Assembly: GCA_028277405.1 (NCBI GenBank)
Contig: JANQGH010000059.1
Span: forward strand, 1 to 64,000
Direction: 5' to 3'
Source of the DNA: Alphaproteobacteria bacterium
Lineage (GTDB): Bacteria > Pseudomonadota > Alphaproteobacteria > DSM-16000 > Inquilinaceae
DNA length: 64,000 bases
The number at the start of each line of letters is the position of its first letter. Position 1 is the first letter of the stretch. The notes under the pieces are model-generated. The model saw nothing but the letters and a program-made list of their open reading frames with translations. It had not been told where the DNA came from and made no database searches. This document shows positions 1 to 64,000 of this stretch, piece after piece. The position numbers and the translations under genes are program-made.

Positions 1-21
1 ATATCCCCGCCACCTGGGTAT

Positions 22-98
22 GGCGGAGTAGCTCAGCTGGTTAGAGCAGCGGAATCATAATCCGCGTGTCGGGGGTTCAAGTCCCTCCTCCGCTACCA
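22..98 (+). tRNA. tRNA-Met (CAT anticodon), probably elongator
   Basis: The cloverleaf can be folded by eye. The acceptor GGCGGAG pairs with CTCCGCT with a G-U first pair. The D arm contains GCTCAGCTGGTTAGAGC, the anticodon loop reads CTCATAA-like around CAT, and the T arm is GGGGGTTCAAGTCCC. The 3' CCA is encoded at 96-98. The general sequence matches alphaproteobacterial elongator tRNA-Met. A CAT anticodon could also be tRNA-Ile2, which cannot be excluded without a covariance search. A recombinase relic begins 87 bases downstream, which suggests this tRNA once served as an integration site. Confidence 0.93.
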
Positions 99-184
99 AG
101 GTTTTCAAGGGGTTACGGGGCGTTTAGTCCCGAAGCGGACCGAGTTTTGCAATCGGTTTTACAAAGTTCCGTTCAACCATCCTT

Positions 185-436
185 CTAATCGTCGCTCTTC
201 GGCAGTTGTGCGATGGCGGATTCGGCCAGTGAGTCCTGGCGCCCGCCGAGGGCGTAGGTGTCAACCGTCTGACGCGACAAGCCCGTCACCGACATGACCT
301 CGTGTTCGGTCGCGCCGGCCCCTAGCAGCCTGGCGATGGCGGCATGCCGTAGAGCCGCTGGAAGGCCGGGCCTCCAGTAGACGCCAGCCCGACGGTATTC
401 GCCGGTGTTTCGACGCGAACGCATTGATGTTTCCAC
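185..436 (-). pseudogene. C-terminal relic of a tyrosine recombinase (phage-type integrase)
   Basis: The 83-residue frame resembles the last 70 or so residues of tyrosine recombinases. It shows an ALRHAA stretch where HGLRKAA is usual, then GAGATEHEVMSVTGL where GCTEHEIMAITGH is usual, then DTYALGG with the expected tyrosine. The Arg and Tyr positions remain, but the HxLR histidine and the GH histidine are lost. The N-terminal core and most of the catalytic domain are absent, because the TPP riboswitch lies immediately upstream of its start. I read it as a dead remnant of an integrative element that used the neighbouring tRNA-Met. Confidence 0.6.
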
Positions 437-456
437 GGCAGATACCCAGGTTAAGA

Positions 457-545
457 GCGATGGACGGGGGCGTCCGCCTTTGCCGCGGACTGAGAAGCAC
501 CCTTAGAACCTGAACCAGATCATGCTGGCGTAGGGAGTCCGCGAT
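457..545 (+). promoter_or_regulatory. TPP riboswitch (THI element) of the thiO operon
   Basis: The conserved THI-box blocks occur in order: a GGGGG-rich 5' strand (466-470), CTGAGA (490-495), ACCCTT (499-504), GAACCTGA (506-513), then a CCAG...CTGG stem and TAGGGA (531-536). The closing stem pairs GGAC (462-465) with GTCC (537-540). It lies on the plus strand 150 bases before thiO. A similar element precedes thiC. Binding of thiamine diphosphate should repress the downstream genes. Confidence 0.93.
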
Positions 546-582
546 GTTTGTCTCCCGGGCGCCCAAGTCCTGATGTCATCGC

Positions 583-607
583 GTCTCCCCGGCCTGAAAG
601 GGGAGAC
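583..607 (+). promoter_or_regulatory. Hairpin masking a Shine-Dalgarno, likely riboswitch expression platform
   Basis: GTCTCCCC (583-590) is perfectly complementary to GGGGAGAC (600-607), with a 9-base loop. The 3' arm is purine-rich and sits directly before an ATG at 608, so it could act as a ribosome binding site hidden by the stem. No run of T follows, so it does not look like a terminator. This suggests the upstream TPP riboswitch controls translation start. That reading is an inference. Confidence 0.5.
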
Positions 608-703
608 ATGGAGAACCCGGGGCACAGTCTTCACCGCATTCCTGAGGCCGTTGTCGAGGCCGGGCCGGCGCACCAGTCTCTGACGCCGTCGGCCGATGGC
701 TGA
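608..703 (+). CDS. Possible 31-residue leader peptide overlapping the thiO start
   Basis: An ATG directly behind the hidden GGGGAGAC opens a 31-codon frame beginning MENPGHSLHR and ending ADG. Its TGA (701-703) overlaps the thiO ATG (696) by 8 bases. thiO itself has no visible Shine-Dalgarno, so translation of this short frame could carry ribosomes to thiO. No known protein family is recognised. It may instead mean that the true thiO start is misplaced. Confidence 0.3.
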   Translation: MENPGHSLHRIPEAVVEAGPAHQSLTPSADG

Positions 704-1676
704 CGTCACGATCATCGGCGCGGGCGTGGTCGGGTTGTGGACCGCGTGGGCCTTGCTTGCGCAGGGCCTGACGCCGCGCCTGATCGACAGGGAAGGGGCG
801 CCGGGGCCGCATGGCTGCTCGTGGTGGGCGGGCGGCATGCTGGCGCCGGACTGCGAAGGCGCGTTGGCCGAACCGCTTGTGGTGGCCCATGGCCGCAGTG
901 CCGCTTCGGCATGGGCCCGGGTCACCGACGTCACCGAACGCGGCACGCTGGTCCTCGCCCCGGAACGCGATCGGGTCGAACTCGACGCGTTCGCCGACCG
1001 CACCTTAGGCCACGAGCCGGTCGATGGGCCGGAGATCATGCGGCTGGAACCCGGGCTGGAAGGCCGGCACCGGCGCGGGCTTTTCTTCCGGGACGAAGCG
1101 CATATCGCGCCACGCCGGGCGCTGGCGGACCTGGTGGCGCGCCTTGCCGACAAGGGCGTCGAGATCGAACGGGCACAGGCCCGGCCGGAAGACATGGCCG
1201 GCCCCGTTATCGACTGCCGCGGCCTGGCCGCACGGGACGCGCTCGATACTCTGCGCGGCGTGCGCGGCGAGATGATCGTTCTGCGCTCCACCGAGATCGT
1301 CCTGCGGCGCCCGATACGCCTGCTGCATCCGCGCCATCCGCTCTATGTCGTGCCGCGCCCGGGCGGCACGTTCATGCTCGGGGCCACCCAGATTGAAAGC
1401 ACCGATCGGTCCGGCGTGACCGCCCGCGCGGCGCTGGAGCTGTTGTCGTCGGCCTATGCGCTCGATCCGCGCTTCGCGGAGGCGGAGATCGTCGAGATGG
1501 GCGCCGATCTGCGTCCGGCCTTTCCCGACAATGTGCCGCGCATCGTCCGGCGCGGCCGCGTGCTGCATGTGAACGGCCTGTTCCGCCACGGCTACCTTAT
1601 GGCGCCGGCATTGGCGCGACAGGCCGCCGCCTATCTGGCCGACGGACACAAAGGGGATCTCTTCCATGAAGATTGA
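696..1676 (+). CDS. thiO: Glycine oxidase ThiO (FAD-dependent)
   Basis: ThiO oxidises glycine to iminoglycine (dehydroglycine), the C2-N donor for the thiazole ring of thiamine in aerobic bacteria. The 326-residue protein begins with the FAD Rossmann motif VTIIGAGVVGLWTAW and has a DAO-fold ending, HVNGLFRHGYLMAPALA, typical of ThiO. Length fits the family. It is the first gene of the thiO-S-G-E-D-tenA operon behind a TPP riboswitch and overlaps thiS by 11 bases. The start at 696 was chosen because the Rossmann motif begins at residue 4, but no clear ribosome binding site precedes it. Confidence 0.9.
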   Translation: MADVTIIGAGVVGLWTAWALLAQGLTPRLIDREGAPGPHGCSWWAGGMLAPDCEGALAEPLVVAHGRSAASAWARVTDVTERGTLVLAPERDRVELDAFADRTLGHEPVDGPEIMRLEPGLEGRHRRGLFFRDEAHIAPRRALADLVARLADKGVEIERAQARPEDMAGPVIDCRGLAARDALDTLRGVRGEMIVLRSTEIVLRRPIRLLHPRHPLYVVPRPGGTFMLGATQIESTDRSGVTARAALELLSSAYALDPRFAEAEIVEMGADLRPAFPDNVPRIVRRGRVLHVNGLFRHGYLMAPALARQAAAYLADGHKGDLFHED

Positions 1677-1863
1677 CGTGAACGGCGTAACCCATGATGT
1701 CGAGGCCGCCACGGTGCAAGACGCACTGCACGCTCTCGGTTGGGGCGACCGGCGGGTGGCCACGGCGCTCAACGGCACCTTCGTTCCCGCTGCCGTGCGC
1801 GACGGCACGGCCCTGTCGCCCGGCGACAGGCTGGAAGTGCTGACCGCGATGCAGGGAGGCTGA
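1666..1863 (+). CDS. thiS: Sulfur carrier protein ThiS
   Basis: This 65-residue ubiquitin-like protein ends in the Gly-Gly tail (MQGG) that is adenylated and then carries sulfur as a thiocarboxylate for thiazole formation by ThiG. It starts with MKIDVNGV, as ThiS proteins usually do. The start overlaps the end of thiO, and AAGGGGAT at 1650-1657 provides a good ribosome binding site. The adenylating enzyme ThiF is not in this window and must be encoded elsewhere. Confidence 0.92.
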   Translation: MKIDVNGVTHDVEAATVQDALHALGWGDRRVATALNGTFVPAAVRDGTALSPGDRLEVLTAMQGG

Positions 1864-1866
1864 GCC

Positions 1867-2628
1867 GTGCGCGATTTCTACGGCGTGCGTCTGGCCACGC
1901 CCATGATGCTCGGCACGGCGCGGTATCCGTCGCCCGCCGTGATGGCAGCGGCCTTCCGTGACAGCGGTGCCTCGGTCGCCACGGTCTCGCTTCGGCGAGA
2001 GGGCGAGGGCGGGCGGGCCTTTTGGGACATCGTCCGGGCGCTCGGCATCCACGTCCTGCCCAACACCGCCGGCTGCCATAGCGCCCGCGAGGCCATCACC
2101 ACGGCCCGCATGGCGCGCGAGTATTTCGAGACCGACTGGATCAAGCTGGAGGTCATCGGTGACGCCGATACGCTGCACCCCGATCCTTTCGGGTTGCTGG
2201 AGGCCGCCGAGGCGCTGTGCGCCGATGGTTTCAAGGTCTTCCCCTACACGACCGAGGATCAGGTCCTGGCCCAACGGCTCGTGGACGCCGGCTGCCGGGT
2301 GCTGATGCCCTGGGGGTCGCCGATCGGGTCCGGCCAGGGGCTGAACAATCCGCACGGCCTGCGGACCCTGCGGGCGGCGTTTCCCGACATTCCGCTGGTG
2401 GTGGACGCAGGCCTGGGGCTGCCCAGCCACGCCGCGCAGGCCATGGAGATGGGCTATGACGCCGTTCTGCTGAACACCGCCGTGGCCGAGGCGCGCGATC
2501 CGGTGGCCATGGCACGGGCCTTCGCGCTGGCCGCCCAGGCGGGCGCGATCGCGTCATCCGCCGGGCCGATGCCCGCGCGCGACATGGCCCAACCATCGAC
2601 GCCGGTCATCGGCAGGGCCTGGCTATGA
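1867..2628 (+). CDS. thiG: Thiazole synthase ThiG
   Basis: ThiG condenses deoxyxylulose-5-phosphate, dehydroglycine and ThiS-thiocarboxylate into the thiazole phosphate. The 253-residue TIM barrel contains the Schiff-base lysine segment WIKLEVIGD, the phosphate-binding [13 protein letters not shown] and the [18 protein letters not shown] region, and AVLLNTAVA near the end. It uses a GTG start four bases after the thiS stop. It overlaps thiE through ATGA at 2625-2628. Context and motifs agree fully. Confidence 0.95.
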
Positions 2629-3221
2629 CCCTTCCGCGCTTCTATCCCGTCTTCGACAGCGCCGCCTGGGTCGCCCGGTCCGTCCGGTTGGGGGCCCGGC
2701 TGGTGCAACTGCGCATCAAGGACCGGCCGGAGCCGGAGCTCCGCCGGGAGATATCCGAGGCGCTGGACATCTGCCGCCGGCACGGCGCCACCCTCGTGGT
2801 GAACGACTATTGGCGCCTGGCCATCGCGCTTGGCGCCGAATGGCTCCACCTTGGGCAGGAGGATCTGGACACCGCCGATATCGCCGCCATCCGCCGGGCC
2901 GGTCTGCGTCTTGGGATTTCGACCCACGACGATGCCGAGCGCAATCGCGCGCTGGCGCTTGCCCCCGACTACATCGCGCTGGGCCCGATCTATCCCACGA
3001 TCTTGAAGAAGATGCCTTGGGCGCCGCAGGGCCTGGACCGGCTGGCGGAGTGGAAGCGCCGCGCGGGCGACACGCCGCTGTGCGCCATCGGCGGCATGAG
3101 CGTCGAGCGCGCGCCGGCAGCCTTTGCCGCCGGCGCCGATCTGATCGCGGTGGTAACCGACATCACGCTTCATTCCGATCCCGACGCGCGGATCCGCGAC
3201 TGGCTGAGGGTTTGCGCATGA
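2625..3221 (+). CDS. thiE: Thiamine phosphate synthase ThiE
   Basis: ThiE joins the pyrimidine pyrophosphate and thiazole phosphate to give thiamine monophosphate. The 198-residue TIM barrel has [41 protein letters not shown] and a final phosphate loop AIGGMS. It is slightly short but complete. It starts inside the thiG stop and ends inside the thiD start (both ATGA junctions), so translation is probably coupled. A decayed second thiE copy lies after thiM near 9.7 kb. Confidence 0.92.
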
Positions 3222-4024
3222 TCCCCAACATTCTCTCCATCGCCGGATCGGACCCTTCGGGCGGCGCCGGCATTCAGGCCGATATCAAGGCGATCTCGGC
3301 CAATGGCGGCTATGCCATGGCGGCGATCGCCGCGCTGACCGTGCAGAACACGCAAGGCGTGCGCGGGTTCCAAACCGTGTCGCCGGGCATGGTCCGCGAC
3401 CAGATCGCGGCGCTGCGCGACGACATCCGCATCGATGCGGTCAAGATCGGCATGCTCGGCACGGCGGAGATCGTCGCGGCGGTGGCCGAGGCGCTGCGCG
3501 GCCTCGCCGCCCCCATCGTCCTCGATCCGGTCATGGTCGCCAAGGGCGGCGACCGTCTGCTCGCGCCAGAGGCGGTGGCAGCGCTGCGCGACCAACTTTT
3601 GCCTATGGCTGCGGTGATCACGCCGAACCTGCTCGAAGCCGCCGACCTGCTCGGCCGCGCGCCCGCGCGCGACACGGCCGGGATGGAGGATGACGCCGCG
3701 CGCCTGAAAGCGCTCGGCCCGGCGGCCGTGTTGATCAAGGGCGGCCATCTTGAACAGGGCGACAGCCCGGATGTTCTGGCCCACGCGCAGGGCACCGAGC
3801 GTCTCGATGGCGCGCGGCACCCCACAGGCAATACCCACGGCACGGGCTGCACGCTGTCTTCCGCGCTCGCCTGCCATCTCGGCCATGGCCGGAGGCTGGC
3901 CGAGGCCGCCGCCCGTGCCAAGGCCTATACCGCCGCCGCGATCGCGGCCTCCAGCCGGCTCGATGTCGGCCACGGCCACGGTCCAACCCATCATTGCCAC
4001 CCCTTCGACGGAACGACGCCATGA
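3218..4024 (+). CDS. thiD: Hydroxymethylpyrimidine (phosphate) kinase ThiD
   Basis: ThiD phosphorylates hydroxymethylpyrimidine and its monophosphate to the diphosphate used by ThiE. The 268-residue ribokinase-fold protein opens with ILSIAGSDPSGGAGIQADIK, has DPVMVAKGGDRLL, TPNLLEAADLLGR and LIKGGH, and the catalytic NTHGTGCTLSSA anion hole. The ATG at 3218 is chosen because it overlaps the thiE stop and begins at the conserved N-terminus. A longer frame upstream is only the shadow of thiE. Confidence 0.95.
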   Translation: MIPNILSIAGSDPSGGAGIQADIKAISANGGYAMAAIAALTVQNTQGVRGFQTVSPGMVRDQIAALRDDIRIDAVKIGMLGTAEIVAAVAEALRGLAAPIVLDPVMVAKGGDRLLAPEAVAALRDQLLPMAAVITPNLLEAADLLGRAPARDTAGMEDDAARLKALGPAAVLIKGGHLEQGDSPDVLAHAQGTERLDGARHPTGNTHGTGCTLSSALACHLGHGRRLAEAAARAKAYTAAAIAASSRLDVGHGHGPTHHCHPFDGTTP

Positions 4025-4728
4025 CCTTCACACAAGACGTGCTCTCAGAAAATGCCGACCTGTGCGCGGCGATCCGGGCCATGCCCTTCAATCGCGCGCT
4101 CAGCGACGGCACGCTGCCTCGCGAGGCCTTCCGCCACTACATCATCCAGGACGCGCATTATCTCGAAGGCTTCGCCCGGGCGCTGGCCCTGGCGGCGACC
4201 CGCGCACCGGACGCGGACGGCGTGCGCCAGCTCGCGCAATCGGCCGCCGGGGCGATCGCCGTGGAGCGTCAGCTTCATGAGCAGTATCTCGGCCTTTACG
4301 GCGTCAGCGCCGAAAGCTTCGCCGCAACGCCGTCGACGCCGGTGTGCGAGCACTATGTCAGCTTCCTCGTCGCCACCGCGGCGACGCGCGGGGTGGCCGA
4401 GGCGATGGCGGCGCTGCTGCCCTGTTTCTGGGTCTATCGCGATGTCGGCCGTGGGATCCACGCCGAGGCGGGCGCCGACAATCCCTATCGCGCCTGGATC
4501 GACACCTATGCGGGCGAGGACTTCGACGCCGCGGTCGAGGCGGCCTGCGCCCTGGCCGACAGGCTTGCCGAGAGCGCCGGGGCGGCGGAACGGCCACGGA
4601 TGCACGCCGCCTTCGCCAGGAGCACGCTGCTCGAATGGATGTTCTGGGACAGCGCCTGGAACCTGCGCGCCTGGCCCGACCCGGCGGTCGGCACTTTTGA
4701 AAGCCCTGCAGGCGGCTTGAGGGCCTGA
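4021..4728 (+). CDS. tenA: Thiaminase II / aminopyrimidine aminohydrolase TenA
   Basis: TenA hydrolyses aminopyrimidine breakdown products of thiamine so that the pyrimidine can be salvaged. The 235-residue helical protein has the family pattern FRHYIIQDAHYLEGFARAL near the start, LPCFWVYRDVGR in the middle and a late LEWMFWDSAW. A Cys in the LPCFWVY stretch matches the usual catalytic cysteine region. It is the last gene of the operon and is coupled to thiD by ATGA. It lies convergent to the azoreductase gene, with no obvious terminator in the 94 bases between them. Confidence 0.92.
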   Translation: MTFTQDVLSENADLCAAIRAMPFNRALSDGTLPREAFRHYIIQDAHYLEGFARALALAATRAPDADGVRQLAQSAAGAIAVERQLHEQYLGLYGVSAESFAATPSTPVCEHYVSFLVATAATRGVAEAMAALLPCFWVYRDVGRGIHAEAGADNPYRAWIDTYAGEDFDAAVEAACALADRLAESAGAAERPRMHAAFARSTLLEWMFWDSAWNLRAWPDPAVGTFESPAGGLRA

Positions 4729-4822
4729 AGCCACATCGCCGATCCGACTGGCGCAACCCTGTCGTCGCTGCATAAGGGAATGGTGCGCACTTTTGTCGCG
4801 CGCTCGGCCTGCCTGAGTTTGA

Positions 4823-5500
4823 TCAGGCCGCGCGCCGCCCGTGCGTCGCAAGCTGATCTGCAAGGGCTGAGACGGCCGCTTCGGCCTGAGCGACCGAGCG
4901 GCGATAGCGCGCATCCTTGAACTCCTGATATTCGATCGTGATCGTATGAATATCGTCGCGTGCGACGCCGAAGTAATGCGCACAGGCCGCGAGCGCCGGA
5001 TCGAGTGCGTTCATATGGGCGCGCATACCGCCGGGATCGAAGCCGAACTCCCCGCGCGCGGAGAGGATCACCAACGTCTTGCCCGACAGAATCGGTTCGA
5101 TCGGGATGTCGCCACGACGGAGATCAAAGGAGAATGTCCGGCCGATACGGGCGATCTGGTCGATCCACCCCTTCAGGGAGGCCGGTACGCCGTAGTTATA
5201 CATCGGCACGCCCATGACGATGATGTCGGAGGCGATCACCTCCTCGACCAGTTGGTCGGAAAGCGCCAGGCGCTCGATCATCGCGGAGGTTCGGTCCTCG
5301 GGGGTCGTGAAGGCGGCGGTAATCCAATTCTGATCGATCGCCGGGATCGGCGAGCGGCCGATGTCGCGCCGGATCACACGGTCTTCCGGACGCCCGTTCA
5401 TCCAGCGCGCAATGAAGATGCCGGTCAGCTTGCGCGTATGCGAACGCGCCTCAAGCTGTGCGCTGGCGTCAATATGTAGAAGGGTTTGTGCTGCCGTCAT
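4823..5500 (-). CDS. azoR: FMN-dependent NADH:quinone reductase / azoreductase (AzoR family)
   Basis: AzoR proteins are cytosolic flavodoxin-like two-electron quinone and azo reductases. The 225-residue protein begins MTAAQTLLHIDASA and contains the FMN-binding region MGVPMYNYGVPASLKGWIDQIARIGRTF, followed by ILSARGEFGFD. The ATG at 5500 is preferred over an upstream one at 5575 because it starts at the conserved first beta strand. It is divergent from a LysR regulator, the usual arrangement for a quinone- or electrophile-induced reductase. Specific substrate unknown. Confidence 0.88.
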   Translation of the reverse strand: MTAAQTLLHIDASAQLEARSHTRKLTGIFIARWMNGRPEDRVIRRDIGRSPIPAIDQNWITAAFTTPEDRTSAMIERLALSDQLVEEVIASDIIVMGVPMYNYGVPASLKGWIDQIARIGRTFSFDLRRGDIPIEPILSGKTLVILSARGEFGFDPGGMRAHMNALDPALAACAHYFGVARDDIHTITIEYQEFKDARYRRSVAQAEAAVSALADQLATHGRRAA

Positions 5501-5705
5501 CACGCGTGTTCCATCTGGAATACCGGCTCTGATGACCTCGAAACTAATCTCTGGGAGAATCTCCGATAAGAGCATATTCCTCAGTATGCTGATGACCTGA
5601 GTTCATCTTCGATTTAGCGCGCGGCAACCCGTGTGTTTCACGAAGGCATAGACTGTTCCTGCTCGGCCTGAATCGAGTGAGATAAGGGGATATGACTGCT
5701 TTCCG

Positions 5706-5722
5706 GGTGAATTGAATTCACC
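5706..5722. promoter_or_regulatory. 17-bp palindrome, probable LysR operator
   Basis: GGTGAATT-G-AATTCACC is a perfect inverted repeat with a one-base centre. It fits the LysR T-N11-A box exactly (T at 5708, A at 5720). It ends 12 bases before the LysR start codon in the divergent region with azoR, so autoregulation is likely. No experimental link is available from sequence. Confidence 0.6.
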
Positions 5723-5734
5723 TACATACCACGT

Positions 5735-6670
5735 ATGCGGAAACTGCCACCACTCAACGCGCTGCGCGCTTTCGAGGCTGCGGCTCGCCATTTAAGCTTC
5801 GCCAGGGCGGCGGAGGAACTTGGCGTGACGCCCACCGCCATCAGCCATCAGATCCGCCTTTTGGAAGAGATCACGGGACAGGCGCTGTTCCGGCGCCGGC
5901 CTCGCCCCATCGCACTGACCGAAGCCGGGGAACGTCTCTTCCCGGTTCTGCGCGACGGGCTGGACCGCTTCGCCGCGACCGTCGCCGGTCTGCGCGCGGA
6001 TGCCAATCAGGGCCCGCTGGTTGTTGCCGCGACAACGGCGTTCGCAAGCCGTTGGCTGGTGCCGCGTCTGGCCAAGCTGAAGCAGGACATCGATCTTGAG
6101 CTTCAGATCGAGGCATCCGAGACGCCGGCCAATCTCCGGTCCTCCGCGGCGGACTTCGCGGTCCGCTACAGGCGAACCCCGATACCGGATCTGGAATGCA
6201 ACGAACTGGCGCGCGACCGCTTCATTCCTGTGATGAGCCCGGCGTTGCTCATGTCCGGATCGGTGAACGCCGTAGAAGACCTTGCCCAGCACACGCTGAT
6301 CCATTTCCGCTGGAAACGGCCGGCCCTGGACCCACCGACATGGGAGCGATACATCAGCGAAGCGCGCGCCATCGAACCGGGTGCGGCGAAGATCGAGGTC
6401 ACGCGCGGTCTACGCCTGAGTGAGGAAGCCCACGCCATCGACGCGGCGCTCGCTGGCCAGGGCGTCGCGCTGGTGAGCAACGTCCTGGTCCAGCACGAAC
6501 TCAACTCGGGGGCGTTGGTGCGACCGCTCGATTTCGCTATCGAGGGGCTGTGCTTCTATGTCGCCTATCTGTCCGATGCGCCGCGCCGCGGCGCCATTGA
6601 GCGGTTCCTGCTATGGGCGCGCGACGAGATGGCGGATACGGCCGAAGGCTCATGCCGATTTCGATCGTGA
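5735..6670 (+). CDS. LysR-family transcriptional regulator (GcvA-like)
   Basis: The 311-residue protein has the winged HTH at residues 1-60 (PLNALRAFEAAARHLSFARAAEELGVTPTAISHQIRLLEE), then a substrate-binding domain starting around residue 90. The N-terminal pattern LPPLNALRAFEAAARH and the ISHQIRLLE helix are typical of GcvA-like members. It is transcribed divergently from azoR, with a 17-bp palindrome just before its start, so azoR is its most likely target. The inducer is unknown. Confidence 0.88.
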   Translation: MRKLPPLNALRAFEAAARHLSFARAAEELGVTPTAISHQIRLLEEITGQALFRRRPRPIALTEAGERLFPVLRDGLDRFAATVAGLRADANQGPLVVAATTAFASRWLVPRLAKLKQDIDLELQIEASETPANLRSSAADFAVRYRRTPIPDLECNELARDRFIPVMSPALLMSGSVNAVEDLAQHTLIHFRWKRPALDPPTWERYISEARAIEPGAAKIEVTRGLRLSEEAHAIDAALAGQGVALVSNVLVQHELNSGALVRPLDFAIEGLCFYVAYLSDAPRRGAIERFLLWARDEMADTAEGSCRFRS

Positions 6671-6838
6671 CCCGTACATGGCCGCTTCCGGCCAGAGGAT
6701 TGTTCCTGCCCAAACGGCTCGGGGCGTCTCATCCGCCGTAACGTCGACGAGGGGTTTGCCGCGCCGTCTCAGCGTCCGGACAATGGTTCGGATTCTCGAA
6801 TGTCAGCTATGTCATAGACGTGGGATGCGCCGGCCCGA

Positions 6839-6867
6839 TTGACAAATCGGTTACCGGTGCGCATTCT
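6839..6867 (+). promoter_or_regulatory. Sigma-70-type promoter for thiC
   Basis: TTGACA (6839-6844) is separated by 17 bases from CATTCT (6862-6867). The predicted transcription start falls at about 6874, which is the first base of the TPP riboswitch. The perfect -35 box, ideal spacing and position make this a convincing promoter, although the -10 differs from consensus at its first and fifth bases. Confidence 0.7.
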
Positions 6868-6873
6868 TGGATC

Positions 6874-6983
6874 ATTCACCTGGGGAGTCCCGACAAGGGG
6901 CTGAGAAACTGATGGCGCCGGCCGGCGCAGCGCGGTGACCCGACGAACCTGATCCAGTTCATACTGGCGTAGGGATGGTGCAA
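6874..6983 (+). promoter_or_regulatory. TPP riboswitch of thiC-thiM
   Basis: THI-box blocks are seen in order: CACCTGGGGAG (6877-6887), GGGGCTGAGA (6897-6906), a variable GC-rich hairpin, TGACCCGACGAACCTGATCC (6936-6955), CAG...CTGG and CGTAGGGA (6968-6975). The closing stem pairs CACC (6877-6880) with GGTG (6977-6980). It lies about 115 bases before thiC. Its variable stem is longer than in the thiO copy. Confidence 0.95.
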
Positions 6984-7078
6984 CGGCTGCGCGACCAGTG
7001 TCGTGCTCTTGCGTTCAGGCGGAAACCGCGCGGCCACTCTCCATTCGATACGGCGGAACTGGGTCTCCATGCAGTTGA

Positions 7079-9713
<2,635 letters not shown>

Positions 9714-9717
<4 letters not shown>

Positions 9718-10004
9718 AGACGCTTTATCTCGTTCTCGATCCCGCCCTGTGGCGGGACCGGGGCATGGTCGAGGCCGGCGCAGCCTCCGGTCGCCGGCGA
9801 CGCGACGCTGTTGAACTATGTCGGCGCCGGGACGGTCTTTGCGACACCGACCAAGCCCAACCACGGGCGTGCCGCCGGTTTCAAGGATTGGCCGCACTGA
9901 TTGGCGCCAGCCCGGTGCTCACCGTCGGCGGGCTGGCGCTGCACCATGTCGGATAAGCCCTTGCTGCCGACGCAAGGGGCGTTGTCGTGGTCTCGGCGAT
10001 CTGA
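9714..10004 (+). pseudogene. Decayed second thiE (thiamine phosphate synthase)
   Basis: Pieces of ThiE appear in order but in different frames. MKTLYLVLDPALWRDRGMVEA forms the N-terminus. After a frameshift comes VAGDATLL joined directly to NYVGAGTVFATPTKPNHGRAAGF. Back in the first frame is GLAALIGASPVLTVGGLALHHVG, and then ADARGVVVVSAI ends at a TGA. About 90 residues between the early VAGxATL and the late VGxGxVFATPTKP motifs are missing. It follows thiM with an ATGA overlap, so a thiM-thiE salvage pair once existed here. The intact thiE at 2.6 kb makes it dispensable. Confidence 0.8.
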
Positions 10005-10188
10005 CCGTTGCGCACCCGACCGCCTACGGCACGCCGTTCCTGTCGCGTCTCCGGGTCATCGAAATCGGCGGCGATGAAGCGTTCGTCGGGCTGATCTTGG
10101 GCGTGGGGCCGATTGAGCCAGCGGTTTACCGGACTGTAACCGAACGGGCCGCAGCGCGGCAGCGCGGAACTGTGCTAAGGCCGTGACG

Positions 10189-10350
10189 ATGACCCCCTAC
10201 ATCGGATATCTCTCAAGTCCGCCTTCGCTTGGAGCGGTTGCACAGATGATTGGCTGCCCGGCGCTTTGGCTGATTGGCGCCGGCCTTGCCCCCTTTGTCG
10301 TCGTATTGTTGGGTGTCCTGCGCCGAACACCCTTGTCGGAGAAACCGTGA
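10189..10350 (+). pseudogene. Possible C-terminal relic of an MFS transporter
   Basis: A 53-codon frame reads like the last two membrane helices of a major facilitator protein: SPPSLGAVAQMIGCPALWLIGAGL, then a hydrophobic APFVVVLLGVL run and a basic tail RRTPLSEKP. No upstream transporter sequence is found in any frame, so if the reading is right this is only a fragment. It lies in a relic-rich stretch after the thiE pseudogene. A genuine small membrane protein is the alternative. Confidence 0.35.
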
Positions 10351-10435
10351 AATGCTTCACGCGAATGCGGCTCTTTCGACCTGAGAAAGTGCCCGCGGCC
10401 TTGTGGGGTTGGCGCCCAATCAGACACATCGAGGC

Positions 10436-11200
10436 TCATCCGCCCAACGCCTGCGCGATCAGGACGGCGCCGGAGAGAAGCAGCAATCCGAGCACAAGAT
10501 AGCGAAAATGCGCCGCCGAGATGCGTTTGTAGAGCCGTGCGCCCATCCACGCCCCGATCAGTGTCGCCGGCAGACAGAGTGCGGCAATCAAAAGAACGTC
10601 CGCCGTGATCTGTCCGGCGATCGCCATGCCGATGCTGGCCAGCCCCAGAATGACGAGGTTGAAGGGCTGATAGACCGCGCGCTGCGCGTCGGCGGTGGCG
10701 TCGCGATCCGTCAATTGCAGCCAGATCAGCGGCAGCGGGCCGGACAGACCGGCGAAACCGCCCAGAAAACCGCCGCCGAGACCGATGGCGCCATCGGCTG
10801 ACCTGTTTCGCACTCTGCTGGATTTGCGTCGCCTGCGGCCGAACAGTTCGATGCTTGCATACGCCAGCAGAAGAACACCGATCGACGTTCTAAGCAGCAA
10901 AGGCGAGACGGCCGAAAGCGTCGCGACGCCAACCGGCACACCCGCCGCGCCTCCGGCGAGAAACGGCCAGGCTCGGGACCAATTGAAGGCTTTGCGCACT
11001 GTGATCAATCCGACCAGCTGCGCGGCAACCGATGAAAGGGCCACGAGAGGTGGCACCATCTCTGCCGGAAGGGCGTGAAACCAGACGCCCGACGCGACCA
11101 GTCCAGTACCAAACCCGGTCAGCCCTGTGGTGAAGCCCGCCAGAAGAGCCCCGAAACACACCAGCGCCAGGGCTGTGGCGTCGAGAAGGATCGGGCTCAC
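10436..11200 (-). CDS. TauE/SafE-family membrane transporter (sulfite exporter-like)
   Basis: The 254-residue protein is hydrophobic throughout with about eight membrane spans. It shows the TauE/SafE repeat signature twice, FGALLAGFTTGLTGFGTGLVA near the N-terminus and GLGGGFLGGFAGLSGPLPL in the middle. The family moves sulfite, sulfoacetate or similar organic anions, but no substrate can be assigned. A GTG at 11200 is chosen because upstream sequence in the same frame is non-hydrophobic and overlaps a relic gene. It ends near 10436 facing the MFS relic. Confidence 0.8.
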   Translation of the reverse strand: MSPILLDATALALVCFGALLAGFTTGLTGFGTGLVASGVWFHALPAEMVPPLVALSSVAAQLVGLITVRKAFNWSRAWPFLAGGAAGVPVGVATLSAVSPLLLRTSIGVLLLAYASIELFGRRRRKSSRVRNRSADGAIGLGGGFLGGFAGLSGPLPLIWLQLTDRDATADAQRAVYQPFNLVILGLASIGMAIAGQITADVLLIAALCLPATLIGAWMGARLYKRISAAHFRYLVLGLLLLSGAVLIAQALGG

Positions 11201-11282
11201 GACGACGAAGTTCTGCGGATGCGGTCGGCGGACGGCAATGTCGCCGGCTCGCGGTCGGACCGCGGGCACTCGCGGTGCGGAA

Positions 11283-11582
11283 TCACCTGAACCTAAACGC
11301 CGAGACGTGTTCGGGCATTTCAACCTCTTCGAGGTTGCGCGGATCGGGTTCGGGATCCGGAAGCTGCATCCGCACCGGCAGCACGCCGTCCCATATCGGC
11401 AGTGCATGCTCGTCCTCGCGCCATTGCAATGTCGGCGTGACATTGGGCCGGCTGTCGACGACATAACCGACGCTGCAGATCGGCATAGTGTCCAGAATAT
11501 CGTGAATCGTCGACATGTCGTAGTGGCCGCGTTCGTGGTGACGCCGCACGCGAACGCGGTCTGAATGAGGCTTTGGGGTCAT
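11283..11582 (-). pseudogene. Pyridoxamine 5'-phosphate oxidase-like gene with internal deletion
   Basis: The first 55 residues match the N-terminus of the PPOX-type FMN flavoprotein family, with RVRRHHERGHYD, IHDILDTMPICSVGYVVD and PNVTPTLQWRED. The remaining 40 match only its C-terminus, ALPIWDGVLPVRM followed by PDPEPDPRNLEE. Normal members are about 200 residues or more, so roughly 100 residues carrying most of the flavin and substrate site are missing. The join is in frame. It is divergent from a MocR (PdxR-like) regulator, a common pairing for vitamin B6-related genes. The product is probably inactive. Confidence 0.72.
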
Positions 11583-11614
11583 TGTCCGGGCTCGTCACAG
11601 GGTTCCGAGCCCAT

Positions 11615-11652
11615 CTGTTAAGCTATTAACAGGACTGGAGAAATAGCCAGTC
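11615..11652. promoter_or_regulatory. Two adjacent palindromes in the MocR divergent promoter
   Basis: CTGTTAA-GCTA-TTAACAG (11615-11632) is a perfect 7-bp inverted repeat. It is immediately followed by GACTGG-8-CCAGTC (11633-11652). A further half site CCAGT lies at 11671-11675. They sit between the PPOX-like relic and the MocR gene, so they are likely operator sites for the MocR protein or overlap its promoter. Confidence 0.5.
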
Positions 11653-11694
11653 TAGTCTTATCAAACAAGTCCAGTTTGGTATCGCTCCGCTATC

Positions 11695-13164
11695 GTGAGA
11701 GTGTGTCGATTGCAGGCGAAAGACACGGCCGCTCAGGCTTCCTTGCTATCGGTCTCACTCGACCGAGAGGTAAGGACGCCGCTTCACGCCCAACTCACCG
11801 ATCAACTGCGGCGGCTGATCCTGAACGGGCGGCTCCCGGTCGGTAGCAAGCTGCCGTCGAGCCGCAAGCTCAGCGTCGAATTGTCCGTCTCGCGCGTCAC
11901 CGTCGTCACGGCCATGGATCAGCTTCAAAGCGAGGGCTATATCGAAACGCGGCAAGGCTCGGGCGTTTTCGTCACGGCCGACCTGCCGGACGGCATGGTG
12001 CTGCATCCCGATCGCGGAGCGGACAGCGGCGTCGACAAACCCTTCGTGGTGCCCGAGGCCCCTGAGATTCGGCCCTTTCAGACATTCATGCCGGACCTGT
12101 CGCTGTTTCCGCACCGGCACTGGTCGAGGACGTTCGACAGGGTCTGGCGCCAGCCGGATGCCTCATTGCTCACCCATCAGGACCTTTTCGGCTGGCCAGC
12201 GCTGCGGGTTGCCATCGCCGATCATCTGGCGACCTGGCGCGGCATCGTGTGCAGCCCCGAGCAGATCGTGATTACCGCCGGCACGCGTGATGCGATCGAT
12301 CTGATCGCCCACAGCGCCTTTCGCAAAGGTGATACCGTTCTGGTCGAGGATCCGGGATACGCCTCGCTTGGCCTTGCGCTTGACGATGGCGGATTGACGG
12401 TGTGCCCCGTTCCGGTCGGCCGGCAAGGGTTCGATATTGCCTGGGGTACCGCGCTGGCGCCGGAGGCTAAGGGCGCTGTTGTCACACCGTCGCGCCAGTT
12501 CCCGCTGGGCATGACGCTCCCCGTCGCGCGGCGTCTGGATCTCTTGTCTTGGTCGCGAACGGCCGACGGCCTCTTGATCGAGGACGATTACGACAGCGAA
12601 TTCCGCTATTTCGGCGCGCCGTTGCCGGCTTTAATGAGCTTGGATGAGCATGGCGTCGTTGTTTATCTGGGCAGCTTCTCCAAGGTGCTGTCGCCGACAT
12701 TTCGGCTTGGCTTTCTCGTCGCGCCCGATCGCTTGCTCGATCAGATCAGGGACCGGTTGCTCGTTACGGGTCCCCACGCGTCGTTCCTCGTCCAGCCGGT
12801 ACTGGCCCGCTTTATGGCGGAGGGGCATTTCGCAACCCATCTCCGGCGCATGCGGAGGATCTACGGACAAAGACGGGATGTCCTGACCCATGCTCTGGCC
12901 GAGCAACTCGGCGATGTTGTTGAGATCGGCGATGTGTCCGCGGGCATGCATGCCGTAATCCGCTTGCGCGGTGATCGGGCTTGTGTCGAGACCGACGAGG
13001 CCGTGGCTGCACGCGCCCGCGAGGTTGGGTTAGTCCTGCGACCTCTATCGTCATACTATGCGGGCAAGCCCCGCTCGCAGGGTCTGGTTCTCGGCTACGC
13101 CGCTTTCGATGAGGCCAAGCTCGTTGACGGCGTGCGTGCGCTTTCGGAGGTTTTGGTCGGATAG
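11695..13164 (+). CDS. MocR/PdxR-family regulator (GntR HTH fused to aminotransferase domain)
   Basis: The 489-residue protein has a GntR winged helix at about residues 20-95 (LHAQLTDQLRRLILNGRLPVGSKLPSSRKL and GYIETRQGSGVFV). It is followed by a class I aminotransferase domain with YLGSFSKVLSPTFRLGFL, where Lys about 330 should bind PLP. Such proteins usually sense PLP or an amino compound and control a neighbouring gene. Here the neighbour is a broken PPOX-like gene, so its target may be gone or elsewhere. A GTG start at 11695 is used. No strong ribosome binding site was seen. Confidence 0.88.
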   Translation: MRVCRLQAKDTAAQASLLSVSLDREVRTPLHAQLTDQLRRLILNGRLPVGSKLPSSRKLSVELSVSRVTVVTAMDQLQSEGYIETRQGSGVFVTADLPDGMVLHPDRGADSGVDKPFVVPEAPEIRPFQTFMPDLSLFPHRHWSRTFDRVWRQPDASLLTHQDLFGWPALRVAIADHLATWRGIVCSPEQIVITAGTRDAIDLIAHSAFRKGDTVLVEDPGYASLGLALDDGGLTVCPVPVGRQGFDIAWGTALAPEAKGAVVTPSRQFPLGMTLPVARRLDLLSWSRTADGLLIEDDYDSEFRYFGAPLPALMSLDEHGVVVYLGSFSKVLSPTFRLGFLVAPDRLLDQIRDRLLVTGPHASFLVQPVLARFMAEGHFATHLRRMRRIYGQRRDVLTHALAEQLGDVVEIGDVSAGMHAVIRLRGDRACVETDEAVAARAREVGLVLRPLSSYYAGKPRSQGLVLGYAAFDEAKLVDGVRALSEVLVG

Positions 13165-13390
13165 CGGCTGATCGCCTCGCCGAGATTGGCCGGCACACGG
13201 CGCCAGCGACTTCGGCGCTATGCCTGAGATGTGGTCGGACATGGATGTCGTCCGTCATATTGGCGGGGTTCCCTCGACCGAGGCTGACGCGTGGAGCAGG
13301 CTCCTGCGCTATGGCGGCTTGTCGACGTTGCTGGGTTACGGCTACTGGGCCATCGAGTCTCAAGCGGCCCGACCGCTCGTAGCTGGATGA
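13165..13390 (+). pseudogene. GNAT acetyltransferase fragment, frameshifted and truncated
   Basis: A 56-codon frame from an ATG at 13220 reads MPEMWSDMDVVRHIGG and then WSRLLRYGGLSTLLGYGYWAI. This is the N-terminal third of RimJ/RimL-like GNAT acetyltransferases. The preceding family residues (RHTAP...DFGA) can be read just upstream in another frame, so a small frameshift separates them. The acetyl-CoA-binding core is missing after a TGA at 13388. No active enzyme is expected. Confidence 0.55.
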
Positions 13391-13506
13391 GCGCGGCCGG
13401 CATGGGCGCAGGCATGCCACCATAATTTTCAGTTATAGAAATAGATAAAAAGAAACCCGGTTCTTCGACAATAGGCTTCTAGCTATGGGTGCTGGCATCT
13501 TCCGTG

Positions 13507-14736
13507 ATGACCGAAAGCACCATGCATTCCGCGCGCCTGTCCACGACGTTTCCGCTCCTTCTGACAACCGCCATCGGCCTTCTGGCGACGGACCTATATC
13601 TGCCCGCAATCCCGATCATCGCCGATGCGCTGGAGGCGTCCGTCGAGCACGCGCAGTATACGCTGGTCGCCTTCTTCGCGGCGTTTTCCGCCTTTCAACT
13701 GGTCTATGGCGCACTGGCTCAGCGCTTCAACGCCGGCACCATTCTCGCTCTTGCAATCGCGCTATTGGCGATCGGCAGTCTGATCGGGGCATTGGCCCAA
13801 TCGATCGAGACGCTGATCGCGGCGCGCCTGATTCAGGGTGTCGGTGCATCGGCCGGCGCGGCGATCGTGCCGGGTGTGGTGCGACGCCTCTTCGATCAGC
13901 GGGCCTCGGTGCGGGTCATCTCGGTCTTCGGCGTGTTCGAGTCCTGCATTCCCGCCCTTGCGCCGATTGCCGGCGCGGGAATGGTCGTTCTCATGGGCTG
14001 GCGGTCGACCTTCTGGGCGCTGACCGTCGTCGCCATCCTGTCGTGCGCCCTGCTCCTGCGGATGCGCCACAAGACACCGGCGGTCGGCGGTAACCAACCG
14101 CGTGGCGGGTTTATCCGGCAATCGCTGAACCATTATGGCGCCGTTCTCCGGAATGCGCGGTTCGTGACGATTGCCGGCAGCTATGCATCGGCGTTCGGTG
14201 CGCTGATGCTGTTCGTCGGGACCGCGCCGCAGGTCCTGGACATCCATTTCGGCCGTGACGTGAGCGGCTTCGTCGCCATGCAACTGGTCATGGTCGCCGC
14301 CTTCATGATCGGATCCCTGGCCGCGCCTTCGTTCATCGAACGCTACGGGCTGACGGCCGCGAACCGGGTCGGCGTGATCATGCTTGCGATCACCACCGTC
14401 GGCCTGTTTCTGATCTACAACGGCCATTGGCCGCAAACGGCTGAGTTGTACGTCGCGGTTCTGCTGCCCTCCCAGATCGGCCTCGGGCTGCGATTCGGCG
14501 GCAGCATGACCGAGGCCATCGGCGCCTGCGAGGGCCGCGAGGCCGCCGCTTCAGCGACGTCCGCGTTCCTTTGCTTCGTCTTCGCCGCGATCGGCAATGC
14601 ACTCGCTGCGCCGTTCGTCGAAGCCAGCATCGCCCCGATCGCTTACGGCAGCTTCGTCTTTGCGGTCATGAGTTTGGCGACGCATTTCGCGTCGTTGCGC
14701 ACCGCACAGTCCCAGTCGTCGGCGCATCGACCCTGA
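13507..14736 (+). CDS. Bcr/CflA-family MFS drug efflux transporter
   Basis: The 409-residue protein has about 12 membrane spans. Near its N-terminus are ATDLYLPAIPIIADAL and VYGALAQRF, and later GASAGAAIVPGVVRRLFD, all characteristic of Bcr/CflA-type DHA1 proton-coupled exporters. Family members export bicyclomycin, chloramphenicol, sulfonamide or other small molecules. An ATG at 13507 is preferred to a GTG at 13489. The upstream 115 bases are AT-rich and could hold its promoter. It stands alone between relics and an OsmC gene. Confidence 0.88.
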   Translation: MTESTMHSARLSTTFPLLLTTAIGLLATDLYLPAIPIIADALEASVEHAQYTLVAFFAAFSAFQLVYGALAQRFNAGTILALAIALLAIGSLIGALAQSIETLIAARLIQGVGASAGAAIVPGVVRRLFDQRASVRVISVFGVFESCIPALAPIAGAGMVVLMGWRSTFWALTVVAILSCALLLRMRHKTPAVGGNQPRGGFIRQSLNHYGAVLRNARFVTIAGSYASAFGALMLFVGTAPQVLDIHFGRDVSGFVAMQLVMVAAFMIGSLAAPSFIERYGLTAANRVGVIMLAITTVGLFLIYNGHWPQTAELYVAVLLPSQIGLGLRFGGSMTEAIGACEGREAAASATSAFLCFVFAAIGNALAAPFVEASIAPIAYGSFVFAVMSLATHFASLRTAQSQSSAHRP

Positions 14737-14766
14737 CACACAGACCTAGCCATGATGGGGATCTGG

Positions 14767-15279
14767 ATGACCAAGCAACACACCTACAACGTGATTGTCG
14801 AGTGGACCGGAAACGAAGGTCCCGGAACGGCTGGTTACGAAGCCTACAGCCGAAATCATCTCATCAGCGCTGATGGCAAACCATCGGTCGAGGGTTCGTC
14901 GGACCCATCCTTTCGTGGCGACCCCGGACGCTGGAACCCCGAGGAGTTGCTCGTCGCAGCGCTCTCTGCCTGCCATAAGCTCTGGTATCTGCACCTTTGC
15001 TCGGTCAACGGCGTCGTCGTCGTCAGCTACACGGACCGGGCGGAGGGCACCATGGTTGAGGAGCGGGGGGCGGCCGGGCGGTTCATCGAAGTGTGCTTGC
15101 GGCCCCGGGTGGTCGTTACGCCCGAAAGCCCGCCTGACAAGGCCTTGGATCTGCACGCCCAGGCGCATCGGCTCTGCTTCATTGCGAACTCTGTCAACTT
15201 CCCCGTCCGGCACGAGGCCGACCTGGTCTTTGCCGGCTCGGCGGGTGCCGGCGACGCGCACGGATCTGGCGGCGAATGA
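14767..15279 (+). CDS. OsmC-family peroxiredoxin-like protein
   Basis: The 170-residue protein matches the OsmC/Ohr fold. It has NPEELLVAALSACHKLWYLHLC with a Cys at 69, and HRLCFIANSVNFPV with a second Cys at 137, in the positions of the peroxide-reducing pair. The family reduces organic hydroperoxides. The tail after residue 155 is Gly-Ala-rich and probably disordered. The ATG at 14767 is preceded by GGGGA six bases away; two ATGs lie slightly upstream. It follows the Bcr/CflA gene by 30 bases and could be co-transcribed. Confidence 0.85.
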   Translation: MTKQHTYNVIVEWTGNEGPGTAGYEAYSRNHLISADGKPSVEGSSDPSFRGDPGRWNPEELLVAALSACHKLWYLHLCSVNGVVVVSYTDRAEGTMVEERGAAGRFIEVCLRPRVVVTPESPPDKALDLHAQAHRLCFIANSVNFPVRHEADLVFAGSAGAGDAHGSGGE

Positions 15280-15383
15280 ACGCGGTAAGCCGCCCGGCTT
15301 TCGACCTGTAAGGTGTTTGCCTATCGCTTCAACGATGCCCGCGTGTCATTGAACTTGTGAAACCGCCTTGAAGGGGGGCAGCG

Positions 15384-16151
15384 ATGCTCAAGATCGTCAG
15401 GCGCCTCTTGCCTGATTTCGGAACGACCTATGGGCCGGCCGGTGACGGACCGTTTCCGACGATCCTTCTTCTGCACGGCTCGGAAGGCGGCTGGTCCGGC
15501 TGGTCGCATCGCACGGCCGTCATGTTCGCCGCGCACGGTTTCCTGGCCTATCCGCACAGCTACGCGCGAGACGGCAACGCTTGGAATGCCGGTTCGATTG
15601 TCGAGGTTCCGTTGGATCACACTGTCGACGCCTTGAACGCGCTGAGAGCATTCGGCGTCTGTAATGGCAAGGTGGGCTTTTACGGCGTTTCGCGTGGCGG
15701 CGAGCATGCCTTGCTTGTCGCGTTTCTCATGGCGCGGGACGGGATGGCGGGGCTGCCCGATGCGATCGCGGTTCACAGTCCCGCGGACGTCGTCTGTGGC
15801 GCGTTCGACGCCAAACGCTGGCGGGACAAGGGTGATCCAGGGTGGCAGGTCTGGGATCCCGCGATGCGTGCCTGGACCTGGAAAGGTTCTTCGCAAGACC
15901 TGCTTCCGTCGATTCCAATCGAAATCGAACGCTATTGCGGGCCGATCTTTCTCAGCCACGGCGAGCAGGACAGCGTTTGGTCGGTCGAGATGACGAGAAG
16001 ACTGGAGCGGCGCCTTTTAGACAACGGGCATAGGCCGACCGTTCACTATTATCCGGACGAGGATCATCTCAACCGAAGCGAGGCTGAAAACCTTCACAAC
16101 GAACAGGTCATCGCCTTCTTCAATGCCTCTCTTGCCGAAGGCGAGGTTTAG
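15384..16151 (+). CDS. Alpha/beta hydrolase (dienelactone hydrolase / BAAT-like)
   Basis: The 255-residue protein has a complete alpha/beta-hydrolase triad by position. The nucleophile Ser 103 is in GVSRGGE, Asp 196 in SHGEQDSVW and His 228 in DEDHLN. The oxyanion region is LLLHGSEGG near residue 30. The GxSRGGE elbow and the long loop before Asp resemble BAAT/acyl-CoA thioester hydrolase C-terminal domains and dienelactone hydrolases. The real substrate is unknown. GGGGGG at 15375-15380 gives a possible ribosome binding site. It is convergent with a LysR gene. Confidence 0.75.
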   Translation: MLKIVRRLLPDFGTTYGPAGDGPFPTILLLHGSEGGWSGWSHRTAVMFAAHGFLAYPHSYARDGNAWNAGSIVEVPLDHTVDALNALRAFGVCNGKVGFYGVSRGGEHALLVAFLMARDGMAGLPDAIAVHSPADVVCGAFDAKRWRDKGDPGWQVWDPAMRAWTWKGSSQDLLPSIPIEIERYCGPIFLSHGEQDSVWSVEMTRRLERRLLDNGHRPTVHYYPDEDHLNRSEAENLHNEQVIAFFNASLAEGEV

Positions 16152-16219
16152 AGGCCGCGGAAAAGCGAGGCCGGCATCGAGCCAAGGCACGCATGGCGAT
16201 CTTCCCGCTCAGCCGTAGC

Positions 16220-17068
16220 TTAGGCGGCCAGGGTGCCAATGGCGGCTTCGACCAATTCGGGCGACGTCTCTTTGTGCCAACGAAGGCCGATGGACCGAAC
16301 GAGGTTCAGATCGTCGACAGGCAACACCGCGACGTCGACGGTCGCCAGGCTTCGCGGAGCGATCACGAAGCCAAGACCCTGCGCCGCCAGCGCCAAGGCA
16401 AATTCATCGCGATCAGCGCGCGCCGCGGGCCTGATGGTAAGCCCCGCGTCCTGCAGTGCATTCCGAGGCAGTTCACAGCGCCCGCGCAGGATGATCCGGT
16501 CATTGTTGAGGTCGCCGATGCGGATCGACGTTCGCCCGCTTTTGGCAATGGGATGATCCTTTGCGACAATGGCCACGAATGGCTCGCGCCAGAGAACCTT
16601 TGAACGGGCCTCTCCTTGATCCACCGTGCCCCAGGCTAGGTTGATTTGCCGTTTTTCCAGGGCGCCGGACAACCAGATGGCGGCGCCTTCGCAAACCGAC
16701 CAGCGCCATTGTCGCGCGGTCTTCACCAGTCTTGAATGGGCTTTGGCGATCTCCATCGGCGCCAGCGTATGGAGGACCCCGAGCGACACCTTCGGACGCC
16801 TTTTGTCGGGCCGCATGACACTTGTCTTGGCCTCGTCGCAACGTCTCAGAATATCCCGAGCGTGGTGATAGAGCTTTATCGCCTGACCATTCGGCCGAAC
16901 GCCTTTGCTGCTGTTGGCGCGTTCGAACAGTGTGACACCCAGTTCGTCTTCCAGCGACCGGATCGCGGCCGAAACCGCCGGTTGGGAGACGTTGAGATGG
17001 TCCGAGGCTCTCGATATGCCGCGTTGTTCGACGACGGCGACCAGGATCTGAAGATGGCGAAGCTTCAT
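16220..17068 (-). CDS. LysR-family transcriptional regulator
   Basis: The 282-residue protein has the classic LysR HTH (MKLRHLQILVAVVEQRGISRASDHLNVSQPAVSAAIRSLEDELG) followed by LFERANSSKGVRPN and a substrate-binding domain. Such short-tailed members are often GbpR- or CbbR-like regulators of catabolic genes. No divergent partner is present: the 425 bases upstream hold no recognisable gene, and the downstream neighbour is a convergent hydrolase. Its target is therefore unclear. Confidence 0.85.
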   Translation of the reverse strand: MKLRHLQILVAVVEQRGISRASDHLNVSQPAVSAAIRSLEDELGVTLFERANSSKGVRPNGQAIKLYHHARDILRRCDEAKTSVMRPDKRRPKVSLGVLHTLAPMEIAKAHSRLVKTARQWRWSVCEGAAIWLSGALEKRQINLAWGTVDQGEARSKVLWREPFVAIVAKDHPIAKSGRTSIRIGDLNNDRIILRGRCELPRNALQDAGLTIRPAARADRDEFALALAAQGLGFVIAPRSLATVDVAVLPVDDLNLVRSIGLRWHKETSPELVEAAIGTLAA

Positions 17069-17494
17069 AGATTCGGCTTATACGAAAACTATCAACAACA
17101 TATACTATGTCTATGCCATGAGATTTGTTAGCCCTGAAGCGAAGTTCGCGATCCGCAGAGGTTGCCATCCTTGTCGAAACAATCCGCTATAGGGCGGCGC
17201 ATTCATGCATTGATGGTGGGACTTGGTCGGGAAGCGCGACATCGCGCTCGCGCCGAGCGCGCTGCAAGGCGGACGGAACCCTTGCGCGCAACGCGAGCGA
17301 AGTCCGGCGTTGTATTCACAGATTTGTCGGCCTGGGCTCCGATGCCGGGCCGTTGAAGGCAGCAGCCCTCGATGCCGTTGGCGCAGCAAGACGTTCCTCT
17401 TCGTGAAGGTCCGTCCACCCCGGAACCCGCATAGGCAACCCCGCTGCAACCGCATCCCGTCAGGCAGGCGCCAAACTCCGGCACCCGCCCCGTA
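17069..17494. other. Gene-free stretch between two LysR genes
   Basis: No frame on either strand shows a recognisable domain, and short frames here lack family motifs. The first 50 bases are AT-rich and likely contain the promoter of the LysR gene transcribed leftwards. The rest is GC-rich with many small hairpins. It may be decayed coding sequence, but I could not identify any. Confidence 0.5.
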
Positions 17495-18397
17495 TCAGTC
17501 CGCTTTCGGGCGCTCAAGCAGATCCTGCATGATCTCGATAAGATGGTCCGAAGCGACGCGGCTGCCGGATGGCGACAGGGAGGCCGCAAAGATAGGGAAC
17601 GTAATCGGCTCGGCCAGCGGCACGACGCGCAGACTTCGATAGGGGTGCGCCCGCGCCGTGAATTCATCGACGATTGCAACCCGGCCGAGCGCATCGGCCA
17701 TGTGTGGCACTGCCATCAACGAGTGGCACATGATCGTACCGTCATTCGTCAGGCTCCGGGCGCGCATTGCCTCGTCAAGAATGCGCCCGATCGGCCCCTT
17801 GGTCACCGTGTCGACGGTTTGCAGTTCGGCGATATCGGGCAGTGTCGCCCGTTCTCGGCGTGCCAGCGGCAAATGCTTAGGCACGAGAGCCACCAGACGG
17901 CCTTTGCCAATCTGCCAGATATCCATGTCCTCGGCAGCGATGCGGCCCGCCATGATGCCCAGATCGACATGGCCAGCGCGAATGCCCTCCAACTGGCGCG
18001 AAGCGGTCGCGATATCCAGCGAAACATGCAGTTTCGGCATGCGATCCATCAGCCTGGACGTCGCGCATGCCACATATTGGGGCACCATGAAGCCCACCGA
18101 CATCACCGAGAGCTTTGAGCCGGTCCCTTCGCGCAGATTGCCGATGCGCGTTTGAAGCCGTGCAATCCCGTCCTGTAGGAAGCGGCTTTCGCTGTAGAGC
18201 GCGTCCGCTTCGGTTGTCGGCCAGACGCGTCCCCGCTCCAAGACGAACAGCGTCAGACCCGAAGCAGCCTCGAAATCGCGCAGATGGCGGCTCACCGTAG
18301 GTTGCGAGAGGCCAAGCGCTTGCGCCGCCGCGGTGATCGAGTTGCGTTCGTAGACGGCGCAGAAGACATGCAGCCGTTGCAGCGTGATGCCGTGCAG
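17495..18397 (-). CDS. LysR-family regulator with non-canonical start codon
   Basis: The frame encodes a full LysR protein of about 300 residues: LHGITLQRLHVFCAVYERNSITAAAQALGLSQPTVSRHLRDFE, then a substrate-binding domain. In this frame there is no ATG, GTG or TTG before the HTH; the first is a GTG in the middle of the recognition helix (18295). A CTG at 18397 follows GGGAGGGAG with good spacing and is the likeliest start. An ATG nearby is out of frame by one, so a recent frameshift is also possible. It is divergent from the TRAP transporter genes and is their probable regulator. Confidence 0.72.
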   Translation of the reverse strand: MHGITLQRLHVFCAVYERNSITAAAQALGLSQPTVSRHLRDFEAASGLTLFVLERGRVWPTTEADALYSESRFLQDGIARLQTRIGNLREGTGSKLSVMSVGFMVPQYVACATSRLMDRMPKLHVSLDIATASRQLEGIRAGHVDLGIMAGRIAAEDMDIWQIGKGRLVALVPKHLPLARRERATLPDIAELQTVDTVTKGPIGRILDEAMRARSLTNDGTIMCHSLMAVPHMADALGRVAIVDEFTARAHPYRSLRVVPLAEPITFPIFAASLSPSGSRVASDHLIEIMQDLLERPKAD

Positions 18398-18520
18398 AGG
18401 CTCTCCCTCCCATAGTGATACGCTATGGTATTCTCAATTCTTTTCTATTTCCACCGATTGCGATGGCGTTAATCCTGTTCCGAACAGGGGTTGCGGCGGT
18501 CCATCGCTGCCGGAGTGTTG

Positions 18521-19804
18521 ATGCAAGCGATATTGATCCTTGGTCTGGTGTTGGTTGGCGTGCTGTCCGGTGCGGCGATCGCCTACGTCATCGGCGCGGC
18601 ATCGATCTTTACGTTCCTGCTGACCGACAACGCCCGGTTCATGGCCGTGTTGCCGCAGCGGCTGTTCAGCCAGCTCGACGTCTTCGCCTTCCTGGCCATG
18701 CCGCTGTTCATCTTTGCCGGCGACCTGATGAACCGCGGCGGCCTGGCCTCGGCGCTGATTGATTTCTGTATGTCGTTTCTCGGCCGGCTGAAGGGCGGGC
18801 TCGGCTACGTCAACATCATGACCAGCGTCTTCTTCGCCGGCGTGTCCGGTTCGGCGGTCTCAGACGCGGCCGCGCTGGGCAACGCGCTGGTGCCGCAGAT
18901 GCGACGGCGCGGCTATTCGCTCGACTACGCCGCCGCGATCACCGGTGCCTCTTCCATCATCGGTCCCATCATTCCGCCATCCAGCATCCTCATCTTCTAT
19001 GGCGCGCTGATGGAAACGTCCGTTACCGCGTTGTTCGCCGCCGGCATCGTGCCCGGGCTCATGCTCGCGGGGGTGCTGATGGTCATGAATGCGTTTTACG
19101 CCTGGCGCTATAACCATCCCGGCGGGCTCGACGCCGAAACGCCGCCGATCCTGCCGTCCTTTGTCCGCGCACTGCCCGCCATGGCACTTCCGATCATCAT
19201 CCTTGGCGGAACGCTGTTCGGTTTCATGACGCCGGCCGAGGCGGCCGCGGTGGCTGTGGTCGCGGCGCTTTTGATCGGTTTCGCCTACCGACAGCTCAAT
19301 GGGCGCGCCGTCTGGGAAAGCGCCAAGCGCACCGCCGTTCTTCTGGGGGCGTTGTTCATCATATTGTGCGCCATTTCTACCTTCAGCTACATCGCCGCGC
19401 TCGAGCAGTGGCCACAGGCCATCGCCGCACAGATCGAGCGGTGGGGCCTTAGCCCGTTGCAGTACCTTATGCTGATCAACGTCGTCTTCCTCATCGCCGG
19501 CATGGCGATGGACGTGAAGGCGGCGGTTGCTCTTTTCGCGCCGATCTTCGTGCCGGTCGCCTTGGCCATGGGTGTCGACCCGGTGCATCTGGGCATCGTC
19601 ATCTGCTTCAACATCACAACCGGATTGCTGTCGCCGCCTCTGGGCGGCGTGCTGCTGATCCTGGCAACGACGGTCGATATCGACTACTGGCGCCTGATCC
19701 GCGTCACCTTCCCGTTCTTTTTGGCCGAGGTCGCCCTGCTTGCGGTTCTGACCTTCTTTCCCGCCATCACCCTGGCTCTGCCCCGCGCCCTGGGGTTGAG
19801 CTGA
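18521..19804 (+). CDS. dctM: TRAP transporter large permease (DctM)
   Basis: This is the large membrane subunit of a TRAP importer, which uses a sodium gradient. The 427-residue protein has about 12 spans and DctM hallmarks: FAFLAMPLFIFAGDLMNRGG, the GVSGSAVSDAAALGN loop, ITGASSIIGPIIPPSS and TTGLLSPPLGGVL. The ATG at 18521, preceded by GGAG, is favoured over one at 18491. Unusually it comes first, before the binding protein and small permease. Confidence 0.93.
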   Translation: MQAILILGLVLVGVLSGAAIAYVIGAASIFTFLLTDNARFMAVLPQRLFSQLDVFAFLAMPLFIFAGDLMNRGGLASALIDFCMSFLGRLKGGLGYVNIMTSVFFAGVSGSAVSDAAALGNALVPQMRRRGYSLDYAAAITGASSIIGPIIPPSSILIFYGALMETSVTALFAAGIVPGLMLAGVLMVMNAFYAWRYNHPGGLDAETPPILPSFVRALPAMALPIIILGGTLFGFMTPAEAAAVAVVAALLIGFAYRQLNGRAVWESAKRTAVLLGALFIILCAISTFSYIAALEQWPQAIAAQIERWGLSPLQYLMLINVVFLIAGMAMDVKAAVALFAPIFVPVALAMGVDPVHLGIVICFNITTGLLSPPLGGVLLILATTVDIDYWRLIRVTFPFFLAEVALLAVLTFFPAITLALPRALGLS

Positions 19805-19829
19805 ATCGCACCTACAGAGGAGTAAGAAC

Positions 19830-20825
19830 ATGAGGTTACTGAAAAAAGGCGTAATCGCAGCGGGGCTCTTGGCCTGCGTTGCAGCCACCTCGGTGGCGGC
19901 CGTGGCCGATGAAGTCAAGATCGCGCTGAACGGGGTCAATGATCCTCAGACAAACGCAGAAGCGGCTTTCATCGCCGGCTTCACAGAAGCGCTGGAAGGC
20001 ACCGATTTCGAGGTTAGCGTCTTCCCGTCCGGCACATTGGGCAGCGAGAGGGAGCGCTTCGACCAGGTCGCGCAAGGACTTGTCGAGGTCAATCTGGCAA
20101 CCGTCTCGACGGCCTTCGGGATGAGCCCGGTTCTGAAAGGCGTGCTGCTGCCGTTCATGTTCGAGGACAATGATGAGTTCGACGCCCTTATGGCGGGGTC
20201 GAACCTGCTGGACGAAATCAACGGCCCCCTTCAGGAAAACGGTGTCCAGATCGCCGGCTTCAACTATATCGGCACCAGCATCGGCATCCATAACACCACC
20301 CGCCCGATTACCCGCATGTCGGATCTTGAGGGCTTGCGCTTCCGCTCCTTAAATGCCGAGCAGCTTGCCTATCAGGAAGCATTGGGCGCGACCGGAACGA
20401 TCGTGGCCTGGTCGGAAGTCGCAAACGCCATTCAGACCGGCGTTGCGGATGGGTACTTCAACCCGCCGAACTCCGCCATCCGCACCGGCCATACCGAGTT
20501 TCTGGTCCACTTCACCCAAGCGAACATCTCGCCCTCGACCCGCGCGGTTATGCTGTCGGAGGACTGGTACCAGTCACTTAGCGACGAGCAGCGCACGCAG
20601 ATCGACGGTGCGGTGCAGGCCGGCTTCGAGGCGAACCGGGCGTGGATCGACGACTGGAGCGAGGAAGTCGTGCGACGCCACGAAGACGCCGGCGTGACGA
20701 TCTCCGAACTTGAGCCCGGAGAGCGCGACCAGATGGTTGAAGCCACGCGATCGACCTGGGCGGACATCATGACGCCGGAGGACCTCACCTTGTATGTTGA
20801 GGCTTTGGAGCAGTTGCGAAACTAA
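19830..20825 (+). CDS. dctP: TRAP transporter substrate-binding protein (DctP)
   Basis: The 331-residue protein starts with a Sec signal peptide (KKGVIAAGLLACVAATSVAAVA, cleavage near residue 26). It then shows the DctP fold, with FPSGTLGSERERFDQVAQG, then GLRFRSLNAEQL carrying the conserved Arg that pairs with a substrate carboxylate, then VADGYFNPPNS. This indicates an organic acid or acylated amino acid ligand. GAGGAG upstream supports the start. Linkage to a D-aminoacylase points to N-acyl amino acids as candidates, but that is inferred. Confidence 0.93.
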   Translation: MRLLKKGVIAAGLLACVAATSVAAVADEVKIALNGVNDPQTNAEAAFIAGFTEALEGTDFEVSVFPSGTLGSERERFDQVAQGLVEVNLATVSTAFGMSPVLKGVLLPFMFEDNDEFDALMAGSNLLDEINGPLQENGVQIAGFNYIGTSIGIHNTTRPITRMSDLEGLRFRSLNAEQLAYQEALGATGTIVAWSEVANAIQTGVADGYFNPPNSAIRTGHTEFLVHFTQANISPSTRAVMLSEDWYQSLSDEQRTQIDGAVQAGFEANRAWIDDWSEEVVRRHEDAGVTISELEPGERDQMVEATRSTWADIMTPEDLTLYVEALEQLRN

Positions 20826-21035
20826 GACCGAACGCAACACATCATCGCGTCGCATTGAAAGGGAGCCGTTCAGATGCCGGCAGACCGAACAAGGGACGGG
20901 TCGGAACCCGTTCGAAAGGAGCTTGCATGGCAGATGGACGGCTCGCTTCGAGACCACGTAGGTGCCAGCCCGACAGGCTTTCCGCTTTGTCGAACACCCA
21001 ATTCGGCATCCGCGCTACCCGGGATCTGATTGCCG

Positions 21036-21584
21036 ATGGCATCTGAGATGACGCTGGTGCGGCGCATTGGATCGTCGGCACAAGCACTCAGCCAAGGCCT
21101 GGACCGAGCGGCTTCCCTTGTCGCTGCAACGGCGCTGGCCGTCTTGGTTGGCACCGTCATTCTGCAGGTCGTCGCACGCTACTTGTTTCAAAGCCCTCCT
21201 TCATGGACGGAAGAACTTGCGCGATACTCCATGATCTGGGCCGGATTGATCGGCGCGACCATGTCGTTCAAGCGTCGCTTCGATCCGTCCTTGTTCAGAG
21301 GCGCGACGGGGTCGACCGGCATGGCCATGCTGGCCGGGACGATCCAATCGCTGGTCGTGCTCATCTACCTGCTGCCCATTCTGTGGCACTCCTTCTACGG
21401 ACCCGGAGCGAACTTCGCGCGCGGGTTTCTGACCAGGCACAGCCGAACCACAGCCGACGCGCTGGACTTCTCAACGCTCTGGGTCGCCATCGCGGTCCCG
21501 ATCATGATCGTGGTGATCCTCATTCATCTGCTTGCGCGCTGGGCCGGCGATCCGCCACCCGGTGCGCAAGAAGACACCGGCTGA
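21036..21584 (+). CDS. dctQ: TRAP transporter small permease (DctQ)
   Basis: The roughly 180-residue protein has four predicted spans and the DctQ pattern VARYLFQSPPSWTEELARYSMIWAGLIGA, the signature of the small TRAP subunit. Start choice is uncertain among TTG 21030, ATG 21036 and ATG 21048. About 210 bases separate it from dctP, more than is usual in TRAP operons, with no gene seen there. It precedes the deacylase gene by 27 bases. Confidence 0.88.
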   Translation: MASEMTLVRRIGSSAQALSQGLDRAASLVAATALAVLVGTVILQVVARYLFQSPPSWTEELARYSMIWAGLIGATMSFKRRFDPSLFRGATGSTGMAMLAGTIQSLVVLIYLLPILWHSFYGPGANFARGFLTRHSRTTADALDFSTLWVAIAVPIMIVVILIHLLARWAGDPPPGAQEDTG

Positions 21585-21611
21585 GCTGAGAACGCTGCTC
21601 TGGAGCACCTG

Positions 21612-23036
21612 ATGCACGCAGACATCCTCTTTCGCGGGGGCACCATTGTCGACGGAACCGGAGCGGCGCGCTACCGCGGGGATGTTGCGGTGACCGATGA
21701 CCGCATTGTCGCCGTCGGCGCGCTGCCAGACTGGGTGGCCGGCCGCGAGGTTGCGTGCGCGGATCGTATCGTGGCGCCCGGTTTCATAGATCCGCATGTC
21801 CATCATGACGAGGTCGTGCTGACCGATCCGGACATGGACTGCATGCTGAGTCAGGGCGTTACCACGATCATCAACGGCAATTGCGGCTTCTCCATCGCCC
21901 CGCTAAGCGCTTCGGGGGCCTTGCCGCAGCCGCTCGGCATGATCGTCGATGACACGGCACCGCGGTTCGCCAGCTACGCGGCTTATCGCGATCGGCTGCG
22001 CCAGGCCCCGCCAGCGGTCAACACAGCCTGCCTGATTGGCCACAGCACGCTGCGCATCAACGAAATGGACGATTTGGGCCGTCCCGCCGACAAGGTAGAG
22101 ACGCTTGCGATGGCGCGTTCGCTCGATCGGGCGCTGTCGGAAGGCGGCATCGGTCTGTCCACGGGGGCCTTCTATCCGCCGGCCCGCGCGTCAACCACCG
22201 AAGAGCTGATCGAAATGGCGCGGGTGGCGCGGTCCCACGGCAAGCTCTACGTCACCCATATGCGCGATGAAGGCGACCGCGTGATCGAAGCGCTGGAGGA
22301 AACCTTCCAGATCGGCCGCGAGGCCTGCTGCGGGGTCCATGTCAGCCACCACAAATGTGCGGGCCTGGCAAATCACGGCCTGTCTCACACAACGCTGTCC
22401 ATGATCGACAAGGCGCGGCACTCCCTCGATGTGGGGCTCGACACCACGCCATGGACGGCGTCATCGACGATGCTGAACTCCGGCCGTCATCGCCAGGCGA
22501 CGCGGGTGATTGTTGCCGATTCAACAGCGCACCCGGAGATGGCCGGCCGGGACTTGGCGGATATCGCGGCGGAATGGGGAACCGATCTGGACGAGGCGGT
22601 AGAGCGTCTGCTGCCGGCCACGGGGATCTTCTTCATCATGGACGAGCAGGATGTTCAGCGCATCATGGCGTACGATCGGACCATCATCTGTTCCGACGGG
22701 ATCGCGCGAGGCGAGCACCCTCACCCCCGGGTCTGGGGCACCTTCCCGCGTGTCTTGGGCCACTATGTGCGCGAGGTCGGCCTGCTCTCGCTTGAAGAGG
22801 CGATCCGACGCATGACGTCCATGCCGGCCGATCGGTTCGGGCTCGAAGGACGCGGACGGATTGAAGCAGGTGCCTTCGCCGACATCGTTGTGTTCGATGC
22901 CGACAGGATCAAGGAAGCGGCCACCTACGACACGCCGATCCGCCCATCAGAAGGCATTGAGACCGTCTTCGTGAACGGGCGTGAAAGCTGGTGCGCTTTT
23001 AAGAACAAAGGCGCCCGCGCCGGCCACATCCTCTAG
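21612..23036 (+). CDS. N-acyl-D-amino-acid deacylase (D-aminoacylase family)
   Basis: This amidohydrolase-superfamily enzyme should hydrolyse N-acyl-D-amino acids. The 474-residue protein has FIDPHVHHDE with metal ligands His 62 and His 64, NCGFS with the family's metal Cys at 91, YVTHMRDEGD and HVSHHKCAG with later His ligands, and ICSDG with the catalytic Asp. All match D-aminoacylase ligands. Beta-sandwich segments flank the barrel. It ends the TRAP operon, so the transporter probably imports its substrate. Confidence 0.88.
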   Translation: MHADILFRGGTIVDGTGAARYRGDVAVTDDRIVAVGALPDWVAGREVACADRIVAPGFIDPHVHHDEVVLTDPDMDCMLSQGVTTIINGNCGFSIAPLSASGALPQPLGMIVDDTAPRFASYAAYRDRLRQAPPAVNTACLIGHSTLRINEMDDLGRPADKVETLAMARSLDRALSEGGIGLSTGAFYPPARASTTEELIEMARVARSHGKLYVTHMRDEGDRVIEALEETFQIGREACCGVHVSHHKCAGLANHGLSHTTLSMIDKARHSLDVGLDTTPWTASSTMLNSGRHRQATRVIVADSTAHPEMAGRDLADIAAEWGTDLDEAVERLLPATGIFFIMDEQDVQRIMAYDRTIICSDGIARGEHPHPRVWGTFPRVLGHYVREVGLLSLEEAIRRMTSMPADRFGLEGRGRIEAGAFADIVVFDADRIKEAATYDTPIRPSEGIETVFVNGRESWCAFKNKGARAGHIL

Positions 23037-23346
23037 CAGGCTGTTGAAGAAATCTGCCATCGGCGGGCGGTGAAGGCTATTTCGTCGCCGTGGTGGATCC
23101 AGGGCCTCGAAACAAACGAGAATCCGTGAGTTGAACGATGGGCTGCGGCATCACAGTCGCTGCAGCGGTCGTGTCATGATAACCGGCAGCATTAGCGAAC
23201 GCGGCGAGGCCTCATGCGGACGGCGTCGCGAAAACTCGGGCCGTTTTTCCACCTGACCCCCAAGGACTGCCGGATAGTGCCGGTTTGCTCACCCTGTCGG
23301 CCATGGGGCAGGCGCGCGGCTTCCGCAGACAGCTCTTGGGGGGAGG
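23037..23346. other. Gene-free stretch, possibly with insertion-sequence debris
   Basis: No gene is recognised. It begins with AGGCTGTTGAAGAAA just after the deacylase stop, which resembles the end of some IS5/IS1182-type elements. No matching opposite end or transposase frame was found, so the assignment is weak. The right end would carry the terminators of two convergent operons, but no clear stem with a T-run was seen. Confidence 0.3.
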
Positions 23347-24384
23347 TCACTCGTACAAGGATGTATCCAATATCGCGCAGGGTGAAGGCAGGCCGGAAAG
23401 CTGCGCTATCGGCGCCATAGCGCCAGTGCCTGGATCGATGCGATACGAAAGTACGGCATCGCCGGTTTGATCCGCGACCACGGCAAAGCGTCCATCGCGG
23501 GTGAATGCCAAGTCTCGGGCCGATTGAGCGGTCGACATGCACGTGCCGGCCGGTGACAAGGCGCCACTTTTCTGGTCGATGGCAAACCATGCAATGACGC
23601 CACTCGTACGCTCAACCGCAACGACAAACCGCCCGTCGGGCGACACTTTCAGGGCAGAAGCCGCGGGCGGCCCAGCCTGCTCCGCTTGCATCAAGGAAAG
23701 GTGCTGGCGCGGCCCATCCTTTGGTGCGCCAAGGTCAAAGACCTGTAACGACCCGTCAAGTTCGCCGATGACATAGAGCGCCGCTTTCGGACCCAGGGCA
23801 AAATGGCGCGGTCCACTTCCCGCAACGGCATGAAAGACCATTTCAGCCGCGAATTCCGGGCCGTCGAAGCGCACGATCGTATCGGTGCCCAGATCCGCGG
23901 CCATGAGACTTCGCCCGTCCCCGACGAAGCCGACGCAATGGACATGGGAACTGTCTTGCCGAGCGGAATCAGGTCCGCTTCCATGACGCACGAACCGGCG
24001 GCCGGTATCAATGTCGGGTGCGCCATGGACAATCGGCAGGAGCGTTATGGCGCCGCCCATATATTCGGCTATGGCGAGATGCTCGCCCGTGGGCGAAAGC
24101 GCAAGATGGCACGCGTGATCGAGCCGCGTCGGCCGCTGCCATCGCGGCGTCAGTGCGCCGTCGCTCGATATGGCAAGCAACGAAAGCCGTGGGGCATCGG
24201 ACGGGTCAAGCTCCTCAACGGTCAGGATATGCCCGTTGCGATGGACCATCCAACCAGTGGCACGCCGGTCCGATGCCGGGCGAAGGCCCGACAGCTCTCC
24301 GGTCGCCGCATCGAGTTGGGCGACGAAAATCCCGGGATTGGCGAGGCAGGCTATGTGGAGGCGAACGTGCGTCCGATCGGTCAA
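23347..24384 (-). CDS. Lactonase family beta-propeller protein (6-phosphogluconolactonase-like)
   Basis: The 345-residue protein belongs to the seven-bladed propeller lactonase family. Repeating units such as HLALSPTGEHLAIAEY, ALKVSPDGRFVVAVER and DLAFTRDGRFAVVADQ are about 50 residues apart. The HFALGPKAALYVIGE stretch and the late position of SGxIAWFAID fit 6-phosphogluconolactonase/Lsc-like members. No signal peptide is obvious. It overlaps the RraA-like gene by four bases and follows IclR. The family hydrolyses sugar lactones; the ligand here is unknown. Confidence 0.82.
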   Translation of the reverse strand: MTDRTHVRLHIACLANPGIFVAQLDAATGELSGLRPASDRRATGWMVHRNGHILTVEELDPSDAPRLSLLAISSDGALTPRWQRPTRLDHACHLALSPTGEHLAIAEYMGGAITLLPIVHGAPDIDTGRRFVRHGSGPDSARQDSSHVHCVGFVGDGRSLMAADLGTDTIVRFDGPEFAAEMVFHAVAGSGPRHFALGPKAALYVIGELDGSLQVFDLGAPKDGPRQHLSLMQAEQAGPPAASALKVSPDGRFVVAVERTSGVIAWFAIDQKSGALSPAGTCMSTAQSARDLAFTRDGRFAVVADQTGDAVLSYRIDPGTGAMAPIAQLSGLPSPCAILDTSLYE

Positions 24385-25124
24385 GTTTCACCCGTTCGGC
24401 GCTTGTCGCGCCAGGCGACATATTCGGGCTCGGCATCCTTGGCGAGTGGATAATAGCGGCGCAAATCACCGCCTTCGGCAAGACGCAGGCGCGAAAACTC
24501 TTCCCAGTCGTTGTGTTGCCCGGCGCCTTTCGCGACCCTCTCGGCCATAGCGGCTGGAACGACGATCGCGCCGTCGTCGTCCGCCACGATGATGTCACCG
24601 GGCATCACGAATGTACCACCGCAAGCAATGGGGACGTTGACCGCAAAGGGCACGATGCCGGTCTGCACGTGAAAATTGGGCGTTGTGCCGCGGATCCAGA
24701 AGCCCATGTCTAACTCGAACGCTTTCCGGCTGTCCCGGATACAACCGTCAATGACCACGCCCGCACCACCGCGTCCCGCAAGATAGGCGAGCATCATTTC
24801 ACCGAATACGCCCGAGCCCATGTCGCCGCGGGCATCGACGACGACCACATCTCCGGCCTCGGCCTGGTAAAGCACGTGGCGATGCAGTTGCTCCTCGGGA
24901 TCCTCATATTCCCCCGATCCATGCAGGTCTTCTCGCTTGGGCATGAACTGCAACGTCAGTGCGGCGCCGGCAACCGACCGACCGCGCGTATGGGCGATCG
25001 GTCCTGTCATTTGCGGATCGCGGATGCCCATGTGTGCAAGTTCGCCGGCGACCGAAGCAGATCCGATTTGCGCGAGCGTGTCGCACAATTCGCGGGGTGG
25101 CCGGACGATGGTCGGAATGGTCAT
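24381..25124 (-). CDS. RraA-family protein (HMG/CHA-type aldolase fold)
   Basis: The 247-residue protein shows the RraA/HMG-aldolase core: VVVVDARGDMGSGVFGEMMLAYLAGRGGAGVVIDGCIRDSRKAFEL, where the G-x-R-D segment carries the substrate Arg and the metal Asp. It ends in PGDIIVADDDGAIVVP. In catabolic clusters such members are usually oxaloacetate decarboxylase or 4-hydroxy-4-methyl-2-oxoglutarate aldolase type rather than RNase E inhibitors. Its place between a lactonase and IclR favours a catabolic role. Reaction not assignable. Confidence 0.82.
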   Translation of the reverse strand: MTIPTIVRPPRELCDTLAQIGSASVAGELAHMGIRDPQMTGPIAHTRGRSVAGAALTLQFMPKREDLHGSGEYEDPEEQLHRHVLYQAEAGDVVVVDARGDMGSGVFGEMMLAYLAGRGGAGVVIDGCIRDSRKAFELDMGFWIRGTTPNFHVQTGIVPFAVNVPIACGGTFVMPGDIIVADDDGAIVVPAAMAERVAKGAGQHNDWEEFSRLRLAEGGDLRRYYPLAKDAEPEYVAWRDKRRTGET

Positions 25125-25144
25125 GAACCTCAGTCCGTTTCGGT

Positions 25145-25960
25145 CTAGGCGGTTGGTTTTGACTCTGGCGAGACGGCCATCGCCAATTCGCTGCTGAGCG
25201 TCTCGGCGGCGGCGATGACGAGATTGCGTATGCGCTGGCTTTCCTCGTCCGATTTGCCGGAGAGAAAGGGCACCGAGATCGCGGCGACGACCTTGCCATG
25301 CCCGTCTTTCACCGGAGCGCCGTAGGAGTTGACGTTTACGCTGTATTCGCCAGGGTCGAAGGACCAGCCTCGCTTTTGTATCAATGCGAGTTCTTCCTGC
25401 AAAAGCGCCGGCGAGCAGATCGTCTTGTCGGTAAAGCGCGGCAGATCAGACATGGCGACCTTCCGGGCATCGGCATCCAAGCTACCGAGCAGGATCTTGC
25501 TGCCGGCGCCGGCGTGAAGCGGCAAGCGTTGACCGGCGGGAGCGGTGAGGCTGAACTCGCTGTTCGCCCGGGCCGAAGTCAATACCAGCGTCTGATTCTG
25601 GTCGACGACCGAAAGTCTCGCGCTTTCACCGCAAGATTGGGCCAGTCGCGCCAAATGAGGGTCGGCGAGCGCGCGCAGATCATACCCGGTTGCATCGATG
25701 ACGATGTTTGAAGACAGGGCGTGCAGCCGCGGGCCCAGCCGGTAAATGCCACGAACATCGTTGGCGACAATTCCGTGCGCTACGAGTGAATTCAGCAGCC
25801 GATAGACCGACGACCGCGACGGCGGACTCCCCATCGATCGCAGCATCTCGCCGAGGGACGCGCCCTGGGGCCGCTGCTCGAGAAACTCGAGAATCTGCAT
25901 CATCCGATCGATCGCCGGCACGCCATGTCGTTCGGTGGAAATCGATCTGGATTCATCCAT
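25145..25960 (-). CDS. IclR-family transcriptional regulator
   Basis: The 271-residue protein has an N-terminal winged HTH (VPAIDRMMQILEFLEQRPQGASLGEMLRSMG followed by SRSSVYRLLNSLVAHGI) and a C-terminal IclR effector domain with LPLHAGAGSKILLGSL and RGWSFDPGEYSVNVNSYGAPV. The ATG at 25960 is chosen as it starts just before the HTH. It is divergent from the long SelA-like/ABC operon and first in the RraA-lactonase operon, so it probably controls both. Confidence 0.9.
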   Translation of the reverse strand: MDESRSISTERHGVPAIDRMMQILEFLEQRPQGASLGEMLRSMGSPPSRSSVYRLLNSLVAHGIVANDVRGIYRLGPRLHALSSNIVIDATGYDLRALADPHLARLAQSCGESARLSVVDQNQTLVLTSARANSEFSLTAPAGQRLPLHAGAGSKILLGSLDADARKVAMSDLPRFTDKTICSPALLQEELALIQKRGWSFDPGEYSVNVNSYGAPVKDGHGKVVAAISVPFLSGKSDEESQRIRNLVIAAAETLSSELAMAVSPESKPTA

Positions 25961-26012
25961 TGCATGCTCCAAACAGCCGCTTGACAGCCTAGTCGACCCT
26001 TCATACAATTCT

Positions 26013-26043
26013 AATATGAACTCGTAAAGGTTCAAATATGAAC
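26013..26043. promoter_or_regulatory. Probable IclR operator with repeated AATATGAAC
   Basis: AATATGAAC occurs at 26013-26021 and again at 26035-26043, 22 bases apart, which is two helical turns. TGAAC (26017-26021) also pairs with GTTCA (26030-26034) as an inverted repeat. The site is in the divergent region between iclR and the SelA-like operon. Confidence 0.5.
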
Positions 26044-26098
26044 ATTTGCTTCTGTCTGCTTGAGCTTGCTTCGGAACTGGCGCCCACAGGTGGTGGGC

Positions 26099-27238
26099 AT
26101 GCCTAGGCTGCCTGAAGGGCTTGGGTTGCCGCGCATAATAAATGCCGCGGACACCTATTCGGAGATTGGCGGCTCGGTTGTCGCCCCGGAGGTGGCCGAC
26201 GCCATGGCCCAGGCGGCGCGGGTCTATGTCCCCATGGAAAAACTGCAAGACGCGGTGGGCGAACGCATTGCCGCGATCACACGAACCGAGGCGGGTATGG
26301 TGTCGGCGGGCGCCGCGGCGGGTCTGGCTATGGCAACCATCTCCTGCACCGTCGGCAACGACGCCGCGCGGGCCGCCCGCCTGCCGCACGAGGGATCTGA
26401 TGCGCCCGCCGTCATCCTGCAGCGCTGTCAGCGTATCCCCTACGATCACGCAATTCGAATGACCGGCGCGCGGCTGGTTGAGATTGGGTTTTGCGATCAA
26501 ACGGCGGAGTGGGAACTCTCCGCTGCGCTCGAAGACGGAGCCGCGGCGTTCGTCCACATCGCCGGAACGCCGTTTGAACGTCACGCGATCGACCTGCCGC
26601 GCGCCTGCGCGCTGTGCCATGACCATGGCGTGCCCGTGATCGTCGATGCCGCCGCCCAATTGCCGCCGGTCGAGAACCTTTGGCGCTACGGCGAACAGGG
26701 GGCCGACCTCGTCGTCTTCAGCGGCGGCAAGGGTTTAAACGGACCGCAGGGTTCCGGAATTGTCGCCGGACGCGCCGATCTGATCGCTGCTGCTCGCGCG
26801 CATATGAGTCCCAATCATGGGTTTGGGCGCGCAATGAAGCTGGGGCGCGAACAGATCGTCGGGCTCATGGTCGCGCTTGAGCTGTTCGTGGCGCGCGACT
26901 GGAAGAAACAACACGAAACCTGGGAAACCCGTGTGGCCCATGTCGTTGACGCTTTCGACGGCAAGTTGGGGCTGACAGCCGAACGGCTTTGGCCGGGACG
27001 GCTGGGGCAGCACTATCCTCGCGCCTTCATCGGATGGTCCGGCAATCCGGCGCCGCGGGACCTGATTGCCGAGTTGGCGTCGGGTGATCCCCAAATCCAC
27101 CTCGATCTGCATGAAGACGCACGGCGCGGGGTCACGATCAATCCCATGGTTCTGACCAATGACGAGGAAGTCGATATCGTGATCAGGGCTCTTCTCGGCA
27201 GCAGTCTGACCCGAAACGCAAAAGCGCCCGTCACATGA
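26099..27238 (+). CDS. SelA-like PLP-dependent enzyme
   Basis: The 379-residue protein resembles the SelA-like fold-type I PLP family that includes D-glucosaminate-6-phosphate ammonia lyase. Near its start is RIINAADTYSEIGGS, then a GAAAGLAMA loop, VIVDAAAQLPP, and LVVFSGGKGLNGPQGSG with the PLP lysine at about 211. Members are typically next to the same amidohydrolase type as here. Start is uncertain; ATG 26099 sits behind GGTGGTGGG. True selenocysteine synthase is unlikely given the catabolic neighbours. Confidence 0.8.
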   Translation: MPRLPEGLGLPRIINAADTYSEIGGSVVAPEVADAMAQAARVYVPMEKLQDAVGERIAAITRTEAGMVSAGAAAGLAMATISCTVGNDAARAARLPHEGSDAPAVILQRCQRIPYDHAIRMTGARLVEIGFCDQTAEWELSAALEDGAAAFVHIAGTPFERHAIDLPRACALCHDHGVPVIVDAAAQLPPVENLWRYGEQGADLVVFSGGKGLNGPQGSGIVAGRADLIAAARAHMSPNHGFGRAMKLGREQIVGLMVALELFVARDWKKQHETWETRVAHVVDAFDGKLGLTAERLWPGRLGQHYPRAFIGWSGNPAPRDLIAELASGDPQIHLDLHEDARRGVTINPMVLTNDEEVDIVIRALLGSSLTRNAKAPVT

Positions 27239-28446
27239 GCATGCTGGTGAAAGGCGGCAGGGTTCTCGATCCCGCATCGGGCCTAGACGAGATCGCCGAT
27301 GTTCTCATTCAGGGCGATCGCATAGCCGCAATCGCCCCCGACCTCGACGCGGCGGGGCATACGATCATCGACGCCACGGACCGGCTCGTCGTACCCGGCT
27401 TGGTCGATCTTCACACCCATTGCTATTGGGGCGGGACACTTTTGGGGGTCAATCCGGACAAGGTCGGTGCGACCACCGGTGTCACCACATGGGTTGACAC
27501 CGGCTCCAGCGGTGCCGCCACGTTCGAGGGCTTTCTCTATCATGTCATCAAGCGCAGCAAGACGCGCATATTGCCGCTGATTCATCTCAGCTATATCGGC
27601 CTGACGCCGGGCGGCAATCTCAGCATCGATGTCGGCGAACTCGACGATTGGCGCTTCGCCGACCTCGGCGAGTTGCGACGCATACGTGACCAGTTCGAAG
27701 GCGAGGTCGCCGGCGTCAAGCTGCGCGCCTCCAACAATGCGTGTGGTGGCAATGGCCCGGTCGTCCTGCCGCTGGCGCGGGAGGCGGCAGACCTTTTCGG
27801 CGTACCGCTGATGATCCATATCGGCACCGCGCCGCCTACGATCGAAGAGGTGATGCCCTGGTTGCGGCAGGGCGACATACTCACCCACGTTTATCACCCT
27901 CATCTCGGCGGGTGCGTTCTGGACGCGGCCGGGCGGCTCAAGCCGGCTGTCCGGGAGGCGATGGCGCGCGGCGTGCGCATGGATGTCGGCCATGGCGTGG
28001 CGAGCCTGTCTTTTGCGGTCGCCCGTGCGGCGATCTCCCAGGGCCTGTTGCCGGATTCAATCTCGACCGATCTGCATGCCCATTGCATTGACGGTCCTGC
28101 TTTCAGCTTGCCGCATGTGATGTCGAAGTTCCTTGCCCTGGGTCTGTCGCTTGAGGATGTCATTCGCCTCTCGACCGCCACGCCCGCGGACGTCATCCGT
28201 CGCCCCGACCTGGGACGCCTGACCGTTGGCGGTGAAGCGGATATCGCGATCCTGCAATTGCAGGAGTGCCCGACCGTTTTCCGCGATATTGCCGGCGAAA
28301 CGCTGGAGGGTCGGCACATTCTGTCCGCCGAACTGACGCTTCGCGCCGGCGAAGTGCTTGAACCCTTTGACGATGGCCGGTCCGAGGGCCGCAGCTCGAG
28401 CTGGCAGACCAGGTTTCTGAGCCAGACCGAAGACACCGAAACTTAA
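27235..28446 (+). CDS. Amidohydrolase/deacetylase-family metallohydrolase (dihydroorotase-like)
   Basis: The 403-residue TIM-barrel amidohydrolase has VDLHTHCYWGG with the HxH metal pair, VKLRAS with the bridging carbamylated lysine, LMIHIGTAP and ILTHVYH with further His ligands, and ISTDLHAH with the catalytic Asp. This subfamily (EF_0837/AHA_3915 type) is found paired with SelA-like PLP enzymes, as here. It overlaps that gene by four bases. Likely a deacetylase or cyclic-amide hydrolase acting on the same substrate route. Confidence 0.83.
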   Translation: MSMLVKGGRVLDPASGLDEIADVLIQGDRIAAIAPDLDAAGHTIIDATDRLVVPGLVDLHTHCYWGGTLLGVNPDKVGATTGVTTWVDTGSSGAATFEGFLYHVIKRSKTRILPLIHLSYIGLTPGGNLSIDVGELDDWRFADLGELRRIRDQFEGEVAGVKLRASNNACGGNGPVVLPLAREAADLFGVPLMIHIGTAPPTIEEVMPWLRQGDILTHVYHPHLGGCVLDAAGRLKPAVREAMARGVRMDVGHGVASLSFAVARAAISQGLLPDSISTDLHAHCIDGPAFSLPHVMSKFLALGLSLEDVIRLSTATPADVIRRPDLGRLTVGGEADIAILQLQECPTVFRDIAGETLEGRHILSAELTLRAGEVLEPFDDGRSEGRSSSWQTRFLSQTEDTET

Positions 28447-28465
28447 TGACGATGGAGGCCCAGCC

Positions 28466-28933
28466 ATGGGCGACATTGAGCGCCGCCTGGCCGAGATGGG
28501 TATTGAACTGCCGACCAAAGTCCCGCGGGGAAAGGGTCTCGTTCCGTGCGTGCAGGTGGGTGACATCCTTTATATTTCCGGTCACGGGCCGGAGGATAAT
28601 GACGGCAATCTGCTCTATCGGGGCCGCGTGGGCGCCGAGGTCAGCCTCGAGGACGGCTACAAGGCCGCCCGGGCGACGGGCATCCAGCTCTTGCGCAGCA
28701 TCAAGGACAGCATCGGTCAGCTCGACCGCGTCAAACGCGTGGTCAAAGCGCTTTGCCTCGTCAACAGCGCCGACGATTTTCATGAGCAGCCCGCCGTCGT
28801 GCACGGTTTTTCGGACTTGATGGTCGAAGTGTTCGGCGCCCGCGGCCTGCATGCCCGATCGGCCATGGGTACCTCGAATCTGCCGATGAACCAGCCGGTG
28901 GAAATCGAACTCATCGTGCAGGTGCGCGACTGA
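28466..28933 (+). CDS. RidA/YjgF-family protein
   Basis: The 155-residue protein matches RidA-like enamine/imine deaminases, with ILYISGHGPEDNDG near residue 35, NSADDFHEQPAVVHGFSDLMVEVFG, ARSAMGTSNLP and the final VEIELIVQV strand. Such proteins hydrolyse reactive enamines released by PLP ammonia lyases, so its place directly after the SelA-like gene is meaningful. It is longer than RidA itself at the N-terminus, like many RidA3-6 paralogues. Catalytic Arg usage could not be confirmed. Confidence 0.85.
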   Translation: MGDIERRLAEMGIELPTKVPRGKGLVPCVQVGDILYISGHGPEDNDGNLLYRGRVGAEVSLEDGYKAARATGIQLLRSIKDSIGQLDRVKRVVKALCLVNSADDFHEQPAVVHGFSDLMVEVFGARGLHARSAMGTSNLPMNQPVEIELIVQVRD

Positions 28934-28949
28934 ACTCAGCGTTTGCAAC

Positions 28950-28969
28950 GCGCCCGGACAATCGGGCGC
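28950..28969 (+). terminator. GC-rich hairpin between ridA-like and binding-protein genes
   Basis: GCGCCCG (28950-28956) pairs with CGGGCGC (28963-28969) around a 6-base loop. Only two T residues follow, so it is a weak terminator at best. It may instead be a processing or stabilising stem before the abundant binding-protein mRNA. Confidence 0.4.
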
Positions 28970-28991
28970 TTATCAAGGGGGGAGTGTTCCG

Positions 28992-30206
28992 ATGAAAACC
29001 AAGATATTTGGGGCTGCCACACTGTGGCTCCTGGCCTGCGGCCCCGCGGCGGCGGAGTCGATTACTTGGTGGGTGCCCAATTGGGACGAGGAGGCCGCGC
29101 GCGAGCTTGTCGCGAGCTATGAAGAGGCCAATCCCGGTTACGATGTGGAGATCGTGATCACGACCTGGGATACGATGGCACAGCGTATCCTGACGGCCAT
29201 GTCGGGCAACAATCCGCCGGATCTGATCACCGAACTGCAGTCGCGCATCGTGCTCTATGCGAGCCGCGACATGCTGACCGACGTCACCGATTGGTTCGAC
29301 CGCGATCTCGCGCGTGAGGATTTCATCGACTCCGCGCTCGCCACCGGGACGTTCGACGGGCGCCTTTATGCAGTGCCTTTCCGGCACGATGGCTCCGGTC
29401 TGATCTACAACAGGGATATGTTCGAAGACGCCGGGCTCGATCCCGAACAGCCGCCCAGAACGTGGGAAGAGTTCGTGTCCTTCGGTGAAGCGCTGACGGT
29501 CGAGCAGAACAACGTCATTACGCAGTACGGCACCGCCTGGCCGTTTGGCAATCTCGACAACGCCGTGGTTCGCTATCTTCAGCTTCTGTATGATGGCGGC
29601 GGCACGTTCTTCAATGCCGATCGCACCGGCGTTGAACTCGATTCGCCTGCGGCGATCGATGCGATGCAGCGACTGACGGACACGATTCTGACGAACGGAA
29701 TCGCACCGCGCAGTTCGCTGGAGATCGACAATACCGGATTGCGCGAACTGTTTGCCAACGAGCGGATCGCGATGTTCAAGGGCGGCCCGTTCGACGTCGA
29801 TCCGCTGGTGGACGCCGGTATGAATATCGGTACCGCCACCCTGCCGGGAACCGGCGGGATTGGAACCACCACGGTCGATGGGTTTTCGGTGCTCGTTCCG
29901 GGTCGCGCAAACAATCCAGAAGCGGCCTGGCAGTTCGCGGCCTTTATCGCGCAACCCGACAGCCAGACGCGGTTGACGGCCACGTTCCCCGCCAACAGGA
30001 TCGCGGCCGAGAACGAGCGCTTCTCGGCTCCGCTGCTGCAACCGTTCCTGGCGCAGCTCGACGAGGGCGTGCCGAAGCCGAGCGCAGAGGGCTGGGGAGA
30101 AATGCAGCGCATCCTGTTCGATCACATGCAGTCCATTCTCCTTGGCTCTGCAACGGTCGAGGACGCCATGATGAGCGCCAACGAAGAGATAAACGCTCTG
30201 TTCTGA
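28992..30206 (+). CDS. ABC sugar-type substrate-binding protein (family 1)
   Basis: The 404-residue protein starts with a Sec signal peptide (KIFGAATLWLLACGPAAAE) and then ITWWVPNWDEEAARELVASYEEANPGYDVEIVI, the N-terminal lobe of family 1 binding proteins such as MalE and UgpB. Later parts include GTFDGRLYAVPFRHDGSGLIYN and WEEFVSF. It lies before two permeases of the matching type. A strong GGGGGG ribosome site precedes the ATG. Ligand is probably a sugar or sugar derivative. Confidence 0.92.
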   Translation: MKTKIFGAATLWLLACGPAAAESITWWVPNWDEEAARELVASYEEANPGYDVEIVITTWDTMAQRILTAMSGNNPPDLITELQSRIVLYASRDMLTDVTDWFDRDLAREDFIDSALATGTFDGRLYAVPFRHDGSGLIYNRDMFEDAGLDPEQPPRTWEEFVSFGEALTVEQNNVITQYGTAWPFGNLDNAVVRYLQLLYDGGGTFFNADRTGVELDSPAAIDAMQRLTDTILTNGIAPRSSLEIDNTGLRELFANERIAMFKGGPFDVDPLVDAGMNIGTATLPGTGGIGTTTVDGFSVLVPGRANNPEAAWQFAAFIAQPDSQTRLTATFPANRIAAENERFSAPLLQPFLAQLDEGVPKPSAEGWGEMQRILFDHMQSILLGSATVEDAMMSANEEINALF

Positions 30207-30261
30207 TCGCGGTGCGTACCAGGTTGGACGCAATGCACGGGCGTTCGTCGGGAGCTGACGC

Positions 30262-31164
30262 ATGAAGCGGTCGACGCCTCGGCGGGGTTTTCTGGCTCGT
30301 TTGCGGACGGATAAAGACGGCGAATGGGCGCCATTTGTTCTGCCGGCGCTCTTCGTCTCGGTTCTGCTGACGGTCTATCCTGTCGGTTCGCTTGTCTGGA
30401 CCAGCCTCACCAATATCGGACCCGACGGGGTGCAGTTCGTCGGGTTCGCCAACTACGTTGAATTGTTTCAGATGCCTCGTTTTGCCAGGATTCTCGGCAA
30501 CACGATTGTCTGGACGCTGCTTACCACGCTGGGCGCGCTGATCCTGGGATGCGTCGCCGCCGTGGCCCTGGAACATCGTGCGGTGGTTTTGCCGGGCGTC
30601 TGGCGGGCGATCCTGTTGCTGCCTTGGATCGTTCCCCAAGTGGCCAGCGCCACGACCTGGAAATGGTTCTACAGTTCCGAATTCGGCATGCTCAACCACA
30701 TGCTGATGACTGTCGGCATAATCGACGCGCCCGTCGCTTGGCTGTCATCGGCACTTGTCGTGCTTCCGGCGGTGGCCCTGGTTCAGATCTGGTCGACGTT
30801 TCCCTTTGTCATGCTGATGGTCTCGGCCGGCTTGCAGTCGGTCGACGAATCGGTGCTTGAGGCCGCCCGGCTTTCGGGCGCCGGGCCATGGCAGGAGTTT
30901 CGCGACATCGTGGTGCCGTCATTGCGGGGCGTCCTGTTCATTGTCTCCCTCGTTATTGTCGTCTGGGCGCTCAACTCCTTCACGATCATCTGGGTCATAA
31001 CCCAGGGCGGCCCGGCCGGGCGGAGTTCGATCTTCTCGATCTATGTCTACGAATCGTTCCGCAATTTCGACCTGCACCGCTCGGCTGCCGCCTCGGTTGT
31101 CCTGCTGGTTGCCAGCTTGATCTTCGCCATTGCCTACATGGCCCGATTGAGAAGGCAGTCATGA
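30262..31164 (+). CDS. ABC sugar-type permease (MalF/UgpA-like)
   Basis: The 300-residue membrane protein has six predicted spans and the inner-membrane permease EAA loop around EAARLSGAGPWQEFRDIVVPSLRG, which docks on the ATPase. FVLPALFVSVLLTVYPVGSLVWTSLTN is typical of the MalF/UgpA N-terminal span. It follows the binding protein by 55 bases and overlaps the second permease by four bases. Confidence 0.92.
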   Translation: MKRSTPRRGFLARLRTDKDGEWAPFVLPALFVSVLLTVYPVGSLVWTSLTNIGPDGVQFVGFANYVELFQMPRFARILGNTIVWTLLTTLGALILGCVAAVALEHRAVVLPGVWRAILLLPWIVPQVASATTWKWFYSSEFGMLNHMLMTVGIIDAPVAWLSSALVVLPAVALVQIWSTFPFVMLMVSAGLQSVDESVLEAARLSGAGPWQEFRDIVVPSLRGVLFIVSLVIVVWALNSFTIIWVITQGGPAGRSSIFSIYVYESFRNFDLHRSAAASVVLLVASLIFAIAYMARLRRQS

Positions 31165-32000
31165 CGTTTGCGCGCACAAGAGCGGTTTTTTCAGGGTTCG
31201 TGGCCTATGCCGTCCTGACAGCCTTCGCGATCTTCGCCTTGACGCCGCTCGTGCTGATGTTCGCGACGGCGTTCAAGCCGAGCGTCGAAATCTTCCAAAT
31301 CCCCCCAAGACTCCTTCCAGATCAGTGGACCCTGGGCAATTTCCAGACCGTCCTTTTCGAAAGCGATATTCCCGTCTATGCCCTCAACAGTCTGGTGGTC
31401 GGCGGCGGGACGACGCTGGTTGCCCTGACGCTGGGTTGCGCGGCCGGCTATGGGTTCTCCCGGTTCCGCTTCACCGGCAGTTCCTTTTTCCTGCTCGCGA
31501 TGCTGGTCGGGCAGTTGGTGCCGCTGGCCGCACTGATCGTGCCGTTTTACCTGTTATTCGATGGCTTCCGGCTCATCGACACCTACGGCGCCCTGATCAT
31601 CGGTCATCTCACCGTCGTCCTGCCGCTGGTGGTCTGGATGGCGACGAGCTACATCGACACCATACCCCGGGAACTTGAGGAGGCCTCCATAATGGATGGA
31701 GCAAGCAGACTGGGTACGCTCTGGCGCATTACTTTGCCTCTGGCGTTTCCCGGCATGGTCGCGATCGGGGTATTCGCATTCCTCAACTCTTGGAACGAGT
31801 TCGTGCTGGCCTCGATCATCGGCGTAACGAACGCTTCTCGGACGCTGCCGGTGGGACTGACCGAGTTTGCCGGCATGTTCACGACCGATTGGGGAAGCAC
31901 GATGGCCGCATCGGTCCTCATGACGGTGCCGGTCTTGATCGCCTTCCTGTTTTTCCAGAAGTACTTTGTCAAAGGCTTGGCCGCGGGGGCCGTGAAATGA
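31161..32000 (+). CDS. ABC sugar-type permease (MalG/UgpE-like)
   Basis: The 279-residue protein has six spans and the EAA motif LEEASIMDGASRLGTLWRITLPLAFPG. The N-terminal FALTPLVLMFATAFKPSVEIF and the late NSWNEFVLA are characteristic of the MalG/UgpE half-transporter. The ATG at 31161 overlaps the previous stop. Its own end overlaps the SDR gene by four bases. Confidence 0.92.
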   Translation: MTFARTRAVFSGFVAYAVLTAFAIFALTPLVLMFATAFKPSVEIFQIPPRLLPDQWTLGNFQTVLFESDIPVYALNSLVVGGGTTLVALTLGCAAGYGFSRFRFTGSSFFLLAMLVGQLVPLAALIVPFYLLFDGFRLIDTYGALIIGHLTVVLPLVVWMATSYIDTIPRELEEASIMDGASRLGTLWRITLPLAFPGMVAIGVFAFLNSWNEFVLASIIGVTNASRTLPVGLTEFAGMFTTDWGSTMAASVLMTVPVLIAFLFFQKYFVKGLAAGAVK

Positions 32001-32770
32001 GCGAGCGTGTCGCGCTCGTTACCGCAGCGGCGTCCGGCATCGGCCGGGCCATCGCCGCGGAACTCGCATCAACCGGGTGGCGGGTAATTGTCGCCGATAT
32101 CGATGAGGTGGGCGCCCAGACGGTGGAGGAACTGGGCACGGGCCACGTTTTCGTCCAGTGTGATATTGGTGATCCCGATCAGGTCAGCGCCTTGATGACG
32201 CATGTGTCGGGGCAATTCGAGCAACTCGATACCCTGGTCAACAACGCCGGCATCTCCAAACCCGCCCTGATCGGCGAACTCGATCGTGCCGATTGGGATC
32301 GGATCATGGCCGTCAATCTCGGTGGCGCGTACCAGTTGACCCAAGCGGCGCTGCCGATGTTGCGCCGCGCGACCGCGGCGAGCATCGTCAACATTTCCTC
32401 CATCCATGCCCAAACGGTCCTGCCCGGCATGGTGGCTTACGCTGCCAGCAAGGCGGGCCTGGACGCGTTTACGCGCAGTCTGGCGATCGAACTCGGCCCA
32501 AAAGGCATCCGCTCCAATGCCGTCCTGCCCGGTTTTGTCGCAACACGTCAATGGACCGATTGGCTTGACGGGTATGACCGGGAAAGACGCTCTCGTATCG
32601 AGGCGGAAATTGCGGCGTGTGTGCCGTTGGGACGGCCATGCGCGCCGGAGGAGATTGCCCGCGTCGTTCGCTTCCTCGCCGGTCCGGATGCATCGTGCAT
32701 CAACGGCGTCAGCCTGCTTGCCGACGGGGGCCTGTCCAACCGAAGCTACCTGCTGCCCAGCGCCGGCTGA
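31997..32770 (+). CDS. Short-chain dehydrogenase/reductase (SDR)
   Basis: The 257-residue classical SDR has ALVTAAASGIGRAIA (the glycine-rich NAD(P) motif with Ala for the first Gly), NNAG, SIVNISS with catalytic Ser, YAASKAGL with Tyr and Lys, and a final NGVSLLADGG. An Asp at the end of beta-2 (VADID) suggests NAD rather than NADP. Embedded in a sugar ABC operon, it probably oxidises a sugar alcohol or sugar acid. Substrate unknown. Confidence 0.88.
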   Translation: MSERVALVTAAASGIGRAIAAELASTGWRVIVADIDEVGAQTVEELGTGHVFVQCDIGDPDQVSALMTHVSGQFEQLDTLVNNAGISKPALIGELDRADWDRIMAVNLGGAYQLTQAALPMLRRATAASIVNISSIHAQTVLPGMVAYAASKAGLDAFTRSLAIELGPKGIRSNAVLPGFVATRQWTDWLDGYDRERRSRIEAEIAACVPLGRPCAPEEIARVVRFLAGPDASCINGVSLLADGGLSNRSYLLPSAG

Positions 32771-32773
32771 ATC

Positions 32774-33892
32774 GTGAAGATAACCGCTCTCGACCACGTG
32801 ACCGTTTCCATTCCGGTCCGACCGTTCGCACAGGGCGGGATCTCGCCCTATCGCGGCGCCCGCGACCCGAAGGGCACGTCGCACGCGGTCAGCACCCTGT
32901 TCAAGGTGACGACGGCAAGCGGAGCCGTGGGGTGGGGGGAAATGAGCCCTTTCCTGGCGCCTTCCATCATGACGGCGGTCGTCGAGGATTATCTCAAGCC
33001 GCGCGTCATCGGCCGCGACCTTTTTCGTCTGAGCGAGATCATGGCCGACTTCGATCCGCTTTATACGCCCCATCTCAACACCCGCGTTCTTGCCGCCGGT
33101 CTTGAAATGGCGCTGTGGGATGCAATCGGGCGCGAAACCCGTCGTCCGATTGCCGACTTCTTTGGCGGTCGCCGGCGCGATACCATTGCGGTTGCGTGGT
33201 GCTTTGGCATTACGGGGCGTCAGGAAACCGTCGAGTTCTTGGCGCGCGCCCGCGACGCGGGCGTTGGCTGTGTCAAGACCAAGGCAGGCGCCGACATCGA
33301 CGCCGATCTCAAACGGGCCGATTGGCTTGCCCACGCCGCCGGCGGTTCGGTTGCGGTGCGTGTCGACATGAACCAGAACCAGAGCCTGGCGGACGCATTG
33401 CGCTATGTCCGGGGCATAGAGGGCATGGGCTTTCAGTTCATCGAGCAACCCATAGCGGTCAACGACCCCAAGGGATTGCGCAGCCTGCGCTATCGCGGGA
33501 CAACGCCAATTGCGATTAACGAAGACGCATATGTTCCCCAACAGCTCTTGAGGCTTCATCAGGCCGACGCATTCGACGTCGCGGTACTCGATCTCGATCA
33601 TGGCGGCGGTCTGCTCAGCGTCGCTCGCCAAGCGGCGCTTGCCGAGGAAGCGCGGATTCCGCTGGTGCAGCACTGTGGCTGGGACCTGGGGATCAAGGTT
33701 GCGGCAATCCTGCAGTTGAGCGCGGCGCTGCCGGTTTTCTCTTATGAAATGGACAGCACCTATTTTGCCCATGCCGATGACGTGTTGAGCAAACCGCTGG
33801 CAAGCGACGGTGGAGCGTTCCGCGTACCCGAAGGCCCTGGGCTGGGCGTGCAAGTCGACGAGGCGAAAGTCGAACGCTACCGCGTCGCTTAA
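32774..33892 (+). CDS. Mandelate racemase/muconate lactonizing enzyme family (enolase superfamily)
   Basis: The 372-residue protein has the capping domain followed by the barrel. The catalytic KxK is VKTKAG (Lys 168 and 170). Metal ligands are Asp 198 in VDMNQN, Glu 224 in IEQPI and Glu/Asp at 250-251 in INED. A late VQHCGWD supplies a candidate acid/base His. This pattern fits acid-sugar dehydratases or cycloisomerases. The start is a GTG four bases after the SDR stop. Confidence 0.85.
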   Translation: MKITALDHVTVSIPVRPFAQGGISPYRGARDPKGTSHAVSTLFKVTTASGAVGWGEMSPFLAPSIMTAVVEDYLKPRVIGRDLFRLSEIMADFDPLYTPHLNTRVLAAGLEMALWDAIGRETRRPIADFFGGRRRDTIAVAWCFGITGRQETVEFLARARDAGVGCVKTKAGADIDADLKRADWLAHAAGGSVAVRVDMNQNQSLADALRYVRGIEGMGFQFIEQPIAVNDPKGLRSLRYRGTTPIAINEDAYVPQQLLRLHQADAFDVAVLDLDHGGGLLSVARQAALAEEARIPLVQHCGWDLGIKVAAILQLSAALPVFSYEMDSTYFAHADDVLSKPLASDGGAFRVPEGPGLGVQVDEAKVERYRVA

Positions 33893-33922
33893 GAGCGTGT
33901 CGACGATGGAGAAGGAACGACC

Positions 33923-34963
33923 ATGTCGGATGTCACGATAAGGGGACTGAACAAACGTTACGGGCAAACCCAAGTGCTGCACGATATCGATCTCGACATC
34001 CCCTCGGGTGAGTTCGTGGTCCTTCTGGGGCCGTCGGGCTGCGGCAAATCCACTTTGCTAAGGTGCATATCGGGCCTTGAGTCCATCACGTCGGGCGGTC
34101 TCATGATCGAAGGGCGACGTGCCAATGACATCCCGGCTCGCAAGCGCGGCGTTGCCATGGTTTTCCAAAGCTATGCGCTGTACCCCCATATGACCGTTCG
34201 CGAGAACATGGCTTATGGACTCAAGTTGCGGAAGATGGAGAAAGCGAAGATCGACGCGACGGTCAACGGTGCGGCCGAGCGGTTACAGCTAACGCCATTC
34301 CTTGACCGCCTGCCAAAGGCGCTTTCGGGCGGTCAGCGCCAACGCGTTGCGATCGGACGCGCCATCGTACAGGACCCTAAATTGTTCCTGTTCGACGAAC
34401 CGCTTTCCAACCTCGACGCCTCCCTGAGGGTTCAGATGCGTATAGAGATCGCTCAGATCCATCGTCAGCTCTCCCAAACCACCATGATTTACGTGACCCA
34501 CGACCAAGTGGAGGCCATGACTATGGCCGACCGAATCGTCGTTCTGGAAGGCGGGCACATCAGACAGGTCGGCAAGCCACTCGACCTCTATCGGCGGCCC
34601 AACTCGTTGTTCGTCGCAGGCTTTATCGGCAGTCCCAAGATGAATTTCATCACCGGGCCCATGGCGCAGTCGCGTGGTGCCGCAACGATTGGGGTGCGAC
34701 CGGAAGCGCTTGATGTCACAGATCCCACCGACGCTGAAATCTCGGGCGAGATCGTCCACTCCGAAGAGCTTGGAGCGTTCACATTCCTTTATATCAAGGG
34801 CGCTGACGACGCCGAACCGATGGTGGTCCAGCAACCGGGACAAACGTCCTATTCAGAAGGAACCGTTGTCGGGCTTCGTCCGGTTCCCGAAGAAATCCAC
34901 CGTTTTGGGACAGACGGAAATCGGCTCGGGGAGGGGGACCCGGAAATTCGGACAGCGAACTGA
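33923..34963 (+). CDS. ABC transporter ATPase, UgpC/MalK type
   Basis: The 346-residue protein contains Walker A GPSGCGKST (about 36-44), the Q-loop MVFQSYALYPHMTVRENMAYGL, signature LSGGQRQR, Walker B LFLFDEPLSNLD and the H-loop YVTHDQVEAM. A C-terminal TOBE-like regulatory region follows, with GVRPEAL and VGLRPV. It should power the permeases at 30-32 kb, although the SDR and enolase-type genes lie between. It is the last recognisable gene of the plus-strand operon. Confidence 0.92.
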   Translation: MSDVTIRGLNKRYGQTQVLHDIDLDIPSGEFVVLLGPSGCGKSTLLRCISGLESITSGGLMIEGRRANDIPARKRGVAMVFQSYALYPHMTVRENMAYGLKLRKMEKAKIDATVNGAAERLQLTPFLDRLPKALSGGQRQRVAIGRAIVQDPKLFLFDEPLSNLDASLRVQMRIEIAQIHRQLSQTTMIYVTHDQVEAMTMADRIVVLEGGHIRQVGKPLDLYRRPNSLFVAGFIGSPKMNFITGPMAQSRGAATIGVRPEALDVTDPTDAEISGEIVHSEELGAFTFLYIKGADDAEPMVVQQPGQTSYSEGTVVGLRPVPEEIHRFGTDGNRLGEGDPEIRTAN

Positions 34964-35066
34964 GATGTTGCATGGCGAGGGGACGATCCATGAAGATCGC
35001 AGCAAGGCTGACCTTGGTCCGCTACCAGTGTTTGGACCGCCGGAGGCCAGAGTTTTCCGACTGTGG

Positions 35067-35240
35067 TCAGGGTGACGGGCTGGCTGCGTCTCCTGATTTT
35101 GTCAGCATGATCGGGACCTTATTGCCGATCGCGCCGTGGGGGCGTTCCTCATTGTAGTATCGACGCCAATCCTCCAGCTTTTCTCGGGCATCTTCAAGGC
35201 AAGGAACCAATGCGCATTGAGGCACACGGCTGAGTGGCCC
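35067..35240 (-). pseudogene. C-terminal relic of an IS3-family transposase
   Basis: Read leftwards, one frame gives CLNAHWFLAL, and after a one-base shift the next gives EDAREKLEDWRRYYNEERPHGAIGN, ending SPSP and a TGA at 35067-35069. This is the DDE integrase-core C-terminus of IS3-family OrfB proteins, including the final catalytic-region YNEERPHGAIG block. The N-terminal two thirds are missing and no inverted repeats could be placed with confidence. It abuts the GntR gene end. Confidence 0.8.
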
Positions 35241-35243
35241 GCC

Positions 35244-35945
35244 TCAGGTACGCGATGGAGAGCTCTGAAGATGCTCGTCGATGGCAATTGCCGCGGCTTT
35301 CAGATGCTCGCTCATCGCCTGCTCCGCTGCGGCCGGGTCGGCCTTTTCCAGCCCATCGATGATTCTCTTGTGCTCCTGCTGTGATGCTGCGCGGCGCTCG
35401 AAGGATCTGAAGGGCATCCTCTGATAGGGGGCGATGCGCAGGCGACAGAACTCTACTGCGTCGGCAAGGTCCTGGTTCTGGGTTGCAGCGATGACCGCGC
35501 TGTGGAACCTGCGGTTTTCAAGCGCGTAGCCGTCCACGTCGCCTTCCTGGTGGCAAGCTTCACAGGCCCGATGGACCTTCTTGAGCCGGCCGAGTTCTAC
35601 TGCCGTGATTCGCGAGGCTGCAAGCCGGGCACAGAGTGATTCCAGCAATATCGATGCCTCGCACAGGGATGAAACGCGTTCCGGCTCGACCCCCCTCACG
35701 ACGGAGCCTGAATGCGGCTTGCTCTCGGCCAGTCCCGCAGAAACCAGTTGCTTCAGAGCCTCCCGGACGGGCGTGCGCGACACGCCATATTCTTCGGCCA
35801 GCGACCGTTCGTCCAAACGCGATCCCGGCTTGAAGACACCGACAAGAATATCGTCCGCTATGTGTCTGCGCAGAACGTTGGCAAGGGTATCGCCGGGCTC
35901 GACCTTAAGCATTGATCGAGAACGTTTAACAGCTTCTGAAGCCAT
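35244..35945 (-). CDS. GntR-family regulator with FCD domain
   Basis: The 233-residue protein has a GntR winged helix (LRRHIADDILVGVFKPGSRLDERSLAEEYGVSRTPVREALKQLVSAGL) and an all-helical FCD ligand domain with metal-type residues in NRRFHSAVIAA and EHKRIIDGL. FCD regulators usually sense small carboxylates. It is divergent from the TctCBA genes, with a large palindrome between, and is their likely controller. Confidence 0.9.
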   Translation of the reverse strand: MASEAVKRSRSMLKVEPGDTLANVLRRHIADDILVGVFKPGSRLDERSLAEEYGVSRTPVREALKQLVSAGLAESKPHSGSVVRGVEPERVSSLCEASILLESLCARLAASRITAVELGRLKKVHRACEACHQEGDVDGYALENRRFHSAVIAATQNQDLADAVEFCRLRIAPYQRMPFRSFERRAASQQEHKRIIDGLEKADPAAAEQAMSEHLKAAAIAIDEHLQSSPSRT

Positions 35946-36001
35946 TACAAGCCGACCTTCCCATCACCCATCCCGACATGCCAGACCATCCTGCCCTGAA
36001 G

Positions 36002-36041
36002 CCATATTGTATTCCTAGATAACCGATGGTATGCAATATGG
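36002..36041. promoter_or_regulatory. Long inverted repeat upstream of tctC, probable GntR operator
   Basis: CCATATTGTATTCC (36002-36015) is matched in reverse by GGTATGCAATATGG (36028-36041), 12 of 14 bases complementary, with the outer 8 perfect. It lies in the divergent region between the FCD regulator and tctC. Each arm contains a TTGTAT/ATGCAA-type GntR half site. Confidence 0.55.
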
Positions 36042-36120
36042 CGATGAAGAATGCAAACCCGGTTTGTTTGCGCAGAATCCGCGCCCATGAAGGTGCACGG
36101 AGAAACTTGGGAGGGAAATC

Positions 36121-37104
36121 GTGAACGCTTCGACCACGCGGCGGAATACCGTCAAAACAATCGTCATCGCGCTTGGCCTTGGTACGTGCCTTACCGCCTT
36201 GCCGGCCGCAGCGCAGTTTCCCGAGAGCCCGGTTACCTTGGTCCTGGGATCGACCCCGGGGTCGGCGCCTGACATTCTTGGCCGCATCGTCGCGGAAGGC
36301 ATGTCCGAGGTCCTGGGCCAGCCTGTCGTGGTCGAAAACCGGCAGGGTGCAAATGGCTCGATCGCGGCAACGCAGGTCGCCCAGGCCGAACCGGACGGCT
36401 ATTCCCTGATGCTGATGACGGCCGTTCACTCGATCACGCCGACGACCAGAAGCGATCTGGAGTATGATTTCAACGAGGATTTCCGGGGTGTTGGCATGGT
36501 CGCCTCGGTGCCGCTTCTGTTCGTCGTCAACAACGAGTTGGGAACGCCCGACATGGCGTCCTTCGTCGAGCGGGCGCGCGAAGGAGATATCTTCTATTCG
36601 GTCCCGGGTATCGGCTCGATCCAGCAGCTTGCGACGGAAGAGTTCGCCGACCGCGCCGGCATCGAGATGACGGTCGTGCCCTATCGGGGCGGCGGCAACG
36701 CGACCAATGCGGTCATTGCGAACGAGGTTCAGCTGTTCTTCGCCGGCATTCCCCCCGCGTTGCCGCACGTTGAATCGGGTGCGCTGACCGCCCTGGCGAT
36801 ATCCACGCCGGAAAGATCACCAGCGGCACCCGATGTGCCGACAATGGTCGAACTGGGGTATGATGGCCTCGTCGCGGACAACTGGCACGCGCTTTATGTC
36901 CGATCGGAAACGCCGGACGACGTTGTCGCGACCTTGTCGGAGGCGTTGAACACGGTCCTTGCCAGGCCGGAGACCGCGGAGATGTTCCTGAATGTTGGCG
37001 CTACCCCTTGGGCCAACTCGCCCGATGAGCAGACCGCATTCGGCCATGGCGAGGTGGAACGCTGGCGAAACGTTATTGACGAGCAGGGCCTGACCTTCGA
37101 CTAA
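36121..37104 (+). CDS. tctC: Tripartite tricarboxylate transporter binding protein (TctC/Bug family)
   Basis: The 327-residue periplasmic protein has an N-terminal signal peptide (TIVIALGLGTCLTALPAAAQ) and Bug-fold motifs VTLVLGSTPGSAPDILGR, VVVENRQGANGSIAATQVAQAEPDGYSL and VPYRGGGNATNAVIANEVQLFF. Bug proteins bind carboxylates through a water-bridged beta-alpha loop. A GTG start at 36121 follows GAGGG. It is the first gene of the TTT operon. Confidence 0.92.
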   Translation: MNASTTRRNTVKTIVIALGLGTCLTALPAAAQFPESPVTLVLGSTPGSAPDILGRIVAEGMSEVLGQPVVVENRQGANGSIAATQVAQAEPDGYSLMLMTAVHSITPTTRSDLEYDFNEDFRGVGMVASVPLLFVVNNELGTPDMASFVERAREGDIFYSVPGIGSIQQLATEEFADRAGIEMTVVPYRGGGNATNAVIANEVQLFFAGIPPALPHVESGALTALAISTPERSPAAPDVPTMVELGYDGLVADNWHALYVRSETPDDVVATLSEALNTVLARPETAEMFLNVGATPWANSPDEQTAFGHGEVERWRNVIDEQGLTFD

Positions 37105-37225
37105 AGGCCGGCAAGGCGGGGCGGGCTCGAATGCACGCCCCGCTTGAACGCGGCGCTAAGGGACGGAGCCATCTGCCGCTCGCCCACATCCGAGGTACGC
37201 TCTCATCGCCGCTCCGACACAGGAT

Positions 37226-37699
37226 ATGGACCCTCAAGACCGCCTTGCACCGACCCGGACCTTGATCGCGAGGAATCGGATTGCCGGTGCGGTCATCGCG
37301 GTGGTCGGCGTATTCGTCGTCGTGGAAGCGCTGGGCTACGGCTTGGGGTCAATCTTCCGGCTGGGGCCGGGCGCGCTGCCGTTTGCGCTCGGCATCCTCC
37401 TGATCCTCTCCGGTGCGCTGGTTGCTGTTGTCAACGACGACGGTCACGAGGCTGCGTCCCGCATCGCTTGGCGGCCGCTTGTGGCCGTTCTTTCCGCCCT
37501 TCTGGCCTTTGCGCTCTTGATCGAGTCTGCCGGGCTCTTGGCCGCTACCGCCGGGCTCGTCATCATTTCTGGTTTGGCCGACCCCGACCATACCTGGCGC
37601 AGTCTTGGTGCGATCTACATCTTCCTCGTCGTCGCGGTCTACATAGTCTTCGTCCGGCTTCTGGCGATCCCCTTTGATCTGATCAGTGGCGTTCTTTGA
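37226..37699 (+). CDS. tctB: Tripartite tricarboxylate transporter small permease (TctB)
   Basis: The 157-residue protein has four predicted spans, with GLGSIFRLGPGALPFALGILLILSGALVAV in the first half, the hallmark of TctB. It joins tctA through a TGATG overlap at 37697-37701. It lies 121 bases after tctC, in an otherwise compact operon. Confidence 0.88.
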   Translation: MDPQDRLAPTRTLIARNRIAGAVIAVVGVFVVVEALGYGLGSIFRLGPGALPFALGILLILSGALVAVVNDDGHEAASRIAWRPLVAVLSALLAFALLIESAGLLAATAGLVIISGLADPDHTWRSLGAIYIFLVVAVYIVFVRLLAIPFDLISGVL

Positions 37700-39201
37700 T
37701 GGATATCCTGTCCAATCTCGCTCTCGGATTTCAGGAGGTCCTCACCCTAGAGACGTTGAGTTTCTGCCTGTTCGGGGTGACGGTGGGCATGCTCATCGGT
37801 GTCCTGCCCGGCATCGGGGCCATGGCCGCCATCTCAATGCTGCTGCCGATCACGTTTTACCTGGAGCCCGGCCAGGCATTGATCATGCTGGCCGGCATCT
37901 ATTATGGCGCGCAATACGGCAACTCCATCGCCTCGATCCTTCTCAACGTGCCGGGAACGCCGTCCGCCGCCGTCACGGCGCTGGACGGCTACCCGCTGTC
38001 GAAACTGGGCAAGGCGGGGCCGGCGATCTTCATCACCACCGCGGCCTCGTTCGCTGGCAGTTGCTTTGCCATCGTCTGCCTTGCCGCCTTTTCACCGGTC
38101 ATCGCGGGTGTCGCCCTGGCTTTTGGCTCGGCTGAGTACTTTGCGCTGATGGTTTTCGGCCTGGTCACGGCGTCCACGGTCGCGCCGGGCTCGCAGATCA
38201 AGGGGATTGCGATGGTCGTGGCCGGGTTGATCCTCGGCCTGGTCGGCACGGACATCACCTCGGGCACGTTCCGCTTTACGTTCGGTCTGATTGAACTGAC
38301 CGACGGTCTGACCCTGGTCGCCGTGGCCATGGGCGTATTCGGCGCGACCGAGGTCATCAACAACCTCAGCCGCAAGATGCACGACCGCGGCGCGGCCAGG
38401 CGCGTTCGGATCAGGGAGTTGATCCCGACAGGCGCGGACATGAAACAGGCGGTCAAACCGATGATGCGGGCCGCACCCCTCGGCACCTTCCTAGGCGTCT
38501 TGCCGGGCGCAGGGGCGACGATCGCGGCCTTTGTCGCCTATGGGCTGGAGACCCGTGTCGCCAAGGACCGGCGCCGTTTCGGCAAGGGTGCCATCGAGGG
38601 GATCGCCGCGCCGGAGACCGCCAACAACGCGGCGGCGCAGGGCTCGTTCATTCCGACCCTGTCGCTCGGCATTCCCGGCGATGCGGTTATGGCGCTGATG
38701 CTCGGTGCGCTGCTGATCCATGGCGTCCAGCCCGGGCCGCAGCTGATCGGCGATCATCCCGAAATCTTCTGGGGGCTGCTGGCGAGTTTCTGGATCGGCA
38801 ATTTGATGCTTCTGATCATGAACATCCCGTTGATCGGGGTTTGGGTCAGGATCCTGTCGATCCCTTACAAGTATCTCTATCCCTGCGTTCTGATGCTGAT
38901 CTGCGTAGGGGTCTATAGCGTTCACAACAGCGGCTTCGACCTCTTTGTGGTGGTGGCTTTCGCCGCCATCGGCTACGCGATGTCAATCGCCAAGCTGTCT
39001 CCCGCGCCGATGCTGCTGGGCATCGTCCTTGGCGTGATGATGGAGGACAATCTGAAGCGCGCGATGCTGCTGTCGCGCGGCGATCCGTTGGTGTTTCTCG
39101 AGCGCCCGATCTGCGCCGTGCTGCTGGGGCTGAGCCTGCTGATGCTGATCTGGCCGCTCGGGATGCGCCTGGTTCGCCGCGTTCACCGTTCGAGGGCCTG
39201 A
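37699..39201 (+). CDS. tctA: Tripartite tricarboxylate transporter large permease (TctA)
   Basis: The 500-residue protein has about 12 spans. Both TctA repeat signatures are visible: GVLPGIGAMAAISMLLPITF followed by YYGAQYGNSIASILLNVPGTP, and GVLPGAGATIAAFVAYGLE followed by FIPTLSLGIPGDAVMALMLGALLIHGVQPGP. It forms the transport channel with TctB. The ATG at 37699 overlaps the tctB stop. Confidence 0.94.
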   Translation: MDILSNLALGFQEVLTLETLSFCLFGVTVGMLIGVLPGIGAMAAISMLLPITFYLEPGQALIMLAGIYYGAQYGNSIASILLNVPGTPSAAVTALDGYPLSKLGKAGPAIFITTAASFAGSCFAIVCLAAFSPVIAGVALAFGSAEYFALMVFGLVTASTVAPGSQIKGIAMVVAGLILGLVGTDITSGTFRFTFGLIELTDGLTLVAVAMGVFGATEVINNLSRKMHDRGAARRVRIRELIPTGADMKQAVKPMMRAAPLGTFLGVLPGAGATIAAFVAYGLETRVAKDRRRFGKGAIEGIAAPETANNAAAQGSFIPTLSLGIPGDAVMALMLGALLIHGVQPGPQLIGDHPEIFWGLLASFWIGNLMLLIMNIPLIGVWVRILSIPYKYLYPCVLMLICVGVYSVHNSGFDLFVVVAFAAIGYAMSIAKLSPAPMLLGIVLGVMMEDNLKRAMLLSRGDPLVFLERPICAVLLGLSLLMLIWPLGMRLVRRVHRSRA

Positions 39202-39218
39202 ATGCGCACGGTCTTGGT

Positions 39219-39240
39219 CCTGTTCGATTCATCGAACAGG
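39219..39240. repeat. 22-bp near-perfect palindrome after tctA
   Basis: CCTGTTCGAT (39219-39228) is perfectly complementary to ATCGAACAGG (39231-39240), with TC in the centre. As RNA it would form a 9-bp stem with a TTCA loop. No T-run follows, so it is more likely an operator or an mRNA-stabilising stem than a terminator. It lies 18 bases after the tctA stop and 130 bases before the sulfatase gene. Confidence 0.65.
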
Positions 39241-39371
39241 CACACGGCGGAACGTTGCGGCGGCGCCACCTGCCACGGCCGGTTTTCGGCCTGGGAACAC
39301 ACGCTCATGCCCGCCCGCCAGCCCGGCCTATCGCCGCCTCGGCTTCACCGTCCCGAATTGAAGGCACGAAA

Positions 39372-40826
39372 ATGACCGCCAGCAACCTTCTGATCATCAT
39401 GGTCGACGAAATGGCCGCCCAAGCGGTCGGCTGCTACGGCAATTCGGTCGTCAAGACACCCCACATCGATCGTCTTGCCGCGCGCGGGGTCCGGTTCGAC
39501 AACGCCTACGCAAGCTCGCCGATCTGCGTTCCGGCGCGTGCCGCCTTCGCGACCGGCCGTTACCCGCACCAAAGCGGCTATTGGGACAATGTCTTCGCCT
39601 ATGACGGCAAGGTACGCGGTTGGGGCCACCGACTGCAGGAGACCGGCCATCGTGTCACGACGATCGGCAAGCTCCATTACAAGGACGAGATTTGCGACAC
39701 CGGCATCGACGAGCAGATCCTCCCCATGCACCTCTATGGCGGCGGCGACGTCTTCGGGCTGGAGCGCGAGCAGCCGCCGAAACGGCCTCAGAGCGCCGCG
39801 GTTGCCGGCGAAGTGGCCATCGGGGACAGTCAATACACGCGCTATGATCAGAAGATCAGCGCGCTCACCGAGGACTGGTTCGAGACCCGGCTTGCCGATC
39901 AGGGCGACAAGCCATGGGTCTGCTTTTCTTCGTTCATTGCGCCCCACTTTCCGTTCACCGTACCGCAGCGGTATGTCGACCTTTACGACCCCTCGGATAT
40001 CGTCCTGGCGCGCAAGCCGCTCAACACCGAGGGTCGGATCGGCGAATGGTGGAAGGTCCTGACTTTCGGCTACAATTTCGACGACTATTTCCGGGACGAT
40101 GACCATCGGCGGCGCGCGCTGCTTCACTACTATGCGCTTTGCAGCTTCGCCGACGAAAATGTAGGCCGTGTGCTTGCTGCCCTGGAGGCGAGCGACCAGG
40201 CTGAAAACACCGTCGTCATGTTCCTGTCCGATCACGGCGACAATATGGGCGCCCGTGGCCTTTGGGGAAAATCGACAATGTACGAGGAGGCGGCCAAGGT
40301 CCCGTTGATCCTGTCGGGGCCGGGGCTGCCCGAAGGCACCGTGTGCCAGACGCCGGTCGGGCTGGTGGACGCCTACCAGACCGTGCTGGACGTCGTCGGC
40401 GTCGGCTTGACGGAAGAAGAGCGAGGGCTTCCTGGGAGATCCCTCCTGGAGATCGCCCGGGAACCTTACGATCAGTCGCGTCAGGTGTTTGCCGAGTACC
40501 ATGCCTCCTGTGCGCCGACCGGCCTGATGATGCTGCGGCAGGGCCGCTACAAATACATCCACTACACGGGATACGGCGCGGAGCTGTTCGATCTTGAAGC
40601 GGACCCTGACGAAACCAAGGACCTCGCCGCCGATCCGGCCTATTCGGAGCTATTGGCTCAGTTCGAAAAAGACCTGCGCACGCTCGTCGATCCGGAAGAC
40701 GTCGATCGACATGCCAAGGCGGATCAACGTGCGCGATTGGCGGAGCTCGGCGGGATGGCCGCCATCGTCGCCCAGGGCGGCGTAACCCACACGCCTCCCC
40801 CCGGCGAAGACGTCCAACGGATGTAG
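39372..40826 (+). CDS. Sulfatase, Cys-type (choline-sulfatase-like)
   Basis: The 484-residue alkaline-phosphatase-superfamily protein has the sulfatase motif SPICVPARAAFATGRYPHQSG. Cys 52 in C-x-P-x-R should be converted to formylglycine. Metal sites are IIMVDEM (Asp 12) near the start and SDHGDNMG later. SGYWDNV and IGKLHY are arranged as in BetC-like sulfatases. No signal peptide is seen, so it is probably cytosolic. The ATG at 39372 is the start of the conserved region. The TTT transporter upstream may import its sulfated substrate. Confidence 0.87.
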   Translation: MTASNLLIIMVDEMAAQAVGCYGNSVVKTPHIDRLAARGVRFDNAYASSPICVPARAAFATGRYPHQSGYWDNVFAYDGKVRGWGHRLQETGHRVTTIGKLHYKDEICDTGIDEQILPMHLYGGGDVFGLEREQPPKRPQSAAVAGEVAIGDSQYTRYDQKISALTEDWFETRLADQGDKPWVCFSSFIAPHFPFTVPQRYVDLYDPSDIVLARKPLNTEGRIGEWWKVLTFGYNFDDYFRDDDHRRRALLHYYALCSFADENVGRVLAALEASDQAENTVVMFLSDHGDNMGARGLWGKSTMYEEAAKVPLILSGPGLPEGTVCQTPVGLVDAYQTVLDVVGVGLTEEERGLPGRSLLEIAREPYDQSRQVFAEYHASCAPTGLMMLRQGRYKYIHYTGYGAELFDLEADPDETKDLAADPAYSELLAQFEKDLRTLVDPEDVDRHAKADQRARLAELGGMAAIVAQGGVTHTPPPGEDVQRM

Positions 40827-40854
40827 GTTCGCCGTGGCGGTGTCGGCGCCACGT

Positions 40855-40878
40855 CTAAGCCTCTAAGCCTCTAAGCCT
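40855..40878. repeat. Three tandem copies of CTAAGCCT
   Basis: The 8-bp unit CTAAGCCT is repeated three times without change and ends exactly at the first base of the aldolase stop codon complement. It sits between two convergent genes. Copy number could vary by slippage. Confidence 0.9.
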
Positions 40879-41540
40879 CAGCCCGCATGGGCCTCGGCGT
40901 CGGCGGCGGTACCATAGCTCGGCAAGTCGGCCGAACCTTTGGCGTGTGCGGCCATCAGCGTATCCCGGACATAGGCGATTTGCGCCGTTTCTTCGATGAT
41001 CTCGACCAGATACTGCGCTTTCATCAAGGTCGGCCCGACGCCAATCGTTCCGTGATTGGCCAGCACCGCCGCCACGATGCCGCTGTCCCGAAAGACGGGG
41101 CTGATCTCGACTTCCGTCTGTGGTCCGCCATGGCGCGACAGGGGGATCAGCGGCATACGGCCAATCTTCTCGACCGTCTGCACCGTCAGGCACGGGATTT
41201 CCAGACCGGCGCTTGCGTAGCCCGTCGCCCATGGGCTGTGGCAATGGACGACGGCATTGATGTCCTGCCGGATGCGATAAAGGTCGAGATGAAAGCCGAG
41301 ATCCTTGGACGGTTTATGGTCCGAGGGCTCGATGGTCCCGTCCAAATAGGCGACCTGGAGATTGTCCCGGTCGCATTCGTTGAAGCCGATGCCCGACGGC
41401 TTGATGATAATCGCCGCCGCGCTGTCCAGCCGGACCGACAGGTTGCCCCCGGCATTGGTCTGGAGCCTCAGATCGAAGCAGCGCTTCGCGGTCGCGATCA
41501 GCTCATCTTTCTTCGCGGTCAGTTCGCCATGGTCGATCAT
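40878..41540 (-). CDS. Class II aldolase/adducin-family protein
   Basis: The 220-residue protein matches zinc-dependent class II aldolases such as FucA and AraD. It has TNAGGNLSVRL, IIIKPSGIGFN, VHCHSPWATGYASAGL with the HxH zinc pair, and LANHGTIGVGPTL with the third His. The family cleaves or epimerises sugar phosphates. The ATG at 41540 was chosen at the conserved N-terminus. It follows the UPF0261 gene by 16 bases on the same strand, so the two form an operon. Confidence 0.86.
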   Translation of the reverse strand: MIDHGELTAKKDELIATAKRCFDLRLQTNAGGNLSVRLDSAAAIIIKPSGIGFNECDRDNLQVAYLDGTIEPSDHKPSKDLGFHLDLYRIRQDINAVVHCHSPWATGYASAGLEIPCLTVQTVEKIGRMPLIPLSRHGGPQTEVEISPVFRDSGIVAAVLANHGTIGVGPTLMKAQYLVEIIEETAQIAYVRDTLMAAHAKGSADLPSYGTAADAEAHAG

Positions 41541-41556
41541 CACGGGGTCTTTCGGT

Positions 41557-42681
41557 TCAGAGGGACTGCAGGAGCACGCCGACGGCTTTTTCAGCCGCTT
41601 CGGGCGCGGAAATGTGGGCGTCGATCCGCACTGTCTCGTAGGCCTTCGCACGAGACTCCAAAGCACATGCCGCAACGTTGCGCAGATCGGGGTCTTCGAT
41701 CGCGCCGCCCGGGCGATCCTCGCTGGAAAAGCCGCCCATGGGCAAGATGACGGTCGTCGGCGCGGTCGCTTCATTCAGCGCATCGGCCAGTACAGTGCAG
41801 GCCCTTTCCATCTCCTGCGGAGACATCTTTACATGGGTGAAATGCGCCGAGTGCTGGTAGTGGGCTCGGTCGAGATAATCGCGCGGCAGGCTGCCGATTT
41901 CCCCCAGGCCGATGAAGTTAAGGCCCCCCGGAAGCACGACGCGCGGCAAGTGTCCCGCCGCCGTGAAACGGTCCGGCATTGCCAGACACTGCCCCGCGAC
42001 CGTCAGGCGCGTCACTTCGTGTACCGTCATGTCGATCGTGGCCACAAAGGCGCCCTCGCGCGCATACCGCGCGAACGCCAGTCCGCCGTAGCCGTTGGCG
42101 TGAAACGCCGTCGCCTCGTAACCCGCCGCCTCCAGCCGTCGGGTGATTTCGGTGCCGGCGGCCTTCGTGACGCCAAGCGCCGTTACGCCGACGGATTGCG
42201 CGCCGATCGCGTGATGGGCATGTCGGGCGAGCCCGGATACCATCACTGCGGCCCGATCGAAAACATCGCGCAGGCTTGGGTTCAAGCCTTCGATGTCCAC
42301 GACGCTCGGCACCAGCACGATCGGATCATCGGCGACGGCCGGGCGCGGATCGAAAGGCAGCGTGGTTACAAGCACCTTGGGTGTCGCCACGGGCAGATCG
42401 CGCATGATGCGCAGAAGAATGTCGCCCCCGGTGCCGCCGCCAATCCCCAAAACGATAGGGGATCTTTTGCCGGTGATTTCGGCAATCTTGGCGAGCGCTT
42501 CAAGGGCGGCCTGTTCGATGGCGCCAAGCTTGCGCGCGCCGTCCCAAACCTCACCACCGGAACCCAATGATATGTCGACGACGACAACCGACAAACCGTG
42601 ATCCATAAGGACGGTTCGCAGATAGGCAACGGCGTCAGCCTTGGTTTCAACCGTGGCAAGCAGGAGAACCGGATGCGCCAC
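41557..42681 (-). CDS. Tm-1-like ATP-binding protein (UPF0261)
   Basis: The 374-residue protein belongs to the UPF0261/Tm-1-like family. Near its start is VLLLATVETKADAVAYLRTVLMDHGLSVVVVDISLG, then GIGGGTGGDILLRIMRDLP, VTTLPFDPRP, and late GGLNFIGLGE and PMGGFSSED. The family binds nucleotide and appears in catabolic operons, often with a PEP-hydrolase-like partner, which is missing here. A GTG start at 42681 preceded by GAGG is preferred. It is divergent from a GntR regulator. Confidence 0.82.
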   Translation of the reverse strand: MAHPVLLLATVETKADAVAYLRTVLMDHGLSVVVVDISLGSGGEVWDGARKLGAIEQAALEALAKIAEITGKRSPIVLGIGGGTGGDILLRIMRDLPVATPKVLVTTLPFDPRPAVADDPIVLVPSVVDIEGLNPSLRDVFDRAAVMVSGLARHAHHAIGAQSVGVTALGVTKAAGTEITRRLEAAGYEATAFHANGYGGLAFARYAREGAFVATIDMTVHEVTRLTVAGQCLAMPDRFTAAGHLPRVVLPGGLNFIGLGEIGSLPRDYLDRAHYQHSAHFTHVKMSPQEMERACTVLADALNEATAPTTVILPMGGFSSEDRPGGAIEDPDLRNVAACALESRAKAYETVRIDAHISAPEAAEKAVGVLLQSL

Positions 42682-42723
42682 AATCGGCCTCTTCGATGTG
42701 GTTTGGTCAGCGACCGAGCGTAT

Positions 42724-42733
42724 TTGTATACAT
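42724..42733. promoter_or_regulatory. GTATAC palindrome, probable GntR/FCD operator 1
   Basis: TGTATACA (42725-42732) is a perfect palindrome between the UPF0261 gene and the divergent GntR gene. A closely related GTATACAT site occurs upstream of the lactonase gene at 43515. Both fit FCD-type GntR operators built on a GTATAC core. Confidence 0.5.
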
Positions 42734-42813
42734 AACGGCCTCAGAAAATGCAAAATTGATTGTTCTTGTGGAGTGGACTATGTTTTGGCGTCCCTTCCCA
42801 TCGGAAACGTGCC

Positions 42814-43467
42814 TTGTCAGACCCGGACGAAAACCGCAGGCAGCCGCTAGCGCGTGTCATCGAAGCCCAACTGGTCGACGACATTTCTGCGGGTGTGCTT
42901 GCGCCGGGATGCAGGCTCGACGAGGCCAGCCTTGCCAAGCGGTTCGGCGCGTCCCGCACGCCGGTTCGCGAAGCCCTGTCAAGGCTGACGGCACAGGGCA
43001 TTCTCGTTCCGGCGGAACGTCGTGGCGTCCAGATAGCCGAATACTCGCGAGAGCAGCTGGGCCAAATCTTCGAGGCGATGCACGAGATAGAGATCGCCTG
43101 TGCCCGCATTGCCGCGCAGCGCCTTACCCTGTTGACCCGGATGGAGATCGAGACCGCTCAAGCGGCGTGTGTCGAGGCGGCCGAGGCCGGTGACCGGGCC
43201 GCGTTCCTGCGGGCCAACGAGCGTTTTCACCAGACCATCTATCGTGCGACCGGGAACCCCTACATGGCGCAGCTTGCCGGCGATTTCCGGCGGCGAACCG
43301 GGCCATTTCGGGCCAAGAAATTCGTCGACAAGGCGGACCTCGTTCTGGCGGCGGAGGCCCATGAGCGGCTGATGCAGGACATATTCACCAGGAATTCCGA
43401 CACAGCGTCGAACGGGATGACGGCCTATATGACCCAGAGCCTGACCAAGGCACTGGCGGCAAACTAA
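42814..43467 (+). CDS. GntR-family regulator with FCD domain
   Basis: The protein of about 217 residues has a GntR HTH (VDDISAGVLAPGCRLDEASLAKRFGASRTPVREALSRLTAQGIL) and an FCD helical domain with FLRANERFHQTIYRATGNP and EAHERLMQDI, which carry the likely metal ligands. Start is uncertain; a TTG at 42814 behind GGAAA lies just before the HTH. It is between two operons with related palindromes and probably controls both. Confidence 0.87.
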   Translation: MSDPDENRRQPLARVIEAQLVDDISAGVLAPGCRLDEASLAKRFGASRTPVREALSRLTAQGILVPAERRGVQIAEYSREQLGQIFEAMHEIEIACARIAAQRLTLLTRMEIETAQAACVEAAEAGDRAAFLRANERFHQTIYRATGNPYMAQLAGDFRRRTGPFRAKKFVDKADLVLAAEAHERLMQDIFTRNSDTASNGMTAYMTQSLTKALAAN

Positions 43468-43514
43468 GCCGGGCAGGCGACTCCGTCCTGGCGTTGTATG
43501 CAAAACTGTGATTT

Positions 43515-43523
43515 AGTATACAT
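43515..43523. promoter_or_regulatory. GTATAC palindrome, probable GntR/FCD operator 2
   Basis: AGTATACAT contains the palindrome GTATAC (43516-43521), as in the site at 42725. It lies 34 bases before the GTG of the lactonase gene. A second related element, TTGTATGCAAAA, precedes it at about 43494-43505. Confidence 0.45.
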
Positions 43524-43554
43524 GAAGGCATGACCCGTCTTGTGGAGGAACGTC

Positions 43555-44490
43555 GTGGGCGTTGCGGAGACCAAGATCCACCCCATCAACACCGGCTGGC
43601 TTGAGGCCGACCTGGGCACCTACATCTTCTGGAAAGGGCCCGCGGGCAAGAAGTACTGGAACCCGGTTTATTGCCACTATGTCGATACGGGGGCGCACAA
43701 GATCCTGATCGACACCGGGCTTTGCGACGAGGAGCGCGCAACCAAGTACCACCACAAATGCGAAAAGCGCGGCTGCCTGGAGGTGCATGACCACCTTGAG
43801 CAAAAGCTGGGCGTCCATCCCGACGAGATAGACGCCATCGTCTTCACGCATCTGCACTGGGATCACGTGCAGAACATGAAGAAGTTCCGGAACGCTCGCT
43901 ACATCGCGCCCAAAGCCGAAATCGAGATGGCCTACAATCCTCTGCCTCTCTACTACCGAACCTACGAATGCGGGATACTCGGGATCGAGCCTGCTTACGC
44001 CGGGTGCGTTTTCGAGGCCGTGGAAGATGAATGCGAGGTGTTGCCGGGCATCACGATGTTCCACACGCCCGGCCATTCGGTTGGGCACATGGCCGTTACG
44101 GTGGCGACGAGTGCCGGCGATATCGTCGTCGCCGGTGACGCCATCTTTGTCGAGCGCAATCTCGAACCGAATCCGGCGGAGAAATGGCGCTACTGGGTGC
44201 CCGCGCGGTTCGTCAATGCTTACGAAGGCTGGAAGTCGGTGGAAGAGATCGATAAGCGCGCCGACTATGTGCTGCCCTGCCATGACGCGGCCGCTAATGA
44301 ACGGTCTGACATCTTCCCATACGAGGGCATGCCGATGCGCAAGCGCCGGCAGACCATCCCGGGGCTCCCGTTCTATTTCGGCGACATGGCCGGTGGCACG
44401 GCCGACAAGGCGACCCCCGCCATGACGCAGGAGGACGCGGAAGCCTATTTTGCCGGGCTCAGCGACCCCAAGGACATGGCCGAATACTGA
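43555..44490 (+). CDS. Metallo-beta-lactamase-fold lactonase (N-acyl-homoserine-lactonase family)
   Basis: The 311-residue protein has the di-metal motif THLHWDH (His 99, His 101, Asp 103, His 104), TPGHSVGHM, AGDAIF and LPCHD, giving a complete binuclear site. The NCBI-style family name is AHL lactonase, but in a sugar-acid operon a sugar lactone or ester is a likelier substrate. A GTG start follows GGAGGAACGTC. First gene of a four-gene operon with HAD phosphatase, aldolase and kinase. Confidence 0.85.
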   Translation: MGVAETKIHPINTGWLEADLGTYIFWKGPAGKKYWNPVYCHYVDTGAHKILIDTGLCDEERATKYHHKCEKRGCLEVHDHLEQKLGVHPDEIDAIVFTHLHWDHVQNMKKFRNARYIAPKAEIEMAYNPLPLYYRTYECGILGIEPAYAGCVFEAVEDECEVLPGITMFHTPGHSVGHMAVTVATSAGDIVVAGDAIFVERNLEPNPAEKWRYWVPARFVNAYEGWKSVEEIDKRADYVLPCHDAAANERSDIFPYEGMPMRKRRQTIPGLPFYFGDMAGGTADKATPAMTQEDAEAYFAGLSDPKDMAEY

Positions 44491-44497
44491 GCTCGCG

Positions 44498-45340
44498 ATG
44501 CGCATCGTAGAGTCCCTGGCCGAGGTGGCGTCCGACTACGACGCAATCGTCTTCGATCAATGGGGCGTGTTGCACGATGGTCGAACTGGCTACCCGCTCT
44601 CTATCCAGGCGGTCACGGATTTGAACAGCCGGGACCTGTGCTTGGCCGTCTTGTCCAATTCCGGCAAGCGCGCCCAAGCTAACCGCGAGCGGATCGAGGC
44701 CATGGGGTTTTCGCGCGAGCTGTTCGCGGAGATCATGTCTTCGGGCGAGGCCCTTTGGCGGGACATGGCGGCAGGGATCATTCCGGAACGTCGGTTTTTC
44801 GCTATCGAACGTGAGGCCGGCGACGCGGCTCGGTTCGCGGCGGGCCTTGATATCGCGCTCTGCACGGATGTCGCGAAGGCCGACGCGCTCCTGCTGATGG
44901 GCCTGCCCGACAACGGTGCTCTGGACGATTGGGACGCCGTCCTGCGCCAGGCGATCGACCGCGACGTGCCCGCCTACTGTTCGAACCCGGATCGAAAGTC
45001 GCCACGTTCGGGAGGCGTCTTCGTGCTTCAACCCGGCGCCGTGGCCGAGGCATACGAAAACCGGGGCGGCAAAGTGACCTATTACGGCAAACCGCACCTG
45101 CCCATCTTCAACTCACTGCGAAAAGCCCTTGGCATCGACTCTCACCGTCTACTGATGGTCGGCGACAGTATGGAGCATGATATCGGCGGTGCGTCGGCAG
45201 CGGGATGGGACACTCTTTTGATCTGGGGCGGCGTCCATAAGGGTGAACTTCCCCAGGGCGGTACCTGCGGGGGGCTAGACGCCCTTGCCAGATCCATGGG
45301 CGTGCCGCCGCCGACCTACGCCATGGCGGACCTGAGATGA
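44498..45340 (+). CDS. HAD superfamily class IIA hydrolase
   Basis: The 280-residue protein has the HAD nucleophile motif IVFDQWGVLHDG, where the second acidic residue is replaced by Trp as in one HAD-IIA subfamily (TIGR01459). It has LSNSGKRA as motif II, YYGKPHLPIF as motif III and MVGDSMEHDIGGA as motif IV. It probably dephosphorylates a small sugar phosphate. The start overlaps no gene but is 8 bases after the lactonase stop, and the end overlaps the aldolase by four bases. Confidence 0.86.
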   Translation: MRIVESLAEVASDYDAIVFDQWGVLHDGRTGYPLSIQAVTDLNSRDLCLAVLSNSGKRAQANRERIEAMGFSRELFAEIMSSGEALWRDMAAGIIPERRFFAIEREAGDAARFAAGLDIALCTDVAKADALLLMGLPDNGALDDWDAVLRQAIDRDVPAYCSNPDRKSPRSGGVFVLQPGAVAEAYENRGGKVTYYGKPHLPIFNSLRKALGIDSHRLLMVGDSMEHDIGGASAAGWDTLLIWGGVHKGELPQGGTCGGLDALARSMGVPPPTYAMADLR

Positions 45341-46305
45341 CCAACGCCGATCTTCTCAGCCCCGAGTTTCGTGCCCTGTCGGCCCGGCTGGGACAAGATC
45401 CGCTACAGGTCCAAGGGCCCGGCGGCAACACCTCCGTCAAGCAGCACGGCGTGATGTGGATCAAGGCCTCTGGTACGGAACTTGCCAACGCCGCAACACA
45501 GGATATTTTCGTCGCCGTCGACCGCGCTGCGGCCCTGGCCGAGGTGACGGGCGCCGGCGACGGCAGCTGCACCGCGGCGGTTCTGGACCCGAAGGTCACG
45601 CTGAGGCCGTCGATCGAGACCACGTTTCATGCCGCACTGGACTGGCCGATCGTGGCCCACACCCACTCGGTCGCCGCGATCGTGCATGCTATCTCGCCTG
45701 AGGGCCGAACGGCGGCCGCGGATAAGCTCGCCGGACTTCCCACCTCGTTCGTGCCTTACCGGAAGCCGGGCCTGTCCTTGACGCGGGAGGTTTTGCGGCA
45801 TGTGACCGACGACACCCAGGTGATCGTGTTGGAAAATCACGGGCTGATCTGTTGCGGGCGAACCGTTCAAGAGACATCCGACCTGATCGACGAGGTGGAA
45901 CACCGCCTTGACTTGCAAGCGCGCGATATGTCCGCGACGCCTGGCCGCCCGGCACCCGACGGCTTCGAATGGGCGGCCGATGCCGCCGGACTCGGCATCG
46001 ATCCACGCCGCCTGTCACTAGCCCGCGCGGGCTCCTACTACCCGGATCACGTCGTGTTTCTTGGCCCGGCTCTGCCTGTTTCAGAGCTAGATCCGTCACG
46101 CCCCGCGCGGATCGTCGAGGGCGAGGGCGTTCTGATCAAATCTGACGCGTCATCCTCTCAGCGCGCGATGCTGCAATGCCTGTCGGACGTCCTGGCAAGG
46201 CTGCCCGAGGATTGGCATGCCGAACCGATCGGCACCGAAGCCGAGGCGGCGCTGCTGAACTGGGACGCCGAAAAGTACCGTCAGGCCTTGGCCGAACGAG
46301 GCTGA
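45337..46305 (+). CDS. Class II aldolase family protein
   Basis: The 322-residue protein carries an N-terminal class II aldolase domain with GPGGNTSVK, WIKASGT, SIETTFHA (the zinc-region Glu), AHTHSVAA (HxH) and VLENHGLICCG (third His). A C-terminal extension of about 110 residues follows, with no recognised domain. It resembles the aldolase portion of RhaD-type aldolase-dehydrogenases without the dehydrogenase. It sits between HAD and kinase genes, suggesting a sugar-phosphate cleavage step. Confidence 0.82.
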   Translation: MTNADLLSPEFRALSARLGQDPLQVQGPGGNTSVKQHGVMWIKASGTELANAATQDIFVAVDRAAALAEVTGAGDGSCTAAVLDPKVTLRPSIETTFHAALDWPIVAHTHSVAAIVHAISPEGRTAAADKLAGLPTSFVPYRKPGLSLTREVLRHVTDDTQVIVLENHGLICCGRTVQETSDLIDEVEHRLDLQARDMSATPGRPAPDGFEWAADAAGLGIDPRRLSLARAGSYYPDHVVFLGPALPVSELDPSRPARIVEGEGVLIKSDASSSQRAMLQCLSDVLARLPEDWHAEPIGTEAEAALLNWDAEKYRQALAERG

Positions 46306-46308
46306 ACC

Positions 46309-47589
46309 ATGCTGGTCCTGGGCATCGATATCGGCACGTCCGGGGTCCGTAGCGCGGTCCTGGACGATAGCGGGCATCTCGTCTCCCAGGCGCGCGCAGC
46401 CCATGTGGACCAGCCCGCCGACCGGATCGACGCCGAGGGCTGGTGGACGGCCGTTCGACATTGCCTTGCGGCGCAGATGGCCGCGATGCGAGAGGCCGGG
46501 TTCGAGCCCACGGATATCCGCGCGGCGGCAGTCGACGGGACCTCAGGCAGCATGGTGCTGGTCGACGAAGAAACCAGGCCCGTCACCCGTGCACTAATGT
46601 ACAACGCGTCCGGCTTCGACGCCGAGGCGGAACAGATCGCACGGCACGCGCCGGCCAGTCATATCACGCTTGGATCCAATTCGGCCCTGGCCCGGCTCCT
46701 TCGCCTGCAGTCGGAGGATCGCGAAGGCGCGGCACGGATGCTGTGCCACCAAGCGGATTTCATCCTGGCCAAGCTCACCGGCGTGCTTGGCCTGTCGGAC
46801 CAGAACAACGCCCTGAAGACGGGCTACGACCCGGAGGCGGAAACCTGGCCCAGCTGGTTCGAGGCGGCCGGTGTTCGGTCGGCGCTTCTGCCCATCGTCG
46901 TTCCAGCCGGCGCGGAGGCGGCACCGATCGCCGCCGACGTCGCGTCGGACTTCGGCCTGCCGTTGAACCTGATGCTCCGTGCCGGCACAACCGACAGCGT
47001 CGCGGCTTTCCTGGCCACCGGCGCGTCGAAGCCGGGCATGGCAGTCTCCTCATTGGGTACCACGTTGGCGATCAAACTGTTGAGCCCCATGCGGATCGAC
47101 GATCCCTCGATCGGCCTTTACAGCCACAAGGTCGCGGATATGTGGCTTGCGGGCGGCGCGTCGAATTCCGGCGGCGGCGTGTTGCGCGATTTTTTCGATC
47201 CCGACGCGCTGACCGCGCTGAGTGCGCGGATCGATCCCGATTGCGACAGCGGGCTCGACTACTACCCGCTTTCGCGGCCGGGTGAGAGGTTCCCCATCAA
47301 CGACCCGAACCTGCAGCCAAGGCTGTCACCCAGACCCGACAACGACGTTCGTTTCCTGCACGGCCTGTTTCAGGGGATCGCCAGGATCGAAGCTCAGGGC
47401 TACCGCGCGCTGGCCGAGCGCGGGGCAAGCCCGCCGGATTACGTCTATTCCGTAGGCGGCGGTGCGCGCAATGCAACCTGGTGCCGGATCAGGGAACGCG
47501 AGCTCGGCGTGCCGGTGCGCATTGCTGCCCATGACGAAGCAAGCATTGGGGCTGCCAAGCTGTGCCAGCTGGGTGTCGGCTCTCAATAG
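46309..47589 (+). CDS. FGGY-family carbohydrate kinase
   Basis: The 426-residue protein has the FGGY/actin-fold pattern: LVLGIDIGTSGVRSAVLDDSG at the start, AAVDGTSGSMVLVD, SDQNNALKTGYD, LRAGTTDSVAAFLATGASKPGMAVSSLGTT and a late YSVGGGARNATW. It should phosphorylate a sugar, sugar alcohol or sugar acid. It is the last gene of the lactonase-HAD-aldolase operon, three bases after the aldolase. Whether it is a ribulokinase-like or erythronate-type kinase cannot be told. Confidence 0.86.
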   Translation: MLVLGIDIGTSGVRSAVLDDSGHLVSQARAAHVDQPADRIDAEGWWTAVRHCLAAQMAAMREAGFEPTDIRAAAVDGTSGSMVLVDEETRPVTRALMYNASGFDAEAEQIARHAPASHITLGSNSALARLLRLQSEDREGAARMLCHQADFILAKLTGVLGLSDQNNALKTGYDPEAETWPSWFEAAGVRSALLPIVVPAGAEAAPIAADVASDFGLPLNLMLRAGTTDSVAAFLATGASKPGMAVSSLGTTLAIKLLSPMRIDDPSIGLYSHKVADMWLAGGASNSGGGVLRDFFDPDALTALSARIDPDCDSGLDYYPLSRPGERFPINDPNLQPRLSPRPDNDVRFLHGLFQGIARIEAQGYRALAERGASPPDYVYSVGGGARNATWCRIRERELGVPVRIAAHDEASIGAAKLCQLGVGSQ

Positions 47590-47656
47590 GCGACAACAGT
47601 TCTGAATAGAGCGCGGGAGCCAGCGACATGTGTTGCCCTAATAGCTCAGGGATAGC

Positions 47657-48628
47657 TCAGGCGATACTACGTGTGACTGAACACGACTTTGCCAAGCTAA
47701 CTGCCCTGCCGCCTCGTTTGCGGAACTGGACGGGCATGACGAGATAACACTGGTCATAAGGCGTCGCGACGGGCGTGTCGCCGTCATAGCCAATCACAGT
47801 TCCCGTCTTGTCGATGCAGTCGCCATTGGCGAAATCATCCACGAATCTGAAGTGATCCGACGACGTGTACACATGCTCGGAGATCTGGACGTGCGTGTGG
47901 CTCGTCTCGGTCACGTTTGGGCGAAAATTGTCCGGAGCCATGCGGCATAGATCGATGAACCCGAGCGCGATGTCGTACGCCGTGTCGGCAGTCTGTTTTT
48001 GCCAGTGCTGCCCCGCCTCAACCTGCAACGCCGTCGCGGCGTCATTCAGGTGGCTGAATCGCCCATAGTCGCGCAGACGCAGCATCGTCGCGTCGTGAAG
48101 TTCGCCGGAGACGACAAAGTTTGGACTGGGAAGCTGCATTGCTAAGGCCAGCGCCTTCGGGTTGCCTCCGGCAACTGCGACCGGCCGCCCTTCGCCCTGC
48201 ATACTGTGGATATCGAGCAGGGCATCCACGTCGTCGATCAAGGGTCGCAGCGCACGCGCGCGGCGAATCTCGACACTTTCCGCGCACCCGTCCAACACGT
48301 CCAGCGCCCACAACCGATTGAGATCCTGATCAACATGCCTGCTCGCTGTCGGCTGGGAAGGGTCGAAGCGCGCATAGGCGTCTGGATTGGCAAAGCAGAA
48401 GGTTAGGCGACCACGCACTGGTCTGATTCCGCTTTGAAGCAAACGGTCCAGAGCGATGGCGCCGGCGATTTCGTTACCGTGCACAATACCGCAGATCATG
48501 AGATGCGGTCCGCTGGTCGAAGACGCGTAGGACCAGACGTACGGAATGCCGCAATTTCCGTCTTCGTAAGCGTCGATGGGGATCCAGTCGAGCTCGACGG
48601 TCGAGTATTTGGCGATGGCGTTTTCCAT
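47657..48628 (-). CDS. Succinylglutamate desuccinylase/aspartoacylase-family zinc hydrolase
   Basis: The 323-residue protein has the zinc site CGIVHGNEIAG (His 50, Glu 53) and ALLDIHSM (His 141), with the carboxylate-binding DQDLNRLW (Asn 104, Arg 105). These match the M14-related AstE/aspartoacylase family, which removes acyl or succinyl groups from amino acids. The ATG at 48628 follows GGAG. It is divergent from a GntR-LacI regulator. Its role may be to deacylate an imported amide. Confidence 0.84.
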   Translation of the reverse strand: MENAIAKYSTVELDWIPIDAYEDGNCGIPYVWSYASSTSGPHLMICGIVHGNEIAGAIALDRLLQSGIRPVRGRLTFCFANPDAYARFDPSQPTASRHVDQDLNRLWALDVLDGCAESVEIRRARALRPLIDDVDALLDIHSMQGEGRPVAVAGGNPKALALAMQLPSPNFVVSGELHDATMLRLRDYGRFSHLNDAATALQVEAGQHWQKQTADTAYDIALGFIDLCRMAPDNFRPNVTETSHTHVQISEHVYTSSDHFRFVDDFANGDCIDKTGTVIGYDGDTPVATPYDQCYLVMPVQFRKRGGRAVSLAKSCSVTRSIA

Positions 48629-48665
48629 GAATTCTCCAAACCGTCGATCTCGCAACGAGCAACCG

Positions 48666-48692
48666 ATTGATTGTTTGCATATTGATTGTTTG
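48666..48692. promoter_or_regulatory. Direct repeats before the GntR-LacI regulator
   Basis: ATTGATTGTTTG is repeated exactly at 48666-48677 and 48681-48692, 15 bases apart, with a partial third copy GATTGTATG near 48699-48707. It lies between the aspartoacylase-like gene and the regulator gene. It is probably an operator for that regulator. Confidence 0.55.
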
Positions 48693-48716
48693 TTCGATCG
48701 ATTGTATGCTCAGCGC

Positions 48717-49844
48717 ATGTCAGCACGCAACCCTGACCTTGAAACCGTGGTGTCGGAGGAGGATCTCGGGCGCATTCTTCGCTCCGAGATCCAGGATCTG
48801 GCGCCCGGCACACGCCTGCCCACCGTTCGGGAGATGATGCAGCAATACGGCGTCACGCTGCATATTGCGCAAAAGGCGCTGCAGGGCCTGAAGGCGGATG
48901 GCCTGGCGACAACCCATGTGGGGCGGGGCACCTTTGTCAGCCACGATCGCGATCCCGGGTTGGCCGGCGCCGAATCGATAGCTTCGTCAAGCAAGACCGA
49001 CAATCTGCGCGTGCTGACGCTGCATCATTTGACCGCCAGCCATCGCGGCGACGTCATCGCCCATTCGCTGCATGACCGCCTGCAGCAGAATGGCCATCGA
49101 TCAATCTCGGTTGCTTACGGCGATGTTGCGACGCTGGAGCAACTGCTGGGGCGCGGCGAGTTTGATTTCTGCGTAATACAGCCGCGTCGCTCGGTCCTGC
49201 CGGTCCGGCTGTTGGATCTGATCCGCACGCGCGCGCGCCATGTGGTGGTCGAGGGGCGCATTCTGGAAAACTTGGACGTGGATGTCGTGGTCCGCGATCG
49301 GCGGGCCAGCGTCGCCATCGCACTGGGGCATTTACTGGAACTCGGCCATCGCCGCGTGATGCTGCTGACCGAGGACCCAAGCGATGCCGTCGGCTATTCC
49401 GAGATCGAAGGCCTCTTCCGGATGTGGCAACAAGCGTCCGGCGTAGGCGGGGAGTGGAGCGTCTGCCACGTGCCGCTCGCCGACACCGACAACGGCGCGG
49501 ATTATGGCGCCGTCACCAGCCATCTTGAAAGCGCCAAACCCGATGCGCGGCCCACCGCCATGCTGGTCTCCGGTCGGTTCGACGAGGCCACTCTCAGAGA
49601 CGCCATTGAGAAGTCCGGACTGAGTATCCCCGACGATTTGAGCGTGGTGCATCTGCGGTCAGCAACGTCGCAGGGCGACGACGGCGTCGGGTTTACGACC
49701 GTCGGCCGCAGTGCCGAGCAGGTTGTGGCGACGTTGCAAGAACACATCGCCTGGCGGGCAGCAAACCCCAAGGCTCCACCACGCACATTGTTTGATCGGC
49801 CGACGCTGACCGTGCGCGGAAGTTCCAAGGCACCGGCCGAATAG
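48717..49844 (+). CDS. GntR-type HTH fused to LacI/periplasmic-binding-like domain
   Basis: The 375-residue protein has an N-terminal winged HTH (RILRSEIQDLAPGTRLPTVREMMQQYGVTLHIAQKALQGLKADGLATTHVGRGTFV) and then a sugar-binding-like domain from about residue 100, with LGHLLELGHRRVMLLTED, DDLSVVHL and a late GFTTVGRSAEQV. This is the AraR-like architecture, in which a sugar or similar ligand releases DNA. It probably regulates the aspartoacylase-like gene and the Dpp operon that starts 83 bases after it. Confidence 0.86.
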   Translation: MSARNPDLETVVSEEDLGRILRSEIQDLAPGTRLPTVREMMQQYGVTLHIAQKALQGLKADGLATTHVGRGTFVSHDRDPGLAGAESIASSSKTDNLRVLTLHHLTASHRGDVIAHSLHDRLQQNGHRSISVAYGDVATLEQLLGRGEFDFCVIQPRRSVLPVRLLDLIRTRARHVVVEGRILENLDVDVVVRDRRASVAIALGHLLELGHRRVMLLTEDPSDAVGYSEIEGLFRMWQQASGVGGEWSVCHVPLADTDNGADYGAVTSHLESAKPDARPTAMLVSGRFDEATLRDAIEKSGLSIPDDLSVVHLRSATSQGDDGVGFTTVGRSAEQVVATLQEHIAWRAANPKAPPRTLFDRPTLTVRGSSKAPAE

Positions 49845-49927
49845 CGATCGAGACAACGACTCTGATCGGCCATCAGACCGACCGATCGGCGTTCGCAAAC
49901 GAAAACGAATATGAGGGAGGAACGGAA

Positions 49928-51478
49928 ATGTTGACACTCACCAGGCGTGGTTTCGCCAGTATGATCGGCGCCGGTGTCGGTGCGGCCTCGACCTTGCGCT
50001 TCAGATCGGTCTATGGCCAGTCGCGTCCGGAGGTCGTGGTGGCGGTGCAGGATCTGCCGCCGATCCTTGCCCCCGGCAATGACACCAGCGATGTCGGCGT
50101 GCGCATCACCTACAATTTGTTCGACAAGCTGATCGAACCCGATTTTCACCAGAACATGGCGTTGCGGCCGGGGTTGGCGGAATCGTGGACCATCAATGAC
50201 GACTACACGCAAATCGAGTTCGTGTTGCGTGACGGCGTCACCTTCCACAATGGCGATCCGATGACGGCGGAAGACGTCGCCTTCACCTTCTCTCCCGAAC
50301 GCATGGAGGGGGAAGGGCCCAGGCGCTTCAATCAGTACTTCTCCGGCATCGCGGATTCCGAGGTCGTTGATGATCGGACCGTCCGGATCACCTTTGCCGC
50401 GCCCGATCCAATTCTGGAGCAGCGCTTTTCCATGTGGAGCGGTGAGATCATCAATCGGCGCGCCTATCAGGATGCACCCGACTATGAAAGCTGGGGACGT
50501 GCGCCCGTCGGCACGGGCCCGTTCAGGCTGGCCAGCGGCGTGGGACCCGACCGGATCGTATTGGAGGCGTTTGACGATTACTTCGACGGTCGTCCAATGG
50601 TTGAACGCATCACCTTCGTGGAGGTGCCCGAGGTCGCGGCCAGGATCGCCGGCCTTGCAGCAGGAGACTACGACATCGCCGTCGCAATCCCACCTGACCA
50701 GACCGGAACGGTCGAGGGACTGGGCGATGCGGTCATCGTCGGTGGGCCGTCGGCTCAAATCCGCATGCTGGTTTTTAATCAAGGCGAGTCCGCCGACCCG
50801 ATCATGCGCGATGTGCATTTTCGCCGGGCGCTGACCTTAGCGATCGACCGCCAGCTTATCGTCGAGACCATCTTCAACGACCGAACAGTCGTCCCCGCGG
50901 GCGCCCAACTGCCGACATTCGGCGAGCTCTATGTCGACCGCGAAACCGTGACATACGATCCGGAGCGCGCCATCAGTGAACTGGCGCAATCGGGTTATGA
51001 CGGCTCGGACATCTTCTATCCGATCCTGCCAAATTACTTTGTCAACGAGGTTTCGACAGCGGAAATCCTTCTGGAGATGTGGCGGGCGGTCGGCATCAAT
51101 GTCGAGCTGGCGATCCAAGAGAATTGGGGTCAGATCACGCGTGGGCGGCATTCGATCCGCAACCTGTCGGCCACTATGCTGTGGCAAGACCCCTCCGTCG
51201 CACTCTGGCGGTTGTTCAAGCCAAGTGTGATCGAAGGGCGCGGCTGGGCATGGAACAATGACGAGTTCGTGCAGCATGGCCAGGTCATGGAAGTCAATCC
51301 CGACCCCGAAGCAAGACGCCAGGCGTTCGCGCGTATGGCCGACATTTGGGAAATCGAAGACCCCGTTGGTGCTGTTCTGTTCGAGGAAGTTGCGCTTTAT
51401 GGCATCCGCGACACCCTGGACTGGACGCCCTATTCTCTGCCCTACATGGATTTCGGGCCGCGCAACATAACGAGCTGA
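49928..51478 (+). CDS. ABC peptide/opine-type substrate-binding protein (family 5)
   Basis: The 516-residue protein starts with a Tat-like signal containing TRRGFASM and a hydrophobic GAGVGAAST stretch, so it may be exported folded. The SBP family 5 fold is shown by YNLFDKLIEPDF, LRPGLAESWTINDDYTQIEFVLRDGVTFHNGDPMTAEDVAFTF and RRALTLAIDRQLIVE. It heads the Dpp-type operon. The ligand could be a peptide, opine or glycoside. Confidence 0.92.
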   Translation: MLTLTRRGFASMIGAGVGAASTLRFRSVYGQSRPEVVVAVQDLPPILAPGNDTSDVGVRITYNLFDKLIEPDFHQNMALRPGLAESWTINDDYTQIEFVLRDGVTFHNGDPMTAEDVAFTFSPERMEGEGPRRFNQYFSGIADSEVVDDRTVRITFAAPDPILEQRFSMWSGEIINRRAYQDAPDYESWGRAPVGTGPFRLASGVGPDRIVLEAFDDYFDGRPMVERITFVEVPEVAARIAGLAAGDYDIAVAIPPDQTGTVEGLGDAVIVGGPSAQIRMLVFNQGESADPIMRDVHFRRALTLAIDRQLIVETIFNDRTVVPAGAQLPTFGELYVDRETVTYDPERAISELAQSGYDGSDIFYPILPNYFVNEVSTAEILLEMWRAVGINVELAIQENWGQITRGRHSIRNLSATMLWQDPSVALWRLFKPSVIEGRGWAWNNDEFVQHGQVMEVNPDPEARRQAFARMADIWEIEDPVGAVLFEEVALYGIRDTLDWTPYSLPYMDFGPRNITS

Positions 51479-51590
51479 GCGGGACCGAGACTGTGCCGCC
51501 GGCAAGATTCGAACTGCGTGAGCGCGAGATGCCGGCGGCAATCCTTCGACACATATCCGGCAGAGAGTCGGAGCACGGTTTGGACGATTT

Positions 51591-53480
51591 ATGTCCGTAG
51601 TGACGGAGCACCCGGCCCTCGACCTGGTCAACGTCACGATCGATCTGCACAGTCGCGGTCGCAGGGTGAACGTGGTCGACGATGTTCGCCTTTCGATCGA
51701 CGCGGGCGAGATCGTCGGCCTGGTCGGCGAAAGCGGCAGCGGCAAATCGGTGACCTGCCTCGCCATCCTCGACCTGCTTGGGCATGCCTTCCATGTTGAA
51801 GGCGACGTTCGCGTCGCCGGCGAAGTTGGCAGAACCTGGGGGAACAAATCCCGGCGTGGCCGCGCCGCCTCGATGATCTTTCAAGACCCGACCGCGTCCC
51901 TCAACCCCATTTCGACGATCGGTCACCAGCTCATTGACGCCGTGGGGCGCTTGCGCGGTGTTGACGGTTCTGAGGCGCGTGCGATCGCCATCGATCTCTT
52001 GACACGTGTCGGCTTGCCGGAGCCCGAGATCCGCCTGCGCCAATACCCTTTTCAGCAATCCGGCGGCCAGAACCAGCGCGTGATGATTGCCCTGGCCCTT
52101 GCCGGCAATCCTCGGCTGTTGATTGCCGACGAGCCGACGACGGCACTGGACGTCACCATGGAGGCGCAGATTCTGCGCCTGCTTGACGGGCTCAGGACCG
52201 AAACCGGCATGGGGATCTTGCTGGTTACGCACGATCTCGGTGTCGTCGCGCAGATCTGCGACCGGGTCGCCGTGATGTACGCCGGACGGATCGTCGAGCA
52301 AGGCTCAGTGGCCGATATTCTCGATCAGCCGCGACATCCCTATACGCGGGGTCTCATCGCCGCGATGCCGACCATGACCGGCGCGCGCCGCCACGGCATT
52401 TCAGGGGCCGTGCCAGTGCCGGGGGCGCGCCCTGACGGATGCGCCTTTGCGCCGCGCTGCGGCAATGCGATCGATATCTGTCGCTCCGCGGTCCCCGCAC
52501 TCGCCGATAGCGGTGGAGGCCGTATCGTGGCCTGCCACAATCCAGAATCGCAAACGGGCGCCAAACTCGACGAAGCCTTTACGGATCACCGCGCGGAGGC
52601 GGGCCTTGGCCAACCGCTGCTTGAGTTGCGCGGCGTCGATTGCGCCTATCGCGTTCGCAAACCGGGCCGCTTGTTTGGGCGCATAGCCGAATTTCGGGCG
52701 ATCAGGAATGTCAGCCTAAGTCTCGCGCGCGGTGACAGCCTGGCGATTATCGGAGAAAGCGGGTCAGGGAAGTCGACGACGGCCAAGCTGGTCATGGGGA
52801 TGGAACCGCCGAGCACGGGCGAGGTGTTGTTCAATGGCACCCCGGTGCCCCGCCTTGGAACGCCGGCCCATCGCGACTACGCCCGTTCCGTTCAGCTGAT
52901 TCCGCAGAACCCTCAACAGGCGTTGGATCCGCGCATGCACGCGGGCCGCCAGATCGTGGAGCCGCTGGACATTCATGGCATCGGCACGAGACAAGAGCGC
53001 ATCGCGAGGATGCACGAACTGCTCGCTGCCGTAGGCCTGTCGGCTGATGTCGCCGACCGCTATCCCCACCAGATGAGCGGCGGCCAGAACCAGCGTCTGG
53101 TGATCGCAAGAGCGCTGGCGCTGAAGCCCAAACTGCTCGTGTGCGACGAACCGACCAGCGCGCTGGATGTCTCCGTCCAAGCGCAAATCATCGAACTGCT
53201 GGACGAGCTGCGCCGCCGGCTGGATCTCGCGCTCCTCTTCATCAGCCACGATTTGCGCGTCGTTCGCTCGCTCTGCCGCCGGGTCGCCGTCATGCATGAC
53301 GGTGTGGTGGTCGAGGAGGACGAAGCCGCCGCGATCTTCGGGGCACCGCGCCACCCCTATACGCAATCGCTTGTCGCCTCGATCCCTGACATGTCGCGCG
53401 CCCGCTCGACATCGCCAATGGCGACCGGTGGTCCCCAACACCTGGCGAACGGCCTGGCCGAGGGGATCGCAGGCCCATGA
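51591..53480 (+). CDS. Fused DppD-DppF-type ABC ATPase
   Basis: The 629-residue protein contains two complete ABC modules. Module 1 has [18 protein letters not shown] and [11 protein letters not shown]. Module 2 starts near residue 345 and has [18 protein letters not shown] and [11 protein letters not shown]. Between them is the oligopeptide-type Cys motif [14 protein letters not shown]. Separate DppD and DppF proteins are usual, so this is a natural fusion. It overlaps the permease gene by four bases. Confidence 0.92.
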
Positions 53481-54418
53481 ATTTGCGCTTTGTCACCCGC
53501 AAGCTGCTTAGGGCACTGATCACCCTGGTCCTGGCGGTCACCTTCGTCTTCGTCATCCTGCGCGCGGCAGGGGATCCCGTCCTCGCCATGCTGCCCGACG
53601 ACACCTCGCCAGAGATCGTCGAGCAGATGCGGCAGGCTTGGGGCCTGGACCTGCCGATCTGGCAGCAATATCTGCGCTATTGGCAAGGCGCGCTTCAGGG
53701 CGATCTGGGCACCTCGATCTATGAGGGCCGGCCGGCGGTCGATCTGGTGCTGGAGCGCATTCCGCAGACGCTGCTGCTGACCGTCCCCAGCTTTTTTTTC
53801 ATGCTGATCGTCGGTGTCCCAGCCGGCATTTGGGCAGCCCTGCGCCGTAACTCGGGTGTTGACCGTGTGATCATGAGTATCTCGGTCAGCGGCTACAGCT
53901 TGCCGAACTTCTTTCTCGGCATCCTGCTGATCTTGGTTTTCTCGGTGCAATTGCGCCTGCTGCCAAGCGCCGGCAGCGGTTCGGCAGCACACCTTGTCAT
54001 GCCCGTTCTTACCCTCGGTACGGCAGGCGCCGGCGTGATCGCCCGCTTCGTTCGATCCTCGATGCTTGAGGTCATGAACAAGCATTATGTCCGGGCGGCC
54101 ATCGCACGAGGCGTTCCAAGGCATATTGTTCTGACCCGCATTGCCCTGCCGAACGCAGCCATCCCGGTGATCACGATCGTGGGTTTCATGATCGGCACCT
54201 TGATCGCCGGGTCGATTGTCACTGAGACGGTGTTTGCCTGGCCCGGCGCCGGCCGATTGCTGCTGGACGCCGTCTCGTCGCGTGACCTGGCGGTCGTTCA
54301 GGTCGGCGTGATGCTGATCGCGACCTCGATGATCGTCACCAACTTCACGGTCGACATGGTCTATTTCCTGGTCGATCCCCGCCTGCGCTATGGCAGCGGT
54401 CAGGGAGAAGGCTCGTGA
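53477..54418 (+). CDS. ABC permease, DppB type
   Basis: The 313-residue membrane protein has six predicted spans, an N-terminal LVLAVTFVFVILRAAGDPVL, then WGLDLPIWQQYLRYWQGALQGDLGTS, and the EAA loop YVRAAIARGVPRHIVLTRIALPNAAIPV. All are typical of DppB-like subunits. It overlaps genes on both sides by four bases. Confidence 0.92.
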   Translation: MNLRFVTRKLLRALITLVLAVTFVFVILRAAGDPVLAMLPDDTSPEIVEQMRQAWGLDLPIWQQYLRYWQGALQGDLGTSIYEGRPAVDLVLERIPQTLLLTVPSFFFMLIVGVPAGIWAALRRNSGVDRVIMSISVSGYSLPNFFLGILLILVFSVQLRLLPSAGSGSAAHLVMPVLTLGTAGAGVIARFVRSSMLEVMNKHYVRAAIARGVPRHIVLTRIALPNAAIPVITIVGFMIGTLIAGSIVTETVFAWPGAGRLLLDAVSSRDLAVVQVGVMLIATSMIVTNFTVDMVYFLVDPRLRYGSGQGEGS

Positions 54419-55317
54419 TCGCCTCGCCCGCCGCACCAGCTCGATCGGAGCGAAAGCGGCTCTCGGCCCGCTATCTGGGCTGGGCGCCGCGCGGCACGCT
54501 GGTCCGGATCGCTTTCGCCTGGCTGCTTCTCATGATCGTGGTGGCGGTCTTTGCCCAGGTCCTTGCGCCCTACGACTATCAGGCGATCAATCTGCGCAAT
54601 CGGCTCTTGCCGCCCTTCAGTTCCGATGCGCTTGGGTTCCACCTGTTCGGGACCGACCATCTGGGCCGCGACGTCCTCAGCCGGTTGATGGTCTCGATTC
54701 AGATCAGCCTGCTCGTGGCGCTTGTCGGGACGCTGATCGGTGCCATTGTCGGCACATCGATCGGCTTCGTCGCCGCGCGGGCACGGGGCGTGGTCGACGA
54801 CGTCGTCATGGCCCTGGTCGATTTGCAGGCCTCGATGCCCTTCATGATCATCGCCCTGGCCGTATTCGCCGTTGCCGGCACGGGAAACATGCTGCTGTTC
54901 ATTCTGCTGGTCGGGTTTCAGGGCTGGGAGCGTTATGCCCGCATCACGCGGGGCATGACCCTGTCTGCAGTCAATCACGGATACGCCGCATCCGTCCGCC
55001 TGCTTGGCGGCGGCACGTTCAGGGTCTATGTCCGGCACATTCTGCCGAACATCCTGGCCGCCCTGGTCGTCCAGATGACAATCAACTTCCCTGAAACGAT
55101 CCTGCTGGAAACGGCGATGAGCTTTCTCGGCGTCGGCATCCAGCCGCCCAACACTTCGCTCGGCAACTTGCTGAGCTACGGCCGCGACTATCTGCTCGAC
55201 GCTTGGTGGATCGCCATGGTGCCGGGCATGACGATCTTCTTCACGACATTGGCGATGAGCCTGGTCGGCGACTGGGTGCGCGATGAACTCGACCCGACGA
55301 CCCGAACGACGGATTGA
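54415..55317 (+). CDS. ABC permease, DppC type
   Basis: The 300-residue protein shows DppC features: FHLFGTDHLGRDVLSRLMVSIQISLLVAL, then LVDLQASMPFMIIALAVFA, and the EAA motif AASVRLLGGGTFRVYVRHILPNILA, plus late MSFLGVGIQPPNTSLGNLLSYGRDYL. It is the last gene before a 397-base gap and ends the transporter part of the cluster. Confidence 0.92.
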   Translation: MIASPAAPARSERKRLSARYLGWAPRGTLVRIAFAWLLLMIVVAVFAQVLAPYDYQAINLRNRLLPPFSSDALGFHLFGTDHLGRDVLSRLMVSIQISLLVALVGTLIGAIVGTSIGFVAARARGVVDDVVMALVDLQASMPFMIIALAVFAVAGTGNMLLFILLVGFQGWERYARITRGMTLSAVNHGYAASVRLLGGGTFRVYVRHILPNILAALVVQMTINFPETILLETAMSFLGVGIQPPNTSLGNLLSYGRDYLLDAWWIAMVPGMTIFFTTLAMSLVGDWVRDELDPTTRTTD

Positions 55318-55714
55318 GAGCCTGACACCGTGCCACTTCTTTCTTGCTGGGACAGTTTGCCACCCAAGAGCAGAGCCAACGCTATCGATGTCACGAGTTG
55401 TCGATCGGTGGCGCAGTGAATCACCTCGCTTCTGCAGTGTAAGGACTTGCAGCCCTGCGATGGCGCTTGGATCTGGACGGTCGGACTGCCCACAAGGACA
55501 TAAAATCAGCGTCAGCCTTGGAACACCGTCAGCGATTGTTGCCGCACGGTGCGCGCCTAGGTGTCGATCGCCGGCGCAGGACTGGCGCCCGCTGAAGCCG
55601 CGCGTGCCGGGCCCAACGCAGAGCATGTCCATCAAACGGTTGAAGCTGGGTCTGGATTGACGCCGCACCATGGTCTAGGTCTTCGATGCGATCACGATTC
55701 AATGGAGCCTTTCG
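55318..55714. other. Gene-free stretch between Dpp transporter and phosphotriesterase-like gene
   Basis: No domain is recognised in any frame. The last 60 bases contain CAATGGAGC, a ribosome site for the next gene. The gap may hold a second promoter for the enzyme genes. No clear hairpin with T-run was seen. Confidence 0.5.
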
Positions 55715-56689
55715 ATGCCCTTCATCCGCACCCTGACCGGCGACATCGCGCCTGACCAATTGGGGCGGACCTATTCGCATGATCATCTCTACTGTCTTCC
55801 CGCCCTTTGGCAGGAGAAGGGCGAGACCGATCTCCTGATCGACGATGTCGACGCCACGCTCGCCGATGTCGCGCTGTTCACCGCCGCCGGCGGCGAAGCG
55901 GTTTATGACGCGACCGCGATCGACTATGGCCGCAACGTCGCCAAGCTGCATGAAATCTCCACCCGCGGCGGCATCAAGATCATCGCGACGGCAGGCTTCA
56001 ACAAAGGCATCATGTGGCCGGCCCGGATGCCGGGCCAGGAGTGCACCTATGACGAATGGATCGCGGCGCGTACCCGCGGCGACATCCGCGATCATGTGGT
56101 TGGCGAGCTGACGCAGGGCATGGACGGCACCGATCTGCGTGGCGGCGTCGCCAAGTTCGGCACCGGCTACAACGCGATCTCGGCGCATGAGGACAAGGTC
56201 ATGCGGGCGGTGCTGGATGCACACAAGGAAACCGGGTGCCCGCTGCATTCGCACACGGAGATGGGGACGCTCATCCTGGAGCAGCTGGACATCGTGAAGG
56301 CCGAAAATGTCGACCCGTCGCGCCTGACCATCGCCCATCTGGACCGCAATCCGGATCCGTGGGTGCACCGCAAGGCGGCCGAAACCGGCGTGTTCGTCTG
56401 TTTCGACGGGATCAGCCGGGTCAAATATCACCCCGAGAGCGTGCTGGTCGACTGCATCATCAAGCTGGTCAAGGCCGGTCATGAAGACCAGATCGTGGTC
56501 GGTGGCGACATCGCCCGGCGGTCGATGTACCGCAACTATGGCAAGGGCGGGCTGGGGCTCGGCTACATCCTTGCCTCTTGGGTCCCACGCTTCGTTGAAG
56601 AGGCCGGGGAGGCCGGCCTTGACGGGGCCGGGCTGATCGAGAAGTTCTTCGTCGCCAATCCGGCGCGCGCCTTTGCCTGGCCGGACTGA
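55715..56689 (+). CDS. Phosphotriesterase-family metallohydrolase (lactonase-like)
   Basis: The 324-residue TIM-barrel protein has all six metal ligands of the phosphotriesterase family: His 22 and His 24 in SHDHLY, Lys 147 in AKFGTG (carbamylated), His 180 in HSHTEMG, His 208 in IAHLDRN and Asp 265 in GGDIAR. Family members outside the pesticide degraders are usually lactonases or amide/ester hydrolases. It overlaps the creatininase-family gene by one base, so both are in one operon. Confidence 0.9.
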   Translation: MPFIRTLTGDIAPDQLGRTYSHDHLYCLPALWQEKGETDLLIDDVDATLADVALFTAAGGEAVYDATAIDYGRNVAKLHEISTRGGIKIIATAGFNKGIMWPARMPGQECTYDEWIAARTRGDIRDHVVGELTQGMDGTDLRGGVAKFGTGYNAISAHEDKVMRAVLDAHKETGCPLHSHTEMGTLILEQLDIVKAENVDPSRLTIAHLDRNPDPWVHRKAAETGVFVCFDGISRVKYHPESVLVDCIIKLVKAGHEDQIVVGGDIARRSMYRNYGKGGLGLGYILASWVPRFVEEAGEAGLDGAGLIEKFFVANPARAFAWPD

Positions 56690-57426
56690 TGGTCGAAGCG
56701 GACCAGCTTTACGATCCGGAGATGGTCGCGCTGTTGGCGCGACGGCCGGTGGCGCTGTTGCCGCTGGGGGCCGTTGAGAGCCATGGCGCGCATCTGCCGG
56801 CGGGCACGGACAACATGCTCGCCCTGCGCCTGGCAGAGAGGCTTGAGCGCGCCGTGCCGGACCTACCGGTGCTCAGGCTGCCGCTGATGCCGTTCGGCCA
56901 GGTCTGGTCACTGGAACATGCGCCGGGGTCGGTCGGCATTTCGGGCGCGACGCTGGTCGCGGTGCTGACCGATATCGGTCGCGCGCTTCAACAAAAGGGC
57001 GTGGCCGGGCTCGCTGTCGTCAATGCGCATCTGGGCAACGCGCCCTATCTCCGCGAGGCGCAGCGCGCGCTCATCGATGAGGGCTTTCCGGTGGCCGCGT
57101 TCTTTTATCCTGGGGCGGAGCCGGAGATCGCGCGGCTGCGCCAGCGGCCCCAGGCGCATCCGGCCTACATGCACGCCTGCGAGATCGAAACCTCCTACAT
57201 GCTTCATCTCGCGCCCGATGCGGTGCGCATGGATGCGGCGGTTGCGAACTACCCCGATTTCCCCGCCGATTTCGCCGTGCGCCCGCGTCGCTGGACCGAG
57301 TTCAGCGACAGCCCGGTGCTGGGCGATCCCACCGCGGCAACGGCTGAGAAGGGTGAAGCCATCCTGACGTCTGTGATTGAGGAGATGGCCGCGCAGTTGC
57401 GGCGGCTGCATGCTGACGCCGTTTAG
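56689..57426 (+). CDS. Creatininase-family amidohydrolase
   Basis: The 245-residue protein has the creatininase metal motif PLGAVESHGAHLPAGTDN (Glu 30, His 32, Asp 41), then VVNAHLGN (His) and HACEIETSYM (Glu). These are the ligands of the di-metal site. The family opens cyclic amides, or formamide-type bonds as in creatininase, MftE and ArfB. In this cluster it likely hydrolyses an amide intermediate. It converges with the FGGY kinase gene, 5 bases apart. Confidence 0.87.
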   Translation: MVEADQLYDPEMVALLARRPVALLPLGAVESHGAHLPAGTDNMLALRLAERLERAVPDLPVLRLPLMPFGQVWSLEHAPGSVGISGATLVAVLTDIGRALQQKGVAGLAVVNAHLGNAPYLREAQRALIDEGFPVAAFFYPGAEPEIARLRQRPQAHPAYMHACEIETSYMLHLAPDAVRMDAAVANYPDFPADFAVRPRRWTEFSDSPVLGDPTAATAEKGEAILTSVIEEMAAQLRRLHADAV

Positions 57427-57431
57427 GCCGA

Positions 57432-58925
57432 TCAGCGCGTAAGCGCGGTAAGCGGGCCCAGCCCGGCGGTGACCGCGATCCTGTAGGCTTGATGGGCCTC
57501 CTCGAAACCGGCATGGGCGCGCGGGTCCGGCTCGTGCCGCCGCTGCAGCGCGAAGGCGACGCGGCTGGCCTCGCGGACCGATGCGAAATCGCCCACCGAG
57601 GTCGCCGCGCACAGGGCCGCACCCTTGGCGCCGAATTCCGTGCCCCGCGACACCTCGACCGGTACGCCGACGGCATCGGCGATCATCTGTGTCCAGAACG
57701 GGCTGCGCGCCCCGCCGCCCGACAAACGGATCACCGACAGGTCCGAGCCGATATCGGCAAAGCAATGGCGTACCGCATGGGCGAGGCCCTCATAGACGGC
57801 GCGGACCAGGATCGCCCGGTCGTGATGTGGGGCAAGGCCGAAAAAGCCGGCCCGTGCGCGCGGTTCGACCCTGGGCGCGATGACCCCGCTGGCGGACAGG
57901 TAAGGCAGGAAGATGACGCCCCGGCTGTAGGCGGGCGCGGTTTCGGCCATGGCGCCCAGGTCAGCATACGGATCGGTGCCGGCGGTGATATCGGGGCAGA
58001 GCGCCTGAAGCGCCCAATCGAGCGTCGTGGTGCCGGCGACATTGACCATCGTGCGCATCCATAAGTCGCCGGGGACGATGAACAGCAGACCCGCCTCAGG
58101 CTCAAAGACCGGCTCATCGAAGAGCACGCCGTTGAGGCAGGTCGTGCCCAGGACGGTCGCCGCCTGGCCCGGCGCATGACAGCCGATGCCGAGGACCGAT
58201 GCGCTGACATCGCCCGTGCCGATCGCGACCGGCAAGCCCTCCGGCAGGCCGGTTACGGCGGCCGCCTGCGCCGTCACCTGGCCGGCCAGCGTTTCGCCGC
58301 GTTCGACCTTTGGCAACAGAGGTACGAGATCGGCGACGCCGAGCCTTTCGGCCTGCCTGGCGTCGAAATCACGGGCGCTGGCCGAGCCGGGCGCCATGGC
58401 CGCCTCGGATTCGTCCGTTGCGATCGTGCCGGTCAGCCAATAGCGAACATAGTCCTTGATGCACAGTACATGGCGGGCGGCATCGATGTGCTGCGGCTCG
58501 TGCGCCTTGAGCCAGGCCAGCACCGGCAGGATGCAGCCCAGCTGCATCTGCGAGCCGGAACCGGAAAAAATGTCGGAAAACAGGTCCGGCTTATCGGCGA
58601 CAAGATCGTCCACCAGCGATTGCGCCCGGGCGTCGTTCCACAGGATCGGCGGCCGCAAGACCCGGCCCGAGGCGTCGAGCAGGCAGGCACCGACCATCAC
58701 GCCGGTGATCCCCATCGCCCTCAGGGCACGCTGATCGCGACCGTCAAGCAGGGCTTCCAGCGTCCCGCGCACGGCCGCAAGCATCGTTTCGGCGTCCAGT
58801 TCCGACCATCCGATCGGCGCCTCGCGCAGCGCCACACGCTGTCCGGCGCTGGCGATTTCCTGGCCCGTCGCATCGAACAGCGCCGCCTTGATCATCGAGG
58901 TGCCGATATCGAGCCCGACATACAT
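57432..58925 (-). CDS. FGGY-family sugar kinase (xylulokinase-like)
   Basis: The protein of about 497 residues begins MYVGLDIGTSMIKAALFDATGQ and has GVMVGACLLDASGRVLRPPILWNDARAQ, PVAIGTGDVSASVLGIG and a late IRLSGGGARSPFWTQMIADAVGVPVEV, all typical of xylulokinase-like FGGY kinases. An ATG at 58949 overlapping the iclR stop as ATGA is an alternative start. It is probably co-transcribed with iclR. Confidence 0.87.
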   Translation of the reverse strand: MYVGLDIGTSMIKAALFDATGQEIASAGQRVALREAPIGWSELDAETMLAAVRGTLEALLDGRDQRALRAMGITGVMVGACLLDASGRVLRPPILWNDARAQSLVDDLVADKPDLFSDIFSGSGSQMQLGCILPVLAWLKAHEPQHIDAARHVLCIKDYVRYWLTGTIATDESEAAMAPGSASARDFDARQAERLGVADLVPLLPKVERGETLAGQVTAQAAAVTGLPEGLPVAIGTGDVSASVLGIGCHAPGQAATVLGTTCLNGVLFDEPVFEPEAGLLFIVPGDLWMRTMVNVAGTTTLDWALQALCPDITAGTDPYADLGAMAETAPAYSRGVIFLPYLSASGVIAPRVEPRARAGFFGLAPHHDRAILVRAVYEGLAHAVRHCFADIGSDLSVIRLSGGGARSPFWTQMIADAVGVPVEVSRGTEFGAKGAALCAATSVGDFASVREASRVAFALQRRHEPDPRAHAGFEEAHQAYRIAVTAGLGPLTALTR

Positions 58926-58945
58926 GGCGTTGCGTCCCGCTGATA

Positions 58946-59758
58946 TCATGCGTGGCCGTGAAGCGGTTCGGCCAGCCGCTTCAGGCATTCCAGATAGTGC
59001 GCGTGGTTGCGCCGCGCGTCATCCAGCGGGGCAACCAGGCAAAGCGTGGCTGCGACACGGCCGGCATCGGACAGCACAGGCACGGCGAAACAGTGGGTGA
59101 AACTGTCCATGACGCTGTCGCAGGTGTAATGACCGGCGGCGCGCGCGCGATAGGCCTCTTCGGCGAAATCGGCGGGCGATGTCCGGCTGCCGTCAGGAAA
59201 GACAAAATCCTCAGCCGGGATAAGCGCGGCGATCTTGTCGACGTTGAGGTCGGAGATCAGAAGCCGTCCCGATGCCGTCCACGGAATTGGCACGGGATGT
59301 CCCGTATCGGCGGAAATGCGAAAAGGCCGGGCGCTCTCGTGCTGTCGCAGCACGACATACTTGTTGCCGTCGAGCCCGCAATACTGGGCCAGTTCGCCGG
59401 TTTCGGCGGCAACGCGCCTCAATGCCGACTCCGCCCGCACCAGACCTTGATCGGTTTCGGCATACGCGACGCCCAGAAGGTAAACCCTGCGGGCCAGGAA
59501 CACCCGGCCGTCCGCGTCCGCCCGCTCCAGATAGCGTCGTTCGATCAGCGTGCGGACCAGGTCGTGCACGGTCGAGCGTGGCGCGCCGAGCTGGCTGGCG
59601 ATCTCATTGGGCCGCAACGGCCGCTGGGCGGCGCGCAAGGCTTCGAAGATGTCGAGCGCCCGGTCCAGTCCGCGTTCACGCCGACGCTCGGCAGGGGGGA
59701 GGGTCATCTTGGTCCAATTCGCTTGAGGAAACGCATCAAGGTTCGTATAGATGTTCAT
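58946..59758 (-). CDS. IclR-family transcriptional regulator
   Basis: The 270-residue protein has an IclR winged HTH (RGLDRALDIFEALRAAQRPLRPNEIASQLGAPRSTVHDLVRTLIERRYL) and the C-terminal effector domain with VPIPWTASGRLLISDL, and late MDSFTHCFAVPVL. It is divergent from the lactonase-type amidohydrolase operon, and a perfect palindrome lies between them. It likely controls both that operon and the kinase downstream. Confidence 0.9.
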   Translation of the reverse strand: MNIYTNLDAFPQANWTKMTLPPAERRRERGLDRALDIFEALRAAQRPLRPNEIASQLGAPRSTVHDLVRTLIERRYLERADADGRVFLARRVYLLGVAYAETDQGLVRAESALRRVAAETGELAQYCGLDGNKYVVLRQHESARPFRISADTGHPVPIPWTASGRLLISDLNVDKIAALIPAEDFVFPDGSRTSPADFAEEAYRARAAGHYTCDSVMDSFTHCFAVPVLSDAGRVAATLCLVAPLDDARRNHAHYLECLKRLAEPLHGHA

Positions 59759-59771
59759 TAAAGGATAATAG

Positions 59772-59789
59772 TGTCCGCTACAACGGACA
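59772..59789. promoter_or_regulatory. 18-bp palindrome, probable IclR operator
   Basis: TGTCCG-CTACAA-CGGACA is a perfect 6-bp inverted repeat with a 6-base spacer. This is similar to operators of other IclR proteins. It lies 13 bases from the iclR start codon and 20 bases before the amidohydrolase start, so binding could block both promoters. Confidence 0.6.
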
Positions 59790-59808
59790 AATCGTGGCGG
59801 AGTGGTTC

Positions 59809-60729
59809 ATGCTCGCATATGGCGGCCCGATCATCGATGCGCACCACCATCTGTGGCCTTACGGCCGGGGACGGCATCAATGGATCGACGCCGGCGTCGA
59901 AGGCGGCGAAAAGGCCTTGCCGATGGGCGATGTCGGTGCGTTGCGCCGCGATGTGCTGCCCGAACATTATTGGGCGGCAGCCGAGGGGTGCAACATCGTT
60001 GCGACCGTGCATGTGGAGGGCGGATGGCAGGGCGGCCCGCCCGGCGAGGAAACCACCTGGCTGGACACTCTGGATCGCGGCACGATTGCCGCCCGGCATG
60101 TCTTCGCGGTCGATCTGGCAGCCGCCGACGCGTCCGACCGGCTCGACGTCGAGGCGGCCCATCCACGCGCGGCCGGTGTGCGTGATGTCCTCGCCTGGCA
60201 CCCCGAGCCGAACCGCAGTTTCGTCGAGGCCGATAAGATGGGCCATGCCGCCTGGCGTTCCGGTCTTGCCGCGCTGTTCGAGCGCGATCTTGTTTTCGAA
60301 CTGATGATCTTTCCATGGCAGATGGACGATGCGGCGCGGCTGATTGATGGTTTTCCGAACGGACGGTTCGTGCTCGACCATTGCGGCAGCCCGGTCGATC
60401 GCAGCGAGGCCGGGATGCGCGATTGGGCCGACGGCTTGTCCCGGCTGTCGGAGCGCGAGAACCTGGTCATCAAGGCATCCAATCCGTTTGCCTACGACCA
60501 TGACTGGACGATCGACAGCCTGCGGCCCGTGGTCGGGCACTGCATCGAGGCGTTCGGCCCGGCCCGGACGATGTTCGGGAGCGATTTCCCGGTATCCGAA
60601 CTCCATGCCCCATTCGCCAAGATGATGTCCGCCTATCGCGCGCTGACCGCGGACCTCAGCGCCGACGAGCAGGCCGATTTCTTCTGCGGCACCGCGGCGC
60701 GGACCTATCGGACGGAGAAGGGCCGGTGA
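59809..60729 (+). CDS. Amidohydrolase family 2 (sugar-lactonase / PDC-hydrolase-like)
   Basis: The 306-residue TIM barrel starts with PIIDAHHHLWPYGRGRHQW, the metal HxH motif of L-fuconolactonase-like and 2-pyrone-4,6-dicarboxylate hydrolases. LDHCGSP and late FGSDFPVS with the catalytic Asp also fit. The ATG at 59809 lies just before the conserved region. A longer frame extending upstream overlaps iclR and is not real. Substrate is probably a lactone. Confidence 0.84.
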   Translation: MLAYGGPIIDAHHHLWPYGRGRHQWIDAGVEGGEKALPMGDVGALRRDVLPEHYWAAAEGCNIVATVHVEGGWQGGPPGEETTWLDTLDRGTIAARHVFAVDLAAADASDRLDVEAAHPRAAGVRDVLAWHPEPNRSFVEADKMGHAAWRSGLAALFERDLVFELMIFPWQMDDAARLIDGFPNGRFVLDHCGSPVDRSEAGMRDWADGLSRLSERENLVIKASNPFAYDHDWTIDSLRPVVGHCIEAFGPARTMFGSDFPVSELHAPFAKMMSAYRALTADLSADEQADFFCGTAARTYRTEKGR

Positions 60730-62033
60730 CCGCGAACAGCGAGATGGCCGGCACCTGGGACGAATGGCTGGACGACCGCATGCGCGGCTTTCCCACCGGC
60801 CATGATCCGCTGCCCGCCCATGCGGTCGCCGGGCGCGCCTGGCGGCCACAGGACGGGCGCATGGCCTTGCCGCTTCTGTCGCTCGATCTGGACGCCTTCG
60901 ACCACAACGCGGCGGTCATGATGGGCCATCTGGCGGATAGGGGTGCGCTGATCGCGCCCCATGCCAAGACGCCGATGTCGGTGACGCTGTCGCGCCGGCT
61001 GCTGGCGGCCGGTGCGTGGGGCGCGACGGTGGCCGACGCGCGGCAGGCCTCGGTGCTGCTGGAAGGCGGCGTTTCGCGGCTGGTGCTGGCCAACCAGGTG
61101 GGCGGCCGCGGCGGCGCCGACCGTCTGGCCGCGCTTATGGGTCATCATCCGCTGGCCGAGCTTTTCGTCTTCGTCGATTCGCGCGCTGGCGTTGCGGCGC
61201 TGGCCGATGCATGGCGCGCCGAGGCGCAGCGTGTGGGTGTCATGCCATCGCTGGGCCTTTTGATCGAACTGGGCACGGACCGGGCAGGGGTTCGTTCGCT
61301 CAAAGAGGCACAGGCGTTGATCGACGGGATCGCCGACCTGCCCGATGATGGCGGCGTGACCCTTGCCGGCGTTGCGACCTATGAGGGCGCGGTTACGGCA
61401 CCTGACTACGAACAGACGCTGCACGGTGTCGATACACTACTGAACGACGTGGCCGATCTGCACCAGCGCGTGCGCGCCAGCGTCGGGCCGGCGCGACCCT
61501 TGATCGTCTCGGCTGGCGGGTCGGTCTGGTTCGACCGGGTGCTTGATCATCTGGGCCCGCTCGCGCGCCAAGGGCGTACGCGGCTGGTCTTGCGCAGCGG
61601 CGCTCTGTTTTTTCACGATGACGGCGTTTACGGCGACGCGATGGATGCCATGACGGCGCGTGGCGGCCATCCCCAGGGCGAATTCCGCCCGGCACTTCGC
61701 CTTTGGGCCGAAGTGCTGTCGCGGCCCGAACCGGACCTGGCGATCGTCGGGCTCGGCATGCGCGACGCGGCATCCGACAGGGGCCTGCCGGCGGCACGCC
61801 AGCTCTGGCGCGATGGCAGCGTCATCGACGGTGCCGAGCGGTTGACGCTGGTCAAGCTCAACGATCAACATGGCTTCGTGCGCGTCGATCCTGCCGGCGC
61901 CATCCCCGAAATCGGCGATGTCGTCGAGTTCGGCATCTCCCATCCCTGTACCAATCTCGATCGGCACCGTCTGATCTGGGGGCTTGGGCCGGACCATGTC
62001 GTGCGCGAAATCCTGCCGACATCGTTCGGTTGA
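60726..62033 (+). CDS. Fold-III PLP amino acid deaminase (D-serine dehydratase-like)
   Basis: The 435-residue protein has an alanine-racemase-type barrel with APHAKTPMS, where Lys 81 should bind PLP. The C-terminal domain has GISHPCTNLDRH, with a His 406-x-Cys 408 zinc pair as in D-serine dehydratase rather than the His-x-Asp of D-threonine aldolase. It should release ammonia from a D-hydroxy amino acid. It overlaps the lactonase-type gene by four bases and is in the same operon. Confidence 0.82.
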   Translation: MTANSEMAGTWDEWLDDRMRGFPTGHDPLPAHAVAGRAWRPQDGRMALPLLSLDLDAFDHNAAVMMGHLADRGALIAPHAKTPMSVTLSRRLLAAGAWGATVADARQASVLLEGGVSRLVLANQVGGRGGADRLAALMGHHPLAELFVFVDSRAGVAALADAWRAEAQRVGVMPSLGLLIELGTDRAGVRSLKEAQALIDGIADLPDDGGVTLAGVATYEGAVTAPDYEQTLHGVDTLLNDVADLHQRVRASVGPARPLIVSAGGSVWFDRVLDHLGPLARQGRTRLVLRSGALFFHDDGVYGDAMDAMTARGGHPQGEFRPALRLWAEVLSRPEPDLAIVGLGMRDAASDRGLPAARQLWRDGSVIDGAERLTLVKLNDQHGFVRVDPAGAIPEIGDVVEFGISHPCTNLDRHRLIWGLGPDHVVREILPTSFG

Positions 62034-62161
62034 TGTCTCTGGTTGGTGTGAAGGCGAACAAGAAAGCAAGAAAGGAACGGCCCCGCCAGCGGACCCTCTT
62101 GCCGAACGGCGGCGGGACGCCATGATGAGGACCGACTGCAGGGCCGATAGGGAGTGCCGGT

Positions 62162-62491
62162 ATGGTCTATCGAATCGACGCTGAGACGGATCGGACCTAT
62201 ATCGAGGAATTCCGCGTCGCGCCTATCGCGCCGCACTCGCCCGGATTGCAGCGCGTGCTCAACATCATGCGGCTGTGGCGCGGCGGCGATCAGTTCATCC
62301 TGATCGCGCGCGAGGAATTCGCCGATTACGTCATCGGGCGCATGCCGCCCGATCGCGCCCAACCGATCGTCATCGAGACCGACCTGTCGTTTTCCACCCG
62401 CGAGGAAGCGGAATGGGAGCTGTTCCGCCGCCGCTGGCGGCAGCATACCGGCGAGGATATCAACCAGCCGTTCCGCGACGAGGTTTCGTAA
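62162..62491 (+). CDS. Small subunit of N,N-dimethylformamidase-like enzyme
   Basis: The 109-residue protein has no catalytic motif of its own. It is arginine- and acid-rich, with LNIMRLWRGGDQFILIAREEFADYVIGRMP in the centre. Its position one base before the large DMFase-like subunit and its size match the small subunit of Paracoccus-type N,N-dimethylformamidase (about 130 residues). GGAG at 62151-62154 provides the ribosome site. The identification relies mostly on the neighbour, so it is less certain than that of the large subunit. Confidence 0.6.
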   Translation: MVYRIDAETDRTYIEEFRVAPIAPHSPGLQRVLNIMRLWRGGDQFILIAREEFADYVIGRMPPDRAQPIVIETDLSFSTREEAEWELFRRRWRQHTGEDINQPFRDEVS

Positions 62492-62492
62492 G

Positions 62493-64000
62493 ATGCTGAA
62501 GATCACCGGCTATCCGGACCGGTACAGCGCCCGAGCCGGCGAGCAGATCGACTTCAAGGTTTCGCTTGAGGAGGGCGAGACGTTCCAGGCACGCCTTGTG
62601 CGCGTCGTGCATGGCGACTGTAATCCCGACGGGCCGGGTCTGAAGTTCGATCACGTGCCCAGCAACGCCGATGGACACCATCCCGGCGCGCCGCAGCGCA
62701 TTGATGCTGGCAGCTATCTGGTTGCCCCCGCCGTGCCGGCGCTGGCGGCGCCGTTCACATTCTACGCGATGGTCTGGCCGACGTTGGTGCGGCGCGACGA
62801 TCAGACGATCATCGCCCAATGGGACCCTGTCGCGCAGGCCGGCTGGCATATCGGTCTGGCGGCCGGCGGTTTCGTTTCGGTGACGTTGGGCGGCGCCCAG
62901 GGCCCGGCGACGGCGCGCGCGCCCAAACCGATGCTGGAGCGGCACTGGTATGCGCTCTGCGTCGCCGTCGATCCCGTGGCCGGAACGGTCAGGATCGCCC
63001 AGCGGCCGATCACGCCCTACGCGCTGACCGACGATGACTTCGACGTCGATTTCGACCTGGTGCCGACCGCGCCCGCCGAGCCGGTCTCCGGCGTGTCGAT
63101 CGCCGGCTGTGCGATGGCGGACGGTTCGGTCGACCGGCATTTCGACGGCAAGATCGACCGGCCGATCGTGCTGGCAGGGCTGCATGCGCCGACAACGCAC
63201 GACCGGCTGCTGAACCCGCCCGCCGATCCGACGCTTGCCGCGCAAACGATCGCGCATTGGGATTTCAGCCGGCAGGTCGAAACCCGCCAGGCGGTTGATA
63301 TTGGCCCCTATGGCCGCCACGGGCAGCTCGAAAACCTGCCGACCCGGGCGATGAAGGGCTGGAACTGGGACGGTTCCTGCCATGACTGGCGGCAGAAGCC
63401 CGAGCACTATGGCGCGATCCATTTCCATTCCGACGATGTCTATGACGCCAATTGGCGGACGTCCGTGACGCTTCTACTGCCGGACGACCTGCCATCGGGC
63501 GCTTATGCGCTGCATGTGTCCTGCGGCGACAGCGATGTCGACGCCACCCGCGAGCACTACATCTCCTTCTTCGTCGTTCCGCCGAGGAACGCGCCCAAAG
63601 GCAGCCGGCCAAGGCTTGCCTTTCTGGCGCCGACCTGTTCCTACATCGCCTACGCCAACCACGCCGAACATATCACCGCGCGCGGCGTTGAGATGCTGAT
63701 GAACCGGATGGTGCATTTCGGCCATGCCGACCTTTACATGTACGATCATCCCGAACTGGGCGGTTCGCTCTACGACACCCATGCCGACGGGTCCGGCGTC
63801 GCCTTTTCCTCCCGGCTGCGGCCGGTGCTGAACTTTTCGGCCCGCTATCATTCCTGGCTCGGCGGGCATGGCTCGGCGCTTTATCAGTACAATGCCGATA
63901 CCCAGCTTTTCGACTGGCTGGCCGAGAAGGGCTTTGCCTATGACGTGATTACCGACGAGGACTTGCATGCTGATGGCCTGGGCGCGATCGAGAACTACGA
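62493..64000 (+). CDS. Large subunit of N,N-dimethylformamidase-like enzyme (partial, runs off the window)
   Basis: The first 502 residues are visible. They begin MLKITGYPDRYSARAGEQIDFKVS, a small beta domain. A concanavalin-like sandwich with AQWDPVAQAGWHIGL and WALC-like strands follows. The conserved core has HFHSDDVYDANW, then LAFLAPTCSYIAYANH and GSLYDTHADGSGVAFSSRLRPVLNFSARYHSWLGG, typical of DMFase beta subunits. The known enzyme uses a mononuclear iron held by two Tyr and one carboxylate. Tyr-rich PTCSYIAYAN is a plausible site. Full length should be about 750 residues. Confidence 0.8.
   Translation, partial: MLKITGYPDRYSARAGEQIDFKVSLEEGETFQARLVRVVHGDCNPDGPGLKFDHVPSNADGHHPGAPQRIDAGSYLVAPAVPALAAPFTFYAMVWPTLVRRDDQTIIAQWDPVAQAGWHIGLAAGGFVSVTLGGAQGPATARAPKPMLERHWYALCVAVDPVAGTVRIAQRPITPYALTDDDFDVDFDLVPTAPAEPVSGVSIAGCAMADGSVDRHFDGKIDRPIVLAGLHAPTTHDRLLNPPADPTLAAQTIAHWDFSRQVETRQAVDIGPYGRHGQLENLPTRAMKGWNWDGSCHDWRQKPEHYGAIHFHSDDVYDANWRTSVTLLLPDDLPSGAYALHVSCGDSDVDATREHYISFFVVPPRNAPKGSRPRLAFLAPTCSYIAYANHAEHITARGVEMLMNRMVHFGHADLYMYDHPELGGSLYDTHADGSGVAFSSRLRPVLNFSARYHSWLGGHGSALYQYNADTQLFDWLAEKGFAYDVITDEDLHADGLGAIENY

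Follow-up and report, generated by a model that had tools for sequence, protein, structure and literature searches.

The GntR regulator and six enzymes encoded at positions 40878-47589 of the window (the whole 64,000-nucleotide stretch of DNA analyzed here) are a real, conserved sugar-lactone breakdown cluster of some alphaproteobacteria. It is highly probable that they form one sugar-lactone/keto-acid catabolic regulon. In our main reading, to which we give a probability of about 45%, GntR controls one regulon for using a lactone derived from a sugar, L-ascorbate or a close derivative being the likeliest substrate, by a route that would be redox neutral and PTS free. Whatever lactone is the substrate, the six-gene set represents a well-bounded and strongly conserved pathway. 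No published account of it was recognized in the openly licensed literature searched, although we do not claim that none exists. The genes for aldolase A (AldA) and the UPF0261 protein lie on the minus strand, followed by gntR and then, on the plus strand, by those for the metallo-beta-lactamase-fold (MBL) protein, the HAD protein, aldolase B (AldB), and the FGGY kinase. This agreed with the initial annotation, which had proposed one GntR-linked catabolic unit of two divergent operons with a lactonase-type enzyme, two class II aldolases, a kinase, and UPF0261. The features of the locus and its flank are as follows.

35244-35945, minus strand: second GntR/FCD regulator, divergent from tctCBA (PF00392, PF07729)
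36121-37104 (TctC), 37226-37699 (TctB), and 37696-39201 (TctA), plus strand: tripartite importer (PF03401, PF07331, PF01970)
39372-40826, plus strand: sulfatase-family hydrolase with a CVPAR motif (PF00884)
40878-41540, minus strand: AldA, class II aldolase-fold enzyme (PF00596, 124.5 bits)
41557-42681, minus strand: UPF0261 (Tm-1-like) protein (PF23189 and PF06792, both above cut-off)
42722-42735: operator 1, ATTTGTATACATAA, in the UPF0261-gntR gap, conserved in relatives
42760-43467, plus strand: GntR/FCD regulator (PF00392, PF07729)
43492-43525: operator region 2, CGTTGTATGCAAAA (43492) and TTTAGTATACATGA (43512), in the gntR-MBL gap
43555-44490, plus strand: MBL-fold lactonase-type hydrolase, GTG start (PF00753)
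44498-45340, plus strand: HAD-IIA protein, RbtC-like, motif I DQWG (TIGR01459)
45337-46305, plus strand: AldB, class II aldolase-fold enzyme, LalA-like (PF00596)
46309-47589, plus strand: FGGY kinase, D-ribulose kinase-like and RbtB-like (similar to AtXK-1 and SePSK)

Conservation was assessed in a contig scan of the best 80 of 525 kinase relatives, and the locus counts describe that sample. Ten of the 80 kinase-selected loci encoded all six enzymes in an identical order, and GntR was present in 8 of these 10; gntR was absent from loci L029 and L059. Four more complete loci, and one ending before the kinase, were found beyond these 10, all five with GntR, while L023, with its kinase at the contig end, stayed outside the scoring. 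UPF0261 was encoded in all 10 MBL-bearing loci but in none of the other 70 (best 80 of 525), so that the lactonase and the Tm-1-like protein, previously regarded as extra components, are core members. MBL and AldA were detected in the same four genomes of the phylum samples (MBL in 4 of 398, and AldA, at >400 bits, in 4 of 299). Identities to the relatives were 71-88% for MBL (15 relatives), 77-84% for AldA (13 relatives; 60-62% in L029 and L059), 48-73% for AldB (15 relatives; about 40% in rhizobial trios), and 57-74% for GntR (13 relatives).

The two gaps beside gntR each held one of the GTATAC palindromes said to flank the regulator (42726 and 43516), and a third copy lay at 13656. The bare hexamer was not rare in the window (3 observed versus 1.84 expected; at least 3 in 28 of 100 shuffles), and the extended palindrome TTTTGTATACAAAA was conserved in relatives. 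An operator model was built from 26 sites at 13 loci other than the window, taking in each gap the best match to a consensus that was picked after inspecting the relatives' gaps, with L029 and L059, which have no gntR, omitted. In the 64 kb, its top three matches, at 42722 (23.9 bits), 43512 (15.7 bits), and 43492 (14.6 bits), all fell within the two gaps beside gntR, the next best reaching 8.4 bits. Given that a match of at least 15.7 bits occurred in 3 of 20 random windows, it is position, and not score alone, that makes the two lower-scoring sites convincing. GntR would repress both operons via the TTTTGTATACAAAA sites until an intermediate binds. The start codon of gntR is uncertain, the conserved part starting further downstream.

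MBL matched 4-pyridoxolactonase and AiiA-type lactonases, all under the cut-offs, and no named-lactonase NCBIfam cut-off was reached (best 83 of 325 bits); UlaG, the L-ascorbate 6-phosphate lactonase, was not among its profile matches. The metal ligands were intact, with HLHWDH (HxHxDH) and the H, D, and H motifs conserved. The AiiA-type matches might suggest an acyl-homoserine lactonase for quorum quenching or signal hydrolysis that lies beside sugar genes by chance. However, every one of the 10 MBL-bearing loci (best 80 of 525) also encoded UPF0261 and the remaining enzymes, and the same operator motif lies upstream of MBL, making such a role extremely unlikely.

For UPF0261, the predicted structure had the Tm-1 fold (pLDDT 88), and a fold search with the model returned Z scores of 38.9 to Tm-1 and 30.4 to Saro_1862 with acetovanillone, a compound present in PDB 9mpy. 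The single-component kinase MarK starts acetovanillone catabolism in the species of the 9mpy protein, and we infer that Saro_1862 is MarK. Because 9mpy holds acetovanillone and the same species uses MarK for it, UPF0261 is probably a second, small-molecule kinase. No DUF1537 kinase was among the fold-search matches listed, which rules out nothing; the remaining matches were domain-level only (residues 1-159) and were not taken as function. A part for UPF0261 in cleaving vanilloylacetate (VceA/VceB) was rejected, since VceB is described as a thioesterase and strain F199 as having homologues of neither. AldA, in which KPSKD..H, HxHS, and H163 were invariant in the alignment, is proposed to be a lyase or decarboxylase paired with UPF0261. 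In the known pairs of UPF0261 with a PEP-hydrolase-like TIM barrel (plant Tm-1 and bacterial), UPF0261 likewise adjoins a lyase-type gene, but here the partner is a class II aldolase, and the genome keeps the usual pair elsewhere: PF09370 had no match among the seven cluster genes and its sole own-genome match on contig C76. The other UPF0261 loci read were mostly paired with a TIM barrel (the partner gene of L154 is not listed), and among them only a Thermus plasmid placed UPF0261 beside another class II aldolase, next to a creatininase-type hydrolase and TctCBA. If our main reading is right, the UPF0261 (Tm-1-like) protein would have a metabolic role beside a class II aldolase.

That plasmid also suits a reading in which MBL is not a sugar lactonase and splits a compound made of two parts at an ester or amide bond, the halves passing to the two kinase-aldolase pairs UPF0261-AldA and FGGY-AldB, which would fit two products. 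As the closest families of MBL are lactonases, we consider this improbable. A four-carbon acid-sugar (erythronate/threonate) pathway, the analogy drawn in the initial annotation, is less probable still. In the OtnK-OtnC-OtnI pathway for threonate and erythronate, the kinase adjoins a class II aldolase-fold decarboxylase, as here, and one of AldA's plasmid-borne relatives is the aldolase of a threonate/erythronate operon. Nevertheless, AldA is only distantly OtnC-like (91.3 bits to tetronate decarboxylase OtnC, NF043034, versus a cut-off of 250), the kinase belongs to another family, profile searches of the seven cluster proteins found no DUF1537 kinase, dehydrogenase, or OtnI-type isomerase, and the kinase and its two neighbors indicate five carbons.

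The full-length similarity of FGGY to AtXK-1 (E = 5.5e-105) and SePSK (E = 1.6e-94; PMC4880283) extended to the six ribulose contacts of SePSK: Asp8, Thr11, Ser12, Ser72, Asp221, and Ser222 aligned to D7, T10, S11, S79, D229, and S230, with a chain-numbering offset of 2 derived by hand. FGGY therefore resembles, in sequence, a D-ribulose kinase, and its relatives act on D-ribulose; AtXK-1 showed little stimulation by D-ribulose (PMC4880283). Both partners of the FGGY kinase in the AldB-FGGY-HAD trio lay near it in 58 of the 80 kinase-selected loci (best 80 of 525). Neither SePSK nor AtXK-1 is known from a lactonase operon. In Sinorhizobium fredii the trio follows an eryB-like gene and lies within a rhizobial polyol locus. 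According to Geddes et al. (2013, PMC3599248), lalA-rbtABC of the S. meliloti erythritol locus serve adonitol and L-arabitol; the lalA/rbt names were given to the trio by gene order. In the lalA-rbtBC module, a class II aldolase, an FGGY kinase, and a HAD protein are adjacent, as at 44498-47589 of the window; here, however, the order is HAD-AldB-FGGY, the genes are joined to those for MBL, AldA, UPF0261, and GntR, the unit has no polyol kinase or dehydrogenase, and identities are about 35-50%. AldB (39%), FGGY (47%), and HAD (37%), compared with S. fredii (L050) and not S. meliloti, lay below the identity cut-offs given by Geddes et al. for LalA (49%), RbtB (51%), and RbtC (40%; PMC3599248). 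Judged by sequence, the trio is a diverged relative of the rhizobial lalA-rbtBC pentitol module.

The gene families had been named correctly, except that the label "HAD phosphatase" is doubtful. The protein scored 160.1 bits for TIGR01459, above the cut-off of 103.75. HAD phosphatases carry a DxD motif I that supplies the nucleophile and the acid/base Asp; motif I reads DQWG in the window and most relatives and DQFG in L028, and the trio HADs have F, Y, or W at the position of the second Asp, which is therefore missing. If our main reading holds, TIGR01459 proteins without the acid/base Asp would gain a testable role.

The link to ascorbate comes from the importer of the relatives. A CUT1 sugar ABC importer, identified by its binding protein, lies inside the cluster in 12 of 15 relatives. 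Outside the cluster, the same importer was accompanied by a cytochrome b561-domain gene and an SMP-30 lactonase gene in all 5 loci read out of 706 matching records; these five contexts are few and related and include two near-copy Variovorax records. An L-idonate 5-dehydrogenase gene was also present in the Thalassococcus and Ensifer importer loci but was not found in the Tateyamaria importer region. Cytochrome b561 is an ascorbate enzyme, and L-idonate is reached from 2-keto-L-gulonate. The cytochrome domain, PF03188, was rare (above cut-off in 5 of 299 genomes), its scores at the importer loci being only just above cut-off (24.8-32.2 versus 23). In the binding-protein tree, two outside-cluster proteins interleaved with the cluster's own (fork 99/99), indicating that one importer serves two enzyme sets that each include a lactonase. 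Together, these contexts point to L-ascorbate or a close derivative, and we put the chance that the substrate is ascorbate or a direct derivative at slightly below even. The CUT1 importer was missing from the window genome (best own match 33-34%), so that the ascorbate link reaches this genome only through relatives; its own PF03188 gene is near neither the cluster nor a CUT1-type importer and lends no support.

The same regulon and chemistry could serve a sugar lactone or aldonate other than ascorbate, such as a hexonolactone, a pentonolactone, or a sulfated compound, given that the closest relatives of the importer with solved structures carry names of sorbitol and sugar binders, that the trio's known role is in pentitol use, and that the window variant has TctCBA and a sulfatase. 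We hold this to be plausible though rather unlikely, since no dehydrogenase or isomerase to turn an aldose, alditol, or aldonate into a ketose was found in the cluster and cytochrome b561 occurred in 5 of 5 other importer contexts read.

With ascorbate as the preferred substrate, the lactone would be taken up by the CUT1 ABC importer in most relatives and opened by MBL to a keto-hexonate (3-keto-L-gulonate for ascorbate), which UPF0261 would phosphorylate with ATP. AldA would then take off C1 as CO2, or cleave, to give a pentulose phosphate of the L-xylulose type; the LalA-like AldB would alter C4 by aldol chemistry or split the ketose phosphate; HAD would take off a misplaced phosphate; and FGGY would form D-ribulose 5-phosphate for the pentose phosphate pathway. 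This exact order of steps is unlikely to be right throughout. The Ula/Yia route for L-ascorbate uses the UlaG lactonase, the FGGY kinase LyxK, the UlaD decarboxylase, and the UlaF epimerase, and the two routes share the logic of an MBL-fold lactonase, an FGGY kinase, and a class II aldolase-fold enzyme. In contrast to Ula/Yia, UlaG is unmatched here, the cluster has the additional UPF0261, AldA, and HAD, and import would be by ABC or TctCBA systems and not by a PTS. No UlaD paralogue was found in the genome (97.7% complete), whose sole OMPdecase looked PyrF-like by eye. The evidence suggests, indirectly, that ascorbate or a close relative is broken down here in a way that differs from the established pathway; if so for ascorbate, this would constitute a PTS-free ascorbate route.

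In the window genome and one other (G393), TctCBA plus a sulfatase takes the place of the CUT1 importer. This conserved block, which the initial annotation did not mention, spans 35244-40826 and adjoins the cluster. TctCBA is the probable transporter of the window variant, and the sulfatase, which has no obvious signal peptide by eye, may free a sulfated form of the substrate. A still more specific version, which we consider doubtful, is a vitamin C route of marine and soil alphaproteobacteria that is fed by ABC or TctCBA importers and comprises an AiiA-like MBL ascorbate lactonase, a UPF0261 keto-acid kinase with a class II aldolase-fold decarboxylase, and a LalA-RbtBC-type pentulose module, the window variant being fed ascorbate 2-sulfate via a cytoplasmic sulfatase. 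The block lay beside the cluster in 1 of 15 relatives, with the sequence of L020-L028 reaching less than 1 kb past AldA. In four further loci, the flank beyond AldA gave no TctA or sulfatase match, over about 5 kb for L029 and L059, 7 kb for L113, and 10 kb for L123. Similar TctCBA-sulfatase cassettes also occur without the cluster. In G393, TctA stands beside the same cluster, and identities to the window proteins were 78% for TctA, 78% for the sulfatase, and 67% for the second GntR.

The seven genes that the initial annotation named at 40878-47589 were all borne out in coordinates and family. A central gntR (GntR/FCD regulator) lies between two divergent transcription units, UPF0261-AldA leftwards and, behind gntR, MBL-HAD-AldB-FGGY rightwards, in which AldA and AldB are class II aldolase-fold enzymes, MBL is a lactonase-type hydrolase, FGGY is a kinase, and UPF0261 is Tm-1-like. 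The window proteins were searched by tblastn in the best 80 of 525 loci found with the kinase; all six enzymes were present in 10 of the 80 (L020, L021, L022, L024-L029, and L059), eight of which also had GntR. Four further loci (L111, L112, L121, and L122) were complete with GntR, and L113 carries the cluster with GntR on a contig whose end cuts the locus before the kinase. Apart from L021 and L022, no two of these relatives are near copies. Identity to the window was 71-88% for MBL, 60-84% for AldA, 41-62% for UPF0261, 37-57% for HAD, 48-73% for AldB, and 49-77% for FGGY. At E ≤ 1e-40, MBL was detected in four of the 385 genomes sampled from the class and in four of the 398 from the phylum; these counts include the window's own genome, and identity was never below 83%. 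AldA exceeded 400 bits in the same four genomes among 299 of the phylum, and three more gave 92.7-96.8 bits. MBL and UPF0261 go together: among the best 80 of 525 loci, UPF0261 was found in all 10 MBL-bearing loci vs none of the 70 others. The original observation is confirmed and stronger than could be seen from the window by itself. As for its interpretation, a single GntR-linked catabolic unit is supported, and the analogy to four-carbon acid-sugar routes is not; the cluster is probably a sugar-acid/lactone catabolic operon.

The bare hexamer GTATAC is unsurprising in the window, but a longer palindrome stands out, being present in both gaps beside gntR in the relatives. An operator model was trained on sites outside the window, each being the closest fit to a consensus within its gap, a choice that biases the model towards that consensus; its top three window matches all fell in the two gaps beside gntR. 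L029 and L059, which lack gntR, were omitted from training, and no exact operator site was found in either. Two weak matches (8.4 and 6.7 bits) that separate the second gntR from tctC do not exceed chance.

The kinase, AldB, and HAD form a recurrent trio. Among the best 80 of 525 loci, 58 have both partners no more than 3 kb from the kinase (AldB in 60, HAD in 64). The trio was found inside erythritol-type polyol loci of Sinorhizobium (L050) and Actibacterium (L067). In S. fredii USDA 205 (L050), the genes ahead of it are an eryA-like kinase and, in the eryB position, a GlpD-like gene; those after it are a TpiA-like gene and a D-erythrulose-4-phosphate isomerase that scores over its cut-off. 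In two Aminobacter records, rhamnose-type genes adjoin the trio instead. Read by gene order against the lalA-rbtABC genes of Geddes et al. (PMC3599248), which act in the use of adonitol and L-arabitol, AldB, FGGY, and HAD would be LalA, RbtB, and RbtC, respectively.

The closest solved relatives of the window kinase are listed as a putative xylulose kinase and a probable sugar kinase, which we take to be AtXK-1 and SePSK, names that follow PMC4880283 in part. According to that paper, SePSK acts as a D-ribulose kinase and AtXK-1 is little stimulated. In the alignment, the window kinase keeps all six of the SePSK ribulose-contact residues given there. At motif I, the window HAD reads DQWG; of the 15 relatives, L028 has DQFG and the other 14 share the window's motif. 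The TIGR01459-like HADs of the pentitol-type trio (L012-L099) read DQFG, DQWG, or DQYG among the matches found. The usual acid/base Asp is missing, and visual inspection suggests that the remaining motifs are intact; therefore, phosphatase action is uncertain, as is dephosphorylation, step 6 of the model.

The predicted UPF0261 structure (pLDDT 88) aligned with Tm-1 across 367-369 residues (Z 38.9) and with Saro_1862 across 358 (Z 30.4); chains ranked after these match a single domain. The title of 9mpy names Saro_1862 as a UPF0261 protein with acetovanillone bound, and an excerpt of PMC13101465 states that acetovanillone catabolism in that organism begins with MarK, a single-component kinase. 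If Saro_1862 is MarK, as we infer, members of UPF0261 can act as kinases. A Thermus plasmid (L106, 4873-10578) encodes a creatininase family protein, UPF0261, a class II aldolase, and TctCBA consecutively, independently joining UPF0261 to a class II aldolase and a ring-opening-type hydrolase.

In the proposed route, UPF0261-AldA would decarboxylate first, AldB would then epimerise, HAD would next dephosphorylate, and FGGY would finally phosphorylate at C5. This order was chosen because it gives each of the six proteins a role and agrees with a D-ribulose-type kinase. In the main alternative, which fits the evidence equally, FGGY and an AldB retro-aldol step would come first, giving a 3-oxo-tetronate, on which UPF0261 and then an OtnC-like AldA would act to give dihydroxyacetone phosphate. 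At a position that is Glu in the aligned fuculose-phosphate aldolases and Ala in chain 6vop, AldA has Asp.

With respect to the substrate of the proposed route, a CUT1 sugar importer sits between UPF0261 and gntR in relatives; its binding protein was detected in 12 of 15 loci and not found in L029, L059, and L111. A plasmid search with this protein matched 706 records, and the five best (Tateyamaria, Thalassococcus, Ensifer, and two Variovorax) were taken as contexts outside the cluster. All five have genes annotated as cytochrome b561-domain and SMP-30/gluconolactonase; Pfam scored the former at 24.8-32.2 bits (cut-off, 23) in three contexts and was run for the latter in two. Few genomes carry the b561 domain, PF03188: at E ≤ 0.001 it was found in 8 of 299, five of them over the cut-off. 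L-Idonate 5-dehydrogenase occurs in the Thalassococcus (NCBIfam score 369, below the cut-off of 469) and Ensifer contexts; the Tateyamaria context lists gndA and HbpS-like genes and no idonate dehydrogenase. On the tree, the binding protein of the Planktomarina cluster forms one group with those of Tateyamaria and Thalassococcus (99/99), and this group falls among the binding proteins of the cluster itself. Since the binding proteins interleave on the tree, one importer serves two different lactonase-bearing enzyme sets. One compound compatible with both contexts is ascorbate, because cytochrome b561 uses ascorbate, and opened ascorbate, 2-/3-keto-L-gulonate, leads either to L-idonate or L-xylulose. 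Vitamin C is a candidate substrate of the cluster.

This importer lacks a close counterpart in the window genome (best match, 33% identity); a GntR-TctCBA-sulfatase block adjoins AldA there. Genome G393 has the same block beside the same cluster (TctA and sulfatase, 78%; second GntR, 67%), and similar TctCBA-sulfatase cassettes were found without the cluster. Ascorbate 2-sulfate as the feed of this variant is a guess. The G393 block has two more sulfatase-like genes: at L118 1641-6160, three consecutive sulfatase-family genes with C-x-P-x-R motifs adjoin TctCBA, the middle one alone being close to the window's.

Elsewhere in the window, the segment 57432-60849 holds a second FGGY kinase of xylulokinase type (278 bits vs a cut-off of 380), with an IclR regulator and an ORF of 363 aa that has no Pfam match (59758-60849) as its neighbours. 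Directly after the cluster kinase, on the opposite strand, is an AstE/AspA-type deacylase gene (47657-48655), from which the gene for a GntR-LacI-type hybrid regulator (48576-49844) diverges. CUT1-type importer genes at 30262-34963 (permeases ~31% and ATPase 44% to the cluster importer) are accompanied by an enolase-superfamily (MR/MLE) gene at 32774-33892 and perhaps form a second sugar-acid system with it.
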